Below, piece by piece: positions 1 through 64,000 of a stretch of DNA of 64,000 nucleotides. Made by a program: the position numbers and the translations under genes. The DNA lies in assembly GCA_006384855.1 (NCBI GenBank), contig VCJN01003491.1, positions 149,336-213,335 on the forward strand, given 5' to 3'. The DNA is from Tetraselmis striata (lineage: Eukaryota; Chlorophyta; Chlorodendrophyceae; Chlorodendrales; Chlorodendraceae). The notes below the pieces were generated by a model. The model was not told the origin of the DNA and ran no database searches. It saw only the letters and a program-made list of their open reading frames with translations. Numbering within the stretch: the first letter of the stretch is position 1; each line of letters starts with the position of its first letter.

Positions 1-4
1 CAGC

Positions 5-1617
5 ATGGGTGTCTCGCTTGGAGTTGCGGCTCGCACCGTGCCGGCAGGCACGACGTCTGCCCCGGCTCGCACCCGTCGTCAGACCCCCAGCGTGAAGGCC
101 AGTGCCAGCGCTCATCGGGGACCTTGCGCTGCGCTGCGACTGGTGAACAGGGTCACCCACGGGAGGACCGCGCTGCAGCGTCCTGAGAAGAGGTATTACC
201 AAGCTCCGCCGGTGTGGTATCAAAACCCGGCCCGCCGCAGCCACCGCGGTACGCTGACTCAGTCCCGCCCGTTTCCGCCCGTTTTCCCCTGTAAGGCGCC
301 TATCTATGCCCAGATCAACCAGGTCTCGCGTCGTGCTCGCTGCATGGGGGGCTGACGTGCAGTTCGAAGAGGCGGCCGTCGTCGAGGTCGACAAGGCTGC
401 CAGCAACGTATGTTCACCTCGGATGTATTTACCCTACCACGCAACGCGCAGTATGTGTTGATGGCAATTGGTGCGAGGCATTGTAACACTGACATCCGCT
501 ACCTTTTGGCAGATATGGGCTCTGACCCTCGATGTTGGAGCCATCAGCCAGGGCTACGCAAAGCCAGGCCAGTTCATCCAGGCAAAGGTCGGCGACTCAA
601 AGCCCGGCTTTTTTGCCATCGCTTCCCCACCCACAACAGACAACAACATGCAGGGCCTGCTTAAGCTGCTTGTTAAAGGGCAAGGAGAGACCGCGGAGCT
701 TATGTGCAAGCTGTCCCCTGGTATGCTGCAGGGCTCCCATCGCCTGTAGTGTCTGGTGATGGGGTGTATGGGGAATCAGTACCCGATTGCGCTCTGGGTA
801 GGACACATCAGTACTTGCTAATGCCACGCTGATTCCGCAGGCGACAAGCTGAGCGTCAGCAGTGTCATGGGCAAGGGTTTTCCTGTTGAAAACATCCCCG
901 CGGCCGAGTTTCCGAAGGTTTTCATCTTCGCCACTGGTTCTGGCATCAGGTGAGGATAATCGAGGCGCCACCCGTATGCCCGTGATGGCATCATGGTCCA
1001 TGCATTCGCAGAATTCCCGTGCTCTAACCTGTCACCTCTGCTACCTTTGCAGCCCCATCAAAGCGCTGATCGAGTCAGGCTCGCTGGAAGCTACGGAGAG
1101 GAGTAACGTGACACTGTACTACGGAGCCTCCGACACGGAGGCAATGGCGTGCACGGTACAAGGCCACATGCTCGCCTCTGAAATACTCGACGCATGTATG
1201 GCTGTTATGCTACATTGCGGAGCACATTCGGTGAACTGACAAGCCTGACGCAATTCCTATTAATTTTCAGGATGACTTCAAGGCCTGGGAGGCGCTTGGC
1301 GTGACGGTTGTGCCGGTGCTTTCATCCGTCGGAAAGGGCTATGTCCAGGATGTGTTCCTGGCCGAGGCTGCCATGGCAGACGGGGAAGGGACCGCAGCTA
1401 TCCTGTGCGGGCAGAAGGAGATGGCCATGGTAAGTCATGCTGCAACGCATCTGACCATGCGTTTCCTTGTGCCCGGCTTCCTGCATTGGCTTGTGCCTGT
1501 CCGTTCTACCGGCTCATGCCTTGACCTAGATTGTTTCGGCTTGCTTGGCTACAGGCCATCAATGCAGCTCTGACCGGAAAGGGAGTGCCATCAGACAAGA
1601 TCCTCACTAACTTTTAA
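5..1617 (+). CDS. pKIWI502-like FAD/NAD(P)-binding oxidoreductase, probably plastid-targeted
   Basis: Multi-exon gene of the ferredoxin-reductase-like family typified by kiwifruit pKIWI502. Supported exons are about 323-407, 513-720, 841-949 (phases 0/1/2 agree), 1053 to about 1232, 1271-1429 and 1555-1617 (stop TAA). The first exon is less certain: from the ATG at 5 the reading is rich in Ala, Ser, Thr and Arg, like a chloroplast transit peptide. Visible motifs are a flavin-side segment with GQFIQAK and FFAIASPP, a nucleotide-binding segment FIFATGSGISPIKALIESG with LYYGA, then VVPVLSS, ILCGQKEM and the family-typical end KILTNF. These match the FAD-binding barrel followed by the NAD(P)-binding fold. 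The physiological electron partner is not known. The junction around 1147-1270 is unresolved: reading straight through adds about 27 residues not expected in the family. Confidence 0.85.
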
Positions 1618-3973
1618 TTGCTCGTCAATCCATCTTTTAATGTTGATGCGCATCGCGCTCTCACAGACAACTGCGGCAATAAAAGGAATCTGCACTCACC
1701 GCGTGCCTGTCCATAGTGTTAAAAGTGGCTGAACATCTGTGTGCTCATCCCGCACCCATTTCTGTTCTCTGCTTCCATTTTATCTACAACCCTATAATTA
1801 ATTGATGTTATTAATGGTTTCGTTTCTTTTAGAAGTGAGCGTTCACGTACAGGACATGCTGCAGAGGGCAGATAGTCACGTGAGACTGGCACGGTTTTAG
1901 ATTGAACAAAGGGGCATGCTGTTGGGGTGCTGCTAGCAAGTAGGCACGTGTTACTCCACTTGTTGCTTTGCTCATGCATACCATTGCCGCGCATAGCCAC
2001 ATCTCGCAACAGTTCATGTCATACAGGGGGGCAACCAGTTCTTACTTATCGTACTTTGCGTATCGCTGGTCGCGCCCATCCTGATTCACGATGGCAAATC
2101 ATGACTGGCCCAGGGTGCAAGTACTTCTATTAAAAGTTGCGAGCACTATAAAAAATTGCGTGATTGTGACCGCAGCGTTGAAGCGAGTATGAGTTGATGC
2201 GAGTATGGGTACCAGCAGCTGACCAAACCAATACCTATTATGAGATGTTAAAAAGGCATGCTGCATGTATCCTGGACAACATACATATCAGGATTATCTA
2301 TTATGTTTCTGAGGGGGTTTGCCCTGACAAGTACTTAGACCACGTCTAATCCTTGGTAGCAGATACCGTACGAGCCCTGTTAGGATTTCCCTGTCCGGCT
2401 TTCGCTGGTAGATTAGTATGTTTTTCCTGTGTAAATGGATCCACGGGCGGCACAGTTTAGCGCCTGCCCCAATAATGCTGCGCCACCGCCGCCCGCCTGC
2501 GTGCGCCGCGTAAGTAAGAGTCAGGTACGGTACATGTACCCGTACCAGCATACGAGGTTTAGGGTTTAGGCCTGCCGGCCGTTTGTGACTTACACCGCAT
2601 GTACGAGGTACTACGGGTTTATTACAGGAATATCGCGGATTGATACACAGGTGCTGCCACGCGTACATGCATACGACAGGCACCGTATATCCGGTGATAT
2701 TATTTCGCCCCAGCGCGCCGGGAATAATGTATACGAGTACTCGTATCAACGACATTGCAATACATACAATAGTAGTGATTAGTAGGCCATCGCCATTAAA
2801 TGTGCTGTTTTAGGTGCCCCCCCCCCCCCCCCCTGTTAACACCAGTGTTGGTAAACTAATGCATATGTACAATGTATGTCAGGGCATACCTTAGTACTCT
2901 AGTACATATCCTCATTCATTGATGGTCCGCACTAGCACTGCGCGCGCACACTAGGCAGCCAGGCAGGCACCGCTACGCTTGCCTAGGTGCGTGCGGCGCC
3001 CTGGCGGGTTTGGTCACCTCTCGGTAACCCGCCACTCTCCGCGCTTCATGCTCCCTCCCACAGTCCCCGGCCCACGCCCGCACATGGACCTGCACATGGC
3101 GGGTTGGTAGGGACGCTACGCACAACAAGTCATGGGCCCTCTACTAGGGAGAGTGGTCTTTAATGTACCCCCGCATGAAGTCCGTCTGGGCGGGAAGCCC
3201 GGACGTAAAACTGAGACCACCGCAGCCTGAAGCTAGGGCTCTCGACATTGCACGTCGATCTTGCGGCGCAATGTCGTCTCAAGATTCGCGCACCTTCAGC
3301 GAAATAAGCGCACACCTGGAAGTTGCTTTGGCTACCATGACACCGGCGACTGCCATGTACGGGCTTGCCAGCTATAAAGACGCTAGCGACCGCCGCGTAT
3401 TGCAGTTCCCGTCCGAACCCACAGTTTCTCGGCTCGGCCGATCGGAAACTTCGGGCAACGCTTAAATTGTCGACCAGTCGAAAATTCGTATATATACTCT
3501 CGGAGCTCCACACTATGCACGGACGGCAACAACATGGGCAACAACATGGGCGTTGGCTACCACGTCACGCCAGCTACCGCGCCGCTGCGCGCTGCCATTT
3601 ACATTGCTCTCAGTGTTGTGCCCGCTCGGCTCGACCGTTTAGAAATTAGTATGCGAAGCTCAGCACACCAACGCCGAGGAGAAGCGGCCAGCCGAGACTT
3701 AGTCCGCTCGACAACACGCCAGACAATGCATGGCAGACTGCCTACTCTCTAGGCTAGCGACCGACGCCAGCAACTCTTCGACTGATTAAGTTCGGCACAC
3801 AGAGGAGGCGGGAGCTCAACAATTCCAGAGAAGCGTAACTCGACGCAAGCCTGCTTCGCTCGACACCGTCCGGCTAAAGCCCAGCGGTTAGACTTCCTTG
3901 AGGGCCAGGCAGCCCCGATCCACACCGAGGTCAAGACAGCATGGCAGGCTGCCTCTCCATCTGGTAGGCTAGC
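1618..3973. other. Intergenic stretch without a recognisable gene
   Basis: No convincing coding exon was found. The stretch holds a run of 17 C at 2817-2833, two telomere-like TTTAGGG-type units at 2558-2570 and a short direct repeat, CAACAACATGGG, twice near 3527-3550. Open frames at 3160-3513 on both strands are ordinary overlapping frames with no family motif. Confidence 0.6.
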
Positions 3974-4383
3974 TGTTATACTCCATTTCCCTATAGCCAT
4001 AATGTTCTGCTATACTAGCAGGTATAACCCCGCAAAGGTAGTACGACTACGCATCCGCGGAGTCGCTGTACATATTAGTATTGCGGGCGTAAATATTAGT
4101 AGTATAAGGCCGAGGACTGTTCTGGAATTCTCTAGAGTTCTCTGACTCAAGCCTTACGTGGCTAACACAGCACGGGTATCCCATGACACCCGGCTAACAT
4201 AGCACAGGTATGACTATGACCTCGGCGGGTATAAATACCGCCTCGGACAAGTCTACTAGGAGAATTCAGAGACAGAACTATAACCCAGGAACCCCTGTAA
4301 CCAGAAGAGATTGGCCATACTTTCTAAATCCTTCCGCTGCATCCTAAAGGGCCTAAAGAACAGGCTTAAGCTAGAGCCTAACA
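3974..4383 (+). repeat. 5' LTR of the gypsy element
   Basis: A 410-base direct repeat of 10254-10666 with TG...CA ends. The sequence TATAAATA at 4230-4237 is the likely promoter element and lies in a small near-palindrome (GGCGGGTAT / ATACCGCC). Confidence 0.95.
4230..4237 (+). promoter_or_regulatory. LTR TATA box
   Basis: TATAAATA lies about 150 bases before the end of the 5' LTR, as expected for the U3 promoter driving the genomic RNA. The same sequence recurs in the 3' LTR near 10513. Confidence 0.6.
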
Positions 4384-4385
4384 CT

Positions 4386-4403
4386 TGGTTTCGGAGCTTA
4401 GAC
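4386..4403 (+). promoter_or_regulatory. Probable tRNA primer-binding site
   Basis: Two bases after the LTR end comes TGGTTTCGGAGC. TGG complements the CCA end of a tRNA, and the next bases differ at only two of twelve positions from the plant initiator-methionine primer site TGGTATCAGAGC. The primer tRNA is therefore inferred, not proven. Confidence 0.6.
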
Positions 4404-4422
4404 AGCGGTAAGCGACGTAAAG

Positions 4423-5427
4423 ATGGCTACACCAGGAGAGACACCACCTGAGGACAGCGGAAGCTTTCCGGTAGCGGCCACTACCGGCGAAGCACAGCCG
4501 ATTCCGCTCGAAGGAGGTCAAGAGGGCACGCAACCGACCCTCGCAGACATGATGAGCATGCTTCAACGACTAGCCGACCGAGTCGAGACTATGTCGACGG
4601 AGCAAGCGAGGATGCAAGATGTAGCGCAAGCTACAACGGCGGCAACGGCGGAGATTCGCCGCTTGGACGAGTACGTGCGACAAGGCTTCAGTCATTTCGA
4701 CGACCGAGTGAACCGGAGCCGAGTTGTAGAGCAGCAGATGCGAGACCAGCTTCGTTCTGCCCGGACCAGCGACATGCCTGGGCTCATGCCGAGCGATGTG
4801 AAACCAGCGAAGATCGAGAAGCTATCGACTACGAATATCGACGAGCTACGGAACTGGTTTCGTCATGCACGGGGTTACCTGAAATATCACAACGTAAACC
4901 CGGAGGAACCTCGTAGCGTGTACTGGGCATCTGGCTATTTTCACGGACCCGTATCCAAGTGGTGGTACGCGCAAGTGGCGAGTACGCACGACGAAATTGG
5001 CGGCGGTTTTACCGGTATTACGCACATGGAGGCGGCACTAATCACCGAATTCTGTGGACGTACACCGGCGAAGCAAGCTCGTATCAATCTGGATCGCGCG
5101 ACACAGCGGACTACAGTACAGAAGTACGCGAATTATTTCCGCGAGCAACTACTGGAGTTACCACATCGTCACGAGGAAGATAATGTACATGACTTCCAGC
5201 GCGGACTGAAACCCCATATTCGAAAGGAAGTTGCCCTGAAAAACCCTAAGACCCTGGCAGAAGCTGTACAGGCAGCTCTGGCTGTTGAAGCTGCGGAGCG
5301 GGAGACAGATGTGCACCGCGAGATCCGTCGCGAGCGCCTAAACATCATGGACGACGATGGCGACGACGACGAGCAGTACTACAGCAGTGCTGAGGGTGAG
5401 CTACAGAACAAGAAGACGACCTGTTGA
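4423..5427 (+). CDS. Gag of the gypsy element, lacking its zinc knuckle
   Basis: A 334-residue capsid-type protein. The N-terminal third is acidic and then a predicted coiled coil (about residues 44-110, with MMSMLQRLADRVETM). The rest is a retrotransposon-gag domain, with LRNWFRHARGYLKY, a KWWYAQVA segment and FQRGLKPHIRKEV. The start at 4423 is the first ATG after the primer-binding site. The frame ends at TGA 5425-5427 before any CCHC knuckle. That motif lies in the next frame, whose ATG shares its A with this stop (TGATG), an arrangement that suggests termination-reinitiation. Confidence 0.9.
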   Translation: MATPGETPPEDSGSFPVAATTGEAQPIPLEGGQEGTQPTLADMMSMLQRLADRVETMSTEQARMQDVAQATTAATAEIRRLDEYVRQGFSHFDDRVNRSRVVEQQMRDQLRSARTSDMPGLMPSDVKPAKIEKLSTTNIDELRNWFRHARGYLKYHNVNPEEPRSVYWASGYFHGPVSKWWYAQVASTHDEIGGGFTGITHMEAALITEFCGRTPAKQARINLDRATQRTTVQKYANYFREQLLELPHRHEEDNVHDFQRGLKPHIRKEVALKNPKTLAEAVQAALAVEAAERETDVHREIRRERLNIMDDDGDDDEQYYSSAEGELQNKKTTC

Positions 5428-5582
5428 TGGCGCGGCGATTGACCGAGGAGGAGTTTGAGAGATTTAAGAAGGAAGGTCGCTGCTTTATCTGCAGGGCGAA
5501 AGGTCATGTTGCGTCCGCGTGCCCGAGCAAGAAGAAGAAGATTTCTGAATATCGACCCAGAAAGACCCGGCCGGGAAACTAA
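5427..5582 (+). CDS. Zinc-knuckle (nucleocapsid) mini-ORF of the gypsy element
   Basis: A 51-residue frame lies between Gag and Pol. It holds one CX2CX4HX4C knuckle (CFICRAKGHVASAC) and then a basic tail rich in Lys and Arg, as in nucleocapsids that bind genomic RNA. It is in the -1 frame relative to Gag. Its ATG overlaps the Gag TGA by one base. Its own stop, TAA at 5580-5582, follows the heptamer GGGAAAC directly, so a -1 slip would carry ribosomes into Pol. A sequencing error could also split one frame into three, but the two precise recoding-type junctions argue against that. Confidence 0.75.
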   Translation: MARRLTEEEFERFKKEGRCFICRAKGHVASACPSKKKKISEYRPRKTRPGN

Positions 5583-5611
5583 GACGTGAGTCGGCCGCGC
5601 GCGGCGCGCGA
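5573..5611 (+). promoter_or_regulatory. Candidate -1 ribosomal frameshift site (GGGAAAC plus GC-rich structure)
   Basis: G GGA AAC occupies 5573-5579 in the zinc-knuckle frame, a textbook X XXY YYZ slippery site directly before the TAA. After a -1 slip the next codon starts at 5579, which is the Pol frame (open from 5549). Twelve bases further on, a very GC-rich self-complementary stretch (palindrome at 5594-5605) could act as the stimulatory structure. Confidence 0.65.
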
Positions 5612-5722
5612 CAGGGTGAAGGACTGTCCCCTAAAACGGCTCGCGAGACTACAGAAGTACAGCCCTCGTATCCTCGAACGACACTGAGGCCTGATTTCCT
5701 CCACAAGGATTTCAGCGACTGG

Positions 5723-8700
5723 ATGGTACATCGCGAATTATTTCACGAGTACACGAAGAAATACGGACCCTGCGACCTGGACGGAGCTTGCGATAATGAC
5801 GGCCTGAATTCTCAAGTTTCTGGTAGTTTTTGCTGTCCGACGCGCCCATTTCAGGAACAGGATCTCGGAGAATATCGGCGTATTTGGCTAAATGCCCCGT
5901 ATGACCGAATTGAAGAATTTTTGGGCCACTACCTTCGACAGAAGTTATTGCATCCGCATCTACGAGCAATTATTGTGGTCCCAAAATGGTCGCGTAAGCC
6001 GTGGTTTCGACTACTTAGAAATTTTCGTCTGGTGGATGAGTTGCCAGCGGAGACTTCTGTGTTTACGTGTCCAACGAACGATGGCATAGAAGGTGCGAGA
6101 CAAGATGTTGGCCCCACTCGATGGGCGACACAGATCTACGCTGACGATGGCGCCGGCGTACGGTTTCTACCGCAGCACCTGAGAACCCCACCGAAGCCTG
6201 AGTGGACGCACTCGAAGGTTCTAGTAACCGATGGAAGACGAGTGCTTCTGACTGTAGAAGACAGCGGACTGATTTGGTTTCCAGAAGGCAAGCGCGGCGA
6301 CACGGACGCGACGCCGGAGACAACAGCAGTACGACGATTACTCGAGCAAACTGGGTACCGGGTACAGGAGAGCAATCTACGGTACCTCGGCACTCAGCGG
6401 ACGGGAGACAACCGGTGTCCTGTATACCTGTATCGCGCTCGTCGTAATACTGTACCTACGAAGACCCCTTTGAACCGTGCACTATGGACAACCTGGAAGA
6501 AATTATTGGAGGCACGAAGTACGGGTTATCTGGAGACGGAGACAGTACGCTACCCACTACGGTACGAAAGCTTCGGCGAACAAATTGATGAATATGTCAA
6601 CCGTAACGTCCGACTACCTGGCGAAGACTCCACATCGCGTTTGTGCAACGTATCTTCACCGAGTGGTACCCGACTGCTGACTATTACTGGCGAATTGCGA
6701 GGACGACACTGTAAAATACTGGTGGACTCTGGTGCAACCGAAAATTTTGCGAGTACCGAATGGGTGCAATTGCATCAGTGCCCTACAGTATCCGGAGGAA
6801 AACACCGTATAAAACTGGCGAACGGCAGTATGAGTACCAGTACCAAACGGCTGAGGAGCGAAGTACTTACCGTAGGAGCTTTCGACTATAAATTGGACGC
6901 TATAGTTACAGACCTGGAGAAATTCGACATTATTCTCGGACAACCTTGGCTGGAAACAGTTAATCCTGACATCGACTGGACTGCTAAAATTATTAAACAC
7001 CGGAAGACTGGACAACACATTGCTACAGCGGAACAGTATACAGTACCTACGACGGTTTACCATCTGGACGCGGCTAAGATGGCGAAGGAGCTGAGGAAGA
7101 GTCGCGGCGAGGAACTGTTTGCTGTTGCGGTACGCGAGGTGTTCGATGCGGTAGCTGAGCTGCGCACGGACCAGTCGACCGAGTGGACCGAGGAGCTCAA
7201 GGAGTCCCTTATGGAGTTTGCAGACATCATCGCGGAGCCTACTGACCTGCCACCGGAGCGCGAGTTCGACTTTGAGATCAACCTGGAGAGTGATGAACCC
7301 CCCAAGGAACGAACGTACCGTATGTCACCAGCGGAGTTGCAGGAGGTACGGTCACAACTGGAGGAATTGTTGGCAAAAGGGTGGATTCGTCCGTCCAAGT
7401 CAAACTACGGCGCCCCAATTTTATTTGTGCGTAAGAAAGACGGCACTCTGCGTATGTGTGTGGACTACCGTAAATTGAATGACCTTACGAAGAAAGACCG
7501 GACCCCGCTTCCTCGCATCGACGAATTATTGGACTCATTGCATGGTGCGACTATTTTCAGTACTCTGGACCTGTACAAAGGCTACCATCAAGTACGAATT
7601 AAACCGGAAGACATCCACAAAACAGCGTTCCGGACACACTATGGACTCTACGAGTACTGTGTGTTACCTTTCGGCTTGACAAACGCCCCAGCTGGATTCC
7701 AGACTATGATGAACCGTGTTTTGAGCCCATATCTCGGCAAATTCTGCGTGGTATACCTGGACGACGTGCTGATCTACAGCAAGACAGCTGAAGAGCATCT
7801 CGAGCACATCAGATTGGTGCTACGGGAGTTGCAACGACACCACTTGCATATCAAGCTGTCGAAGTGTTCGTTCGGCGGTACTAGCGTGGAGTTTTTGGGC
7901 CATATCGTCGAAGCAGGACAGATCAAGATGGACCCCCGGAAGGTGGAAGCAGTTCAACAGTGGCCCGTGCCGAAGACAGTAAAGGACGTACGAGGTTTTC
8001 TCGGCCTTGCTGGCTATTACCGCAAGTTCATCCATAACTTCGCGGCTATTGCGGCGCCACTACATGACCTGACGAAGAATCAACCGGAGTTTGTGTGGAC
8101 GCCTCGTGCTGATGCGGCGTTTCGTGCATTAAAGGACGCAATGGTACGAGCACCTGTACTGAGTATACCGGACACATCTGCGGACGCCCGTTACACATTG
8201 TATACAGATGCTTCTGGATTTGCAGTGGGAGCTGTGCTGCTGCAAGATCAAGGCTCAGGACTTCGACCTGTCGCGTACCATGCACGCAAGATGAACAAAC
8301 ACGAAGTTCACTACCCGGTACATGAGCAAGAGTTGTTAGCGGTTCGTGATGCACTCATCAAGTTCCGATGCTACCTTGATGGAGCGGCGGGCTTTACGGT
8401 CATCACCGACCATGACACGCTACGGCACTTCTTTCGCCAACGCGATTTGTCGACGCGGCAAGTACGATGGCTGCAAGTGTTTGCGCCTTACCAACGACAT
8501 ATGGACATCGTCTACAAGCGAGGAGCTGCCAATCATGCGGACGCCCTCTCTCGGCGACCCGACTTGAAGGATGCGCTACAGAAGCTAGATCTGCTGAACA
8601 ACTGGTCAGAAGACGAGGCTGACTGCGAAATAAATTCAGTTTTATTTGCTATGGAGTCGCGACTACAGGCGGACAACAAGTTTTATGACGAAATCAAGAC

Positions 8701-10168
8701 CGCATATGACTCCGACGAGTACCTGAAATCGCGGAAGGCTTTACCATCCTGGCTAGTACGTCACAGTAATGGTCTACTGTACGCCTACGGCTCACGACTT
8801 TACGTACCAAATGTGGCGGACCTGCGACAACGAGCACTGTATGAACTACATGACGCGCCTACTGCTGGACACCCAGGAGGACGACGACTACTGGCGCGTA
8901 CTGTGGAACTGTACTGGTGGCCCCGTATGAAACAGACTGTCACTAACTACGTGCGACGCTGCCCTACCTGTCAACGTACTAAGGCGGCCCGGCATAAGCC
9001 ATACGGCTTACTTCAGCCCCATGACGTACCGTCACGACCATTTGAGGTAATATCCCTGGATTTAATCACAGATCTTCCGGAGTGCCAGGGGTATGACTCA
9101 GTAGTGATTTTCGTATGTCTACTGTCAAAGCGAGTAATTGTTGAGCCAACTACGAAGACAGTTACTGCTGAAGGCCTGGCGGAGATTATGCATCGCTCAG
9201 TTTTTCGTCATTTCGGCCTACCGGCTAAACTCATCTCTGACCGAGACCCCAGATTTATGTCGGAATTCTGGCAAGATATGTTCAAGACCATGGGTACTAA
9301 GTTGAACATCTCTACAGCTTTTCATCCAGCAACCGATGGCCAGACGGAACGGACTAACCAAACTTGGGAGCAAGTGCTACGCTGCTACGTGCACCCCCTG
9401 CACGATGATTGGGTCAACCACCTCACCAACGTGGAGTTTGCGATCAACGCTGCTCAGTCGACTTCGACTACTATGTCCCCTTTCAAGGCGACTTTGGGAT
9501 TCGAGCCGACTACACCTGCTACTACTCAACTCGCAACCGAGCCGACTCGAGCTCTTCCGGAACACGTCAAGTATGTACAGGAGCTTCATCGCTTCGCGCA
9601 TGATTGCGTACTGGAGGCTCAAACTCGTATGCAGACTGCAGCTAATCGTAAACGACTACCCGTACGATTCAAGACCGGCGACAGAGTTAAGCTGAAGGCG
9701 TCTCATCTGAAGTTTATTCAGCAACCCTGTGCTAAGCTACGCGATCGCTACGTGGGCCCCTTCGTCATTACAGAGCAGATCTCGCCAGTTGCTTTCCGAT
9801 TGCAACTACCTGCGGGCGTACGAGTCCACGACGTGGTGCACGCGAGTATGCTGGAGAAGTGGTATGACGACCCTGACCAACCGGCGAAGTCTGAACGAGT
9901 ACCGATTGTCCATGACGCAGACCGATTCCATGTTCAGGACATACTCGATGTTGCCTTCAACAACAATGGCACTGGACTACTGTTTCGAGTGCGATGGGCG
10001 TTCCCGTACAACGTACCAAGCGAAGACACCTGGGAGCCCCTACGCGGAGTCAAGCACCTGGACATTTTCCGGTCGTTCTTACTGTCTAAACCATACCGAC
10101 AGTTTACTAAGAGCCCAGACTTCATTCGGTTCCGGAATCGCTACCCAAGCCGAGTACCTTCCGCCTGA
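5723..10168 (+). CDS. Pol polyprotein: MTase-like, Nudix-like, protease, RT, RNase H, integrase
   Basis: 1481 residues from the ATG at 5723. The frame is open back to 5549, and the first domain seems to begin upstream of this Met, so entry by frameshift is likely. Domain order: residues 1-120 resemble a phage-Dam-type adenine methyltransferase domain (GPCDLDGACD, WLNAPY at 55-60, IIVVPKW). About 162-245 is Nudix-like, with a degenerate box near 189-212. An aspartic protease has DSGATENF at 335-342. The reverse transcriptase has YLDD at 678-681. RNase H follows (TLYTDAS). The integrase has a zinc-binding HHCC region (CPTCQRTK) and a DDE core (SLDLITD, SDRD, TERTN). The C-terminal 110 residues look chromodomain-like (FRVRWAF, EDTWEP). 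The methyltransferase- and Nudix-like modules are not standard parts of gypsy Pol. Confidence 0.93.
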   Translation: MVHRELFHEYTKKYGPCDLDGACDNDGLNSQVSGSFCCPTRPFQEQDLGEYRRIWLNAPYDRIEEFLGHYLRQKLLHPHLRAIIVVPKWSRKPWFRLLRNFRLVDELPAETSVFTCPTNDGIEGARQDVGPTRWATQIYADDGAGVRFLPQHLRTPPKPEWTHSKVLVTDGRRVLLTVEDSGLIWFPEGKRGDTDATPETTAVRRLLEQTGYRVQESNLRYLGTQRTGDNRCPVYLYRARRNTVPTKTPLNRALWTTWKKLLEARSTGYLETETVRYPLRYESFGEQIDEYVNRNVRLPGEDSTSRLCNVSSPSGTRLLTITGELRGRHCKILVDSGATENFASTEWVQLHQCPTVSGGKHRIKLANGSMSTSTKRLRSEVLTVGAFDYKLDAIVTDLEKFDIILGQPWLETVNPDIDWTAKIIKHRKTGQHIATAEQYTVPTTVYHLDAAKMAKELRKSRGEELFAVAVREVFDAVAELRTDQSTEWTEELKESLMEFADIIAEPTDLPPEREFDFEINLESDEPPKERTYRMSPAELQEVRSQLEELLAKGWIRPSKSNYGAPILFVRKKDGTLRMCVDYRKLNDLTKKDRTPLPRIDELLDSLHGATIFSTLDLYKGYHQVRIKPEDIHKTAFRTHYGLYEYCVLPFGLTNAPAGFQTMMNRVLSPYLGKFCVVYLDDVLIYSKTAEEHLEHIRLVLRELQRHHLHIKLSKCSFGGTSVEFLGHIVEAGQIKMDPRKVEAVQQWPVPKTVKDVRGFLGLAGYYRKFIHNFAAIAAPLHDLTKNQPEFVWTPRADAAFRALKDAMVRAPVLSIPDTSADARYTLYTDASGFAVGAVLLQDQGSGLRPVAYHARKMNKHEVHYPVHEQELLAVRDALIKFRCYLDGAAGFTVITDHDTLRHFFRQRDLSTRQVRWLQVFAPYQRHMDIVYKRGAANHADALSRRPDLKDALQKLDLLNNWSEDEADCEINSVLFAMESRLQADNKFYDEIKTAYDSDEYLKSRKALPSWLVRHSNGLLYAYGSRLYVPNVADLRQRALYELHDAPTAGHPGGRRLLARTVELYWWPRMKQTVTNYVRRCPTCQRTKAARHKPYGLLQPHDVPSRPFEVISLDLITDLPECQGYDSVVIFVCLLSKRVIVEPTTKTVTAEGLAEIMHRSVFRHFGLPAKLISDRDPRFMSEFWQDMFKTMGTKLNISTAFHPATDGQTERTNQTWEQVLRCYVHPLHDDWVNHLTNVEFAINAAQSTSTTMSPFKATLGFEPTTPATTQLATEPTRALPEHVKYVQELHRFAHDCVLEAQTRMQTAANRKRLPVRFKTGDRVKLKASHLKFIQQPCAKLRDRYVGPFVITEQISPVAFRLQLPAGVRVHDVVHASMLEKWYDDPDQPAKSERVPIVHDADRFHVQDILDVAFNNNGTGLLFRVRWAFPYNVPSEDTWEPLRGVKHLDIFRSFLLSKPYRQFTKSPDFIRFRNRYPSRVPSA

Positions 10169-10240
10169 ACTTCAAAATATAATCAAGACTGTAGTTTCCT
10201 GTAGTTCTGTGACACCTGCACAGCGAGGACGCTTGTGCTT

Positions 10241-10253
10241 AAGGGGGAGAGAG
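10241..10253 (+). promoter_or_regulatory. Polypurine tract
   Basis: AAGGGGGAGAGAG directly abuts the TG that opens the 3' LTR, the expected position for the plus-strand primer. Confidence 0.8.
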
Positions 10254-10666
10254 TGTTATACTCCATTTCCCTTTAGCCATAATGTTCTGCTATACTAGCA
10301 GGTATAACTTCCCGCAAAGGTAGTACGACTACGCATCCGCGGAGTCGCTGTACATATTAGTATTGCGGGCGTAAATATTAGTAGTATAAGGCCGAGGACT
10401 GTTCTGGAATTCTCTAGAGTTCTCTGACTCAAGCCTTACGTGGCTAACACAGCACGGGTATCCCATGACACCCGGCTAACATAGCACAGGTATGACTATG
10501 ACCTCGGCGGGTATAAATACCGCCTCGGACTAGTCTACTAGGCAGAATTCAGAGACAGAACTATAACCCAGGAACCCCTGTAACCAGAAGAGATTGGCCA
10601 TACTTTCTAAATCCTTCCGCTGCATCCTAAAGGGCCTAAAGAACAGGCTTAAGCTAGAGCCTAACA
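10254..10666 (+). repeat. 3' LTR of the gypsy element
   Basis: A 413-base direct repeat of 3974-4383. The differences I see are CTA/CTT near the start, AACCCC/AACTTCCC, GACAAG/GACTAG and one extra C. This near identity is what marks the insertion as recent. Confidence 0.95.
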
Positions 10667-11190
10667 ATGAGCCCCAGGTGAGGGCCGACTTGGGTTGGCT
10701 CCCAGACTCCTATGTTGGGGTTTCGCAGCAGGCCGAGGCGGTCCAACATGGTGTCCAGCCGGCCGCGCAGCTCCGGGGCTGCTTCGCGGGAGACCGCGAG
10801 GAAAAGAAAGTCGTCCATGTAGGGTAGGACCTGCTCGCCCAGCCTTCGGGTGTTGCGTAGAGAGCGGCGAATAGGCTTGGACGGGGCCGTGGGTGACGAT
10901 GGGTCGCGTTGCTTCATGGGCGCGTCCGCAAGTAGTCCGTTAAGGCCGCTGACAACTTGTAGAAGTAGTACGACGAGCCGGTCCAGCCCATTGGTAGGCA
11001 CGCCAGTCGCCGCAACTCCCCCCGGTAGTTCGCGGTGAAGAAGTCGCGGTCCTCCTTCCGAATCCCAGGGCGTAGTAGCCATAGGCCATGTCCATCGAAA
11101 TGAACCAGTCGCATGCGCGCGCCAGGTGCCGCAGGTGCTTGAGCTTCGCGTAGGACATCTTGAGAGTCCTTCACTACTTGTTTAGCTCCC

Positions 11191-11202
11191 GTAGGTCGAT
11201 GA
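11191..11202. repeat. Target-site duplication, left copy
   Basis: GTAGGTCGATGA occurs here and again at 13222-13233. Both copies lie in the same codons of the interrupted reverse transcriptase, so removing the intervening 2019 bases plus one copy restores continuity there. Confidence 0.8.
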
Positions 11203-13221
11203 AATTGAAATTTAAATTGAAATATGTTACAACGTCTAGTCTGCTGCATCCACTCGCTCAGACTGAGTTGCTCTTAGGGCCTGCTATCTCTAATTACAAT
11301 TGGGAACACGCAGTGTTATCACACCTCAAGCTATCGGCCATCCTCCAATGTTTCCTAGCCCCTCCTCCTTCGAGTGGGCTATAGCTAAGACAGCAGCGCC
11401 CCCCCTGCTGTCCCTACATAAGTCAGACCCATCCCATCCAGAGCTCAGCAGGCACGCTAAGGCAGCCAGAGGCGTCCCGCCTGCTGCAACTGAGGTGTGA
11501 TGGGGGAGGGGAGCCAACCGGAATAGCTATATGGTGCTCAGTATTTATGTACCGCTGGGCCGGCTAGCTTGGGGGGTTGGGGGCTACAATGCCCTCCATT
11601 TCTCAAATATGTATATTTTTTCTTTTTGGCACAGTATACTGCGTTTAATGGCATGATGACTTCGTCTCGTGCATGTACCGGTACCAAGCCCGCGGGTCGG
11701 GCGATACACTGTTTGTAATACTTGCGGGGAATAATAGTGCGGTAAATTCGAAAAATGCATTCCGGGCATACCGGCTAGAAACGTCCGTAGTTCTTGGGTG
11801 GCAGCGCTGATAGTCTCGGGCGTGCTTCCAGCTTGGGGTTGGGTGCCTAACCTTCGGAGCATCCGCATATGATCCACCTGCGGCAGCAAGGGGGCCGTCC
11901 GGCGCGGGGGGCGGCGGGGGTGATGAGCCTCTGCCGCGAGCTGGGCCATACGGGACGCCTGGGCTGGTGTGATGGATGTGGGGGTATGCTCGAGGGGTTG
12001 GTGGCCTCCGAGGCCTCTCTTGTCGCGGTGGGGGCTTGGGCTGCGGCCGGTGGAGCCGGCTCGGGGTGCGGGGCTGGATCGACGCTTGTCGCCGGCTGCT
12101 CGACTGCCGGTGGCGAGTCGTCGCTGTCCATCTCCGTGGCTGGAGGGGCTGCCGCGGCCTGGGGGTGGGCCACTTGTAGCTGGGTAGTTGGTGGTGGCTG
12201 GAGCTCTTGGGGGAGCTGGCCGTGGTGCATCGCCGACTGGTCGGCTGTAGGCGGCGCCGGGTGGTGAGCAGTCGCGATCTTCTCCCGCCCATATAGGTGC
12301 GTGATACTAGCTGCGACGAGTTTCGCGTCGGATCCCGTGTTAGTGGCGAGTCCGGCTCTGCTCACCCCTGCTGGAGCGGCGGCAGCCGGTATAGGGGCTC
12401 GTCGGGTCACCGCCTGGACGTTGTCGGTTGATGTGTATACCCGGAGCTTGGGGCCGAAAGCACGGATCGGGTTCTGGAACTCACGGTTGCGGTGCAGGTC
12501 GACCCCCGTCGCACGGTTGCGGGTAGCCAGATTGCCGAATAGCAAGGCGACTTGCGTGGCACAGTCGGTATCAAGGGGAAGATCGATTGGGGGTTGGCGG
12601 GACTGGCGGCTCGAGACGCGGAGGAGGCGGCGGACAACACGTGGGAGGCGGGTGTATGTGAAGTTCTTCACGGCAATGGTTGCTGGGGTCTTGGGGGGTC
12701 CTTTTCTGCCGTTGCGTGGCGCATCGATAGTGGCGCCGACCTCGGCTGCCTGGTGTTCCTCGGGTCTGTTGATGTTCATGTTGGCTGTTGTGGTAGTCTC
12801 CTGCGGAGCCTGTTCTTCACGCCGCGGAGGGCGCCGGCCGTTACTTAGCCTGGGGCGGGCAGCCGGTGGAAGTCGGGTGCCTGCGATTTGTTCCGCATTG
12901 ATGGCGGTTCGGATCTTGGGAAGTTGGGTCTTGCCGCCGCGCGGCGCATCGAGAGCGGCGCCGACCGCGGCCTTCTGTTGCTCCTCGGGTCTGTTGATCT
13001 CCATGGTGGCTGTAGTGATGATCTCCTGTGGAGCCTGCTCTTCACGCCTCTGTGGGCACTGGCCGTCAGTTGGCCTGGTGGTGGGTCGTCCGGTCGTCGG
13101 GCGGCCCCCCGTTTCACAGGAGTACACTATCATCACCAGTATAGCCGCGCCGGCTCGCCCGGATTTAGTACATAAGCAGAACTTCGCCCGGTGTTAAGGG
13201 CCGGCTGGAAAGTGAGAAGTT
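11203..13221 (-). mobile_element. Non-autonomous retroposon (about 2.0 kb) inserted in the RT element
   Basis: Bounded by a 12-bp target duplication. Its left end is a run of AATTGAAATTT-type repeats, which is an (AATTTC)n-like 3' tail when read on the minus strand. This, with the long direct target duplication, is the signature of target-primed reverse transcription. The last 200 or so bases are shared with two short copies at 24041-24228 and 24291-24488. It contains one long minus-strand ORF but no reverse transcriptase or endonuclease, so mobility would need proteins from elsewhere. Confidence 0.7.
11847..13136 (-). CDS. ORF of the nested retroposon, internally duplicated, unknown function
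   Basis: 429 residues, rich in Pro, Ala, Arg and Thr. Two adjacent copies of a unit of about 75 residues are visible near the N-terminus. Each has RREEQAPQE, then INRPEE, then DAPR. A later part is Pro/Ala-rich. I recognise no catalytic domain. Position and orientation within a tailed retroposon suggest an ORF1-like RNA-binding role, but this is inference. The coding reading appears to shift frame towards the end (a segment LRTFLAGMPGMHFSNLPHYY lies in another frame at about 11700-11780), so the ORF may be damaged. Confidence 0.5.
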   Translation of the reverse strand: MMIVYSCETGGRPTTGRPTTRPTDGQCPQRREEQAPQEIITTATMEINRPEEQQKAAVGAALDAPRGGKTQLPKIRTAINAEQIAGTRLPPAARPRLSNGRRPPRREEQAPQETTTTANMNINRPEEHQAAEVGATIDAPRNGRKGPPKTPATIAVKNFTYTRLPRVVRRLLRVSSRQSRQPPIDLPLDTDCATQVALLFGNLATRNRATGVDLHRNREFQNPIRAFGPKLRVYTSTDNVQAVTRRAPIPAAAAPAGVSRAGLATNTGSDAKLVAASITHLYGREKIATAHHPAPPTADQSAMHHGQLPQELQPPPTTQLQVAHPQAAAAPPATEMDSDDSPPAVEQPATSVDPAPHPEPAPPAAAQAPTATREASEATNPSSIPPHPSHQPRRPVWPSSRQRLITPAAPRAGRPPCCRRWIICGCSEG

Positions 13222-13233
13222 GTAGGTCGATGA
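13222..13233. repeat. Target-site duplication, right copy
   Basis: The second copy of GTAGGTCGATGA. It marks the 5' end (minus-strand sense) of the nested retroposon. Confidence 0.8.
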
Positions 13234-14160
13234 TGAGGTGCCAGTTGTTGGTGCCGGGCTTGGGGACTAGAAACATCCGGGACACCCACTTTTCGAAGCG
13301 TCCTCGCTCCCATGCGCCAATAGCCTCGAAGCGGGGTAGTTCCGTAGCAATGAAGTCGGGTTGTTCTTGAGTAGTGTCGCGCATAAAAACGCCGTGGCTG
13401 TAGGGCCGAGGGCGTTGTCCGTTCTTATTGAAGCGGATCCGGACCGTTCGGCGGATCCAGCTCAAGACTTGTCTGCTCGCGCCGATGCTCTCCTAGTCGC
13501 ACCATCTTCTCCGCACACGGTGTCGCGTGTAGAGGGAGGTTGGCGTACATGAGTCGGCGCGGCGGGCCACACCGTCACTTGGTGACCTTTGCCTAGGCCT
13601 TGTGTGCTGCTGCGGCCGTCGCTGCGGCCTTCCGCGATGCTGCGGGTTGCTCGCGTTGCTTGCGCTTTCGGCGCGGCTTCGGTGGGAGTGGACTTGTTGC
13701 GGGTGGCCTTGGCAAACGTGGCAGCCGCACGGGCCTTGCCCGCTGCGGAGAGGCTGATCTCGAGGGTCATGTCGAACGCTCGGCGGAGTTGGTCGAGTTG
13801 TCCGGACACGGCGATGCCTCTTGGGGTGCAGAATTGGTGTGGGCAAGCTCGGCGAAGACTCGGTCCGCTTCCGTAGCCGTCGGTCCGTTCTGGGCGACAT
13901 GGAGACAGCCCAACCGGGAACGGGTGCGTGGCCTCCTCTGTCGCCAAGTGGGTGCGGTAGCAGGCTCGGAGCTCGGCAAGGGCCACATCCTTGCTTTCCG
14001 TCGTAGTGGACTCGGTCGAAAGCGATTCCGGAGCGCCGCGCATCGCCTCGTTGCCGCATAGGAAGGCATAGCAACCCAAGTACATGTACTCGTCGTACGC
14101 TGTTTGACTTCGCTTCTCCGCGAGGCCGCGGGCGGTGTCGTCGGTTTGGGTCCACAAGCG

Positions 14161-14205
14161 AGGCTCGTCGACGTCGCGCGGGGGTCGCTCTAGACCGCGC
14201 GCGCA

Positions 14206-14242
<37 letters not shown>

Positions 14243-15354
14243 TTCGCCCGTAGTTAGTGAACAAAGTCGACGTACTCGACCTAGGTGTCGGCGGGTGCGT
14301 CTAGCTCAGCAGGAAGGGGCTCTCGCGCTCCTTGCGCACCACCCTCGGGCGCAATAAGCGCGCTCGCGGGGTTGGCTGGCTGGGTGCCTTCGGAAGGAGG
14401 TCGGTCAGAGGGGGGGGGGGGTAGTCGAGCGAGCAAGGCGGCCGTAGCAGCCTCGAAATGCCCGCCAGCCGCTTCTCCATGGCTTCCGCTTCTCCATGGG
14501 CCGTCCGGCGTTTTCCCATCTCCGTAACATATGCCGCTGCGGCGCCGCCCGGGGCGTCGCCGACTGGGGCGGCGTTTTATGGTACCTGGCGAGGGGGCAT
14601 CTTGCTGTCACGGGGTGGTGATGTAGCGTCTCGGGAGGCTGAGGCTTGGGTCCGAGTCGGCATATAGTAAGCGGACACAATGCTCGACTGCTCAGAGTCG
14701 AGAGTGCTAGTGCGCGAGCAGGTTGAGGCGAGCGCAAAGCAGAGAGTGCCGGTGCCCGAGGGTGGCCTACCCAGGTCGTGATGCTGGTGCGGGCCAGCAG
14801 GCCCTAGTCCGTGCTCCGACCGTGGGGGGTTCGTGCGCAGTAGTGCAACATGGCCAATATGATGTACTGTAAACCTCTATATGACTAAACATTACATCTG
14901 ACCATACAGGGCGACTACTGCATGCAGTGTGCTACCGCTATTACTGCTTAGATGTTGAAGCCCTGATGCAAAAAAAACTGTACGCAGTATGTATGACATC
15001 GCGACTAAATAATTATATTCGCGCCGGACCTCCGAAATCAGCATACCTGTACGGTACGAGAGTGCCTCCTCGGGCACATTTCTTTTTATCGCGGAACGAT
15101 ACAGACATATCTACGGTATCTCAACGGTCGCTGCTCGTGTTCCGTCTATACGGTACCTGTAGTTTATTTATGGCCTGGCACCTCTTCGGTGCCATGACGA
15201 CAAATCGACACCGCGCGCGGCGCCAGCTGCGTGACCAGCACTCCGACGGGCAGGGATTACTGCCGACACAGTGTTGCATCGCTGCTGTCCCCCCCCGCCC
15301 CCCTTCCCCAGGCTGTCAGCCAGCCCTGTTTCAGGCAGTAAGCAACTTCGCGCC
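14161..15354. other. Intergenic stretch with a 34-base G run
   Basis: A pure G run fills 14208-14241 and a shorter one lies near 14411-14421. The rest shows open frames on both strands with no family motif. The sequence just before 15355 is the presumed promoter of the next gene, but no clear TATA element stands out. Confidence 0.5.
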
Positions 15355-15797
15355 ATGGGCCTGCCGCGAATCAACTCACAGGATGTGTTGGTGGTTCCGC
15401 CCTGCGAGTGCGCGTGGCTCAGCGGGGAGGGCTTCGAGCTGAAGGACAGCCGCGGCTGCGTGGCCTTCGAGGCCCGGGGTGCTCGCCCGCCCGCCCCCTT
15501 CGCTGTCAGGCCCCGGCATATCCTCTCCCCCAGTCATTCCTCACCCCCAGCTCGCTGACTCGTCGCAGGTGGGCACGACGCGACGATAATTCTGCGCAGC
15601 GAGCCGGGGGGCAAGAGGTTTCTGACAGGGGACGGCGCGGCCGCGGCGAGCTACACCGTCAAGTTCGGCAGCCACCGCAACGCCTTCCTGGAGCTGGAGC
15701 GCAACGGCAGCACCGTATTTACGGTATGCCCCACGACCCCATCCCGTAACCTCAAGAACTGCATTTCAGGGCAGTGCAGGGGGGCTTGTGTGTGTGG

Positions 15798-15830
<33 letters not shown>

Positions 15831-17876
15831 GAGGGAGGGGATTCCGCGGTGTGGATGCGGATAGATTTAAGCCGGGAGAGCGGGAGTCTCCGTAACCTCT
15901 CGTAATAAATAGTGACATGAGCTAGCAGCAGAAGGCGATATCGGAAATCACCTCTCGTAATTGATGTCCGAAAGCCTTGCGGAGCAGTATCATTGTGATT
16001 TCGAGTGATGCTGTCTACAGGTGTGATTACGCCGATGTGGAGCACTGGTAGGTCCTTTATAAGCACAGGGCGGCCCGTACTGGTAACTGAGTTGCTGCGT
16101 AAAAATGTCGTCGTAGAAACGCTGCAAAGGCTTCACTGTTGCCGGTCCAGTCCTGTCCTGGCTTGGGGGGCAGAAGGGGGGGGGGGGGGGGGGGGGGGGG
16201 ATGGATTCTTGATCTGCCTGATATTATCTGTAACATCCAGTAATCCGTATTTGTGGCCCATCTATTGCTCGGAAACATCATTGAGTTTGTGCCAAGAATT
16301 AATCAAACATACTCTGTCTTTTTTTTTTTGCTGAAGATAAGTAAACACCCGTTCCCCATTCTAGCATGCAGCGGCAAATCGCCGCGCCTAACCTCTTCCC
16401 CTTTCTCGTGGTCGCACAGGTGCCTGCGCCACAGGAGCTTCTGCTGTCATCGGGAAAGTTTTCCTCCCTGTGGGTGAACATTGCGGACGGCATCATCACC
16501 GTGGGCCGGGATGCGCCGCTGGCAGCCAATGCAGTGCAGCAGTGGCAGGTAGATGAGCACCTCCCTTCGAGGACTTCCCCGCGCAGCTACCAGTGATGCT
16601 GGGGCAAGTATGGTCAAAACTGATATAATAGATGCCATGTGTGCGTGCAGGACCGCGATCCGCTGCCGGGGATTCGATACGTGGGGCTGAGCACCTGGGA
16701 CAACCACATGGCGTACCGCAACATCAGGCTGCTGCCGCCGCTGACTGCAGCCGCGGCGGGTGCGGAGGAGGGCGCTGCCGCTGCGGAGCCTGAGCCGCGC
16801 GTGCCGCCACTGGCGCAGCTGTGCAAGGCCGCGGTGGCGGCGCAGCTGGGGAGCACCACGGCATGCGAGCTGCTGGCGTTCACGCAGGGCCTGCTCATGC
16901 CTGCCGACAGTTCCGGCGAGCTGCGTGCCGCCGCCGCCGCCGCGGTCGCCGCCCACCTGGCGGACATTCTGGCGGAGCAGCCTAGCGCGCTCTGCGCCCT
17001 GTCGGCTGAGTCCCTCCGGAGTGTAGCCATCGACTCGGGCATGGTGCGTGGCTGCCGGCTCCTGCACCGTATCAGTGGCTATCCTGATCGGGTCACGACA
17101 AACGAACGCGTATTTGTATAGTAACACGAACTTTCGATGGCGCGTACCTGGGTATAATGTTGCGGGTTGTCCTCGCACGCACACACACCGTTATTGACCA
17201 TCCGCCGGCTGCCACACTCGTGGCACAGAGCGCCTCCGAGCTGGACCTCTTCAACGCCATCCTGACGTGGGGCGGCTTTGACGGCTCGTCGCTCAGCGTC
17301 GCGCAGCCAGTGGAGGAGGTATCCTGGCCCTGCTTTCCTCTTGTCAAGTGCCCTGTGGGCGGATGCTCAGTGATGGGTCATTATGCTGCTGGGACGCAGC
17401 GCCACCCCCGTCAACCCCTCACCTGGCGAGCTGACTGCCCCCCTCCCGCCATTCCCATGCGTGCCCCGGCATGCAACAGCTGCTCCACTACGTCAGGTTC
17501 CCCCTCATGACAGGTATTGGCCACTGCATAGTGCTTCCAAGACAGTCTGCAACCTCCTCTGTCTTAGGCAGCTGACCAGAGTCTCCTGCCCCTGACAGAG
17601 GCCGAGCTCCAGGCCGTGAGGGGACACCCTGTGGTGCGTCAGAGCCCAGCCCTGCAGAAGCTGCTCGCCACGGCCCATGCCGATAAGGTGCGCGCCCAGG
17701 TTTTGCCGCGGCTAATTCTTTTCGTAGCGCCTTACCAACGGCTGTGCACATCGGGCCGCATCAACAGTGGCGACAACCTCTGCAGCAGCCTCGTCGCGGC
17801 TGCCCACACCTGTGAGCTATAGCTGCGGTCTCCTTGTCTGTGCTGACGCTTTACGTTATGGATTTGGGAGCAGCCA

Positions 17877-17911
<35 letters not shown>

Positions 17912-18700
17912 CTCTGGAATACACTTTGCCACGAAATTCAGTCAGCTTTGTTTTTGATGCCAAAGCCGCTCTATGCACACTACATGTGCATGCCAACCAC
18001 TTCCATATTTTTGACTAGTATAGTAGAAAGACAATCGTGTCGCCATTCTATGGGGGTTGCTATCTAGAAAGGACTCTAGTCCCATGCGCATATCATAGGC
18101 CTCTGTGATGTTTCCATGGTCACCCAAACCTAAAGGCGGCCGAAATCCAAACAAAAGTCGAGAGTGGCGATACAATCCGCGATAGTGCTTGGTGTCATCG
18201 CGTATTAAAGTACGCACTCGCACGTTTCCAGCAGGTTCTATGTACTACTGTACAGGTGCGGTACCAAGCAGAATAATATTCAATCCCTCTGGTGGTGGCA
18301 CTCTGCGGGCTTTGTTTGACAGCGCGAAGTCCCTGCGGGATGCAGGTGAGCGGGCTGCGCGTGCATCTCCAGGGCCGCGAGCTGCAGGCGCAGGCGAGCG
18401 AGGCAGCCAAGCTGGACTCGCTGCGCTGGCAGAGCCGCACGCCCCGGCCCAGCGCCGCAGCGCACCACGAGCTTATGTACCTCTCCGACGGCGACGGCAA
18501 CGGGCTCGTAAGCTTCCTGGGCACCTCCGGCGGCGCCAAGCCCTTTGTGAACCCGGTGCTGGAGCAGCGCCTGGCCGTCTCCTGCAGCAGCCCACCTGGG
18601 CGGCACTGTGACCCGCGCCACCTGGCGTCGCGCAAGTTCTGCAACACACTGACGGCAGGTGCGCAACAGCATGCAGGCCTGACCTCTCTTCCTCCCCCCT

Positions 18701-18735
<35 letters not shown>

Positions 18736-19574
18736 GGCCCTTCTCCCTCTCGGTAAATTGCCTCCTGGGTGCCAATGCGCTTCTGGATTCAAGCAGTATG
18801 CGTCTCTGCCTACCCAAGCAACCCAGGCCCCTCAGACAAAGAGAGCGTGGGCTCGCTAAGGCCTTTTAGTCGGGCTCACTGAGGCGGACTCGCTTTTGGT
18901 CCAATTGTTTGTATTACTATTTGAGGATTTGACTCGGCGGTGCCTGTAAGGGGGGTTGGCTTTGGTGCGGCCATAGATCTAGTGACACCTGTGGAGGAGT
19001 GGCTTTGCCGTGGACGGCACAGGCTGTCTCTGTCTCGCTTCCTTGGCTGGCGCCCAAAGCGGAAGGGGCCAACGTTGCCTGCCAAGTTGACAGACCGGGC
19101 AGCGCCTAATCTCTCCCCCCCCCCCCCCCCCCCCCCCCTTCCCCTCCCCCCAATCCAACCCGTGTGTATCTGACTCTTTGGGTGGCGTGGTTCAACACAT
19201 ACTACGCAGGACCACGCCTGTGCAACGGGGAGCGCTCGACCTGGTGGGCACTGGACCTGGGCGCTTCCACGCACCTGGCCGCAAACTACTACACGCTCCG
19301 GCAGGACGGCTCCTCCAACTTCCCGCGCAGTTGGGCGCTGCAAGCCAGCGCGGACGGCGTGACCTGGACTGACCTCAGGCGGCACATGGACGACCCGTCC
19401 ATACGTCGCCCTGGTCAGCTGGCCTCCTGGCCTCTGCCGAGCCGCTCTGCGTCGGGCTTCCGCCACTTCAGGCTGCTCCTGACCGGGCCTTCAGCCTCCG
19501 AGCACCCCGCAGAACAGCACTGCTTCAGCGTCTGCGGGCTTGAGCTGTATGGCAATCTGTACATATCGCCATGA
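15355..19574 (+). CDS. FAMeT-domain / BACK / discoidin-type (HECTD1-like) multidomain protein
   Basis: Eight exons with matching phases: 15355-15478, 15569-15723, 16420-16548, 16651-17043, 17229-17318, 17580-17687, 18346-18658 and 19210-19574, about 559 residues. Residues 1 to about 150 form a farnesoic-acid O-methyltransferase-type domain (DVLVVPP at the start, FEARG, LWVNIADGIITVG, YVGLSTWDN). In this family the domain is a ligand or protein module, not a proven enzyme. Next comes an alpha-helical BACK-like region (LCKAAVAAQLGSTTACELL, ELDLFNAILTWGG, LLPLTEAEL). The C-terminal 200 residues match the F5/8-type domain of HECTD1 and BTB proteins (NGLVSFLGTSGG, WWALDLG, SWALQASADGVTW, CGLELYGN). 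The BTB domain that normally precedes BACK was not found; it may lie upstream or be lost. A Cullin-linked adaptor role is possible. TGTAA poly(A)-type signals follow at 19830 and 19847. Confidence 0.8.
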
Positions 19575-19829
19575 GGGGCTGCCAATGGTCAAGGAGGCGG
19601 CGCCGCCTGCAGTGAATGTTCTCAGTCGACATGGCGTCTCCTTGGGGAGGGCAGGCTCTGCTCACTATGCCTTTGCCCGCGCCCACTAAGAGGTCAGACG
19701 TCAGAAGTCAATGCACGGAGGCCTCTGAGTATGTAGCTTGCTTTGATTCTAGACATGTTGCCCGTGTGTGTGCATCGAGCCACTGCCAAACCTACCTCGG
19801 CGATAGCTATTTTGTGATGGAACTATATT

Positions 19830-19851
19830 TGTAATGAAGTGTATGATGTAA
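19830..19851 (+). terminator. TGTAA-type polyadenylation signals
   Basis: TGTAA occurs at 19830-19834 and 19847-19851, about 260 bases after the stop codon of the preceding gene. TGTAA is the usual poly(A) signal in chlorophycean algae. Assignment rests on position only. Confidence 0.4.
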
Positions 19852-20025
19852 AAAGTGCATAGCACGTCGCTATGTTGCCAATAATGGTTGGAATTATGAT
19901 TTGAAGACCACTCCAATTGCATATAAAGGACTACCTCGATGTTCCAGTCTGTGGCGTATGGAAGCACAGGACTCCGTTCTGCATAATTCTCCTATTCTTA
20001 TATACCTCATACTCTATTGCCACCG

Positions 20026-20885
20026 GTACTTATCTGTGCCACAAGAGCGGTGGGATAGGTTACAGCAAGGCATCGCTGAATTGCTGTATGCCCGCAGAGG
20101 CAGAGTGTCAGTCCGCAAGCTGGCTACTATTATCGGCCAAGCTATCTCTGTGAAGCTGGCTATGGGCCCTCTGGCTCAGCTTTATACCCGGCATCTTTAT
20201 GCTGTTCAAAATTCAGTGGGGACCTGGTCCTCTTGGGTCACTTACACTTGAAGCTAGGAATGAAGTTAATGAACTGTTGTTCTGGAAAGGATTAGACAGA
20301 AGTTCATGTTTGGGCAGAATCTGGCTCCGGCAGCATGTGATGGCTATCAATTTGGAAACTGTTGCCAGTGATGTTGGTTGGGGTGGTCTTTTGATAAATG
20401 GCCTGTCCGATTCCCGTCAACTTATCGCCCATTAGTTCTTCACTCTGTGGGAGAGAGCTCAGTCCTCTACCTAGAGAGCTGGCCGGAGTTATCAGATGCA
20501 TACTGTCTTTTATAACATTTTGTATCGACGCACTGGTAGTCATCCAGACTGATAACCAGAACCTCCCATGGATAGTGGAAAAGGGTAGCAGATCTATCCC
20601 TATTAATGATCTGGCCATTGAATTACACCTTCTCTGTGTTAAGTACGATATCACCCTGGATTTGAATTGGGTTCCCAGAGAGAGAAATGTCCGTGCTGAT
20701 GACACTATCAGCACATATGTGGACACTAGTGACTGGATGTTACACAGTAGATATTTTCAGATGATGGATGCCCGATGGGGTCCTCACAATGCTGACCTCG
20801 TTGTAGGCAGCAGAAATGCACACTGCAGTAATGTGTTCTTTTCTCAGTTCGGATGCCCTGGCACTCATGGTTTTTCAGGGTTTTA
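20026..20885 (+). pseudogene. DIRS reverse transcriptase C-terminus and RNase H, frameshifted
   Basis: SVPQERWDRLQQGIAELL and RKLATIIGQAISVKLAMGPL match the region after the DIRS reverse-transcriptase core. The RNase H part then shows ASDVGWGG and GRELSPLPREL. Further on are QTDNQNLPWI, with the catalytic Asp, and WVPRERNVRAD. The reading changes frame near 20240 and 20400, so the protein is broken. The closing segment (DARWGPHNAD) is also typical of DIRS and Ngaro polyproteins. Confidence 0.75.
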
Positions 20886-21351
20886 ACTCTATGGTGTCAA
20901 CTCTATGCACCATGATTGGTCTCAGTTCAATTGGTGGATTAATCCCCAATTCAGAATGGTGGGTGATGTGCTCAGGCACATGCACACTTGTGCTGCAACT
21001 GCCACTTTGATTGTTGACTTTTTGGACTCCACCACCTCACGGCACATCCTTGCACCTGACGGTGCTCACTTCATTGACGCTGTCGTGGACTGGCTGTGGC
21101 TCCCCATGGAGGACCCTGCCCTTTTTCTCCTAGGCCAAAACAGCGGCAACCAGAAACCGCATCGACCGCCGATGACCTGGGACATTCTAGCCATCCGGCT
21201 CGACTTTTCACGGTCAGGCCCTCCAGTTCTCCTGCCCGCGGACCGCTGTGTCCACGGCGGCTGCCCACACCGCTCCCTCTCCCGGTGGTTCTGAGATGCC
21301 GGCGACCCCTTGGGACGAGTTCGGTATTAATCGAGATGACCCGGTAGGGTG

Positions 21352-22290
21352 TTCCCTTTTTGAATGACCTTCGTAATTCTGCTCGAAATACTGTCGCCGA
21401 GATCACTGGCTCCGGCTATGCCTACGCATGGCGCCGCTTCCTGAAGTGGTGCTCCTCCCCCTCGGTTCCCAGGAGCCCCCTGCCGGCCACGGATGAGACG
21501 GTGGCTCTCTATTTGCAGTTCATTGCTAATGCGGCGGAGTCATACTTGGTAATAAAAACAGCTTCCGCTGCAATTGAGTTCCACCAACGTACAAATCTTT
21601 ACAATCACCTCCCTACCTTCTCCCCGTGGGCTGCTATGGTGAGAGAGGCGGCTAAGCGCTCTATCGGCCTCAAGGTTTCTAATCGCAAGAACCTTTCCTT
21701 TGGCGAGATGCCCTCGCGTTTGCGTCTGCGTATGCGCAGGAGAGTGATGCTTACTGTCACTTGGTAGTCGCAATCCTATGCGTCTTTTGTTTTGGCGCAG
21801 TGTGCCGGTTCGACTCCGCGTCGGGCTTGAGACACACCGATGTCGTTTTCGCCCCGGGCGATAAATTTGTGACGATTACGTTCGTAAAAATAAAAGCGGC
21901 GGGATCAGTACCGTCAAGGGACACAAGTTGTTATATCTGAGATTATCGGCCCTATTTGCGCTGTCCGGCTGCTGCGGCGGTTGATGAACTTGACTAGGCC
22001 TACTGGTAGGCAAGCTCCTGTCTGTCATATTTTTCAGGGCTTTGTCGACGAATTTGTCCGGTCTTCCCTGGGCAAAACTGCTCCCAATTGCAAAATTATT
22101 ACATGTACGGTCCAGTACATGCAGTACTTGTCACAGTGGATGGGCTCTACAATGGGCGTTAAAGAGTTCCTGACTAGTGATAACGGATCACACTTTTGCC
22201 GTAGTGGCGCGGTGCTTCGGCCGCTGCTAATGCCGGGATTGCCCGAGAGGATTGGGGTCAACATATGGGCTCCATTATAGTGTTTCGTGC
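21352..22290 (+). pseudogene. DIRS tyrosine recombinase, frameshifted
   Basis: The N-terminal SAM-like part reads from 21363 (YAYAWRRFLKWCSSP, PATDETVALYLQFIAN, SNRKNLSFGE) and ends at a TAG near 21765. The catalytic part follows in other frames. RFDSASGLRHTDVVF, around 21805-21850, holds the first conserved Arg. A later HFCR, around 22190, fits the HxxR box, with GASAAANAGI after it in a shifted frame. The final Tyr could not be placed with confidence. Confidence 0.7.
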
Positions 22291-22563
22291 CAAGTCACGT
22301 ACATGAAGAGCAGTGAGGAGAGACTGCTCTCCGTATCTCGCGCAATCATGCCCGCCTCGGATTCCACAGTTGTGGACGAGCGCGAGGGGTCTTTGAAACG
22401 CCGACCACACCCGTGCCTTACGAGGCTCCCATGCCGGAATCTGAACTGGACGAGTGTACAATTCATGAGATGGACGGTCGCCCAGAGAATATTTTTACTT
22501 GGTATGTTCCAGAGTAGGCTGATAAGTCCTGATTTTGGCCGACAACTCTACACTGGCTCCGCC

Positions 22564-22811
22564 GATCTTGCGCACAGTCGGTTGCACACTGAGGCTACGT
22601 ACCGGTGTTGTCTTAGTGCCTGCCGCTCAGTTGCGGAAAACTTAGCGTTTTCAATTGCCGTGGATGTAGCTGTACGGAGCTTGCGAAGTACAGCAAGAGA
22701 CCTGCATTTGAAAATTCCGGTTTTCCGTGCCGCAGCCCGCCACAGCATATAATGCGGCGGCTGTCAATATGATTGCTCATTCTCTCGTCGTGCCTACCAG
22801 CGCTCTGATTT
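22564..22811 (+). repeat. Interspersed repeat family R2, copy A
   Basis: The first 70 bases recur at 23095-23165, and the part from about 22640 onward recurs inverted at 52085-52262. Shared landmarks include GGTTGCACACTG, TGCCTGCCGCTC, ATTTGAAAAT and TCGTCGTGC. There is no coding content that I recognise. Confidence 0.6.
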
Positions 22812-24028
22812 CCCACACGCCCTCCCTTTGCAGTCTGATTTGAATTTTGTGTACAGAGGTACCATGTTTCTGCTATGCGTTTTGTGCACTTTGGTGCGAG
22901 TACTGTGGTAAGGATAACTAGTTACGGGATTTGATGCGTTGCTCTTATACCAGCTGTGCTGAGTATTGTGCCTTTTGGTTGAAGTGACACTGCTGGACGA
23001 CCGTTGGCATTGAGATGAGAAGTATGATTACAGAGAGGCAGCGGTTACATGGCTTTTCATTTCATGTAACGAACACCCATGTGCCCACCGACCTTTACCG
23101 GTTGCACACTGCGGCTACGTACTAGTGTTGTCTCAGTGCCTGCCGCTCGGTGGCCAGCGGGAACGGCTCGGAAAACCGCCAGCCGAGGCACCCATGGCTA
23201 TGTACTCCCTACACGCTGCGCGGTATGTAGCGGTACGCAGCGGTACGTCATCGACTATTGCTCGTCGTCATATTTTCCTTTGCGCGCCCCGCGGCGCGGC
23301 GGCGTCGACAAGTATTAGGGGTAGTAGTAGTACGGTATATATAGTGCGAAAGTGTTAAGGCACTGATGTTAAAACAAAGTATGGTACAATACGGTACGGT
23401 AGCGACTACAAGTACCAGACCGACCCTCGCGCACTACTACCCTCGCGGCAGGACAGCAACACGATGTTGTCCCGCCAGGACTTGCGCATTTGCGCTGCAA
23501 TACCACTTCCAACCCGCTTAAGCCCAGGTACGGTGACCTACCGACATCCACCCCTGCCTTTTCACCCCTTCTAGATCCCCCTACACCTACATGCATGCGC
23601 CCTTGTATGCTTCTCAACTCTAATAGGCTCGGTAGGCTCATCGCGATGCCGTGGCCGGCGGGGGCTATTCCGCGGCGCCTCTGCACTGACCGCGCCGCCC
23701 CTACCACTTTGCTAGCCACCCCCGACCGATGCCAACAAACCCCTCCCTCACTTGCTTGCCGGAGTGCATGGCAAATCTAAAGCACACGGAACATCCATGT
23801 ATAATATCCACGACGGGTAGTAAGGTGGGGTTGGTCCGGCAGTAGTGTGTCGATATCGGACGGGTCGCGCTTGCTATATTGATTGTCGTCAATACTCATG
23901 CAACCACTAAATGCCATCGTCAATGCTATGCCTGCTATGCTCAGAACAACGACTATGCGACCGTCTGCTACCACAGTACGTAGTGGACAACACGTGTGGC
24001 GTGGGGCGAGGGCGAAGAGCTACATGTG
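22812..24028. other. Intergenic stretch containing a partial R2 repeat
   Basis: A fragment of R2 lies at 23095-23165. The rest shows GT-rich and tag-repeat sequence near 23310-23345 but no supported gene. Confidence 0.5.
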
Positions 24029-24234
24029 GTGGCGGAAAAAATGAAATTGAAATTGATCTACAACGTGCTGACTTGCTGCTCACCACTGCCCAAGCCGAGT
24101 TGCTTTTAGGACCTGCTTTATCCATCCGTTGTGGGAACCCTAGGGATTACGGATGCAGCTTCCGGCCTTCCTCCTTTTCGCCCTCGCCCCTCCTCCTTCC
24201 ATGCCGTTTGGTATTGCCCTTCATGCCGTGGCGG
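24029..24234 (-). repeat. Short (AATTTC)n-tailed retroposon, copy 2
   Basis: From about 24041 the sequence starts with GAAATTGAAATTG and follows the same order of blocks as 11203 onward and 24291 onward (GAGTTGCTTTTAGGACCTGC, CCCCTCCTCCTTC). It ends near 24228. A 7-base match, GTGGCGG at 24029-24035 and 24228-24234, may be the target duplication but is weaker than those of the other copies. Confidence 0.6.
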
Positions 24235-24279
24235 TGTCGTGTACGGTGGTCTGCGGAAGCGAATATGTTAACGGTGGGT

Positions 24280-24499
24280 GTGCGTGCGGGAAATTGAAAT
24301 TGAAATTGAGTACAATTGCTAGTATGTTGCTTCCATTGGCCCAGACTGAGTTGTTCTGGGGACCTGCTATCTCTGACCATGGTAGGGAACACTAGGTGTA
24401 ATTACATCTCAAGCTAAAAGCCTTCCTCATGTGTGCCCAAGCCCCTCCTCCTTCATGCGGGCTGAAGCTAGCTAGGACAACAACGCCCGTGCGTGCGGG
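24280..24499 (-). repeat. Short (AATTTC)n-tailed retroposon, copy 3, with target duplication
   Basis: A 198-base unit at 24291-24488, flanked by an exact 11-base direct repeat, GTGCGTGCGGG (24280-24290 and 24489-24499). The (GAAATT)3 run at its left end is the 3' tail in minus-strand sense. It aligns by eye to the last 200 or so bases of the 2.0-kb element at 11203, so it is either a 5'-truncated copy or a SINE sharing that tail. Confidence 0.75.
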
Positions 24500-25795
24500 G
24501 TTTGTGGGAGGTACTGGGGTTGGACATGGCAGGTTTGAGGGACTGTCGGGATATGCGGAGGAGAGCATGTAGCCATGCATCCGATTGAGTGTCTTTGCAG
24601 TTTCCTACAGAGGCGGATTGCAGCGGCGCTGAGAGGCGGAGGGGGTTTGTCCGGAGGTTGCTTCTCGGGGCGGAGGATCATGATGCTATGAATGGCTTCT
24701 AGTGTGAGTTTGTGCATCGTGCCGCTGCGGCTGAGGGTGACGGGGATGATTTCAATCGGACAGACGGACAGACGCGATGGCGGACAAACGCGGCGATCGG
24801 TGAACCGGCGGCGGGCGAGGGGCAGCACTTATTTATAGTTGTCTACTCGTCCCGTTGGCGGAGCCGCTGGGCACGCGACACCATGCGCAATGTCGTAGCC
24901 TTGTCGCGCCATCAGATGCATGTGACAGCCAGATAGGACTCGAGGTAGCTTTCACTGGCATTGCAACCCATCCCGTGGTAGACTTGGTCGCTACGAGTAG
25001 CAACATATGGCAGGCAGGACTTGGCGGCCTCCGGCGCGCCGGACTTAAGTCGCTAACGCGGCAGTGGCCCGTAGGAAGCCTTGACCGCGGCGACATGCGA
25101 GTCAATATGTGGGGCGGTAGCGGATGTGTAATCAAAGCAAAATTTCAAATCTCCGGTCTTGCTTCAGTATATTGTGCCTTGTTGAATAAATGCATACATG
25201 ACCGCACTATTGAATTTTGGCATAGGAGTATCTGCCAGCTAGGCTATCGCGCCTTGTGGGGCCTTCAGCCATTGGCTTATGGTGATCTGGCAAAGGAATA
25301 GTAGCACATATAAAACTTATGTCCGCTGATAGTTACTATTTGTGACATACTTATAATATACTGAACAAACTAATCCTCTCTACGAGCATATGTAGTCACA
25401 TCACGTGATTAGTGATATCGGTAAAGTATTTGCTTCCTCAGGAGTACCGGATAACGACTACTGTAGGGGGCGCTGCAGTAGTCGGTAGTGTCACCGCAAT
25501 TTTAAAGGATTAACAATATAAATTATTTTTTCACATCGGGGCTTTAACATATGCGCAAGACAAACAGAAGTAACAACAACTATGAAAGGTTGCCAGCAAA
25601 AGAGAGACATAAGCCTGAAACCAAGGTCGAGCAGGAGGCTAGGGAGCCAATAACCAAGGAAGAGCCAAGGGAACCACGAAGTCGCCAAGCTGTCAGGAAC
25701 CAAAGGGTCAAGGGAAGCACTGAAGCCAAAGAACACCCAGAAAGACCGAAAGGGGAGCATGAAACCAATGGGGAAAACCGCCCCGGGGTAGGCCA
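24500..25795. other. Intergenic stretch without a recognisable gene
   Basis: Open frames exist (for example about 24855-25301 on the plus strand) but none shows family motifs or a consistent exon pattern. Confidence 0.5.
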
Positions 25796-27117
25796 TCAGC
25801 CGCGGCGAGTACGCTTGCAGCCAATGACCCGGGCCATAGCAACACAAGCCGACAAGCGACGCGACGCAGGCGCAGGAGCACCATCACGTTCCGCGCGCGC
25901 GGCCGCGACCCCGCCAAGAACGTTGTCCGCATGCGCCATGTTGATGAGCAAGGAGAAATAGCGGCGCCACGCAGATAAGAGCCAGCCGATTTTTTGGCCA
26001 GTGTGTGTGTGTGTGTGGCTAGCTTTCGCGAGCTCCACCAAGAAGGCCTCAGCGTGCGGGGACAGCGAGCCAAACTTGGAAACGGCGAAAGGAACAAAGC
26101 GAAGCATTCCGGCGGCGTTTCGGACACCCTCGTCATACTTTTGGATTTTGTGGCGCTCTGCAACCCGCAATTCGGTCGTTGGATCCGAGATTGACACGCC
26201 GAGGATAGGGGCAATGGTGGTATCGACGGCAACCGTGTTCCACGGATACCACCATACGCAAAAAGCCCAACATTGGCCGGCCGGCCGTCGCTGCCCTTCG
26301 GAAGAGAAACAAGCACGGGTCCGTGAGGATCTCGACACCCACGCCCATGGCGGACTTAAAGTCGTGGCAAACTTCGGAAAGGCCATGTGCCGCCCACTCG
26401 TGTGCGGCGTGATTGGAGTCGCCCCCAGAGCAACGTGCCACGTGATCGGCGTACGCGACCGCCCAAGCTGAAGGAGTGAATCCCACGCCAACTTCCTCAA
26501 AACGGGCCAGCATGCCTTGTACCGAGAAAGAGCAAACCGCACAAGGGCATGGCTCGTCAAGGGAGAGGACAGGACCCGCAGGAAGGCCAAATGGGCGGCA
26601 AGCGGCATCGCGGAACATGGAATCGTAGTACTCAGGGGAACGCTCACGGACTTCACCAAGGCGACCCTCACTCGGAGGATCTGTCACCAGGCACGCTGTC
26701 GCAGCGCGTAAGAGGCGGCCCCGGAAGCGGTTACTGTCATGGCCGCTTGTAGGCATATATACGCGCAGCAAGCTTGGCGAAGCGGACCGTGTGAATGAGG
26801 TGGCTCAGGGTTTCCTGGACTTTCCGCTTGGAGTGAAAGGGGAAGTCCGGGTAATGCGGGATAGCTTGGAGGTCGGCCGCCGAGCGCATCGCAGACGCCG
26901 GTTCAGCCCAAGCGGCCGAGGAGCCGGCACGGGCAGTGTGAGAGCGCTTGGAGGGGAGCAACTTCAGGGCAGAGGCCAACGGCCCCTCTAGATCCTCGAG
27001 CACCGCCGCGTCCCCACACTCGTCAACGACACGGGTATGAGCAGCTCGAAGCTCGACAGCCCACATCGGCGCCGACACGTTGGCGCCGGCATCGGGCTCC
27101 AACGCCGGGGTGGCCAA
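25796..27117 (-). pseudogene. C-terminal remnant of a retrotransposon polyprotein, likely non-LTR
   Basis: On the minus strand, coding-like segments lie in several frames. In reading order they are HYPDFPFHSKRKVQETLSHL, then CPCAVCSFS with HAAHEWAAHGLSEV, then ERHKIQKYDEG with FVPFAVSKFG and HAEAFLVELA, and last RRYFSLLINMAHADNVLGG. This order (zinc-binding cysteines, a nuclease-like middle, then a PFAV.FG...A..FL helix region) resembles the ends of non-LTR retroelement proteins in algae and oomycetes. No reverse-transcriptase core remains. The family call is from memory of patterns and is tentative. Confidence 0.5.
26003..26017. repeat. (GT)n microsatellite
   Basis: A short pure GT run inside the retroelement remnant. 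Confidence 0.7.
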
Positions 27118-27196
27118 GCATGGTAAATCGAGGACGCCCCAACAAGGTAGAGGCTATGAGGGTTGGATACGCCAGACGGCTCGGAATGGAACGCGC

Positions 27197-27252
27197 CGGC
27201 GTCGCTCAGGGTGGGTTTTAGGGTCGGCGTCGCTCAGGGTGGGTTTTAGGGT
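27197..27252. repeat. Two tandem 28-bp units containing TTTTAGGG
   Basis: The unit CGGCGTCGCTCAGGGTGGGT plus TTTAGGGT occurs twice back to back. TTTTAGGG is the Chlamydomonas-type telomere unit, but only one copy per repeat unit is present, so an interstitial telomere is not shown. Confidence 0.7.
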
Positions 27253-29743
27253 TTTATACATCATGATCTCGCATGATGTATAGATCCCGCCATATAGATG
27301 TAATCATATACAGTAGTAAATTTCAGGTAGTCGCTAAGTAATGTAGCCGAGTTGATGACGTTGTGCTACTGGCCGCGGCCTCGAGGGTACTCGCTATAAG
27401 TACTTAACGTATAGACTGGATACGATGTTAGACCCCATTATTAGACGGTACTATATTCCCGTGTAACCCATATCAGACGGGCGATGGTTTCACAAGTGTC
27501 TTCACCACGACAGTGAAGTGGTGACCGGACTAGGCGATGACGACAGCGGCATGTGCGCATGCGAGTTCGGGTGGGTTTCCGCAACACACACCCCCACCGT
27601 TGCGTCACAAGTAGCAACAGAGAGGGGCCACAAGGGGGAGTGGAGTATGCTTACACCTTAGCCAAGCCGATTTACATGTCGGCGAGCACAGAAGAGCCAG
27701 GTGCGCTGGCAGCCTCGCCCATCCGCATGGCGTATGCCGCCGTGTAACCTAGCTCGACGAGACCACCGACCATGTAACAAAAAAACTCGAACCGACGCCC
27801 TAGCCGCGCATGCGCGGCGGCACGAACTTAGCAACATGGATAGGAGGCCCGGCCACCGCCGCCTCCCAACGGGCGGGCTAAGGCAACACTGGGTAGAGGT
27901 GAGCCGGAACCGGTGGCCTCGACTCGGAGCGCTTTGGCAGATTCATTGGCGGGGAGCGCGACATCGTCCCACTTCATCAGTTACACCCCCGTATCCACCT
28001 ACCGACGCGCCGACGGTTCCAACCACCCGCGCACGTTGCTGGACTGTCTTCACTACATGTAGCATATGGCCTCGACGGGCCGACACTCGATCGGACACCG
28101 GTGGTCACGGTCTTGCGCATACTGGCAGCGGGTGGGTGAGTGGGTGGGTCGGAGACAGATTTGAATTTTTTAAATTACAAAAAATGCGCGCCTGCTTATA
28201 ACCCACTCAAGCCGGTCAGCGATCGATCATATAGGGTTGGGCGTTGACGCATTTGGTCTTAGGCAAGGTCATCGCTGGCCGTTGATCTGAAATATTGTCA
28301 ACACGATCCTTCGCCATGCATCCCACGGTTGTTGTGTCATTTATCATACACAAGTTGTGTATATCATACTAGAATCCCCCAGGCACTAGAGCGTGCCACC
28401 GCGTAAATTACGGACAATTCCGTTTTTTCCTACATATGCATGGCATCCCGTAAGTACGAGTGTATTCGTACGTCTACAATTTGATACGGTAAGGGTATAA
28501 TTGTACCGGATATCGGCGGCCGGTACGGGTACGGCAGTCGCTTCGAGCTGCGTTACGATTGCATTCCGTAATCGCTCCGTTATACATATTTTGGTCCATC
28601 ACTTTTTCGCGGATGCGCAGTTCTAAACATTTTTTCGTGCTGTCCATTCGGATCCAATTTACCTTCAATATTGGTACATGTACAACCCGGTACCTGCGCA
28701 CCGAATGGTATATATTAATAGGCAGCCATATTGAGATAAGTCTAACTTGTATATAGAACCCGGACACATATGCATATCCGAAGATATCAAAGATGGACAG
28801 ATCCCGATGATGGATGCAAACATCATGAAGGGTGATTCGATGCGGAAGGGTACAGTTTCTGCTTAGATGTGGGCGTGCATGTCCGGAAAGTTACGTTACA
28901 ATTGTGCGATGTCAAAACAGTCCTCGACAGCCTTCGGTGTACCCGCATGCCGCAGGGTACGGTTGTTCCCGGCCTTTCGCTCAACACTCCATGCGCAGCA
29001 CATATATCATTGACGACAACTACCGGGTAATACATGTACCAAGATTATTTAATATTGAATCCGAAAGGACGACACGAAACAAATGTTCAAAACTATATTC
29101 TGGCCATCCAAGTATATAGTATATAGATCCGCCATGTCGCTCGGGGCGTGGAATGGCGAGACGTGGGAGGCGGCGGCTCTGCTAACATCATCCATTGTGC
29201 CTCGATCCACACGGCTCAACGAGCCTCTGATCACTCCCGCTCTGCTCCAGCCACCCCCCCTCCCCCCCGCGTAAAGCACGACATGCTTGTCGAAGCGTCG
29301 GTGATGGCGACGTCAACGTCGGTCTCGCCTTTGTCACAAACCACGTCGTTGTCGTCCTCCCAAAAGGTATCTTCGGCACCATTAGAGGCAACAACGCGCG
29401 CAACGACTGCATGAGGCGACTCGACTATCTGCGCACATGCCTTGTCGACCAGGGCAACGAAGGAGGAAGGAGCAGTGGCGGGGTCGGTGGTGTGTGGTGC
29501 TAGCATACTGGGAGCTTGCTGCGTGCCCCTTCGTTGACATGAATGCACGCGGTCAACAGACGTGTCATGACCTTGGCCGAGGGGAAAGGGGGGCAGGCGG
29601 TGTGTCGCTTGCACTACCGCAAAAGGCCGACGTGCAGACACGCTTCGCTCGGGACGTACGGAGGTGGTACATAAGCATCGAGGGGTGGGGAAAGGGGGGA
29701 GGGCGAGGAGGCGAATGATGGGCTCACATGATGTCTTTCGTCG
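27253..29743. other. Intergenic stretch without a recognisable gene
   Basis: No motif-bearing exon was found on either strand. The sequence is of mixed composition, with AT-rich parts at 27260-27480 and 28370-28760. Confidence 0.5.
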
Positions 29744-29782
29744 GAGGAAATGACTTTCGTCGGATGACTCCTCCGACCATTA

Positions 29783-31131
29783 TACACCCCTCCACATAAG
29801 TCCGGGTTTTGCATTTTCGATCGCAAAGCGCATGCATTGGCGAGGATAACGCCGGCTGCATGTGCATACATGCCAACTACAGTGGGAATAGTTCGGGCAA
29901 CCGCCTATTGTGCGCTTTATACCCACCCGCGCGACAACACGACCATTTGTGGGCGCCCTTGAAAAAACGCGAAATCATTGCATGATGCGTTGGCGCTAGA
30001 AAATTGTGGGTTGCGCCAACCGTCCAAACCTATGGAAATAGCGGCACCCGTCGCACCAAACTCGGTGAATACGGCCCTTGGCATAAGTTGCACACACCGT
30101 GCGTGTAGGCCACTGAAAGCATGTCGCTATAGGCACGACGTGACACCCCAACGACAAGTTGGCCACTGTGGGGGGCAGTTTTGGGGTGAAAATACTGCTG
30201 TTTCTGTGGCGAACGCACGTAGGAGAGGCGTTCGATGGCCCCCTTGGCGTAGGGCAATGCTCTACTATGGGGGCGCGTGGTGGAATGCCAGTTGCACCGT
30301 TTCGAGGGCGGGGTGGCGCGGTAGGGGCGTGGACTTTAATTAATATGAAATTCCTTGAAAAATGCTGTGGAAAATTGCATTTTGGCTGGTAGGTTTGTGT
30401 ATCGCTAGGAGGCGGCACATGCCAAGTGTTGGTGGTCCGTGGTCATCCACACACATAACGCTCTCGCGCAACCGAGTTTGGGGCTTAGACACGCACTTGG
30501 CGCAAAGCCACGCGCCCGACATGGGTGGGCACATGAGGCAGTGAGGGGCAACTTGGATGATCATCTTTGGGGATTTTTCCCGGGCCCCCAAAAATCGATT
30601 TTTGATATTGGAAGACTGATTGTGACGCATATTTGAACGAGGAATTGCGTGGTATTTTCAAAAAGTTTTTCTGAGCAAACCCTGAGAAGTTATAGCGTTT
30701 TAAAGCCGAGGGGGTGTTGCTGAGCGTGGCCAACACTGATGCCATGTCAGTATCGCAACGCGACATGTACTAGCAGCCACCCACACGGCTGCACCCCAAC
30801 CAAATGCACTCGAGCCCCTCACCAATGTGTTTCCTCACGCGTTCATGGCCATCCCGCCGTGTGGTTGTCTATTCACGCGCGTCGGCGTGTGCGCGATACC
30901 GACCCTGGTTTTGGTGCAGTTGCAGGCGACGCCCATCCACGCACCAAGTGCAGCGTGACACCCTAGTCAAAAAGGTCTTTAAGTTTCGGTTTGAGCCACT
31001 CGTTATGCAGGTCTTATAAAACCCTCTGAGATTCCAGGGTTTCATCTCATATAACATACGTTCAGGTACCCTAGACTTCTGAAGTCTTGAGACTGCCGAA
31101 AAGGGACCCCAAACTTATGTGGAGGGGTGTA
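29783..31131. mobile_element. Candidate non-autonomous DNA transposon with inverted ends
   Basis: TACACCCCTCCACATAAGT at 29783-29801 is the exact reverse complement of 31113-31131. Outside these 19 bases, both flanks carry imperfect copies of a CGTCGGA/TCCGACG motif near 29745-29778 and 31135-31165, so the inverted repeat may be longer. No transposase motif was recognised in the 1.35 kb between, and no clear target duplication was found. Confidence 0.5.
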
Positions 31132-31199
31132 TGTACTCCGACGAAGGGATGACTCCGGCCTCCGACGGTACCGCTTCGTCTGATGATTGTAACTTGGGG

Positions 31200-33304
31200 G
31201 GTTGTATGTCCCATTTCCTCCAGCCGGGCTATCCGGGTGTGTTCGGTACTATTCTACGACCCCGGACGTTTCGCTTGACGAACGTACCCTAATTTATTAC
31301 ATCAGGGCTTTCACAAATGCGAGCGTAACCTATATTTCGCTTGAGCCGTACTTTCACCGGCTGGTCGGTACTTCACCTGTGCGTATTCGTCACGGTAGTA
31401 TATGAAAAACAGTACGGTGATGGTGCGGGCCAGATCAAACCATCATTAAAAAGCTCAGCATTGCCGTAATAATGGAGGTTTCAAATGCCCGCAGCATCCC
31501 CGTAATGATACCCGGATTTCTCCGTGACGATTATGCGCAGATGACGTACGCACCAATAGGGTACACATACGAGTGCCGGTTGTATTTGGTTCGTGCTGCG
31601 CGGTGGTAGCGACTATTCATAATTCACACATGAATAATTGTCACTAGCGCTAATACAAAGATTTATGTATGGTATGTATTAATCAGCGCTCCTTCTGTGA
31701 ATTCGCAGCGCTGCGCAATCATCTTTGCAGCTCTTGGCGGGAGCCGCGCACCGGGCGCCTCCCGCCGCCGCCGGTCATCACTATCCGCCGGCGCGTCGCG
31801 CGGAGTGCATGTGATCGCTAATGCACTGATGCGTGTTGCGTCTTGAGATGTGCAACGACTCTAACCCGTACGATACTGGGAGGGGGTCAGGCGGTACTCA
31901 TAATACCGGCATATATTAAATAAACCCCATGAGCGCGCGTCGTCGCGCCCGCGTCGATCCGGCAGCCGCCGCGCCAACCCAGTACGGTACGGGTACGAGC
32001 ACATTTGTTCTTAGCCCAGCAACTACTGTGAGTATGTACATATGCACACGTATGTGTCGTATGAATATATGTATACATATTATATATGCATTCATACACA
32101 TATAGAATTTTTCTAAGAATATAAATTATATTTGTCTTATACATATATGTACTATACGATATAATCTGCCATTACGATTCTGCCCGTCGTAATCCTGATA
32201 TCGATATATGATATGCTGTGCAATATATGCCCTTACGTGCAGCATCGCATCCATCATCTCAAGTGTTACTTATTGTGTATATATTTGTATAAAGCTAGAC
32301 TATCAAGCATAAATCATGCTATGCTGCTCGGTAAGCCCAATAAGAATTGTAAGTGTGTTTTAGGTGCCATATGTCGCTCAAAACAGAGGGGGCGGGGGAT
32401 TTGATAGCTGGCCAAAGTTTTGATGTCAGTACTTTCCGCTTTGCTACATTCCGGCTCCGACTAACCGCCGTGCCGTACGCAGCATGCAACCCTCACCAGC
32501 AATGCCGCCGCCGCGCTAGGCCGGCATGCTGCTGTCGCCCCGAGCGCAAATACCTATCAGTCCACTACAACCACGCCTACCTCACATCGCTAGCCTTCGG
32601 CTTGGATAGCTAACACCATGTCGGTATTCACCAGGCACACCGTGAAGGTGGAGGTGAAGTGAGCGGCATGGAGCTTTCCGTTAGACCCGTGCTCTATCCC
32701 CTAGAGTAGGATTGGCTAGAGGCCCATACCATGCGCAACATGCTAGAGTTTGCAGTGAACGACCTAGACTCTATAGCCTATCCTTTGAGCTCGTTGAACA
32801 CATTGCGGTGGTCGAGGAGTATGACCTGTTCAGTTCGCCATCTTCGGGCAAGAAGAGGTTGCGTGTGATTGGCAAGTCCGGTGGCAGCCGGCGCATGCTC
32901 CAAGACAACATGTGGGATGCGATGGAAGACTGAGGTGCCCACATGGCACTTCGAGCTCGCCTGGTGGGCACACGAAAGAAGGGGGAGGGGCAGCCATATA
33001 ACACTACTATTGTATAACCGTGTGCTTTGTGCTATGAATGCTGCCCTCATGCCTTGATATGCACACCTACCTATGCTGCAGCTGCCCCCTACACAATACA
33101 TGGACAATTGCATCACTTTTCCCTTGGACACTGATGTTGATAGTACTTTACACATTACATACATCGACCAGCTACAAAACTATGGAGGGGGGGGGGGGGG
33201 GGGGGGGGGTTCAGATCAGAGGGGGGGAGGGGGGTACCTAAAACACACTTACAATTATCACTGGCCTAATCTTTTTTGCCATATACCGACAAAAAAACGA
33301 GCAG
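31200..33304. other. Intergenic, partly AT-rich stretch with a G run
   Basis: 31600-32330 is AT-rich with TATA/ATAT tracts. A G run starts near 33187 and spans about 23 bases. An open frame at 32712-32933 (plus) has a plausible amino-acid mix but no known motif. Confidence 0.5.
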
Positions 33305-35520
33305 TTTTTTTTTTTCGCCCCCGGGACAGGACTGGCACCAGTGAAACCCTTGCAGCGTCTCTACGACGGCCGTTTAGGCAGCAATCCAGTTACGGAAAGC
33401 CCTGGGTAGGCGACGCTCCGTTATAGTCATCAAGGAAATTGCCGAAGCATTTCGCAAGACTAATTGGAGGCCAGTGACGGAATTTCCAACACTGTTGGAT
33501 CACCGTCTAAAACACTGCCATCAAAATACCCGGCACTGACCACGAAAGGTCCGCCCTACCCGTTTGGGCGTCGGCCCATTCGAGTAATGCGAGTTGGGGC
33601 AAGCCCCAACCCGCGGAGCAAAGCATTTCGGGAGTGCGATACATGTGCAACAAAAAAGGCAATGTGAGGGAGGGCCCGACGCCATAGCTGGAAAAATTTC
33701 CCATTCCCAGTAAAATCCAGGGCGCCGTGAAGGGAGGGGGGGACCCCGCCCAAAATAAAGGCAGTTAAGTCCTCAGGTGTTGACGCACTAACCTGACTAC
33801 TAATAAAATCCCTGAACTCCGGAACTAACAACCCAAAATTATGACGGTGATACCCCCACCGCGGGCACTCCACCAACATATGTTCGATAGTCTCAGATTC
33901 ACCTCCGCCACATGCAGGGCAGTGTTCAAGGAACCGCTCAGGCATGGCATGAATCCGGGCCAATCGGCGGGCAGTGGGAAATACTCGGGTGCGTAATTGT
34001 ATCATAATGTGCGACCCGGCCACAACCCCCGCGGGGACACCCACACCGTACTGTGGCAACGGGTTTGACGCATAGGACGCCTGGACATATATACCCCAGG
34101 TGTTATTGCGTGCTAACGATACCGACGATTCGTAACGCGCCCACACCGATGCCTTTACTAGTTTAGCGGCATCGCGCGCGGCTAGTGACCTCCACTCAAG
34201 TGGAAGGTGCGCCCCCTCAGCTAGCCCTACGTTCGCCCTAGCTAGTCGATCTAACCACCGCACAGTCCCCGACGTCCACGTGTTAGGGCGCGCCCGACTT
34301 GGCTGATCTACTAAATGGGTTATACATGTATTCAAGTCGGATGCTTTAAGGAACGCCCGAGCCCGTGCCGCAGCGGCCGTAGCCTCTATGGGCGCAATAT
34401 CCAATTCCCGCATCATCGGTGCAGTGGCTACCCCAGGGGAGTTTTTACCTACCCCAATGAGGCAACGCAAGCACTGATTGAGTACAGTTTGTAATTTATT
34501 TGCGCCGCTAGTTCTATCCATGCCCCATACTTCACACCCATAAGTTAAAACCGGCAGTACACAGGTTTTAAAAACCGACACACGCACATTCATAGGGATT
34601 ATGTCCCGTCCACCGACTAATACCGAATCGAGCGCCTCAATAGCGCGTTTACCCTTCTTAACCCGGTCGTCTACTATGTGTTGCATACCTAAATCCGACT
34701 TAATGACCGTACCCAAGTACCTATATTCATTTACAACCGGTACCCGTTCCCCCCCAAGCTGCCATCGGGCAGCTTGTTCGCGTAACGCGGTCTCGTCGGA
34801 ATATCGGCCTAATGCCATCACCCCACACTTAAGTACCCCAAACCCCATAAAATGATCCTCCGCCCACTGCGAGAAGTGGGCGAACATGGCATGCAGGTTA
34901 TCGAACGAGCCTGTGATACCAACAGCGTCGTCCGCGTATAACTGACCTGGCACCCTTAGTGGTTGCCTTGCTGCTAATGTGTCAGTGCACCCTGGTACAT
35001 CACATCCTAGATGTTCTACCCCATCGAATATATCGTTAATAAATATGTTAAATAGGATGGGGGAAGCGGGGCATCCCTGTCGGAGGCCACGCTCTATGGG
35101 TATGGGGTCTGATAGTGTTCCCGGGGCCACCCCTGTCTTGACCCGTACCATACTATCCATGTATAAAGTTTTAATGAAGGTAAGCATATGACCCGCAACT
35201 CCTATGGCTTGTAGTTTTAGGAATAAAAGCTCATGAGGTACGGTGTCATATGCCTTCCTAAAGTCAATAAAACCCGCGTACGTGGGTAGACCTGCCGCTT
35301 GGCGACGAGCCGCGATATCGAACAAGCTGGCGACTTGCATGGGGCCCTCCTCATTCCGCATAAAACCCGCTTGCCAACGGCGGATTATCCCTTTAGCTTG
35401 GCAGACGTCTTGCAAGCGTTGGGAAATGATGGTCACAAGGAGTTTCATAGCGGCACCCATAATCGAAATACCCCTATAATTGTCCATAACGGTCGCGTCG
35501 CCTTTCTTGTATGTGGACAT
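33305..35520 (-). mobile_element. 5'-truncated LINE (non-LTR retrotransposon)
   Basis: A minus-strand element whose 3' end is a run of T at about 33305-33315 on the plus strand (a poly(A) tail). It has about 240 bases of 3' untranslated sequence, one long ORF and an abrupt 5' end inside the reverse transcriptase near 35520. The missing apurinic endonuclease and ORF1 indicate 5' truncation on insertion. Confidence 0.8.
33556..35520 (-). CDS. LINE reverse transcriptase, N-terminally truncated
   Basis: 654 residues with no internal stops. It opens in the first reverse-transcriptase motifs (YKKGD, NYRGISIM). Then come FIDFRKAYDTVPHELL, RGLRQGCPASPILFNIFIND and the catalytic QLYADDAVG. YRYLGTVI follows in the thumb region, and a C-terminal zinc-knuckle-like CPACGGGESETIEHMLVECP closes the ORF. 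An in-frame TAA lies just upstream of the first ATG. The uninterrupted frame suggests fairly recent insertion despite the truncation. It resembles the zf-RVT-containing LINEs common in algae and plants. Confidence 0.85.
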   Translation of the reverse strand: MSTYKKGDATVMDNYRGISIMGAAMKLLVTIISQRLQDVCQAKGIIRRWQAGFMRNEEGPMQVASLFDIAARRQAAGLPTYAGFIDFRKAYDTVPHELLFLKLQAIGVAGHMLTFIKTLYMDSMVRVKTGVAPGTLSDPIPIERGLRQGCPASPILFNIFINDIFDGVEHLGCDVPGCTDTLAARQPLRVPGQLYADDAVGITGSFDNLHAMFAHFSQWAEDHFMGFGVLKCGVMALGRYSDETALREQAARWQLGGERVPVVNEYRYLGTVIKSDLGMQHIVDDRVKKGKRAIEALDSVLVGGRDIIPMNVRVSVFKTCVLPVLTYGCEVWGMDRTSGANKLQTVLNQCLRCLIGVGKNSPGVATAPMMRELDIAPIEATAAAARARAFLKASDLNTCITHLVDQPSRARPNTWTSGTVRWLDRLARANVGLAEGAHLPLEWRSLAARDAAKLVKASVWARYESSVSLARNNTWGIYVQASYASNPLPQYGVGVPAGVVAGSHIMIQLRTRVFPTARRLARIHAMPERFLEHCPACGGGESETIEHMLVECPRWGYHRHNFGLLVPEFRDFISSQVSASTPEDLTAFILGGVPPSLHGALDFTGNGKFFQLWRRALPHIAFFVAHVSHSRNALLRGLGLAPTRITRMGRRPNG

Positions 35521-37544
35521 AATAAATATTTAACACGCTTGGATACGTTTCGGTACGTTCCTTTCGGGTAGTAGTGCGCTTAAAATGATCATGTGGGTGA
35601 CGATTGGTAACGAACAGCCGCGCCGGGACAGAAGCGATAATCGCCGTTTCGGCTTTTAACTTGCTTCAAGCTCGTCGCCGACGAACTCGTCGCGCTACCA
35701 GTGCACGCGCGGTACCGAACGGCTAGTCGGTGTACCCGTGTGAATTACAAAAAGGGCAGTTCCTCAGAAATAGATAGGGCTGTACCCGTACCGCGTGGGA
35801 CACGGATTTGAATAGTTTGCTTCTGGGCTTTTTGGCGCTGTTCGAATAAAAAACTCGTAGTTCATTACGTTTGACGCCTAATGTCGGAACATCATGATGC
35901 GGAACGTATGCAAACCAGCAGTATCGTGTACTGGCGAGCACGAGTACCCGTACGCGCGATCAACCAATCCGCGCACAACAGCAGAGCGCGGCTGCTCTGC
36001 GTTCAGCTTAATCACTGAAATTATTCATGGACGCCATATAGCGATCACTCCTCTACAGGACTTGGCTGGCGCTCGATAAGAAAAGCCGGACCTGGCATGC
36101 AACTACTCCACCGACGAGAACTTCTGGTGTTGTGCCATCACCTGCTCGGCTGCACGGACGGGCCTGACGGATGAGTGCCGACGGCGGCAGCCTATCGGCA
36201 TACTTATTCTCCTAAGTGCTGGGTCAGCGAAAGCTCGAACCTCTCAAATCTTCTGGGCTTCGCAAGTACTGCCATGGGCTGGAGGCAGCACCGGCTGCGG
36301 CAGGCACAGACTTCGGCGAAAACAACGTCGGCAGAGCCGATTCTCCGCGGTATGTACTCCTTGGGTTTCGCAAAGAACTACTCACAGAAGACGATTGAAG
36401 AACGGCGGCCCGACAGCTTAGTGACGGTCCGACATGCTCCTGAACCGTCCCAAGCACGCTCCTCCGAGGTGGTGTCAGGCGCGCTGGAGGGCAAGGCCGA
36501 TCCGCAGTTTCGGGTTGTTATCAAGACCGTGAGGTTCCTCCGCACAGGTATAGGTTTGCTGAGACGACGCACACAATAATTCGCCACTTACCTTGCTTGA
36601 TATGGGTGGCTCTTCACAGTGCAGTCGTCTATTAACCCTGCGCAACTCGCTGCACTACATTTTACTAGTTAGTGACAATATATATCATATCAATTTGTTC
36701 GCTTTGCCACCGCTGATTTAATGGTTATTGCGATTCTACATCCCCTCGCAAGTGTTAGCGACTGATATAGAGTACAACACGAGTCGCTTTGACCTCGGAG
36801 CCACTAGCGGTGATCTGCAGTCGTTGCAACCCGACTTGCCGTCATGAGTGCGTGCGGGCAACTAAACCCGGAAATTCAATCGAATACGACAACCACCCCG
36901 CGTCGCATCTATTGTCGCAGCCAGGTGATGAAATCGCATGTTTGCAGTCGGCTAGCTAGTACGGCGTGGCGCAGCGTGAACAGCATTTCGAATTTCGAAT
37001 GTTCTCGTCGTCGATGGGCTGCCGTATCCGATCCGCTGCGTTTGCGAGGGGCAGGAAATACGTCAATGGTATGCGATTATTGTTTCTTTTTGATACGCAA
37101 CGAAAAAAACGCAGACCATCTCCGTATTTGCTGCTCATAGTATAAGGTACATACCTTCTCCACTGCTCGGTGGAGAGGGTGTCTCTTCTCCAAGAGGTCC
37201 CGGGTTCGATTCTGGGTTGATGCAGTGTAGGCAATATCGGCCTGGCGTGTCCTGGGTTTACACGGTTGATGCATAATTAGGCCTTCGGGGTTCGAATGAA
37301 GCAGTATAGTTTAAGGGCTATGCCAGACCTACAAGTGCAGCTGGCGCCCGAGTTCAAGTGCTGGGGTGGCTTCGGCTGGTGACCGGGGGCGAACTTTACT
37401 TTACTTATCACCGTTGTACAGTAGCGTCTACAACAAGAACCTTTGATGATATCCGCAGCCCCGCACTATTGACGACGATTTCACTAAACTGGACTGATTA
37501 CTCGTGAGACTGATACCCCTGACTCGGGCCTGTGCGGCGGTGAT
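35521..37544. other. Intergenic stretch upstream of the formin/kinase gene
   Basis: Open frames at 36175-36579 and 36844-37140 (plus) have no recognised motif. Upstream exons of the next gene could lie here because its first visible exon starts inside a RhoGAP-like fold. A tRNA-like block at 37150-37310 is listed separately. Confidence 0.4.
37150..37310 (+). repeat. tRNA-like block, possible SINE head
   Basis: GCTCGGTGGAGAGG and, 30 bases later, GGGTTCGATTC resemble internal RNA polymerase III promoter boxes A and B. A second GGGTTCGAATG follows about 85 bases downstream. The T-arm pairs with one mismatch, but I find no acceptor stem, so this is not a functional tRNA gene. Confidence 0.35.
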
Positions 37545-37868
37545 ATGGCAGTGAACTTCCGCGCGACGCCTGGCCTATTCCTGCAGCAAGCTCCGATACA
37601 CAAGGTAGACCGGATGATGGAGCTTCTCCGGAAAGATAACGACAGTCTACCAAGTAAGTCCGATGCATTCAGCGCACCATGTCAACAGAATAACCTCCTT
37701 ATACCTTGGCACTGCAGCATCGCCTCCTTCTCATGTGTCGGCGATTTAGCATGGTGTGATTCAACAAGTATGATATGCTTTGTACTGTCAAAGCACACTA
37801 GGGTTGCTTTGCTCATCTGGCGTGATTCACATATGTCTCACACATTCCATCGCATCCCCCCCCCCCTC

Positions 37869-37902
<34 letters not shown>

Positions 37903-40900
37903 CACAGTGGTTCAATTTGAACTTTCTATAGAACCTGTGTAGACGTTGTCAAAACTGACTACTGAAAAAAATGCAGTTTAGGTAGATGTGGTGGGCGGCG
38001 TCAATATCCCACAACTATCCCTTAACAATATACCTTAACAATATCCCTCAACACGAAGATCAGCTTGGGACATGCCTACTAGGCAGCAGTGTTGTGGGAC
38101 TTGTTACAATCAAGTATGGCTTGTGTCCATGGATGCGGATTGAGTGAGTCATGCGCTCTGACCGCTGCAGAGAGAGGAGCCTGTCCATACACAGTTGCGG
38201 GCGCTCTCGTGGCGGCGCTACACGATCTGAAGAAACCTCTTATGTATGCCGACGCAAAGCGGCTGGGCTCCCACCCGGAGGCGGTCCTTGACTTCGTCTC
38301 GGATCTCGTGCTCACCCCCGAGCCGAGGAAAACGGGCTTTGTGCTGGCCAACCTGTCTATTGTCCTCTACGCCTTGTGCCAACCGCGTGAAGCAGGGGGG
38401 GCCGGCATGCAGCCATCCATGTTGGCGCTGGCGCTTACCCCTGCTGTGTTTCAGCTGTACTCTGACAGTGGTACCCCAGGTAAGCAGTACGGCCGTGACT
38501 CAAGCAATCCCCTTGCGCTCTGCAGCCGCTTTGTTCTACAGTACCATCAGCTGAATGGGTTCCTCACAGTAGGCATGTGCATGTGCTTGCCTGCCTGAAA
38601 CCCCGCCAGCATCCAAGAGCTACCACGCGGAGGCGCAGAAGATGATGGAGGCATTCATCATGAAATGTGGCCAGTTCTTCTACAGCAGAGAGTATCCTGA
38701 GAAGGCGCGAAGCACTTGGGTCGTGTTCGATCAGTCTACTACTGAGTCGCATCAGCCCGTTGCTGCTGCCACCGATGCTGGCGCTGCTTCGGAGCCCATC
38801 AAGGATGTCCGGGTGGAGACCAACTGGAAGATTGCGTCAACGCAGCGGCGGGCCGCCGCTCAGAACCAGGCAGTGGCACTTACCGCCGCTCCCAAGGGAA
38901 AGCGATTGCAGCTGCCATCGTATGTCCATGCTGGATTTCCCGTGAACCTTTGCCCACACTTCTGCTTCATTTTGCACAACTAGAGACCCTTCGACGGCAC
39001 GTACATGAGGTGAATGCGTGCTTCTGTTTGTTCCATTATCTCGCGCCAGACGGAGCTCGGCGTTGGCAAGTCAGGCGGCCAAAGTGGTGCCAGAAGCGCA
39101 GAACCGCTGCATCCCTACTATGTACCGTGTTGAGCTTCCGCCAGCGAATAATTCACAGGTGATGGCCGCATCCGCTCCGTCCATCTGCAAACCGCTGATA
39201 ATCGGAGGCGCTAATATGGGCGCCAATCTCCATCATGTCGTCAAGACTGACCATGTGGCTGCCGCGGCGCGCACCTCCTGAAGTCGCTCGCCGCATCCCC
39301 GTGCTCTCAGCAGGACCCGGCTTCCGATGAGCAGAGCTTTCCGGATGAAGGCGCTTGGTGGAGCACTGAAGGGGTGACAGGCGCTGCTTCCGACGAGCCT
39401 TGTGCTGAGACACACAGAAGCGCCAAGGTGATACCCTGCCTTGACCTGTAGCCCGGTCACAGCCTGCCTTGCTGAATTAAACTCAAGGTGCGTTTGTTAG
39501 GCCTGTCTGCACCCGACCCTCTGGTTCTGAAAACATGCTGATGCCCCTTCAGGTATCTCGACCAACCTGCAAAGATGGTGCGAAGGTTCGCCTGATTGAC
39601 AGTCATCGGGCAGATGCAATCAGCGCCGAGCTGTACGGCATGCGCCACCTTCGGATGAGTGAACTGCGCGCCGCGCTCATCGCCATGGACTTCACCAAGC
39701 TGGAGGTATGGAATTCCATCCTCAGCCGAACTGTGGTCCATGCTCTGTGGTTGAGTATAGGGCGGCTGAGGTTCTCATGCCCTGGCCGCAGACAGAAGGT
39801 CAGTGTGCGTGCTGATTCCCGTCCCGCGTGTGTGGATGTATGTGTTTGGTTGTGTTTGCAGAAAGAAGACCTCTTGAGCGTGTGGCGCACACTGCCCAAC
39901 AGCAGCGAGCGCGGACATGTCAACAACTACCTCAAGGGAGAGCATCCCAAGTACATGGTAGGCCTGGCACGTGCACACTTATTGTACCTGATAGGGAGTA
40001 CACCTGTCTGCTGTGTGCCTGAGTTGGAGCGTGGGTATGGCCTTGTGTATGCTCCTAGCTAGCCCGATGCGGATGGGACGGAATGATTTCCCAGGGAAAC
40101 ACCAACTTAATGGGAGGGTGAAAAAGGTATATCCATGAGGTACATAAACCATATGTCCATGAGGTCATACGGTTTGATATGTCGTCCATATGGGATACTG
40201 TTGGGGTTTTTAGATACCTGATAGTGGACATCTGTATGTGTTGTATGCTATTAATTCTTCGCGAATTATGATGCGCTGAACGAGATTCAAAGTCACGTGG
40301 TTTTACAAATTTGTGCAAAGCATCTGCATACATGCCATTATACTGAGTAAACTATTTGGAGTAGCATGGCAATAGATGTCTTGTCGGCATGTTTTAACTT
40401 TGACTCGCAATGCAGGGGATGAGCGACCCCTCGGTGCTTGGCGCCGTGGAGGTATACTTCATGCATCTCATGGACATTCCGCGGCTGAAGTCCCGCGTGG
40501 GGGCATGCCTCATCGGCGCGTCGGTGACGCCCCACCTGAAGGCCAAGCTGACGGAGCGCATGGACATCCTGCGCTCCGCGTGTGAGGAGCTCACCTACTG
40601 TCAAGATTTCCATGATCTGCTCGACGCGTTGCTGTCCTTGTCGGGCAGCTGCCAGGAGGAGGATGCTGAAGGCGGCGGGGAGGTGCTCAAGGGCGATAAT
40701 CAGCCCGCTGAAAAAGAGGCTGACCTGTTCGCCATTCTCCAGGCGATGGAGGCCAAGGTGATGCCAGGACTGTTGCCAAGCTTCGCGATGTCTCCGTGCA
40801 CCCTGATTGCTCTCAACCTATAGACGACGGACAAATGCTCCGCATATGCGTGGTGTGCCTTGCTTTAGTTACGCTGCAGCAGCAATTCATTAGGCTGTTC

Positions 40901-43205
40901 AGTCGCCCTCTGCTGACGTGTGCACTGTGATCGCGCAGGATGCAAACGATCCAGACGCAAGCATGCTCCGTGATGTCATCCGTGAGATGAAAGCGAGCAG
41001 CAACGGCGGGACCTCGGTCCCACTGCTGCACCAGATGCCGCACCTTGAGCAAGCCTCCCAGTTGCAGGTGGGCGGCAGCCATGACTGTGAGGTGCAGCCG
41101 GGACAGTGCGGCATGCACTCCCGGCGCGGCACTGACAACCTGACGCCACCTTGCCCTGCCTGGTGTCCGGCTCGTAGGTCAAGGGGTTTCGCGAAATTCT
41201 GGATAAGATATCCAGCGGGCTTAAGACCGTAAAGGAGGAGATTGTGGCGGTGAGTTTACCCACAGCATGGCGGCGTGCCACGTAGGTCTCACTCATGAAG
41301 ACATGATGATGATCATCATGAGTATTATCATATTAACATTGTACTGTTATCATATACGTATTTTTGATGATAATTGATAACAAGTTCGTTTGAAGCATTG
41401 TATTATTGAGCACTTGAGTCATTATCGCCATCATCATTAATATACTATTGATGATAATAAATAACATGATTACTACAAGATTGTATTATCATTATATTTG
41501 AGACGTTATCATACATCGGGGGAAATGACACCAGCGTCCCCAAATTGCAGGCGACTTTTGATGAGGCACAAAAGATGATATCCCCTCAAGTGATGATCAA
41601 CTTCCTCGAGAGAGAGTCTGCGGAGCTCAAGGTGCGACGCAGGCCATGAAGGGTGCCGCTTACGTTATTAGCAGAGTTGAGTGGGCTCGCCTTCTTCCAT
41701 GCGTAGATTGCATTACATGGAGCACGCGTAGCTGCTCGCCTTCCCTCTGCCCTCAGCTCATATATCGCTCCAAAGTCGGAGCATTGACTGACTGATTGGG
41801 ATTATCCCATCACACGCATCGGCCGCATTATGAAGTTGCGCGACAACTGCATAGCAATATTGAATGGCCACCCACCCAAGGAAGAAGATACTATCTATTT
41901 GCCCAGGAAGGTTCCCTGAAGTTCCGAAACCACCAAGTGCCACAATCTGGATCTGCATTATTATCAATGACCCTCGATGTCTTCTTCAAAGCGGCACCAC
42001 AGCCCTCACGCGGAAGGGGCTGAGAGATGACTGGGCGCCTGTCAAGCAGGGGCTGCAAGCGGCGAGCGAGGGCGTGGCCGCAGAGCTGCAGCGGCTGGCG
42101 GTGCGCTACGGCGAGCAGTGCGCCGGATGTGACCCCACTTTGCTGCTCTCTTCCGTGTTTCGTCTCGCCAACACCTTTGACAAGGCCCTGGCAGAGGAGG
42201 ACGCCGCCAACAAGCCTGAGGAACATCAGCCGACGGTCGATGAGGTGGCCACCCTCCCAAGGAGGAAGCCCGCGAGCCAGCGACTGACGAAGAGCTCGCC
42301 GGCAATGCTGGGGGTGTCGGCCGGCGGACACAGCTGCGGTGAAGCAAGCGGCGTCCTGAGCCCTCTGTCCTCGGGCGATGAGAGCTACTTCAACCCGCTG
42401 TTTCAGACGGAGGACGCTCAGGAGGACAAGGCCAGCCATCACAGCAGCCCGGCCCTGCTCCACCGTCCCCGACCCCTGAGCCGCGTGGCGACACACCAGG
42501 TGGGTCCTGCCAATATATTGAGAAGATAGGTGCGGGCGGCCGAGTATACGTCGTATATCGCGGCAGTGTCGTGTTGACTGTTGGTGACGGCGATCGACAG
42601 TATTTAAATGGGAAATGTCGGATGCTCCGAATTTCATCAGTCGAATCTGATTGCCCTCGACTGATGGAAGCGGTGCGACACGGGTGGCGCAGGATAATCA
42701 GACGAGCACTGATGATGAGAACGCAGCCGGCGAGGAGGAAGCCATCGAGGCACTTGACTGTGGCCCTCAGCTGGCAGACGAGCCACCGCATCAGGTGGCG
42801 ACAAGCGGCTTGCGTCATATCAGCGCCGAGGAGCTGGACGCTATTCTTGACGACGGGGCCAGCAGGCAGCATCCGCTTGGGAGCGGGGGCTTCGGCACCG
42901 TCTTCCGCGGCATGATGGACCAGGCGCCCGTGGCGGTGAAGCTGCTGGACCCCGGTAGCCTTCAGGGGCGCCGGGAGTACCACGCCGAGGTGGAGCTGCT
43001 GGCGGAACTGCGCCACCGCAACATCGTGACCATCTACGCCGCGTGCGACGCCCGGGCGGGTGTGGTTATGGAACTCATGGAAGGTCAGTGGCGCCCACTA
43101 TCCCTTTCAATCACCTCGTCATGGAGGCACTGCCCTCGGAAGCGTTCACAATCCCTCTGGATTTCGTTTTGAGTCAAACACGCACGAACGCACGCACACG
43201 CACAC

Positions 43206-43239
<34 letters not shown>

Positions 43240-45479
43240 GCACACACACACACACACACATACACCGTACACGTGCAGTATGTACATACAACTTCAGGCA
43301 TATAGAACTGATCTAATATTTTCGACAACAGCCGCATCGCGATGTTGACACGGGCGGTTGATATTCCCGTCGCAACATCGTTGAACAATGTTGGCGAGGG
43401 CCACTAGTCGGCCACAAGTTGGTGGTGCCAGCGCGGCAATCGTCAAGCTGGTCGATTCGTCAGCGGCCTTTGACCCGTGCGAGTCGGCGATGTCTTGTCT
43501 AGATTGTCGACGATATAATACTGGCGTTGAGGTATTCATCGAGTCTGCGACTCGATCCGAGTAGCTCAACGTGCTGAACGAGTTGTATGGTCGGAACCGG
43601 GAGTAAAGCTTCACACCAATAAGTATCAATGTTGTGGCTATAATGTATGCACATTTCAAGAGTGGGTTGCCTGGACATGGATGAGCCGTAGGTCTGATTC
43701 TGGCGGTCCCCGGGGCGAATCCATCAATTTGCTGCCTTGGTCGTGGGCGCTGACACTGACCCTTGGCTCGACCGCGCTGCTCCCTCCAGGAGGATCTCTG
43801 GAGGACCGCCTGATGAAGGGCGATATGCCATGGCAAGCGCGGTTGCGCGCTCTGTACGAAGCCTGCGTGGGCCTGCACGTGCTGCACAACCAGGCGCCGC
43901 CTATCCTGCACCGCGACTTTAAGCCATCCAACATTCTGCTGGCCAAGGACGGCGCCGCCAAGCTGGCAGACGTCGGGCTCGCGAAGAAGCTGGCGCCCGG
44001 CGGCTCCCGCCTTATCACGCACTCGACGCTGGTGGGGAGCCTGGGCTTTGTGGATGAACACTACCGCCGGACAGGGGAGTACCGCCCCGCCAGCGACGTC
44101 TACGCCGTCGGGGTGTCCATCCTGATGGCGCTCCTGGGCCGCACGTGAGCGCCCCTCCCAGCCTCGTCCCACTTGATCGGAGCTTTGACAGTTAGCTGAG
44201 TTTGGCTGCGCACCGAATTGTGAAGGGTCAGAATAATTAGTCATTGCATTTTAGAAAATATGGATGGGTGCAGATGCACCCAACATATCAACTATCCGAT
44301 TGCTTATATAAACCTGCAGCTCAAATGGTGATGATCCATGTGAGATTACTCTATCGATGCATCGGCCCTGGTGTTTCGTGCTAAGCCGACGCGTCCCCAC
44401 CACACCCTGAGCGCAGGGACCCCTCCGGCATTGTTGAGGAAGTCCGGGAGGCCATGCTGGACGGCATCGAGATGGAGCTGCTGGATGGTCGGCCCGCCGC
44501 TGGGGAGTGGGACCTGAACCAGGCCAAGGTCGCCATGCGTCTGGCGCTGGCGTGCGTCCAGTTTACGCAGGGCCGCCGGTGAGTTGCCACCGCAGTCAAA
44601 TGAGAAATGAGTGTATCCCCTCCCCGCCGCCCCTGACACCCGTATTAACAACGATCCCACAATGCTCCTATGAAGGCCAACTCTGGAGGCGGTAGTGAAG
44701 GAGTTGGAGGTGTTCCAGTACGTTGCGCCCCAAGTCAAACCCGCCAAGCGCCCTGCGCAAGTTGTAGACGAGCTGTTGGTGTGCCCTCTAAGCGGCTCCG
44801 TGATGACCGACCCCTGCATGGCGGAGGACGGCTACACCTACGAGCGCGAGCGCATCCAGACGCACCTCGCCGTCCACGCCACCTCGCCCGTCACCAACGA
44901 TGCCATGGGCCCCACCCTCCTCCCCAACCAGATGCTCCGGAGGCTGATCGCAGACCGGTAGGCAGCACACCCTCGCTCGACCCCACAAAACATCATCATT
45001 AGTTGACCGCAGCTCCCGCAGCCTGATCGGCAGTCAATTGCATCTCCACTTCGATTGTCAGTAGTCGAATTGCAACTACAACTTGTGGTGGTCAAAGGTC
45101 AGTCAACGGGCGGTAGTCAACATTGTTATCTGGCAGTCGGTCGGTAAGCGGCGGGCAGGCAGCCATTATTTGGTTTACTCCGCCACCAAATGGTTCATAG
45201 CCACAAGATGGTGAGCGGCATCCACTGAAGATCGCAACTTTCCCTACCCCCACCCCCCCCCTTCGCCTTCCACACCCGTTCGGCGTGGTCAGAGCGCTTG
45301 TGGCGAAGACATCCAGCTCTCCAAGCAAGCCAAGCAGAGCGCCCGGCATGGCCCAACGTGCACCAAGGGCCGCCGGCAAAGGGGACACCGAGAGTGGTGC
45401 CAGCAGCATCAGCAGCTTTCTAGAGCAGCAGGAGCAGCCCCGCTCTGAGAACTTGGCGGCCGCAGAGTGCAACATCTGA
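37545..45479 (+). CDS. RhoGAP-like / formin FH2 / protein kinase / U-box fusion protein
   Basis: Sixteen exons: 37545-37653, 38171-38479, 38610-38919, 39050-39158, 39553-39705, 39862-39957, 40416-40757, 40939-41067, 41178-41249, 41551-41631, ~41990-42499, 42693-43083, 43790-44144, 44417-44578, 44676-44957 and 45317-45479. Reading phases agree at every junction except the ~41990 one, which I could not resolve. Exons 1-2 look like RhoGAP (TPGLFLQQAP, CPYTVAGALVAALHDLKKPL), with the arginine finger replaced. Exons 5-11 form FH2 (RLIDSHRADAISAEL, SVWRTLPN, VEVYFMHLMDIPRLKSRV, FHDLLDALL, ILDKISSGLKTVKEEI), which nucleates actin. Exons 12-15 form a kinase (GSGGFG, VAVK, HRDFKPSN, ADVGLAK, SDVYAVG) and a U-box (LVCPLSGSVMTDPCMAEDGY, LLPNQMLRRLI), as in plant PUB kinases. 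The terminal exon adds a low-complexity tail. The fusion is inferred from splice phases and the missing kinase start. The first exon may not be the true start. Confidence 0.75.
37868..37906. repeat. (CA)n microsatellite in intron 1
   Basis: A nearly pure CA run, preceded by a C run, lies between the first two exons of the formin/kinase gene. Confidence 0.8.
41290..41520. repeat. AT-rich block with repeated ATCAT/ATGAT motifs
   Basis: This intronic block between two FH2 exons is far more AT-rich than its surroundings. It is dense in TATCAT, ATGATAAT and CATCAT words on both strands, giving much local self-complementarity. No coding content. Confidence 0.6.
43187..43265. repeat. (CA)n/(CG)n microsatellite in the kinase intron
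   Basis: An alternating purine-pyrimidine tract of CACACG, CGCGCG and CACACA words, between kinase exons 42693-43083 and 43790-44144. Such sequence can adopt Z-DNA. Confidence 0.8.
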
Positions 45480-46769
45480 GTCCACCAAACGGGCATTGTT
45501 CTACACCCGCTGCCCCTGCACTGGCAGCGGCGCCCAACAAAACGCCCTTGTTTTTCAATCAACTGGCGACACTCCTTGCTTGCAGCAGGCTTCCCTCCGC
45601 TATCATGCAAGACCCGCATTCGCGAGGCCGTGCTAACCACGGGCCCACGCGTTCCTTAAGAATCCCCATGTAAGTAGCTAGATTCCATGATATTGGCCAT
45701 GCGATCACGCGGGATGTGTGCTGTTAGCATCTTCATGCACTTGAATACCATGGTCAGCTATTGCATAGAAAGGTAGGTTCTAAGGTAGCTATGCGTGTTT
45801 TTGCGGTTTGTATGCTCAGTGAATATATTATGCGTGGTAGCTACACTGATGCAGTAAGTGTATATTGTACTGTGCAGTAGGGCGTCAATGCATAAATCAG
45901 CGCAGGCTTCTTTTAAAAGTGAGGAGAGTGCAGGCTTGCCATAATACAGATATGCGATGGGTGCGCTGCTGGGCGGCGATGGAGACCGCCGCAAATTTAA
46001 AATTTCGTACAACTTCGTTCCCGCTTAGTTTTTGGTGCCTGTCAAATTATATGGCCTGTCAAAGACGCCCCCTACTCTGGCATGCCAGCCAGCCAACTCA
46101 CTGTTGGTGGGGGGGGGGGGGGGGGGGGGGCATGATCAGGGCATGGAATGTGCCACTCCATGCACGCTCCAATGCGAGGACCTCGTGCACGGGTCTCCAC
46201 GTCGCGTCCACCCTGTTGTTATTTCGGATGCTTCCCTTTGATCATGAGGGTCATGTGCTACAACATGCGCGCGGACATGTGCGCAAGCTGTGGAAATGTG
46301 TTTTTTTTTATGGGGGCGAGCTCGGACTTCGCCCACGGTGCACAGGTGTTGTAAGCATGACCCTGTGGAATCGAAAGGACTTTATGTTTACTACTTCAAC
46401 TTAGTGAGGCGTAGCCAGCGGCGTTAATCTTGCAGTCTTAGAAAATTGTGGGATTTATAATTGTGGTGAATTGTCTGCATTATTATCACATTGTCATGGA
46501 AATTCTCATTCATTGTAGCATGCATGGATTGGTCTCAAACGCCATGCGTATGTCCACTCACCCCCGGGAGCGCGCGTGAATATATGCTGCGGACGCTAGC
46601 TACATCGCCAACATGTTGCTCCCCTGTGCGTTGACCGTGTTTCGGTGGTTTTAACCTTGTGCCAAACAATGCCAGTGCCAAGAAACATTGTTACAAGTGC
46701 GGTGATCGGACGAAGCAGCTTGCTTCTTGGCGTAGGAGGCTTGCATGAAATGAAACGCGGGGCTTCACG
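45480..46769. other. Intergenic stretch with a G run
   Basis: No supported exon after the formin/kinase gene stop. A G run of about 20 bases lies at 46110-46130. The first retroelement coding sequence appears near 46770. Confidence 0.5.
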
Positions 46770-49087
46770 GCCTCTTGGCCACATGGCTTGGGCACCAAGG
46801 AGTGGATACGCGTAGGTTTCTATGTGCAGAGACTTGTGATCATCGGCCTTTGCAGTTGCTGATGAGCACCGACGCTCAGATTCGCGGCAAGTTGGCGAGG
46901 TGGGCGATGCGGCTCAGCGAGCACGACTTCGTGGTGCGCGATCGAAAGGGCGTCAACCACGTCAACGGAGAATGTCTGAGCCGGTGGCCCGTGGAGGGCG
47001 ACCCATCGGAGCTGGATGGACTCAGTGAATTTTTCATCGGAGGGCACTGTGCGACATGCGGCAGTCTATTGATGTGCGGCGGCTGAGTGCAGCCTGCGCC
47101 TGAAGCTGTCGGTGTGGGACATGCGATAGCGCGTGTTGGCCGCCGCCAAAGCGGGCGCGGGTGACGGCGACTTGGTGGCGGTTACCGGCGAGCTGTCGGC
47201 GGGACCGCAGAGAGGAGACCCATGGGTGGACGCGGAGGCAATGGTGGAGCTGCATACGGGTATCATCAACATGCCGCCACCGTACGCCCGCTACGCATGG
47301 CGGAGGGTCGACATTTTGTGGTATATGCACATGGACGGCACACGCCGAGAGGTACCGCCGCCCAGCGAGCGAGATCCGTGATTACGGATGTCCATGTCAA
47401 GATGGGCCACTTGGGGTAAGGGCAGGGGGGTGGGGGGATCGATTGCGCAGTGTCATCGCCGCTTCATATTTCTGGGCGGGGATGGTGGAGGATGTTGCTA
47501 ATAGTGTGAAACAGGCGTGCCCGTGTTGCGATAGGCTGCAACACCGACCCGGCGGCACAACCGGCGATCGAAGACAGCCTCATCGTAGTTGAACATGCAG
47601 CCGCTATCGCATTACGGCATGCTCTACAGTTGGCACCTAGATCCGGCGGAGCCTTTTGGGGCCACCCGCAATCGGATCGTCTGGGTGTTATTGCTTTGGA
47701 GAGCAGGGTGGAAGCGCAGAGCCAAGCAGTGATGGGTCAATAATTTGGTTCCGCCGCACCAATATAATGAGGCAGCCAATAAACGGCAAGGATTCGACGA
47801 TGAGATAGTGTTGGCGCGCTTCGCAGCGCATGGCGGGGTGTGTACCGACGGCAGTACTAATATCAGCGGCGAGTTTCACGACTTGCTCGTGGAGCAAAAC
47901 ATCGACCATCCGAGGCCGCTACCGTACCACCCGCAGCCCAACGGGCTAGCGGGGGGGGGGGGGGGGGGGGGGGGTCTGAAGACATTCAAGGAGGCGCTGA
48001 TGCGCTACTTGATTCAGCCTGGCAAGCGTAACATGAGGGGCACTTTATTTCCTTCCATCGAGCGGGGCTACATGGTGCAGCAAGCACTTCAACACCGCCA
48101 TGTACAATCCTCACGAGTAGTTGGTGTACGGCAGTGCGCCGGTGTTTCCGGCGCATACGATAGCGCTCTTCGAGCACCGCACCGTGGACTTCGACTGGGA
48201 CCCAGAGGGCATGGGAGCTAAGCGCGGTGCGTGCGGAGCGTTTGGCAATCACTGTGGTGCTGACGGCGATGCACAACATGGAGGCGGCACAACACCATGA
48301 GGTACTGCGCTATCGCCGGAGGCGCGCATAGCTGGTGACACCCGGAGTGCAGATTTACAGACTCGGCGACGCCGTTTATCTGGAGCAGTGGCAGCAAGAT
48401 GCACTCGATCCCGGAGTGCGACCAGCCGTTTACAAGGTCTACGAGATCAACGGCAACGGCGTGGTGGTAATCTAAGGCGCGGACGGCGACTCCGTGCGGG
48501 TGCGAGTCAAGGAGGTGGCCCGGTGCTGCGCCGTGCCATACCTGGTGTTATCGGGAGATTTTGAAGACCCCGACATGGCATGCGCGGATTGCGATGGTCG
48601 CGTCAGCACCCGACGAGACCTCATCATCATCTGCGAAGACTGCGAGCCAAGATGGCGGAAGCGGTTTCATAAACCGCTTTTGGCGCATGTGCCGCGGGGG
48701 GCGTGGCGGTGTGTAGAGCGCGGTGCTGCTGGCGCAACATTGCCGGCACATACCCCAGCAATGATTATGGCAGCCACATCCATCAGTGACAGCGACGACA
48801 ACGACGAGGCACACGCGGCGTGTGTCCCTGTCAGCTGCGGGGGGGGGGGGGGGGGGGGGGGGGGGGAGGTGGGGGGGACACACATACATGCATGGGGCCG
48901 CGAGTGCATGTGTGGGGACACACACAATGCCCCCCCCCCCCCCCTCCTTCGCCGTGAGCTGCTGCCTCACAGCTGCTCCCACAATGATGTGGCTGGCCCC
49001 TCGCGTTCTTTGTCCCCGCTCGATAAGCGTGTCGCTGAGCTAGAAGACTCTATCGTTGACTGCTCTCGCAGTATCAAGACTGCGTAG
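46770..49087 (+). pseudogene. Decayed Ty3/gypsy pol end with a PHD-like C-terminus
   Basis: The end of RNase H reads near 46840-47000 (DHRPLQLLMSTDAQIRGKLA, DRKGVNHVNGECLSRWP). The integrase zinc region follows in other frames (VKMGHLG, SYFWAGMVEDVANSV, CPCCDRLQ). The integrase core is at 47760-48110 (VCTDGSTNISGEFHDLL, YHPQPNGLA), where a G run replaces the expected next codons. After DAVYLEQWQQ and VRVRVKEVARCC comes a cysteine cluster (CADC, IICEDC, HVPRGAWRC) that resembles a PHD finger lacking its His and some Cys. Frameshifts and stops show it is dead. No LTRs were found. Confidence 0.65.
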
Positions 49088-49969
49088 CAGCTCCCGCTCG
49101 CTACGGTTGACGTCTCGGACTCATTTTGAGTGCTAGGACTTTGGCAAGGACTTCAAGCGTTTGCCGAGGGAGTTCCCGAAGCCCCATGCTGGCTACAAGG
49201 AGAACAATTAACGGCAATACTCGTGTTCTTCTGATTTCAGCATTATCAGTATTTTACCCTCGGGTATATATCTCGTGGCAAGTGTATGATACTATGCTTG
49301 AAGCATATCGAGATATGGACGTCCCTGCTAGGCGTCCTTTCCCGATACATGAGATTTGAAACACCACTACCGAGTGGGCTATCTCGTTTAATTTATTATC
49401 AGAAGTCTGCTTCGTTCTACTTACGAAGAAGCGATGACAATACTGTATGTCCATCAAAAGTGTAGTTCCGAGACTGTCAAGAGTCCTTCGCCGAGGTGGA
49501 AACGTTTGCTGCTCGGAGATGACTCTTTCACGTAAAGAGAGGGTTCGTAAAGCTAACAGCCTTACCTAGGCTTGTATCAAGGCCGAGCTAGCTACTTCCA
49601 ATATTCCCGTTGGTGGCTGTGTTGGTCGTGGTCGCGGCTATGGCCGTGGTGATGGTGGTGGTCGAGGCGGTGGCCGACATGGCGGCCGTCACTATAATAA
49701 CTATTTCGACCCAATTGAAGCAGCCTCTGGTATGGCCATCAACATGATGCCCCAGCAACATCATCAGCCGAGTTACCATTCGGCTGGTGGCCGGGTGATT
49801 GGTCCTTGCCATGGCTGCAGTGCCTTCGATCATCTGCAGCGCACCTGCCCCAGCAGGATGATATGTATTGGCGTCCTTTGGCCTGAAATAATGCTTGTAT
49901 TGACTTTACTACAATGCTTCGTTTGCATTGATCTCTTGTGCTCTGAGGCTTTCCTGTGAGTCCTCTTAT

Positions 49970-50770
49970 ATTTATATACATGTATGATATTTGAATTAGA
50001 GTTGGCTGATATCTGCCTTCAGCTGTGGTGATATGACCTTGCTGACCGTTCAGCATTCGGTGATAAAGCCCCTGTGGCTAGCTTACTCTGATTCAGCTTC
50101 TATGATTCATTTCATCTTTTGTCCTTGGCTTCTGATGCCTTTGTGTATAGATGCACCATTTATGACGCTCAGTGCATTATAATCATGTGCGCTGCTGGTA
50201 TGTTGATGCCTTTTGAGTGATGTGCATATGTTATTTTTATCAGCACTGGCTGGTAGCTGCCTCCAGCTTTTCTGATATGACCTTGCTGACCCTTCAGCAT
50301 TGGTCTGTAAATGAAGCCCCTATGGCTAGCTGATTCCGATTCAGGTTCTTATATTCATATCTTTTTGTCTTTGCTCCTGATGCCTTTGTGCATGAATGCC
50401 CTTATGATAACTAGTTTATCACATACATATATATATATAATGTGCGTGTGTGTGTGTGTGTGCGTGTGCGTAGTGCGCTGCTGATCTGTTAATGCCTTTT
50501 GAGTGTGTTGTATATACGATATTTGAATCAGCAATGGCTGATAGCTGCCATCAGCTGTTGTTACATGTTTATGCCGCTCTTATAATCAACATTTGGTATG
50601 TACATGAAGCCCCGCCTGTGGCTAGCTGACTGCAATTCAGCTTCTTTGATTAATTTCTTTTGTCTTTCCATGGCCCCTGGTGCCCCTTCGCATTGATGTG
50701 CTGATGACAGTCATTTGATTATATTCATGTGCGCTGCTGATCAGTTTATGTCTTGGGAGTATGATTAGTA
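49970..50770 (+). repeat. Tandem array of three diverged units of about 265 bp
   Basis: Blocks recur in the same order three times: GGCTGATATCTGCC-like, CTTGCTGACC-like, GAAGCCCC...GTGGCTAGCTGA-like, a TTTTGTCTT-like block, then TGTGCGCTGCTGAT and TGCCTTTTGAGTG. Units start near 49975, 50230 and 50510. The first two share CTTGCTGACC and CCTTTTGAGTG exactly. The array lies inside a DIRS-like remnant and has no coding frame. Confidence 0.65.
50441..50472. repeat. (TG)n microsatellite
   Basis: A TG run directly after a short (AT)n tract in the second unit of the tandem array. It accounts for part of that unit's extra length. Confidence 0.8.
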
Positions 50771-51898
50771 CATTTGTGTCATGATGTTTTCTTTTTAACT
50801 TGTTCACTTATATTATTGGTCAGTATCATTTCCATATTGTTATGTTTGATGCTTGTTATCTGGTTGAGTTTGAACTCAAATTCTACTTGATCTTAAATAA
50901 ATTATCATTGCTATGGTAATGTTATTATGCTGCTCTGTGATGTGCTGAAGATAACAGTTCTGGTAACTGTCCCAATCATTCTGATGATGATTTTCACTGG
51001 GCTACACGTGAGCCGCATTATAGATATGAGATGACGCAGGGCACCCCTCCTTGTAGTGGGCACTCTGAAGAGGGCATTTCCCTTCTGGCGCTCTATCTGC
51101 CGGCCCAAATCTTATGTGCTGAAGAATATATGCGTTGGTCTGTCACTGCGCTGTAGTACTGCTCTACCTGCTCCAACTGTGTTCCCCAACTTTAAAACTG
51201 CCCATGAACAATATGAGTTTGTCGGTGTATGTGTCCATGAGATATGTTGGCTGCCGGCCATGTGAGTGTATCCACTGATAAACCTTTGTCAGTCAGCCCA
51301 CTGGGTGCTTTCCCTACAATTTATCCAGATATGCTCAGACTTGTCATTGATATTATATATGTCAAGGAGGCGACTGATTGCCCGGAATTCAAATTGGGGC
51401 ATGTCATACATCATAATATATATTATGATTGAAGAGGATCTAATGATTGTTTTTGATTTGAAGTCTGCGATGGCTTCATTCAGGTGGGGTTCCATCCTTC
51501 TGCCAAAACCCGATGTCGCTTTTCAGTGGAAAGGCTAGTATCATATTATCAGCAGTTTACCGTTTGGATTAAAAGTGACACCATTTACTTTTGCTAAAAC
51601 CATGTGAGCATGTCAGATATGTATTGGTGCAGGGGAGGTAGTCATATGTTACTCTATTCAGATGATTTCTGTCTGCAGCTCCTACTGCTGCTGATGCATC
51701 TCCTCTCAGAAAGAGTGTTATTTCTTGCTCTGGCAAGTCTATGTTTGCACATGGAAAGAGCAACCCTGCTCCAGTCCTACTGCTCAGGCATATGGGTTAT
51801 ATGGCTTATTTAGCAGCTGCATGTACCTTCTCCGTTCCGGAAGATAGTAGGCATGCAGCATAGTAATGATGAGTTGCTGCCTTTGTCGGCTGCAAGGG

Positions 51899-51926
51899 GA
51901 GGGGGGGGGGGGGGGGGGGGGGGGGA
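51899..51926. repeat. G homopolymer
   Basis: A G run of about 25 bases just after the DIRS-like remnant. Confidence 0.8.
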
Positions 51927-52084
51927 GGCTCTGGCTAGGAGAGGGGCACGGCTAGGGGGCATGTCTAGCCTGTCAGCGTCGGTAGCATTATGGGATCAGA
52001 AACGGCGATTGCTTCAAAAGTATGCACTTGCGTAAGCGGGACATGGCGCTCAGATTCGAATAGCTCAGCGAGGTGAGCACGTAA

Positions 52085-52285
52085 TAATCAGAGCGCGCCG
52101 GTAAGCACGACGAGAGAATGAGCAATCACATAGACAGCCGCCGCACAATATACGCGGCGGGCTACGGGACGGAAAATCGGCATTTTCAAATGCCGGTCTC
52201 CAGCTGTAACTCCGCATGCTGTGTACAGCTACATCCACTACGGCAATCTAAAACGCTCAGTCCTCCGGCGGCCGGGCGACGGGTT
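52085..52285 (-). repeat. Interspersed repeat family R2, inverted copy
   Basis: By eye this is the reverse complement of 22640-22805, with scattered substitutions. Shared landmarks are GCACGACGAGAGAATGAGCA, GACAGCCGCCGCA and AGCTACATCCAC. It lies 30 kb from copy A in the opposite orientation. Confidence 0.65.
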
Positions 52286-52294
52286 GAAATAATA

Positions 52295-52445
52295 GTGCCA
52301 AAATAGTGCCAATAAAAATAACATGCCGTCGTCGTTTGGACAGGCGGATGAGATGGTGCCAAAATAACAACATGCTAAAACAACAGTGCCAAAATAACAA
52401 CATGCCGTCGTTTGGACGTTTGGACAGGCGGATGAGATGGTGTCA
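52295..52445 (+). repeat. Short tandem repeats around GTGCCAAAATAACAACATG
   Basis: Units with AGTGCCAAAATA and ACATGCCGTCGT...GGACAGGCGGATGAGATGGTG repeat two to four times. A G run of about 23 bases follows near 52481-52504. Confidence 0.7.
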
Positions 52446-52504
52446 AGTACCTTAGGTGTGAGTATTTATGTCGTTCCACGGGGGGGGGGGGGGGGGGGGG
52501 GGGG

Positions 52505-54045
52505 TCGCTCACGCCCTCTCAGGGTCGCGACGTAGTCGTTGCGACCTGCTAATTTCCACACCCGGTCGCGACGTTGCAACCATCCCGACAAGCCAGCGCC
52601 CTCCCTGCCCATAGAAGACAAGCTCCGACAGCCGCGCTATCGAAAAACAGCTAGCAGCCGGTGGTAGGCACTAGGCCGTGGAAGCCGGTATCCGGCTAGT
52701 AGCCGCTGTAGTCGCGGTAGTCGCACGCGCGATGGCTACAGCGAGTGTACTACGGCGCCCTTGACGCTATGCGGCCGGCTTTTGCATGAACTGCGCACAG
52801 CCGACCAGAGTGTGTGCTTTGTGTGGCTGCCTGATAGGCTGATGTGTGCAGCTAACGCCTCGGCACCTGGTTCCTCGGCTCGGCATCAGGGCAGTATCAG
52901 CTCGGCAAGCGTTGGATATGGCGCGAGTGATGGCGGCCTCCGTGTAAAACAATTAAACTCATCCCGTCCCCTGATGAGAACGGTTTCCGTCGTCCAATCA
53001 CTGAATAAAGTACTGCAAACTGGCACCTGTAGCGACAGCCAGCTAGCTCACTGCTTTCATCAAATAATAGGCTGGGCGATATAGGATAAAATGGTACGTT
53101 TTGCAATCTTGTACGGTTTTTCATCCGGTCCTCCGGCCCGTCCCCCGAGTCTCGAAAGCCCGATAATACACTGCAGCGTCGCTGCCGAATCTCCGGAAAT
53201 GGTAGCGGGTTTAGCTAGCAGCAGGTACTAATACCGCTATATTCGGCGAAGAAACTCAAAGAATGCGGCTATATAATCGTTATTTTCCATTCTACAGCCA
53301 TCACGCATTTGTCGCTTTTACTTCTTGTTATTATGTGGCCTCTCCATACCGCCTCCATCGGTTTACATACCCGGGTTGCCGGCTGTGGCACCGTTTCGGG
53401 TCGTGTTTTACAAGGTGCAGGGACGGGCTGTATTCCAATTTTGTCCGCCGCGCGACTTACCAAGGTTTAGCGGCCGCACGTAATCCGTGTAGGCAACGAA
53501 TACATCGAGACTGGTTAGGCGTTGTATACAATCGTCGATAAACGAAAAGTGACAGGTAACTAGCTGCTACAGCAACGCAGCGCAACTACTTGATAACGAC
53601 GGCTACCATATGTGCAACAACTTACTACACACGCACGGGCGGTAGGTCGTCGATGATGGCATTTGCGCTACAGGCACCTTACCCGTACTCGCGTCGAAGC
53701 GCGCTGCGATAATATAGCTCGCCGTCGGAGCTGTGCGGCAGCCAAGACTATATAATTGTATAAATGCCTCGCGACCGCAACATCGCGACTGAAACTGACA
53801 AAGTAGGCAGTGAGCACCCGGCTCACGCGGATAGAGTGATATCTTACGCGACATAATGACGGCGCTCGGCTATCCTTGTTGGCGTCGACGCTTCGACCAG
53901 AAAGCCGCAACGCCTGCTCCTGCGCTGAAGGTTATATAATAGCCGTTTCCGCATAATTCGCGGTCGCAGCTGCACTGAAGTTCCGCACTTTTTGACTATC
54001 AGACTAGCACCAATACCAGACAGCAGCACTGTCCTTCGATCAGAC
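52505..54045. other. Intergenic stretch, promoter region of the next gene
   Basis: No recognisable gene. TATATAAT at 53933-53940, about 105 bases before the ATG at 54046, is a candidate TATA element for the following gene. Confidence 0.45.
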
Positions 54046-55224
54046 ATGCTGCTGGGGCAGCTGCGCCAGCGTCTTCAGGCGGGAGGAATAACAGAGTACA
54101 TGTCGCCGGCAGCCGAGCCAGTGCTACGCCGGTCGCCGTCGATCACATCATCAATGCAGCTCCGGGCGGAACCAACGCTTGCATCACGCCTGAAGCGCTC
54201 CAAGTCGACGGCGTCGGTGGATTCTATCACCTGCTCCCCAGGGAGCAATACTGACCTGCTGGAAAAGGTCACAGATGACGTTTTCAAGCCTGGTGCTGTC
54301 ACACGCGACGAGTCGCTGTCATCCTGCCGTGGCGCTCATTCAAAGCTCTATGATGTGGCGTCCTGTCACGATCTTAAGTCGCAGCTGTGCCGTTCAGAGG
54401 GCGGCATTCGTTCGTTGAAGAATCAGGCAGCCGGAGGTGACTGCGGATTGCTACGCAGTGTCTCCAGCGACTGCTGCCTCCCTCCCCGCTGGCCCCCAAC
54501 CCACATGAACCTTCGCAGCAGCGGGTGCCTCGGGATAACTGGTGTGACCTCTCTTTTCAGCGGCGGGAGTCTCTCTATTTTTGAGAAGGACGTGGCTGAC
54601 GAGGGGCGTCTCGAGCAGATGAATACTGCATCTCGAGGTGAAGGAGTGATGCGCACATCTGGCGTTTTGTGCGGCGCTTCTGACGACCAGTCGCCTCTAG
54701 GGGCTGCTGCACCCAAACCCGTGCCCAGACGGATAAGCAATCCCCCCATAAGGAACTGGTCGAACCTCGTCGGGGGTCTCCAATCATCACGCGACGCAGT
54801 TGATGAGCCCAACACCGACTTTCTGCGGTCTTGTCCCCTCAATCTGTCGAACAGTGAGACCCCACCCCTGCGCTCAACAAATACCGGCGAGAAATTGCTG
54901 GCTAGCGCTGCCGTTTCTACTGCTCATGACGACCCCGATGTAAACCGCCAGCACCCTCGCAAGCCGTCTCCACGCCAGTCTACACCAAGACGTGTCTGCT
55001 TTGCGAAAACCTCTGGCGAAACTCCAGACACTCCGCGCACCCCCCTGTCCTCGCTCATCCAGCACAGCTCCGGGAACTCCCCGGCCACGCCAAGGGCACC
55101 CAAGAAACAAAGGCGACCCAGCAGGCGATTCGAATATGAGTGTCTCGAGCCAATCCCCTTCATTCTCAACGACCAATCGATTCCATCTGGCTGTGCACTC
55201 TGTGCTATCGAGCCCGGCTGTTGA
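54046..55224 (+). CDS. Intronless disordered Ser/Pro-rich protein, unknown function
   Basis: 393 residues from the ATG at 54046. The frame is open slightly further upstream but without an ATG. The sequence is Ser-, Pro- and Arg-rich with no globular family that I recognise. It carries many Ser/Thr-Pro sites, clustered near the C-terminus (TPDTPRTP, NSPATPRAP), basic stretches such as KKQRRPSRR, and an RVxF-type motif (RRVCF), a pattern known for docking to protein phosphatase 1. The codon composition is GC-rich like the host genes and unlike the surrounding repeats, and the frame stays open for nearly 1.2 kb, which supports a real gene. Regulation by proline-directed kinases is a guess from the motifs. 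Confidence 0.55.
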   Translation: MLLGQLRQRLQAGGITEYMSPAAEPVLRRSPSITSSMQLRAEPTLASRLKRSKSTASVDSITCSPGSNTDLLEKVTDDVFKPGAVTRDESLSSCRGAHSKLYDVASCHDLKSQLCRSEGGIRSLKNQAAGGDCGLLRSVSSDCCLPPRWPPTHMNLRSSGCLGITGVTSLFSGGSLSIFEKDVADEGRLEQMNTASRGEGVMRTSGVLCGASDDQSPLGAAAPKPVPRRISNPPIRNWSNLVGGLQSSRDAVDEPNTDFLRSCPLNLSNSETPPLRSTNTGEKLLASAAVSTAHDDPDVNRQHPRKPSPRQSTPRRVCFAKTSGETPDTPRTPLSSLIQHSSGNSPATPRAPKKQRRPSRRFEYECLEPIPFILNDQSIPSGCALCAIEPGC

Positions 55225-58200
55225 TTCCAAGCATCTCGATCGCGCATTCCATGAGACCAAGTCATTGATCACTTTTTCTATTGGTCCGAAGAGCAACCAT
55301 GACTGCGGGACTTTCTGGCATCTCAGTCTGAATATATAAACTCGAGCTAAGACTGTAGCTGTAGTTCCACTGACTTTTCAAGCACTCCACATAATCACAG
55401 AGTACATACACAAGTTGAATGCAATGTATAATATGTAATTAACTGAAAGACCGGAAACCCTTCTTGAGGCCCTCGCACACATGGCAAGTTGCGCTCGAGC
55501 GCTAAACATGGAGGCTGGCGACAGTTGTTGCAGGGTCAATGCACAACACCGCTGCTGCAGAATTGAAAAGACAGCATGAAAGGTACAAAAGGTAATATTC
55601 GTGGCGGTGAGTGGTGGCTCGATGCATATCATGTGCTTATTATGTGTCTTATTATTGCAGTCAATTTCCCCGGCTGTGACTCTATCCTGGTAAACATCGA
55701 CCCGAGTGACCATCAACACCATCAAATCTATTCCTGCGCCCTGATATAATCTATTTGCTGACGACGAAAGCAGACTATATTTTACTTCGTAATACTGCGC
55801 TATAGGGGGGACGCCGGCGTTTAGAGTATGCAATTGTGTGTTTATTGCGATTGATGCTTTGAGCATCAGTCTCTCCCAGCATGTGACAATATCATAGGAA
55901 TCTGTTACGAAAAAGCGAGATTTCCGCAAAACGCGAAAGAGCAGGGGTGTCAATACAGAGAGCAGGGGGAGGGGGGGGGGGGGGGGGGGGGGGCTGCTTC
56001 CCGGCTCATGATGTTGGCAGATGAGCCATAAATCTTCAGGGAAGCCTATCACCAGAGCAATTGGAAAACAATTCGCTCCAGGTGTCAGTTCCGTCACGCT
56101 GTCGACAACACATCTTGACAACATGTCAGATGGCATTGACGATTTGTGTCGCTGCGGGTCGTGCAGTATTCAGCAGCAGTACCAAGTTAATCGATGCTTC
56201 AATGATAAAGACCACAGAGGCAGGAGCCCGTTCACATGTTTTGCTCACCCGCATGCTCAACTTCTGGCGCCGGCCACTGTTTGACCCATAGCGAAGTCAG
56301 CGAGTTGCGCACGAGACACAAACATTGAAAGCGCTCGTAGGGTCACCCCTTGGCGTACATACTGATTGATCGCATGATATGAGACGTCATTACTAGCTTA
56401 CTAATGCAATGATATATCCTGAAAACGAAACACAAAAACAATACGGGGTACATCAGACGCAGGCGCATGTGCATGCGCGGGAATGTTGGCTATGGTACGT
56501 TGGCGCAGGTGTGGCGATGTCATCCTCCAAAAGGCCTGCTAGCAACACATAAAAACTGCGACCTGCTGCGGGCGCTCCTGGGCAGGCGGTTGTACTCACG
56601 AAGCCGGGGTCACATGTCCCACTCATGCGGCACAAGGGGCATGTACCAGCATAGGCATGCTGATTTATTAAACACCATGGTCTGATCTTAGTTCTGATAC
56701 ACCAAGGCACTTCCAGCCTGTAATGTCGTATAGCCTTGGTATTCCATGACCGTACACTGACAAATCCCATCATCCACAAGATCATGCAGCATCCGAGGTC
56801 CACGCAGTGCGATGCTGGGTTTCCGTTTGACAGCGCTACTTATCCCAGACAATCCAGGGGAGTCATGGCAGTGAGATGGCTGGCTGAGGTCAGTACACGA
56901 ATCACGCGCAGCTGAAGCCAACAAGCACGTCGGAGCACGTTGCGATCTTGGTCAACGGGGGAATTTCGGAGCTCACACACCTGCAGTAGGCAGTGCATGG
57001 CGACGCCCGGGAGGCATAGGTTTCAGCACAGAGCACGCACTTCAACACATAGCATGCACTGAAAAGACGACGGCGGACTAGTACTGATACATCATAAGAT
57101 CAAGGGGTGTTTGCGTATGCTACCCAGGGAATGTGTGTGTGTGTGGGGGGGGGGGGGGGGGGGTGTAATAGCGTATGACTGCAGCAGCACGTTGTTGTTG
57201 GTTGACGTGTCGCTCTTAGCCACATGGTTGGGTATGTGTTGCGGGGGGGGGGGGGGGGGGGGGGGGCTGCCCTTGCCTTCACCTTCTCTCCACCTTCTCC
57301 TGTTCCGGGGCCTGCTTCTGCTGAGGCGGCTCTGCCACTGCCGGTGAGGTGCGGCAGGCCCACCCATGGTCGCAAAGAAAAAGGCAACAATGACGCAGCG
57401 CCACAAAAGGCGTCGAGCTTGGTTGCGTCGCCCTTCTTGTTGGTGCTGGTGACCCGGAAAGTCGGCGAAGCGCACTGAACCGCACTGTGCCAGCATCAGC
57501 ATCAGCAGAGGTAGTGAGAAGATGGAGGTTGGAAAAGGGAAGAGGGGGCGGTACTACGCAAGTGACAGCATCAGCCCATTGCCCTGCACTAACCCGCATC
57601 TCTCTCCGTCCGCACTCGGCTCCCATCTCCAAGGGTAGCAGGCCCTGTCTAGGCTATCCCAATAACGCGCACCTCCTTTGCCGAGTCACCCCCCCCACCC
57701 CTCATCTTTGAGCCACGTCCGCGTCCTCCTCCGCTTTTACAGAGTGTCGCTCCATCCAGCGCGCCCGGGCGTCACTGTCCAGGAAGGGGTTCAGCCTGCA
57801 CGGGCACGCACAGCCCCACGGTCCAACCCAGCGCAGCGGGGACGCGTGTCAGTGGCTTGGCGGGGGAGAAGGCGGGCGTGGCCTCCCTTGGTTGGTGTGG
57901 CGATAACCTAATCGCCTGGCGGTGGCATTCTCTGTTGGCCAGTGGTGGCGGGTATGCACAGCAGCGCTGCGTTTTGCCAGGCACCGCCGGGCACCGCTGA
58001 GTGCTGTGACACTGCTCATGGCGTGCCGCGGGGACCTATTCGCAGTAACACGTTGGTGATGATCCTACGTGAACCTGGGGAACCATTAGTTGGGAGCCAC
58101 GTGGAGCCGGTGGACTCGTGATTGGCGCACGACACCAGGCCTAATGATCAGGGGCCTTCGAGCCGTTGGATAGCCGGCCACCTGGAGCCTGTGGACATAC

Positions 58201-58418
58201 TGCTGACAAGTATGCGTATTGGTGAAGATCCACGTGAGCGGGGTGAGAGGCTCCTAATCGGGCCTGCTCTTAGACTGACTGCGCTGCTTGGTGAGAGGCT
58301 TGTTGATGGCTGAGGGGGCTATAGATCTTTATTATCATGACAAGGGGTGGCCAGCGAGCGGAGGGCGGAGGGCACTGCCGGGCCATCCGAGTAGGTATGA
58401 ACGGAGGCACGAGGGGGC
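55225..58418. other. Intergenic stretch with several G runs
   Basis: G runs lie near 55969-55993, 57146-57162 and 57243-57266. Minus-strand open frames at 55378-56136 and 57092-57502 are mostly created by these runs or lack any motif. A gene with short exons cannot be excluded. Confidence 0.4.
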
Positions 58419-61400
58419 TCACCCGCAGAAGCGGTTGTTAACGGTGGCGACCGGGTTGGCGCGGCCACGGAAGTCGGGGCGGCAGAAGGTCACGCGCCCC
58501 TCGCGGTGCAGCTGGTGCAGCAGCATCTCCTCCGCGTGCCAGCTGTGCACGCTCACGCCCGCGCGCCGCGCACCGTTGCCCACAAAGTAGTGGTACGGCA
58601 CCTCCGCGGCGCGCCCCGCACCATCCGCCGACGTCGCCGCCAACGCCTCGCTGGCGGAAGGATGGTCGTGCCCGTAGCCGTAGAGCGTAACGCGCTGGCA
58701 CAGCTGCGTCAGGATGAGCACTGCCACAAGGCCAGAGGACGGGACCGCGCCCCCGTCGTAGGGCCCCCGCCCTGGGCGCAGGGGAGCGCAGGGGAGGGGG
58801 TCGGGAGGCTTAGCCACGCGCAGCTGCTCTCTGATAAGAACTACCACTCCCGTTCCCTCATTCTCTCTCTCTCCCCCTCTCTCTCTTGCTCTTCATTGGA
58901 GCAAATGGCCGCAAGCGGTGCGGTCAAAACAAGTCTGTGAGTGTGTTTTGAGTCGCTGATGGGGGGGGGGGGGGGGGAGAGCCCACCGCTGGCGCACAGC
59001 CGGACGCGGTACGCGAGCAGCAGCGCGCGCACCATGCTCACCACACGGCTGGACAGGTAGAGCACCGACACGTCGACGCGGTAGTTCTGCAGGGATGCGC
59101 CCGTAAGGCGGCTCAGCTGCGTGAGCCGTTGGCGAAATCGACAAATGAAGTGGAAGGATCAAAAACATTCAAATGTGGACATTGACTGCGATTTGGAGCA
59201 GTTAGAAGCGAGCAATGTGACAAATTGAAGTCTGGAATCATTGGATAGTATGTATGTTGACAATTGACACCGCAGGTGCTGACACATCTATTGAATGAGA
59301 GCTCTTACTACAAGCCTCAAATTGAATATGAAGCTATCAGAACATTCGCTGTAGTTGTGCTGTAGTTGACCTGGCCGGCAGCCGCACCTTCAGGTAGCGC
59401 GTGAGGCGGTCAAACTCCTTCCCGGTGGAGCGCGTGATGACCAGCGAGACGCTGCGCTCCATCGGAAGCCCCTGATGCCGCCCATCGCGTCAGCCCCCCC
59501 CCCCCCCCCCCCCCTCCGCTATTAAAAAAGACATACTGGCCTGATCGTATCCACGAGTACGGTTCCTAACATGCGCTAGCTATCAGACTAGGTAAAGGTT
59601 TCTCCTAAACGCCCACACCCTGAAGCAGAACCCCTCTTCTCCTCCTCCCTGAAGCAGAACCCCTCTTCCCCTCTTCTCCTCGTAGAGCATCATCAATCTG
59701 GACAAAATGTTGATGATGCTCTACGACGTAAGACTGAAAGATTTCGTAGGCATACCCAGTCCAACCCTGCTGTGATGTTCAGAGCAACTAGTGTATAGCT
59801 GTTCTCACTCTAGTTTGCACCGACGCACATAGGGACAAATGCAGTTGCATTTTCGCTCGCTAATGGAGGTAATAGCCTCATGTAGTTTCGACAACAGCTC
59901 TAGCAGCTCAGGGTCCGACGTACCGTCCGTGCTTTGGGGGGTGAAATGAGGTATGTGCCCAAAGCATACGCGATTTTATTTGCAGCCTACTGGAGCAGAT
60001 CATCCAGCTCGGTGTGTTGTGACGATGTACAGCCGGCTTCATCAGTGGTGCAAACCACTGCCAAGCATGTAGCAGGTCCGGACGACGGGGGCACTCCACC
60101 CCTCACCTGTGCGCACAGCTACCAGTAGAAGCACACAGTCTGCAGGTACGGTGCAATGTATGGGCGTATGCGGGTATGTTTATAGTGAAAACTCGATCAT
60201 TTTTATACACGCTTACACAAACAGCGCAACATGTCAATCTCCACCAAAAGATATTGCACCCCGATAAAGAATCACACACTTTTCCACAACCATAGGCAGC
60301 ATTTGTGCCCCTTCCCATTCCATTGTTCCCCTCGAGCGGGGGCCGGCACCTGGCTCTTGAACCTGGCGGCGGCGTACGCGGCGGTCCAGGATTTGTTGAG
60401 GATGCGGAAGGTGGTTTTGGAGCCCACCAGCCGCTCGTAGCCAAAGGTGGGCGCCTGCCAAAGCGGTCGCGGGGAGGGGGCAGAGTCAGGCCAGTGGGAC
60501 AAAAGAGAGGGGGCTTTAGCCTGCAAGGGGGCCTAGAGACAAGGACCAGGGTCCTACTAGATTGCTACTATGTGCCCGTCCCGCAATGACACGTATCTCG
60601 GTGGGCTGCGTGCCCCACCGATGAGCCAAAAAAGGAGGTGCAAAGGGTTTCCCGTGGTACAGGTACGAGCGCTTGTACACGAATTAGACACGATGCAGAG
60701 CAAAGCACACCGAGTCGGACCGCGGCTGATTTCCATCCTTCTTGTGAATGACATTGCTCAGCTACTATATGTTGTGCTGGGAGCCAGTAAGCGTTGCTCC
60801 CAGCTGACGAAGCAACCAACACTCACAGCCATGCTGCGCAAAATGGCCACTCATGCCTATCGTAGGCGGAGCGCATTGATGCCAAAGCGCGGCGCCTTGC
60901 GCCAGGTGGATAAAGCAGGAGGGCTGCAGCAGGCAGGAGGCAGCCCCCGCGCCCCCCTTCAGTGGCATGCTAACACTCCCTTTCCCCTGCCTTTGCCCCT
61001 CCCGTTCCTCCACGGGTGGAGACCCACCTGGTTGGCACGCAGCACCAGGTCGTGACTGTTGATCGCGCCGCCAAACTCTGCTGAGCGCAGCCCGCCGCTG
61101 TTGCCCACCGCTGTGCGCATTATTCGACCACCAGCAGGAAACCGGGAAGGGGGCGGGGGGAGCAGAGGAAAACAGGCATGTGGGGGTTTGGGGGGGGTGT
61201 CAGGGCGAGAGTGATGGGGCTGGCAGTTGGCGTGGTGTGGGCACTGCTAAACTCGAGCGTGCTATCGCTCCTGTGGGGTGAGGAGAGGGGCAGGTTGGCA
61301 GGCACTGCTGGGTGGCGCAGACGTAGCTGGGGCTAGTGGCGTGCCGCCATGTGACGTGGCCTGCCGTGCTCTGCTGAGGTCCGTGGTTGGTGGGATTGCT

Positions 61401-62474
61401 GGTGGGATTATTGGTGACGGGAGAGGCAGGGCAAAGGAGTTGGGAAGAGGGAGGTACAGGCTGCTAAGTGGCGCTACTAATGCTAATGGGGAGCCATGAT
61501 CTCCTGGCTGTTCTCCGCGGAGTCCGGTGCTTGGGGGCAATGCTGATGGAATTGTTGTTGGAGAGGAAGGGCGGGGGGGGGGGGGGGGAGGGGGGACACC
61601 TGCGCAGGAGCGCCAGCGGTAGTTGCTGATCAGCTCATCCGCGCTGGGCGGCAGCCAGTGCAACGCTGGCGGGGCTGATGGCAAACTGGTGGTGCAGCAG
61701 CCGATCGTTGGTTGAGCCGCGTGAGTGAAGACGTCTTCCCTGCGGGTAATTATAGCGCCCCGTCCCGGCGGAGGGCGGAACGTGGGTGAGGCGGGCGGTC
61801 AAGGCCGTGCGATGGAAAAGTAGAGTTGGTGTAACCGGAAGGCGGAAAGGGGGGGGGGGGGGGGGGGTGGGGGGGGGGGGGTGGGTGGTGGTGGTGAGGG
61901 GGGGGGGGGGGGGTCACCACGTCATGCCTTTGCCCAGCCCAGGGCTGAGCCACTCCCAAGCCGTGGGATGCTTCGCGTTGACCGTACGATTGGGCAACCT
62001 TGTAAGCTGCCCCTCCGCGCCCGCTGCTGCTCGCTAGGTCCGCCCGCCTACTCGCCGGCCACGACGCAGTCACTGCGAGCTGTGCGCTGTAGGGAAAGGC
62101 AACCCAGCCGCCATGTGGAAGGATGCGGGGAGGGAGAGGGCCGCCGAGGGAGGAAGCAGCGGGGTTGCCTACCTCGCCCTCCTCCGCCACAGGCTGGCCC
62201 CCAGTGCGCCGCCGGGACCGGTGCCTGCCGCGCCCGAGGCCCGGCGCTGCTCCCTAAGCGCCTCCTCCCCTCTCCCTCCTCCCCTCCCCCTCCTCCCACT
62301 CCGCCGCCTCCCCCTCCTCCCCCAGCCAGCCGTACACAACGCCGCCGCCCTCATCACAGAGGGCGCCCGCAGCAGCGCGTGCCGCAGCTGCCGCCGGTGC
62401 AGCAGGTACAGGATGGTCACCCCCAGCAGCAGCAGTGCCACTGCATCCGTCAGCGCCTGCGGGGTAGGGGCCAT
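58419..62474 (-). CDS. GT29 sialyltransferase-like glycosyltransferase, type II membrane protein
   Basis: Seven exons on the minus strand with matching phases: 62474-62338, 61685-61600, 61110-61028, 60454-60350, 59471-59371, 59111-58987 and 58771-58419, giving 329 residues. The N-terminus has a signal anchor (VALLLLGVTILYLLHRR), as expected for a Golgi type II enzyme. The sialyl L-motif spans exons 3-4: AVGNSGGLRSAEFGGAINSH, then LVLRANQ, then GYERLVGSKTTFRI. The S-motif is in the last exon (GAVPSSGLVAVLILTQLCQR, VTLYGYG). Motif III resembles PYHYF, and the VS-type region is HSWHAEEMLLHQL, with the His and Glu in place. GT29 enzymes transfer sialic acid or a related keto-acid sugar from a CMP donor. 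Plants and algae have such homologues with uncertain donors, so the substrate is unknown. Compact but complete; no truncation seen. Confidence 0.85.
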
Positions 62475-62730
62475 GCAGCAGGCGGGGGCGTCATCCCGCT
62501 GGCTGAACGCGCTGTGCTGAAATAACCCACACAGCCAACCAGTCGAAATAACGACGTCTACGCGACGCGGCCGTTCCGCCGATGAACTCCTGTGATTTTT
62601 CTCGTCCCCAGGCAGGATAGGAGTGGTGAAACAGTTATGAACCCTTGCAGCACCCCAATTGAGGTTGACTATTTTTGAGCAGCTGCCCAGTTATGTGATG
62701 CTCTGTGCTGCAGTCGACAGCTCCCTTATG

Positions 62731-62788
<58 letters not shown>
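62731..62788. repeat. (AG)n microsatellite
   Basis: A nearly pure AG run of about 55 bases upstream of the GT29 gene, with one interruption. Confidence 0.9.
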
Positions 62789-62792
<4 letters not shown>

Positions 62793-63501
62793 AGCAAGCT
62801 GAATTGCGGGCAGCCGTGGAGGGCACACAGAGAACTCAGAATGGCTGAGAGGTTACACCCCACCCGATTGGGTGTTTGGCTGCAGCCCTTTTCTGAGTTG
62901 AGCGGAATCCCAAGGAGGCGCTTATGGCTGCTCACTGGCTTCGTTCGCGACAGCTCCGATTTATGTCGGTGACGACCTTCCGCGGTCCTCCGACTGCGCA
63001 GAGCAGCCCGGCGTGTGGGATGGGAGCGGAGGCCGGTTCACCTTGCGGAGGGCACCCGGCTGCCTCCGCCCCGCCTTCCGCGCGCGTGAGTAGACGCCAT
63101 GATGCCGCACACCAGGCGACCGCCGCACTTTCGACAGGGGCGCCAGCAGCTCCCTGACCGCCGGAAGGGACCAGGTCGCCTTGCGAGGTGTCGCCCGCAG
63201 CGTGCTGCTGCGTCGGAGCGGCGAGCAGCGTAACGCACGCGAGCACGTCGGTATCCGCTCTGTAGAATTAACTGTCGAACACCGCCCGGCTTGGTAGTTG
63301 TCATCAGGGTGCCGGCTTCGCTTCCCCCGTTGCCCGCCCCATCCATCAGCAGCGAGCATTAGCCGCCAGATATACCCTGTATATACGCATATGAGCGCAG
63401 GGGCAGCGCAGGGTGAACAACAACCTTAAATATTATTCAGTATAAATAAATATGACAGTATAGGACAGTGCTGACATATACTCTTTCACAAAAGTTTAGC
63501 C
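62789..63501. other. Intergenic stretch
   Basis: Open minus-strand frames at 62932-63359 show no recognised family. This stretch is the likely upstream region of the GT29 gene. Confidence 0.4.
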
Positions 63502-63843
63502 CTACACGAATCTGCATGTGGGCGCATCGCCGCGCACTAGCATGTAGCCAACACCACGCACAGTCTTTAACTTATACCGAAGCTTAGCGCCCATGACCTT
63601 GATTACAGCGCACCCTCCGAAACGTCGCGCTGATGCATCATTTTCTGTAATGCTCTTTTTTCCGCTCACAGTGAGAAAATGCCGCTTTTCAACAGAAAAT
63701 TGCACGATGCGACTGCACGCGCGTTCAGCTTCATGGGGTTGCGGATGCCCCCAAGCTTTTACGCAGGACAATATGATAATAAATGAATAATTTCTGGGAA
63801 TGCCGTGCCACTTTGGTGATGATGTGGCATCGCAGCCGTGCAA
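63502..63843 (-). CDS. Small ORF ending like an OmpR-type winged-helix DNA-binding domain
   Basis: 113 residues. The last 40 include KLRYKLKTVRGVGYML, which is very close to the recognition-helix-to-wing end of OmpR/PhoB response regulators (LRxKL...TVRGVGYxL). The part before it (IVQFSVEKRHFLTVSGKKSI) could be the N-terminal beta sheet of the same domain. The middle helices are short or missing, so this may be a 3' exon, a degenerate copy or a plastid- or bacteria-derived fragment. The sequence is less GC-rich than the host genes. No receiver domain is visible within the window. Confidence 0.4.
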   Translation of the reverse strand: MHGCDATSSPKWHGIPRNYSFIIILSCVKAWGHPQPHEAERACSRIVQFSVEKRHFLTVSGKKSITENDASARRFGGCAVIKVMGAKLRYKLKTVRGVGYMLVRGDAPTCRFV

Positions 63844-64000
63844 GCGCCACTGCCCCTACAGTATTGTCAGTGCTTGAAAGGCCTAAAATTGTAGTCCATT
63901 GGTAGCATAACACGCGAGGCGCTTTCTACATGGCCCAAGGTTCACTAGGTTGAAGTCCTTCCGATGCACTACTGCCAAAACGCAGCGCGGGAGGTGTGGG

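Follow-up and report, generated by a model that had tools for sequence, protein, structure and literature searches.

The gene at positions 37545 to 45479 of the analysed window, a stretch of 64,000 nucleotides that forms part of contig C2811 in the Tetraselmis striata genome (224 Mb, 2903 contigs), is best read as one fused gene and probably encodes a RhoGAP-like domain, an FH2 domain, a protein kinase and a U-box within a single polypeptide. The first-pass annotation had proposed such a fusion. Support for it comes from the anatomy of the sequence, from a second haplotype, from an automatic gene model in a public database and from related genes of this genome that are likewise composed of an N-terminal module, a kinase and a U-box, whereas no transcript-derived protein across the FH2–kinase junction was found among the protein-database matches listed. 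By predicted domain content and order, the front end matches a class III-type formin.

Exons linked through GT donors form a single open frame from the ATG at 37545 on the plus strand, the strand of all features of the gene described here. Exon 1 (37545..37653) carries this ATG and the start of the RhoGAP-like domain with the stretch GLFLQQAP, exon 2 (38171..38479) the core of the domain and exon 3 (38610..38919) its end and a linker, which may continue through the tentative exons 4 (39050..39158) and 5 (39311..39427). The FH2 domain extends over exons 6 (39553..39705), 7 (39862..39957), 8 (40416..40757), 9 (40939..41067), 10 (41178..41249), 11 (41551..41631) and 12 (42050..42499), the last of which also contains a Ser/Pro-rich tail with 29% identity to the tail of a paralogous formin on contig C2400. 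Behind a junction intron of 193 nt (42500..42692), exon 13 (42693..43083) encodes an acidic linker and the kinase N-lobe without a Met ahead of the glycine loop, exon 14 (43790..44144) the kinase motifs HRDFKPSN and DVG, exon 15 (44417..44578) the kinase C-lobe, and exon 16 (44676..44961) the end of the kinase and the U-box. A domain search of the predicted protein matched FH2, Pkinase and U-box in this order, with RhoGAP below the threshold. The exon junctions had been described as consistent in phase save one at about 41990, and this holds: the exception was an FH2 exon start at 42005 that lacks a preceding AG. The acceptor before 42050 (AAG/GGG CTG CAA, the slash marking the splice site) restores both the AG and phase 0 and resolves the odd junction.

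Contig C614 aligns with window positions 35507-43265 at 98.2% identity and with 43175-46038 at 95.0%, and is on these grounds regarded as the other haplotype. In exons 1-16 it retains every GT, every AG and the reading frame, with 12 amino-acid differences between the haplotypes. A public automatic model of T. striata, EukProt jgi/Tetstr1/464258/TSEL_009063.t1 (P0001, standing for five member sequences), unites FH2, kinase and U-box in a single chain, with the same FH2–kinase join as the window model. It also uses the acceptor before 42050 (ESAELK/GLQAASE) and includes exons 10 and 11; it differs from the window model by longer forms of exons 3 and 9 and by the absence of exons 1, 4, 5 and 17 and part of exon 2. 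Eleven of the 12 haplotype differences fall within P0001, which has the C614 residue at all 11 in a by-eye comparison; P0001 thus appears to be the same gene on the other haplotype.

The assignment of the first domain was indirect. Direct Pfam matches of the window domain to RhoGAP (0.021-0.046) stayed under the cut-off, and a spurious KIP1 match in the same protein scored 0.05, close to the RhoGAP value of 0.046, which was discarded as too weak for an assignment. A phmmer search of the RhoGAP-like part against the PDB returned one unrelated weak match only, and a Pfam RhoGAP search of the genome listed C2151 and C1159 only, with neither the window nor C2400 among them. When the genome was searched with the protein, one contig besides the two haplotypes, C2400, matched both the RhoGAP-like part (7.8e-6 and 0.03) and the FH2 part (2.6e-25 and 0.0012), on one strand and in the order of the window gene. 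The RhoGAP-like region of C2400, its exons joined by eye, matched Pfam RhoGAP at 2.5e-11 and Rho GTPase-activating protein 7 in the PDB at 5.7e-4, and it is 37% identical to the window domain over the whole domain. Solely because of this paralogue, the window domain is accepted as RhoGAP-like. Exon 1 is likewise supported, since C2400 also has GLFLQQAP and since the Pfam RhoGAP match vanishes without this exon. At the loop of the arginine finger both proteins read GLFL, with a leucine after GLF, where we take the RhoGAP consensus to be GIFR and the arginine finger to reside; the arginine finger is thus predicted to be replaced in both. Class III formins are described as having a RhoGAP-like domain without an arginine finger, followed by FH2, and occur in prasinophytes, a moss and a lycophyte (Grunt et al. 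2008, PMC2386819). Table 2 of this 2008 survey gives class III for prasinophytes and none for Chlorophyta (PMC2386819). The C2400 gene (L054, L055) is a class III-type formin in a chlorophyte, with RhoGAP-like domain, FH1 and FH2 and with intact motifs. No kinase match was found near it in the 10 kb examined, which include about 2.4 kb after the last FH2 frame, up to the contig end.

The FH2 domain of the window gene is recognised by PF02181, with 1.3e-18 in one search and with 1e-22 and 81 bits (cut-off 34.8) in another, the best stretch starting at position 72 of the 372 of the profile, with the first ~70 positions outside. It was aligned with that of C2400, to which it is 39-42% identical, and with two other T. 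striata FH2 stretches. In place of the GNxLN motif, kept in all three of the other stretches (GNHLN in C2400), exon 8 of the window gene encodes SGSCQEED and an insert. The isoleucine of NLSIFLG in mDia1, which we take to be I845 (the numbering is inferred from chain length and recall), is an alanine in exon 6 of the window gene (DAISAEL) and an isoleucine in C2400 (NICIEL). The window gene model has neither a proline run of the FH1 type ahead of FH2 nor a recognisable FH2 lasso, and a missed exon is possible in both cases; in C2400, by contrast, extended proline runs precede KLKQLHWDKV, corresponding to an FH1 and the start of a lasso. The substitutions mDia1 I845A and Bni1 I1431A are reported to disrupt actin binding and assembly (PMC10690107). 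With GNxLN lost, an alanine at the key isoleucine position and neither FH1 nor lasso seen, the window FH2 is improbable as a conventional nucleator of actin. The suggestion in the first-pass annotation that the gene couples an actin nucleator to a kinase and an E3 ligase is therefore unsupported: this FH2 lacks key actin-binding features that C2400 has kept, and after the motif comparison we abandoned the nucleator reading.

In the kinase–U-box end, Pfam matched Pkinase at 6.4e-34 and then U-box at 9.3e-9, and K722, E738, H810, D812, N817, D830 and G832 (P0001 numbering) occupy invariant columns of a 27-row alignment; the catalytic residues of the kinase are intact, and the protein is predicted to be a kinase and a U-box E3. 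Relatives are abundant, with 105 exon-level matches and 58 U-box matches in the genome. The upstream frames of ten relatives (L036-L045) were scanned for front ends. WD40 repeats preceded the kinase in six of them (L036-L040 and L045), and leucine-rich repeats (LRR) in L041 and L042, which were mapped with the public models P0010 and P0009; for L043 and L044 the scanned frames gave no assignable front end. WD40-like frames also lie upstream of L047, and among the public models WD40 (P0002-P0008) or LRR (P0009-P0010) stands ahead of kinase and U-box. The window kinase–U-box shares 56-58% identity with WD40 and LRR members, and in a 27-row tree the FH2, WD40 and LRR members form one clade with 100/100 support, in which the FH2 member branches first, but on a long branch; the ankyrin protein P0024 falls outside. 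An array of WD40–kinase–U-box genes in tandem lies on contig C2725 at 82-153 kb (L036-L038), mostly with 10-11 kb spacing and with several exons of equal scores, and C1568 carries L039 and L040; the WD40–kinase–U-box family looks recently expanded. On C2063, a kinase–U-box relative (L046) follows frames that by eye resemble leucine-rich repeats of the ribonuclease-inhibitor type, perhaps a further front-end type.

For two relatives there is evidence from RNA. P0024 is a complete MMETSP ORF for a more distant ankyrin–kinase–U-box protein, which aligns with contig C1116 over 20 collinear blocks and is identical to it at 864 of 871 residues; a fused mRNA of N-terminal module, kinase and U-box hence exists in T. 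striata or in a species very close to it. From JGI contigs comes P0121, a protein of 382 aa that agrees exactly with L043 at 376 of 382 residues; as the match falls in five blocks, it derives from spliced RNA. It is of the LRR type and starts at a Met just upstream of the kinase exon, with the segment MRPLQP that is also found inside the LRR models P0009 and P0010; it shows a splice to an upstream exon, not the LRR part itself. Both proteins are precedents, not proof, for the FH2 member.

At the FH2–kinase junction itself, the splice anatomy is as first described. The FH2 coding sequence stops in phase 0 at 42499, just before a GTGGGT donor (CAG/gtgggt in the exon chain), and the kinase exon begins at 42693 in phase 0 after CAG (gcag/GATAAT), both sites being kept in C614. 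The kinase exon has no ATG: a TGA at 42648-42650 precedes it, the frame opens at 42651, and its first in-frame Met (GMMDQ) is already part of the kinase fold. When the splice sites on this strand of the window are scored with a matrix derived from the gene's remaining 15 introns, only seven of 3754 GT sites, the junction donor at 42500 included, reach the score of this donor (top 0.2%), whereas the score of the junction acceptor is reached by about 302 of 3759 AG sites. Agreement in phase alone is weak evidence, since one third of joins agree by chance; the reading as one gene leans more on the strength of the donor, on the kinase exon's lack of an ATG, on the second haplotype and on the precedent of the family.

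It is nevertheless conceivable, if unlikely, that two neighbouring genes are present, a degenerate formin ending at a stop near 42527 and a kinase–U-box gene that begins with a short 5′ exon of its own, in which case the in-frame join would be due to chance and P0001 a merge of neighbours. Gene finders do merge neighbouring genes, and P0001 is an automatic model. The formin frame, if 42500-42692 is left unspliced, indeed meets a stop by 42529, and weak alternative starts exist, for example an ATG at 42664 or 42622 with a donor at 42673 and an acceptor ending at 42794. In a scan of ATGs between 42380 and 42870 with splice sites at least as strong as the poorest one used by the gene, 28 combinations of ATG, donor and acceptor could give the kinase its own start, but all are weaker than the FH2 junction, and among those that leave the conserved LRHIS segment in place the highest score is 7.4, compared with 14.8 for the junction. 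Two separate genes would also leave one of the strongest donors of the window standing at the end of a formin. The relatives speak in both directions. The FH2 junction differs in place and phase from those of the WD40 and LRR members (phase 1 and nearer to the kinase, against phase 0), which counts against the fusion and refutes a common junction phase for the three types. Among nine relatives matching the search pattern (the tenth, L044, did not fit), the kinase frame ahead of the conserved segment has no Met in six and at least one in three, namely L037, L038 and L045. The proposition that every relative needs an upstream exon is thereby refuted; taken together with P0121, whose recorded first Met lies near its kinase exon, this leaves it possible that some relatives start just upstream of the exon.

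The database matches bear on the same question. One search gave P0001 alone; in another, FH2 was shown for P0001 alone among the best 120 of 829 matches, some domain lists being cut short, and a search restricted to about 275-875 residues gave 21 proteins with no FH2 in the domains shown. Among the protein-database matches listed, no other species had the same architecture. The searched database did hold an MMETSP transcript of the same alga (P0024), yet returned none for the junction, a result that would fit two genes. Formin authors caution that exotic formin architectures may be artefacts of gene prediction when cDNA is lacking (PMC2386819), a caution that applies to the present gene.

A bicistronic transcript, with the formin ORF and then the kinase ORF translated separately, would agree with the proximity of the two ORFs and with the prevalence of polycistronic nuclear transcripts reported for green algae (PMC11291117); we consider it very improbable, as no start codon precedes the fold in the kinase ORF and the junction has splice sites of agreeing phase. 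Lowest in probability, although the degenerate FH2 and the lack of a transcript among the matches listed would agree with it, is a decaying gene or an assembly artefact, that is, a fusion in the DNA from which no protein is made. Both haplotype contigs are free of stops and frameshifts in exons 1-16, and the haplotypes differ by 9 synonymous and 5 nonsynonymous changes in the front part (residues 1-759; dN/dS 0.17, one-sided P 0.0014) and by 9 and 7, respectively, in the kinase–U-box part (dN/dS 0.26, one-sided P 0.0074). These substitution counts show that both halves are under purifying selection, and they count in favour of the one-gene reading.

The 3′ end is less certain than the junction. 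Immediately behind the U-box, a TAG at 44959-44961 closes the frame if the donor at 44958 is unused; P0001 ends there. An in-frame stop lies 3-8 residues past the matched U-box in 13 of 14 paralogue U-box rows, and 43 residues past it in the remaining one (L047). The segment 45293..45479 may be an exon 17, coding for a C-terminal tail, or 3′ UTR. Its 187 aligned bases are identical in the two haplotypes, but C614 has a 2-bp frameshift in it, so that it may be UTR or affected by a sequencing error; as a last exon it is doubtful. TGTAA is a poly(A) signal in green algae, and the candidate at 45669..45673 is the first on the strand after 37000. The stretch from 37000 to 45669 thus offers no such signal for a formin gene ending before the kinase, but this is weak evidence, because several paralogues carry TGTAA inside their kinase–U-box part; its absence was accordingly downgraded as proof of one gene. 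In seven of the 14 paralogue rows TGTAA occurs 221-565 nt past the stop, and in the other seven none was found in the sequence examined after the stop.

The window also contains retroelement frames. Those of a Ty3/gypsy-type element occupy window positions 4402-10168 (+), with a gag-like frame (4402-5427) and a pol frame (5549-10168) for protease, reverse transcriptase, RNase H and integrase; ahead of the protease, the pol frame matched NUDIX (1.4e-5) and, below the cut-off, Dam methylase (4.5e-5). A reverse transcriptase frame of non-LTR appearance lies at 33556-35529 (-) (RVT_1, 1.4e-25). There, the haplotype alignment jumps from window position 33306 to 35507 while C614 is continuous, and C614 seems to lack about 2.2 kb. 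A short way downstream of the gene, a frame at 46754-47086 (+) resembles by eye the end of an RNase H of a retroelement, and about 1.5 kb of additional sequence is present in C614 at window position 46038. Neither tRNAs nor tandem repeats (score of at least 200) were detected in the window.

Taken as one gene, the locus probably arose when a duplicated class III-type formin was joined to a C-terminal kinase–U-box cassette, the one that in T. striata is also found behind WD40 and LRR front ends. The RhoGAP-like domain without an arginine finger and the worn FH2 would form a binding and possibly dimerising platform, not an actin nucleator, located at sites of Rho GTPases or of the cortical cytoskeleton, where the kinase and the U-box would phosphorylate and ubiquitinate partners held at the platform. 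Retention of the 193-nt junction intron could yield a short form with the formin part only. We infer from the domain composition that the protein may act as a targeted or scaffolded kinase–E3. More tentatively, and with somewhat less than even confidence, a formin that has lost actin nucleation might have become the sensing front of this kinase–E3, reading the state of Rho GTPases or the cortex and leading to phosphorylation and ubiquitination of neighbouring proteins, as one of several exchangeable fronts (WD40, LRR, ankyrin and pseudo-formin) on an algal kinase–U-box output cassette. If true, a scaffold of the Rho/formin type would be combined with kinase and ubiquitin-ligase output within one chain, and a cytoskeletal domain would have been recruited among the exchangeable front ends of kinase–U-box proteins. 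The intact C2400 paralogue makes the loss of actin nucleation testable side by side in the same genome.

Similar to class III formins, the window gene has an N-terminal RhoGAP-like domain without an arginine finger, followed by FH2; unlike them, it adds a C-terminal kinase–U-box, and its FH2 motifs are degenerate. The C-terminal order of kinase and then U-box is shared with the plant PUB kinases and with T. striata P0002-P0010 and P0024, but these relatives have a front of the WD40, LRR, ankyrin or Usp type where the window gene has RhoGAP-FH2. The CrPUBs of Chlamydomonas are U-box proteins with many added domains, including WD40, ankyrin and kinase, and the 13 kinds of added domain named for them comprise neither formin nor RhoGAP (PMC4378952). 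The window gene resembles the CrPUBs in the addition of domains to a U-box and differs from them in the formin and RhoGAP parts. In the portions of the literature available to us, no description of a formin or FH2 domain combined with kinase and U-box was found. A kinase and a U-box with a swapped front end is a known kind of arrangement in plants and algae, and what looks like the new part, as far as domain predictions go, is a pseudo-formin front end on a known modular kinase–E3 cassette.
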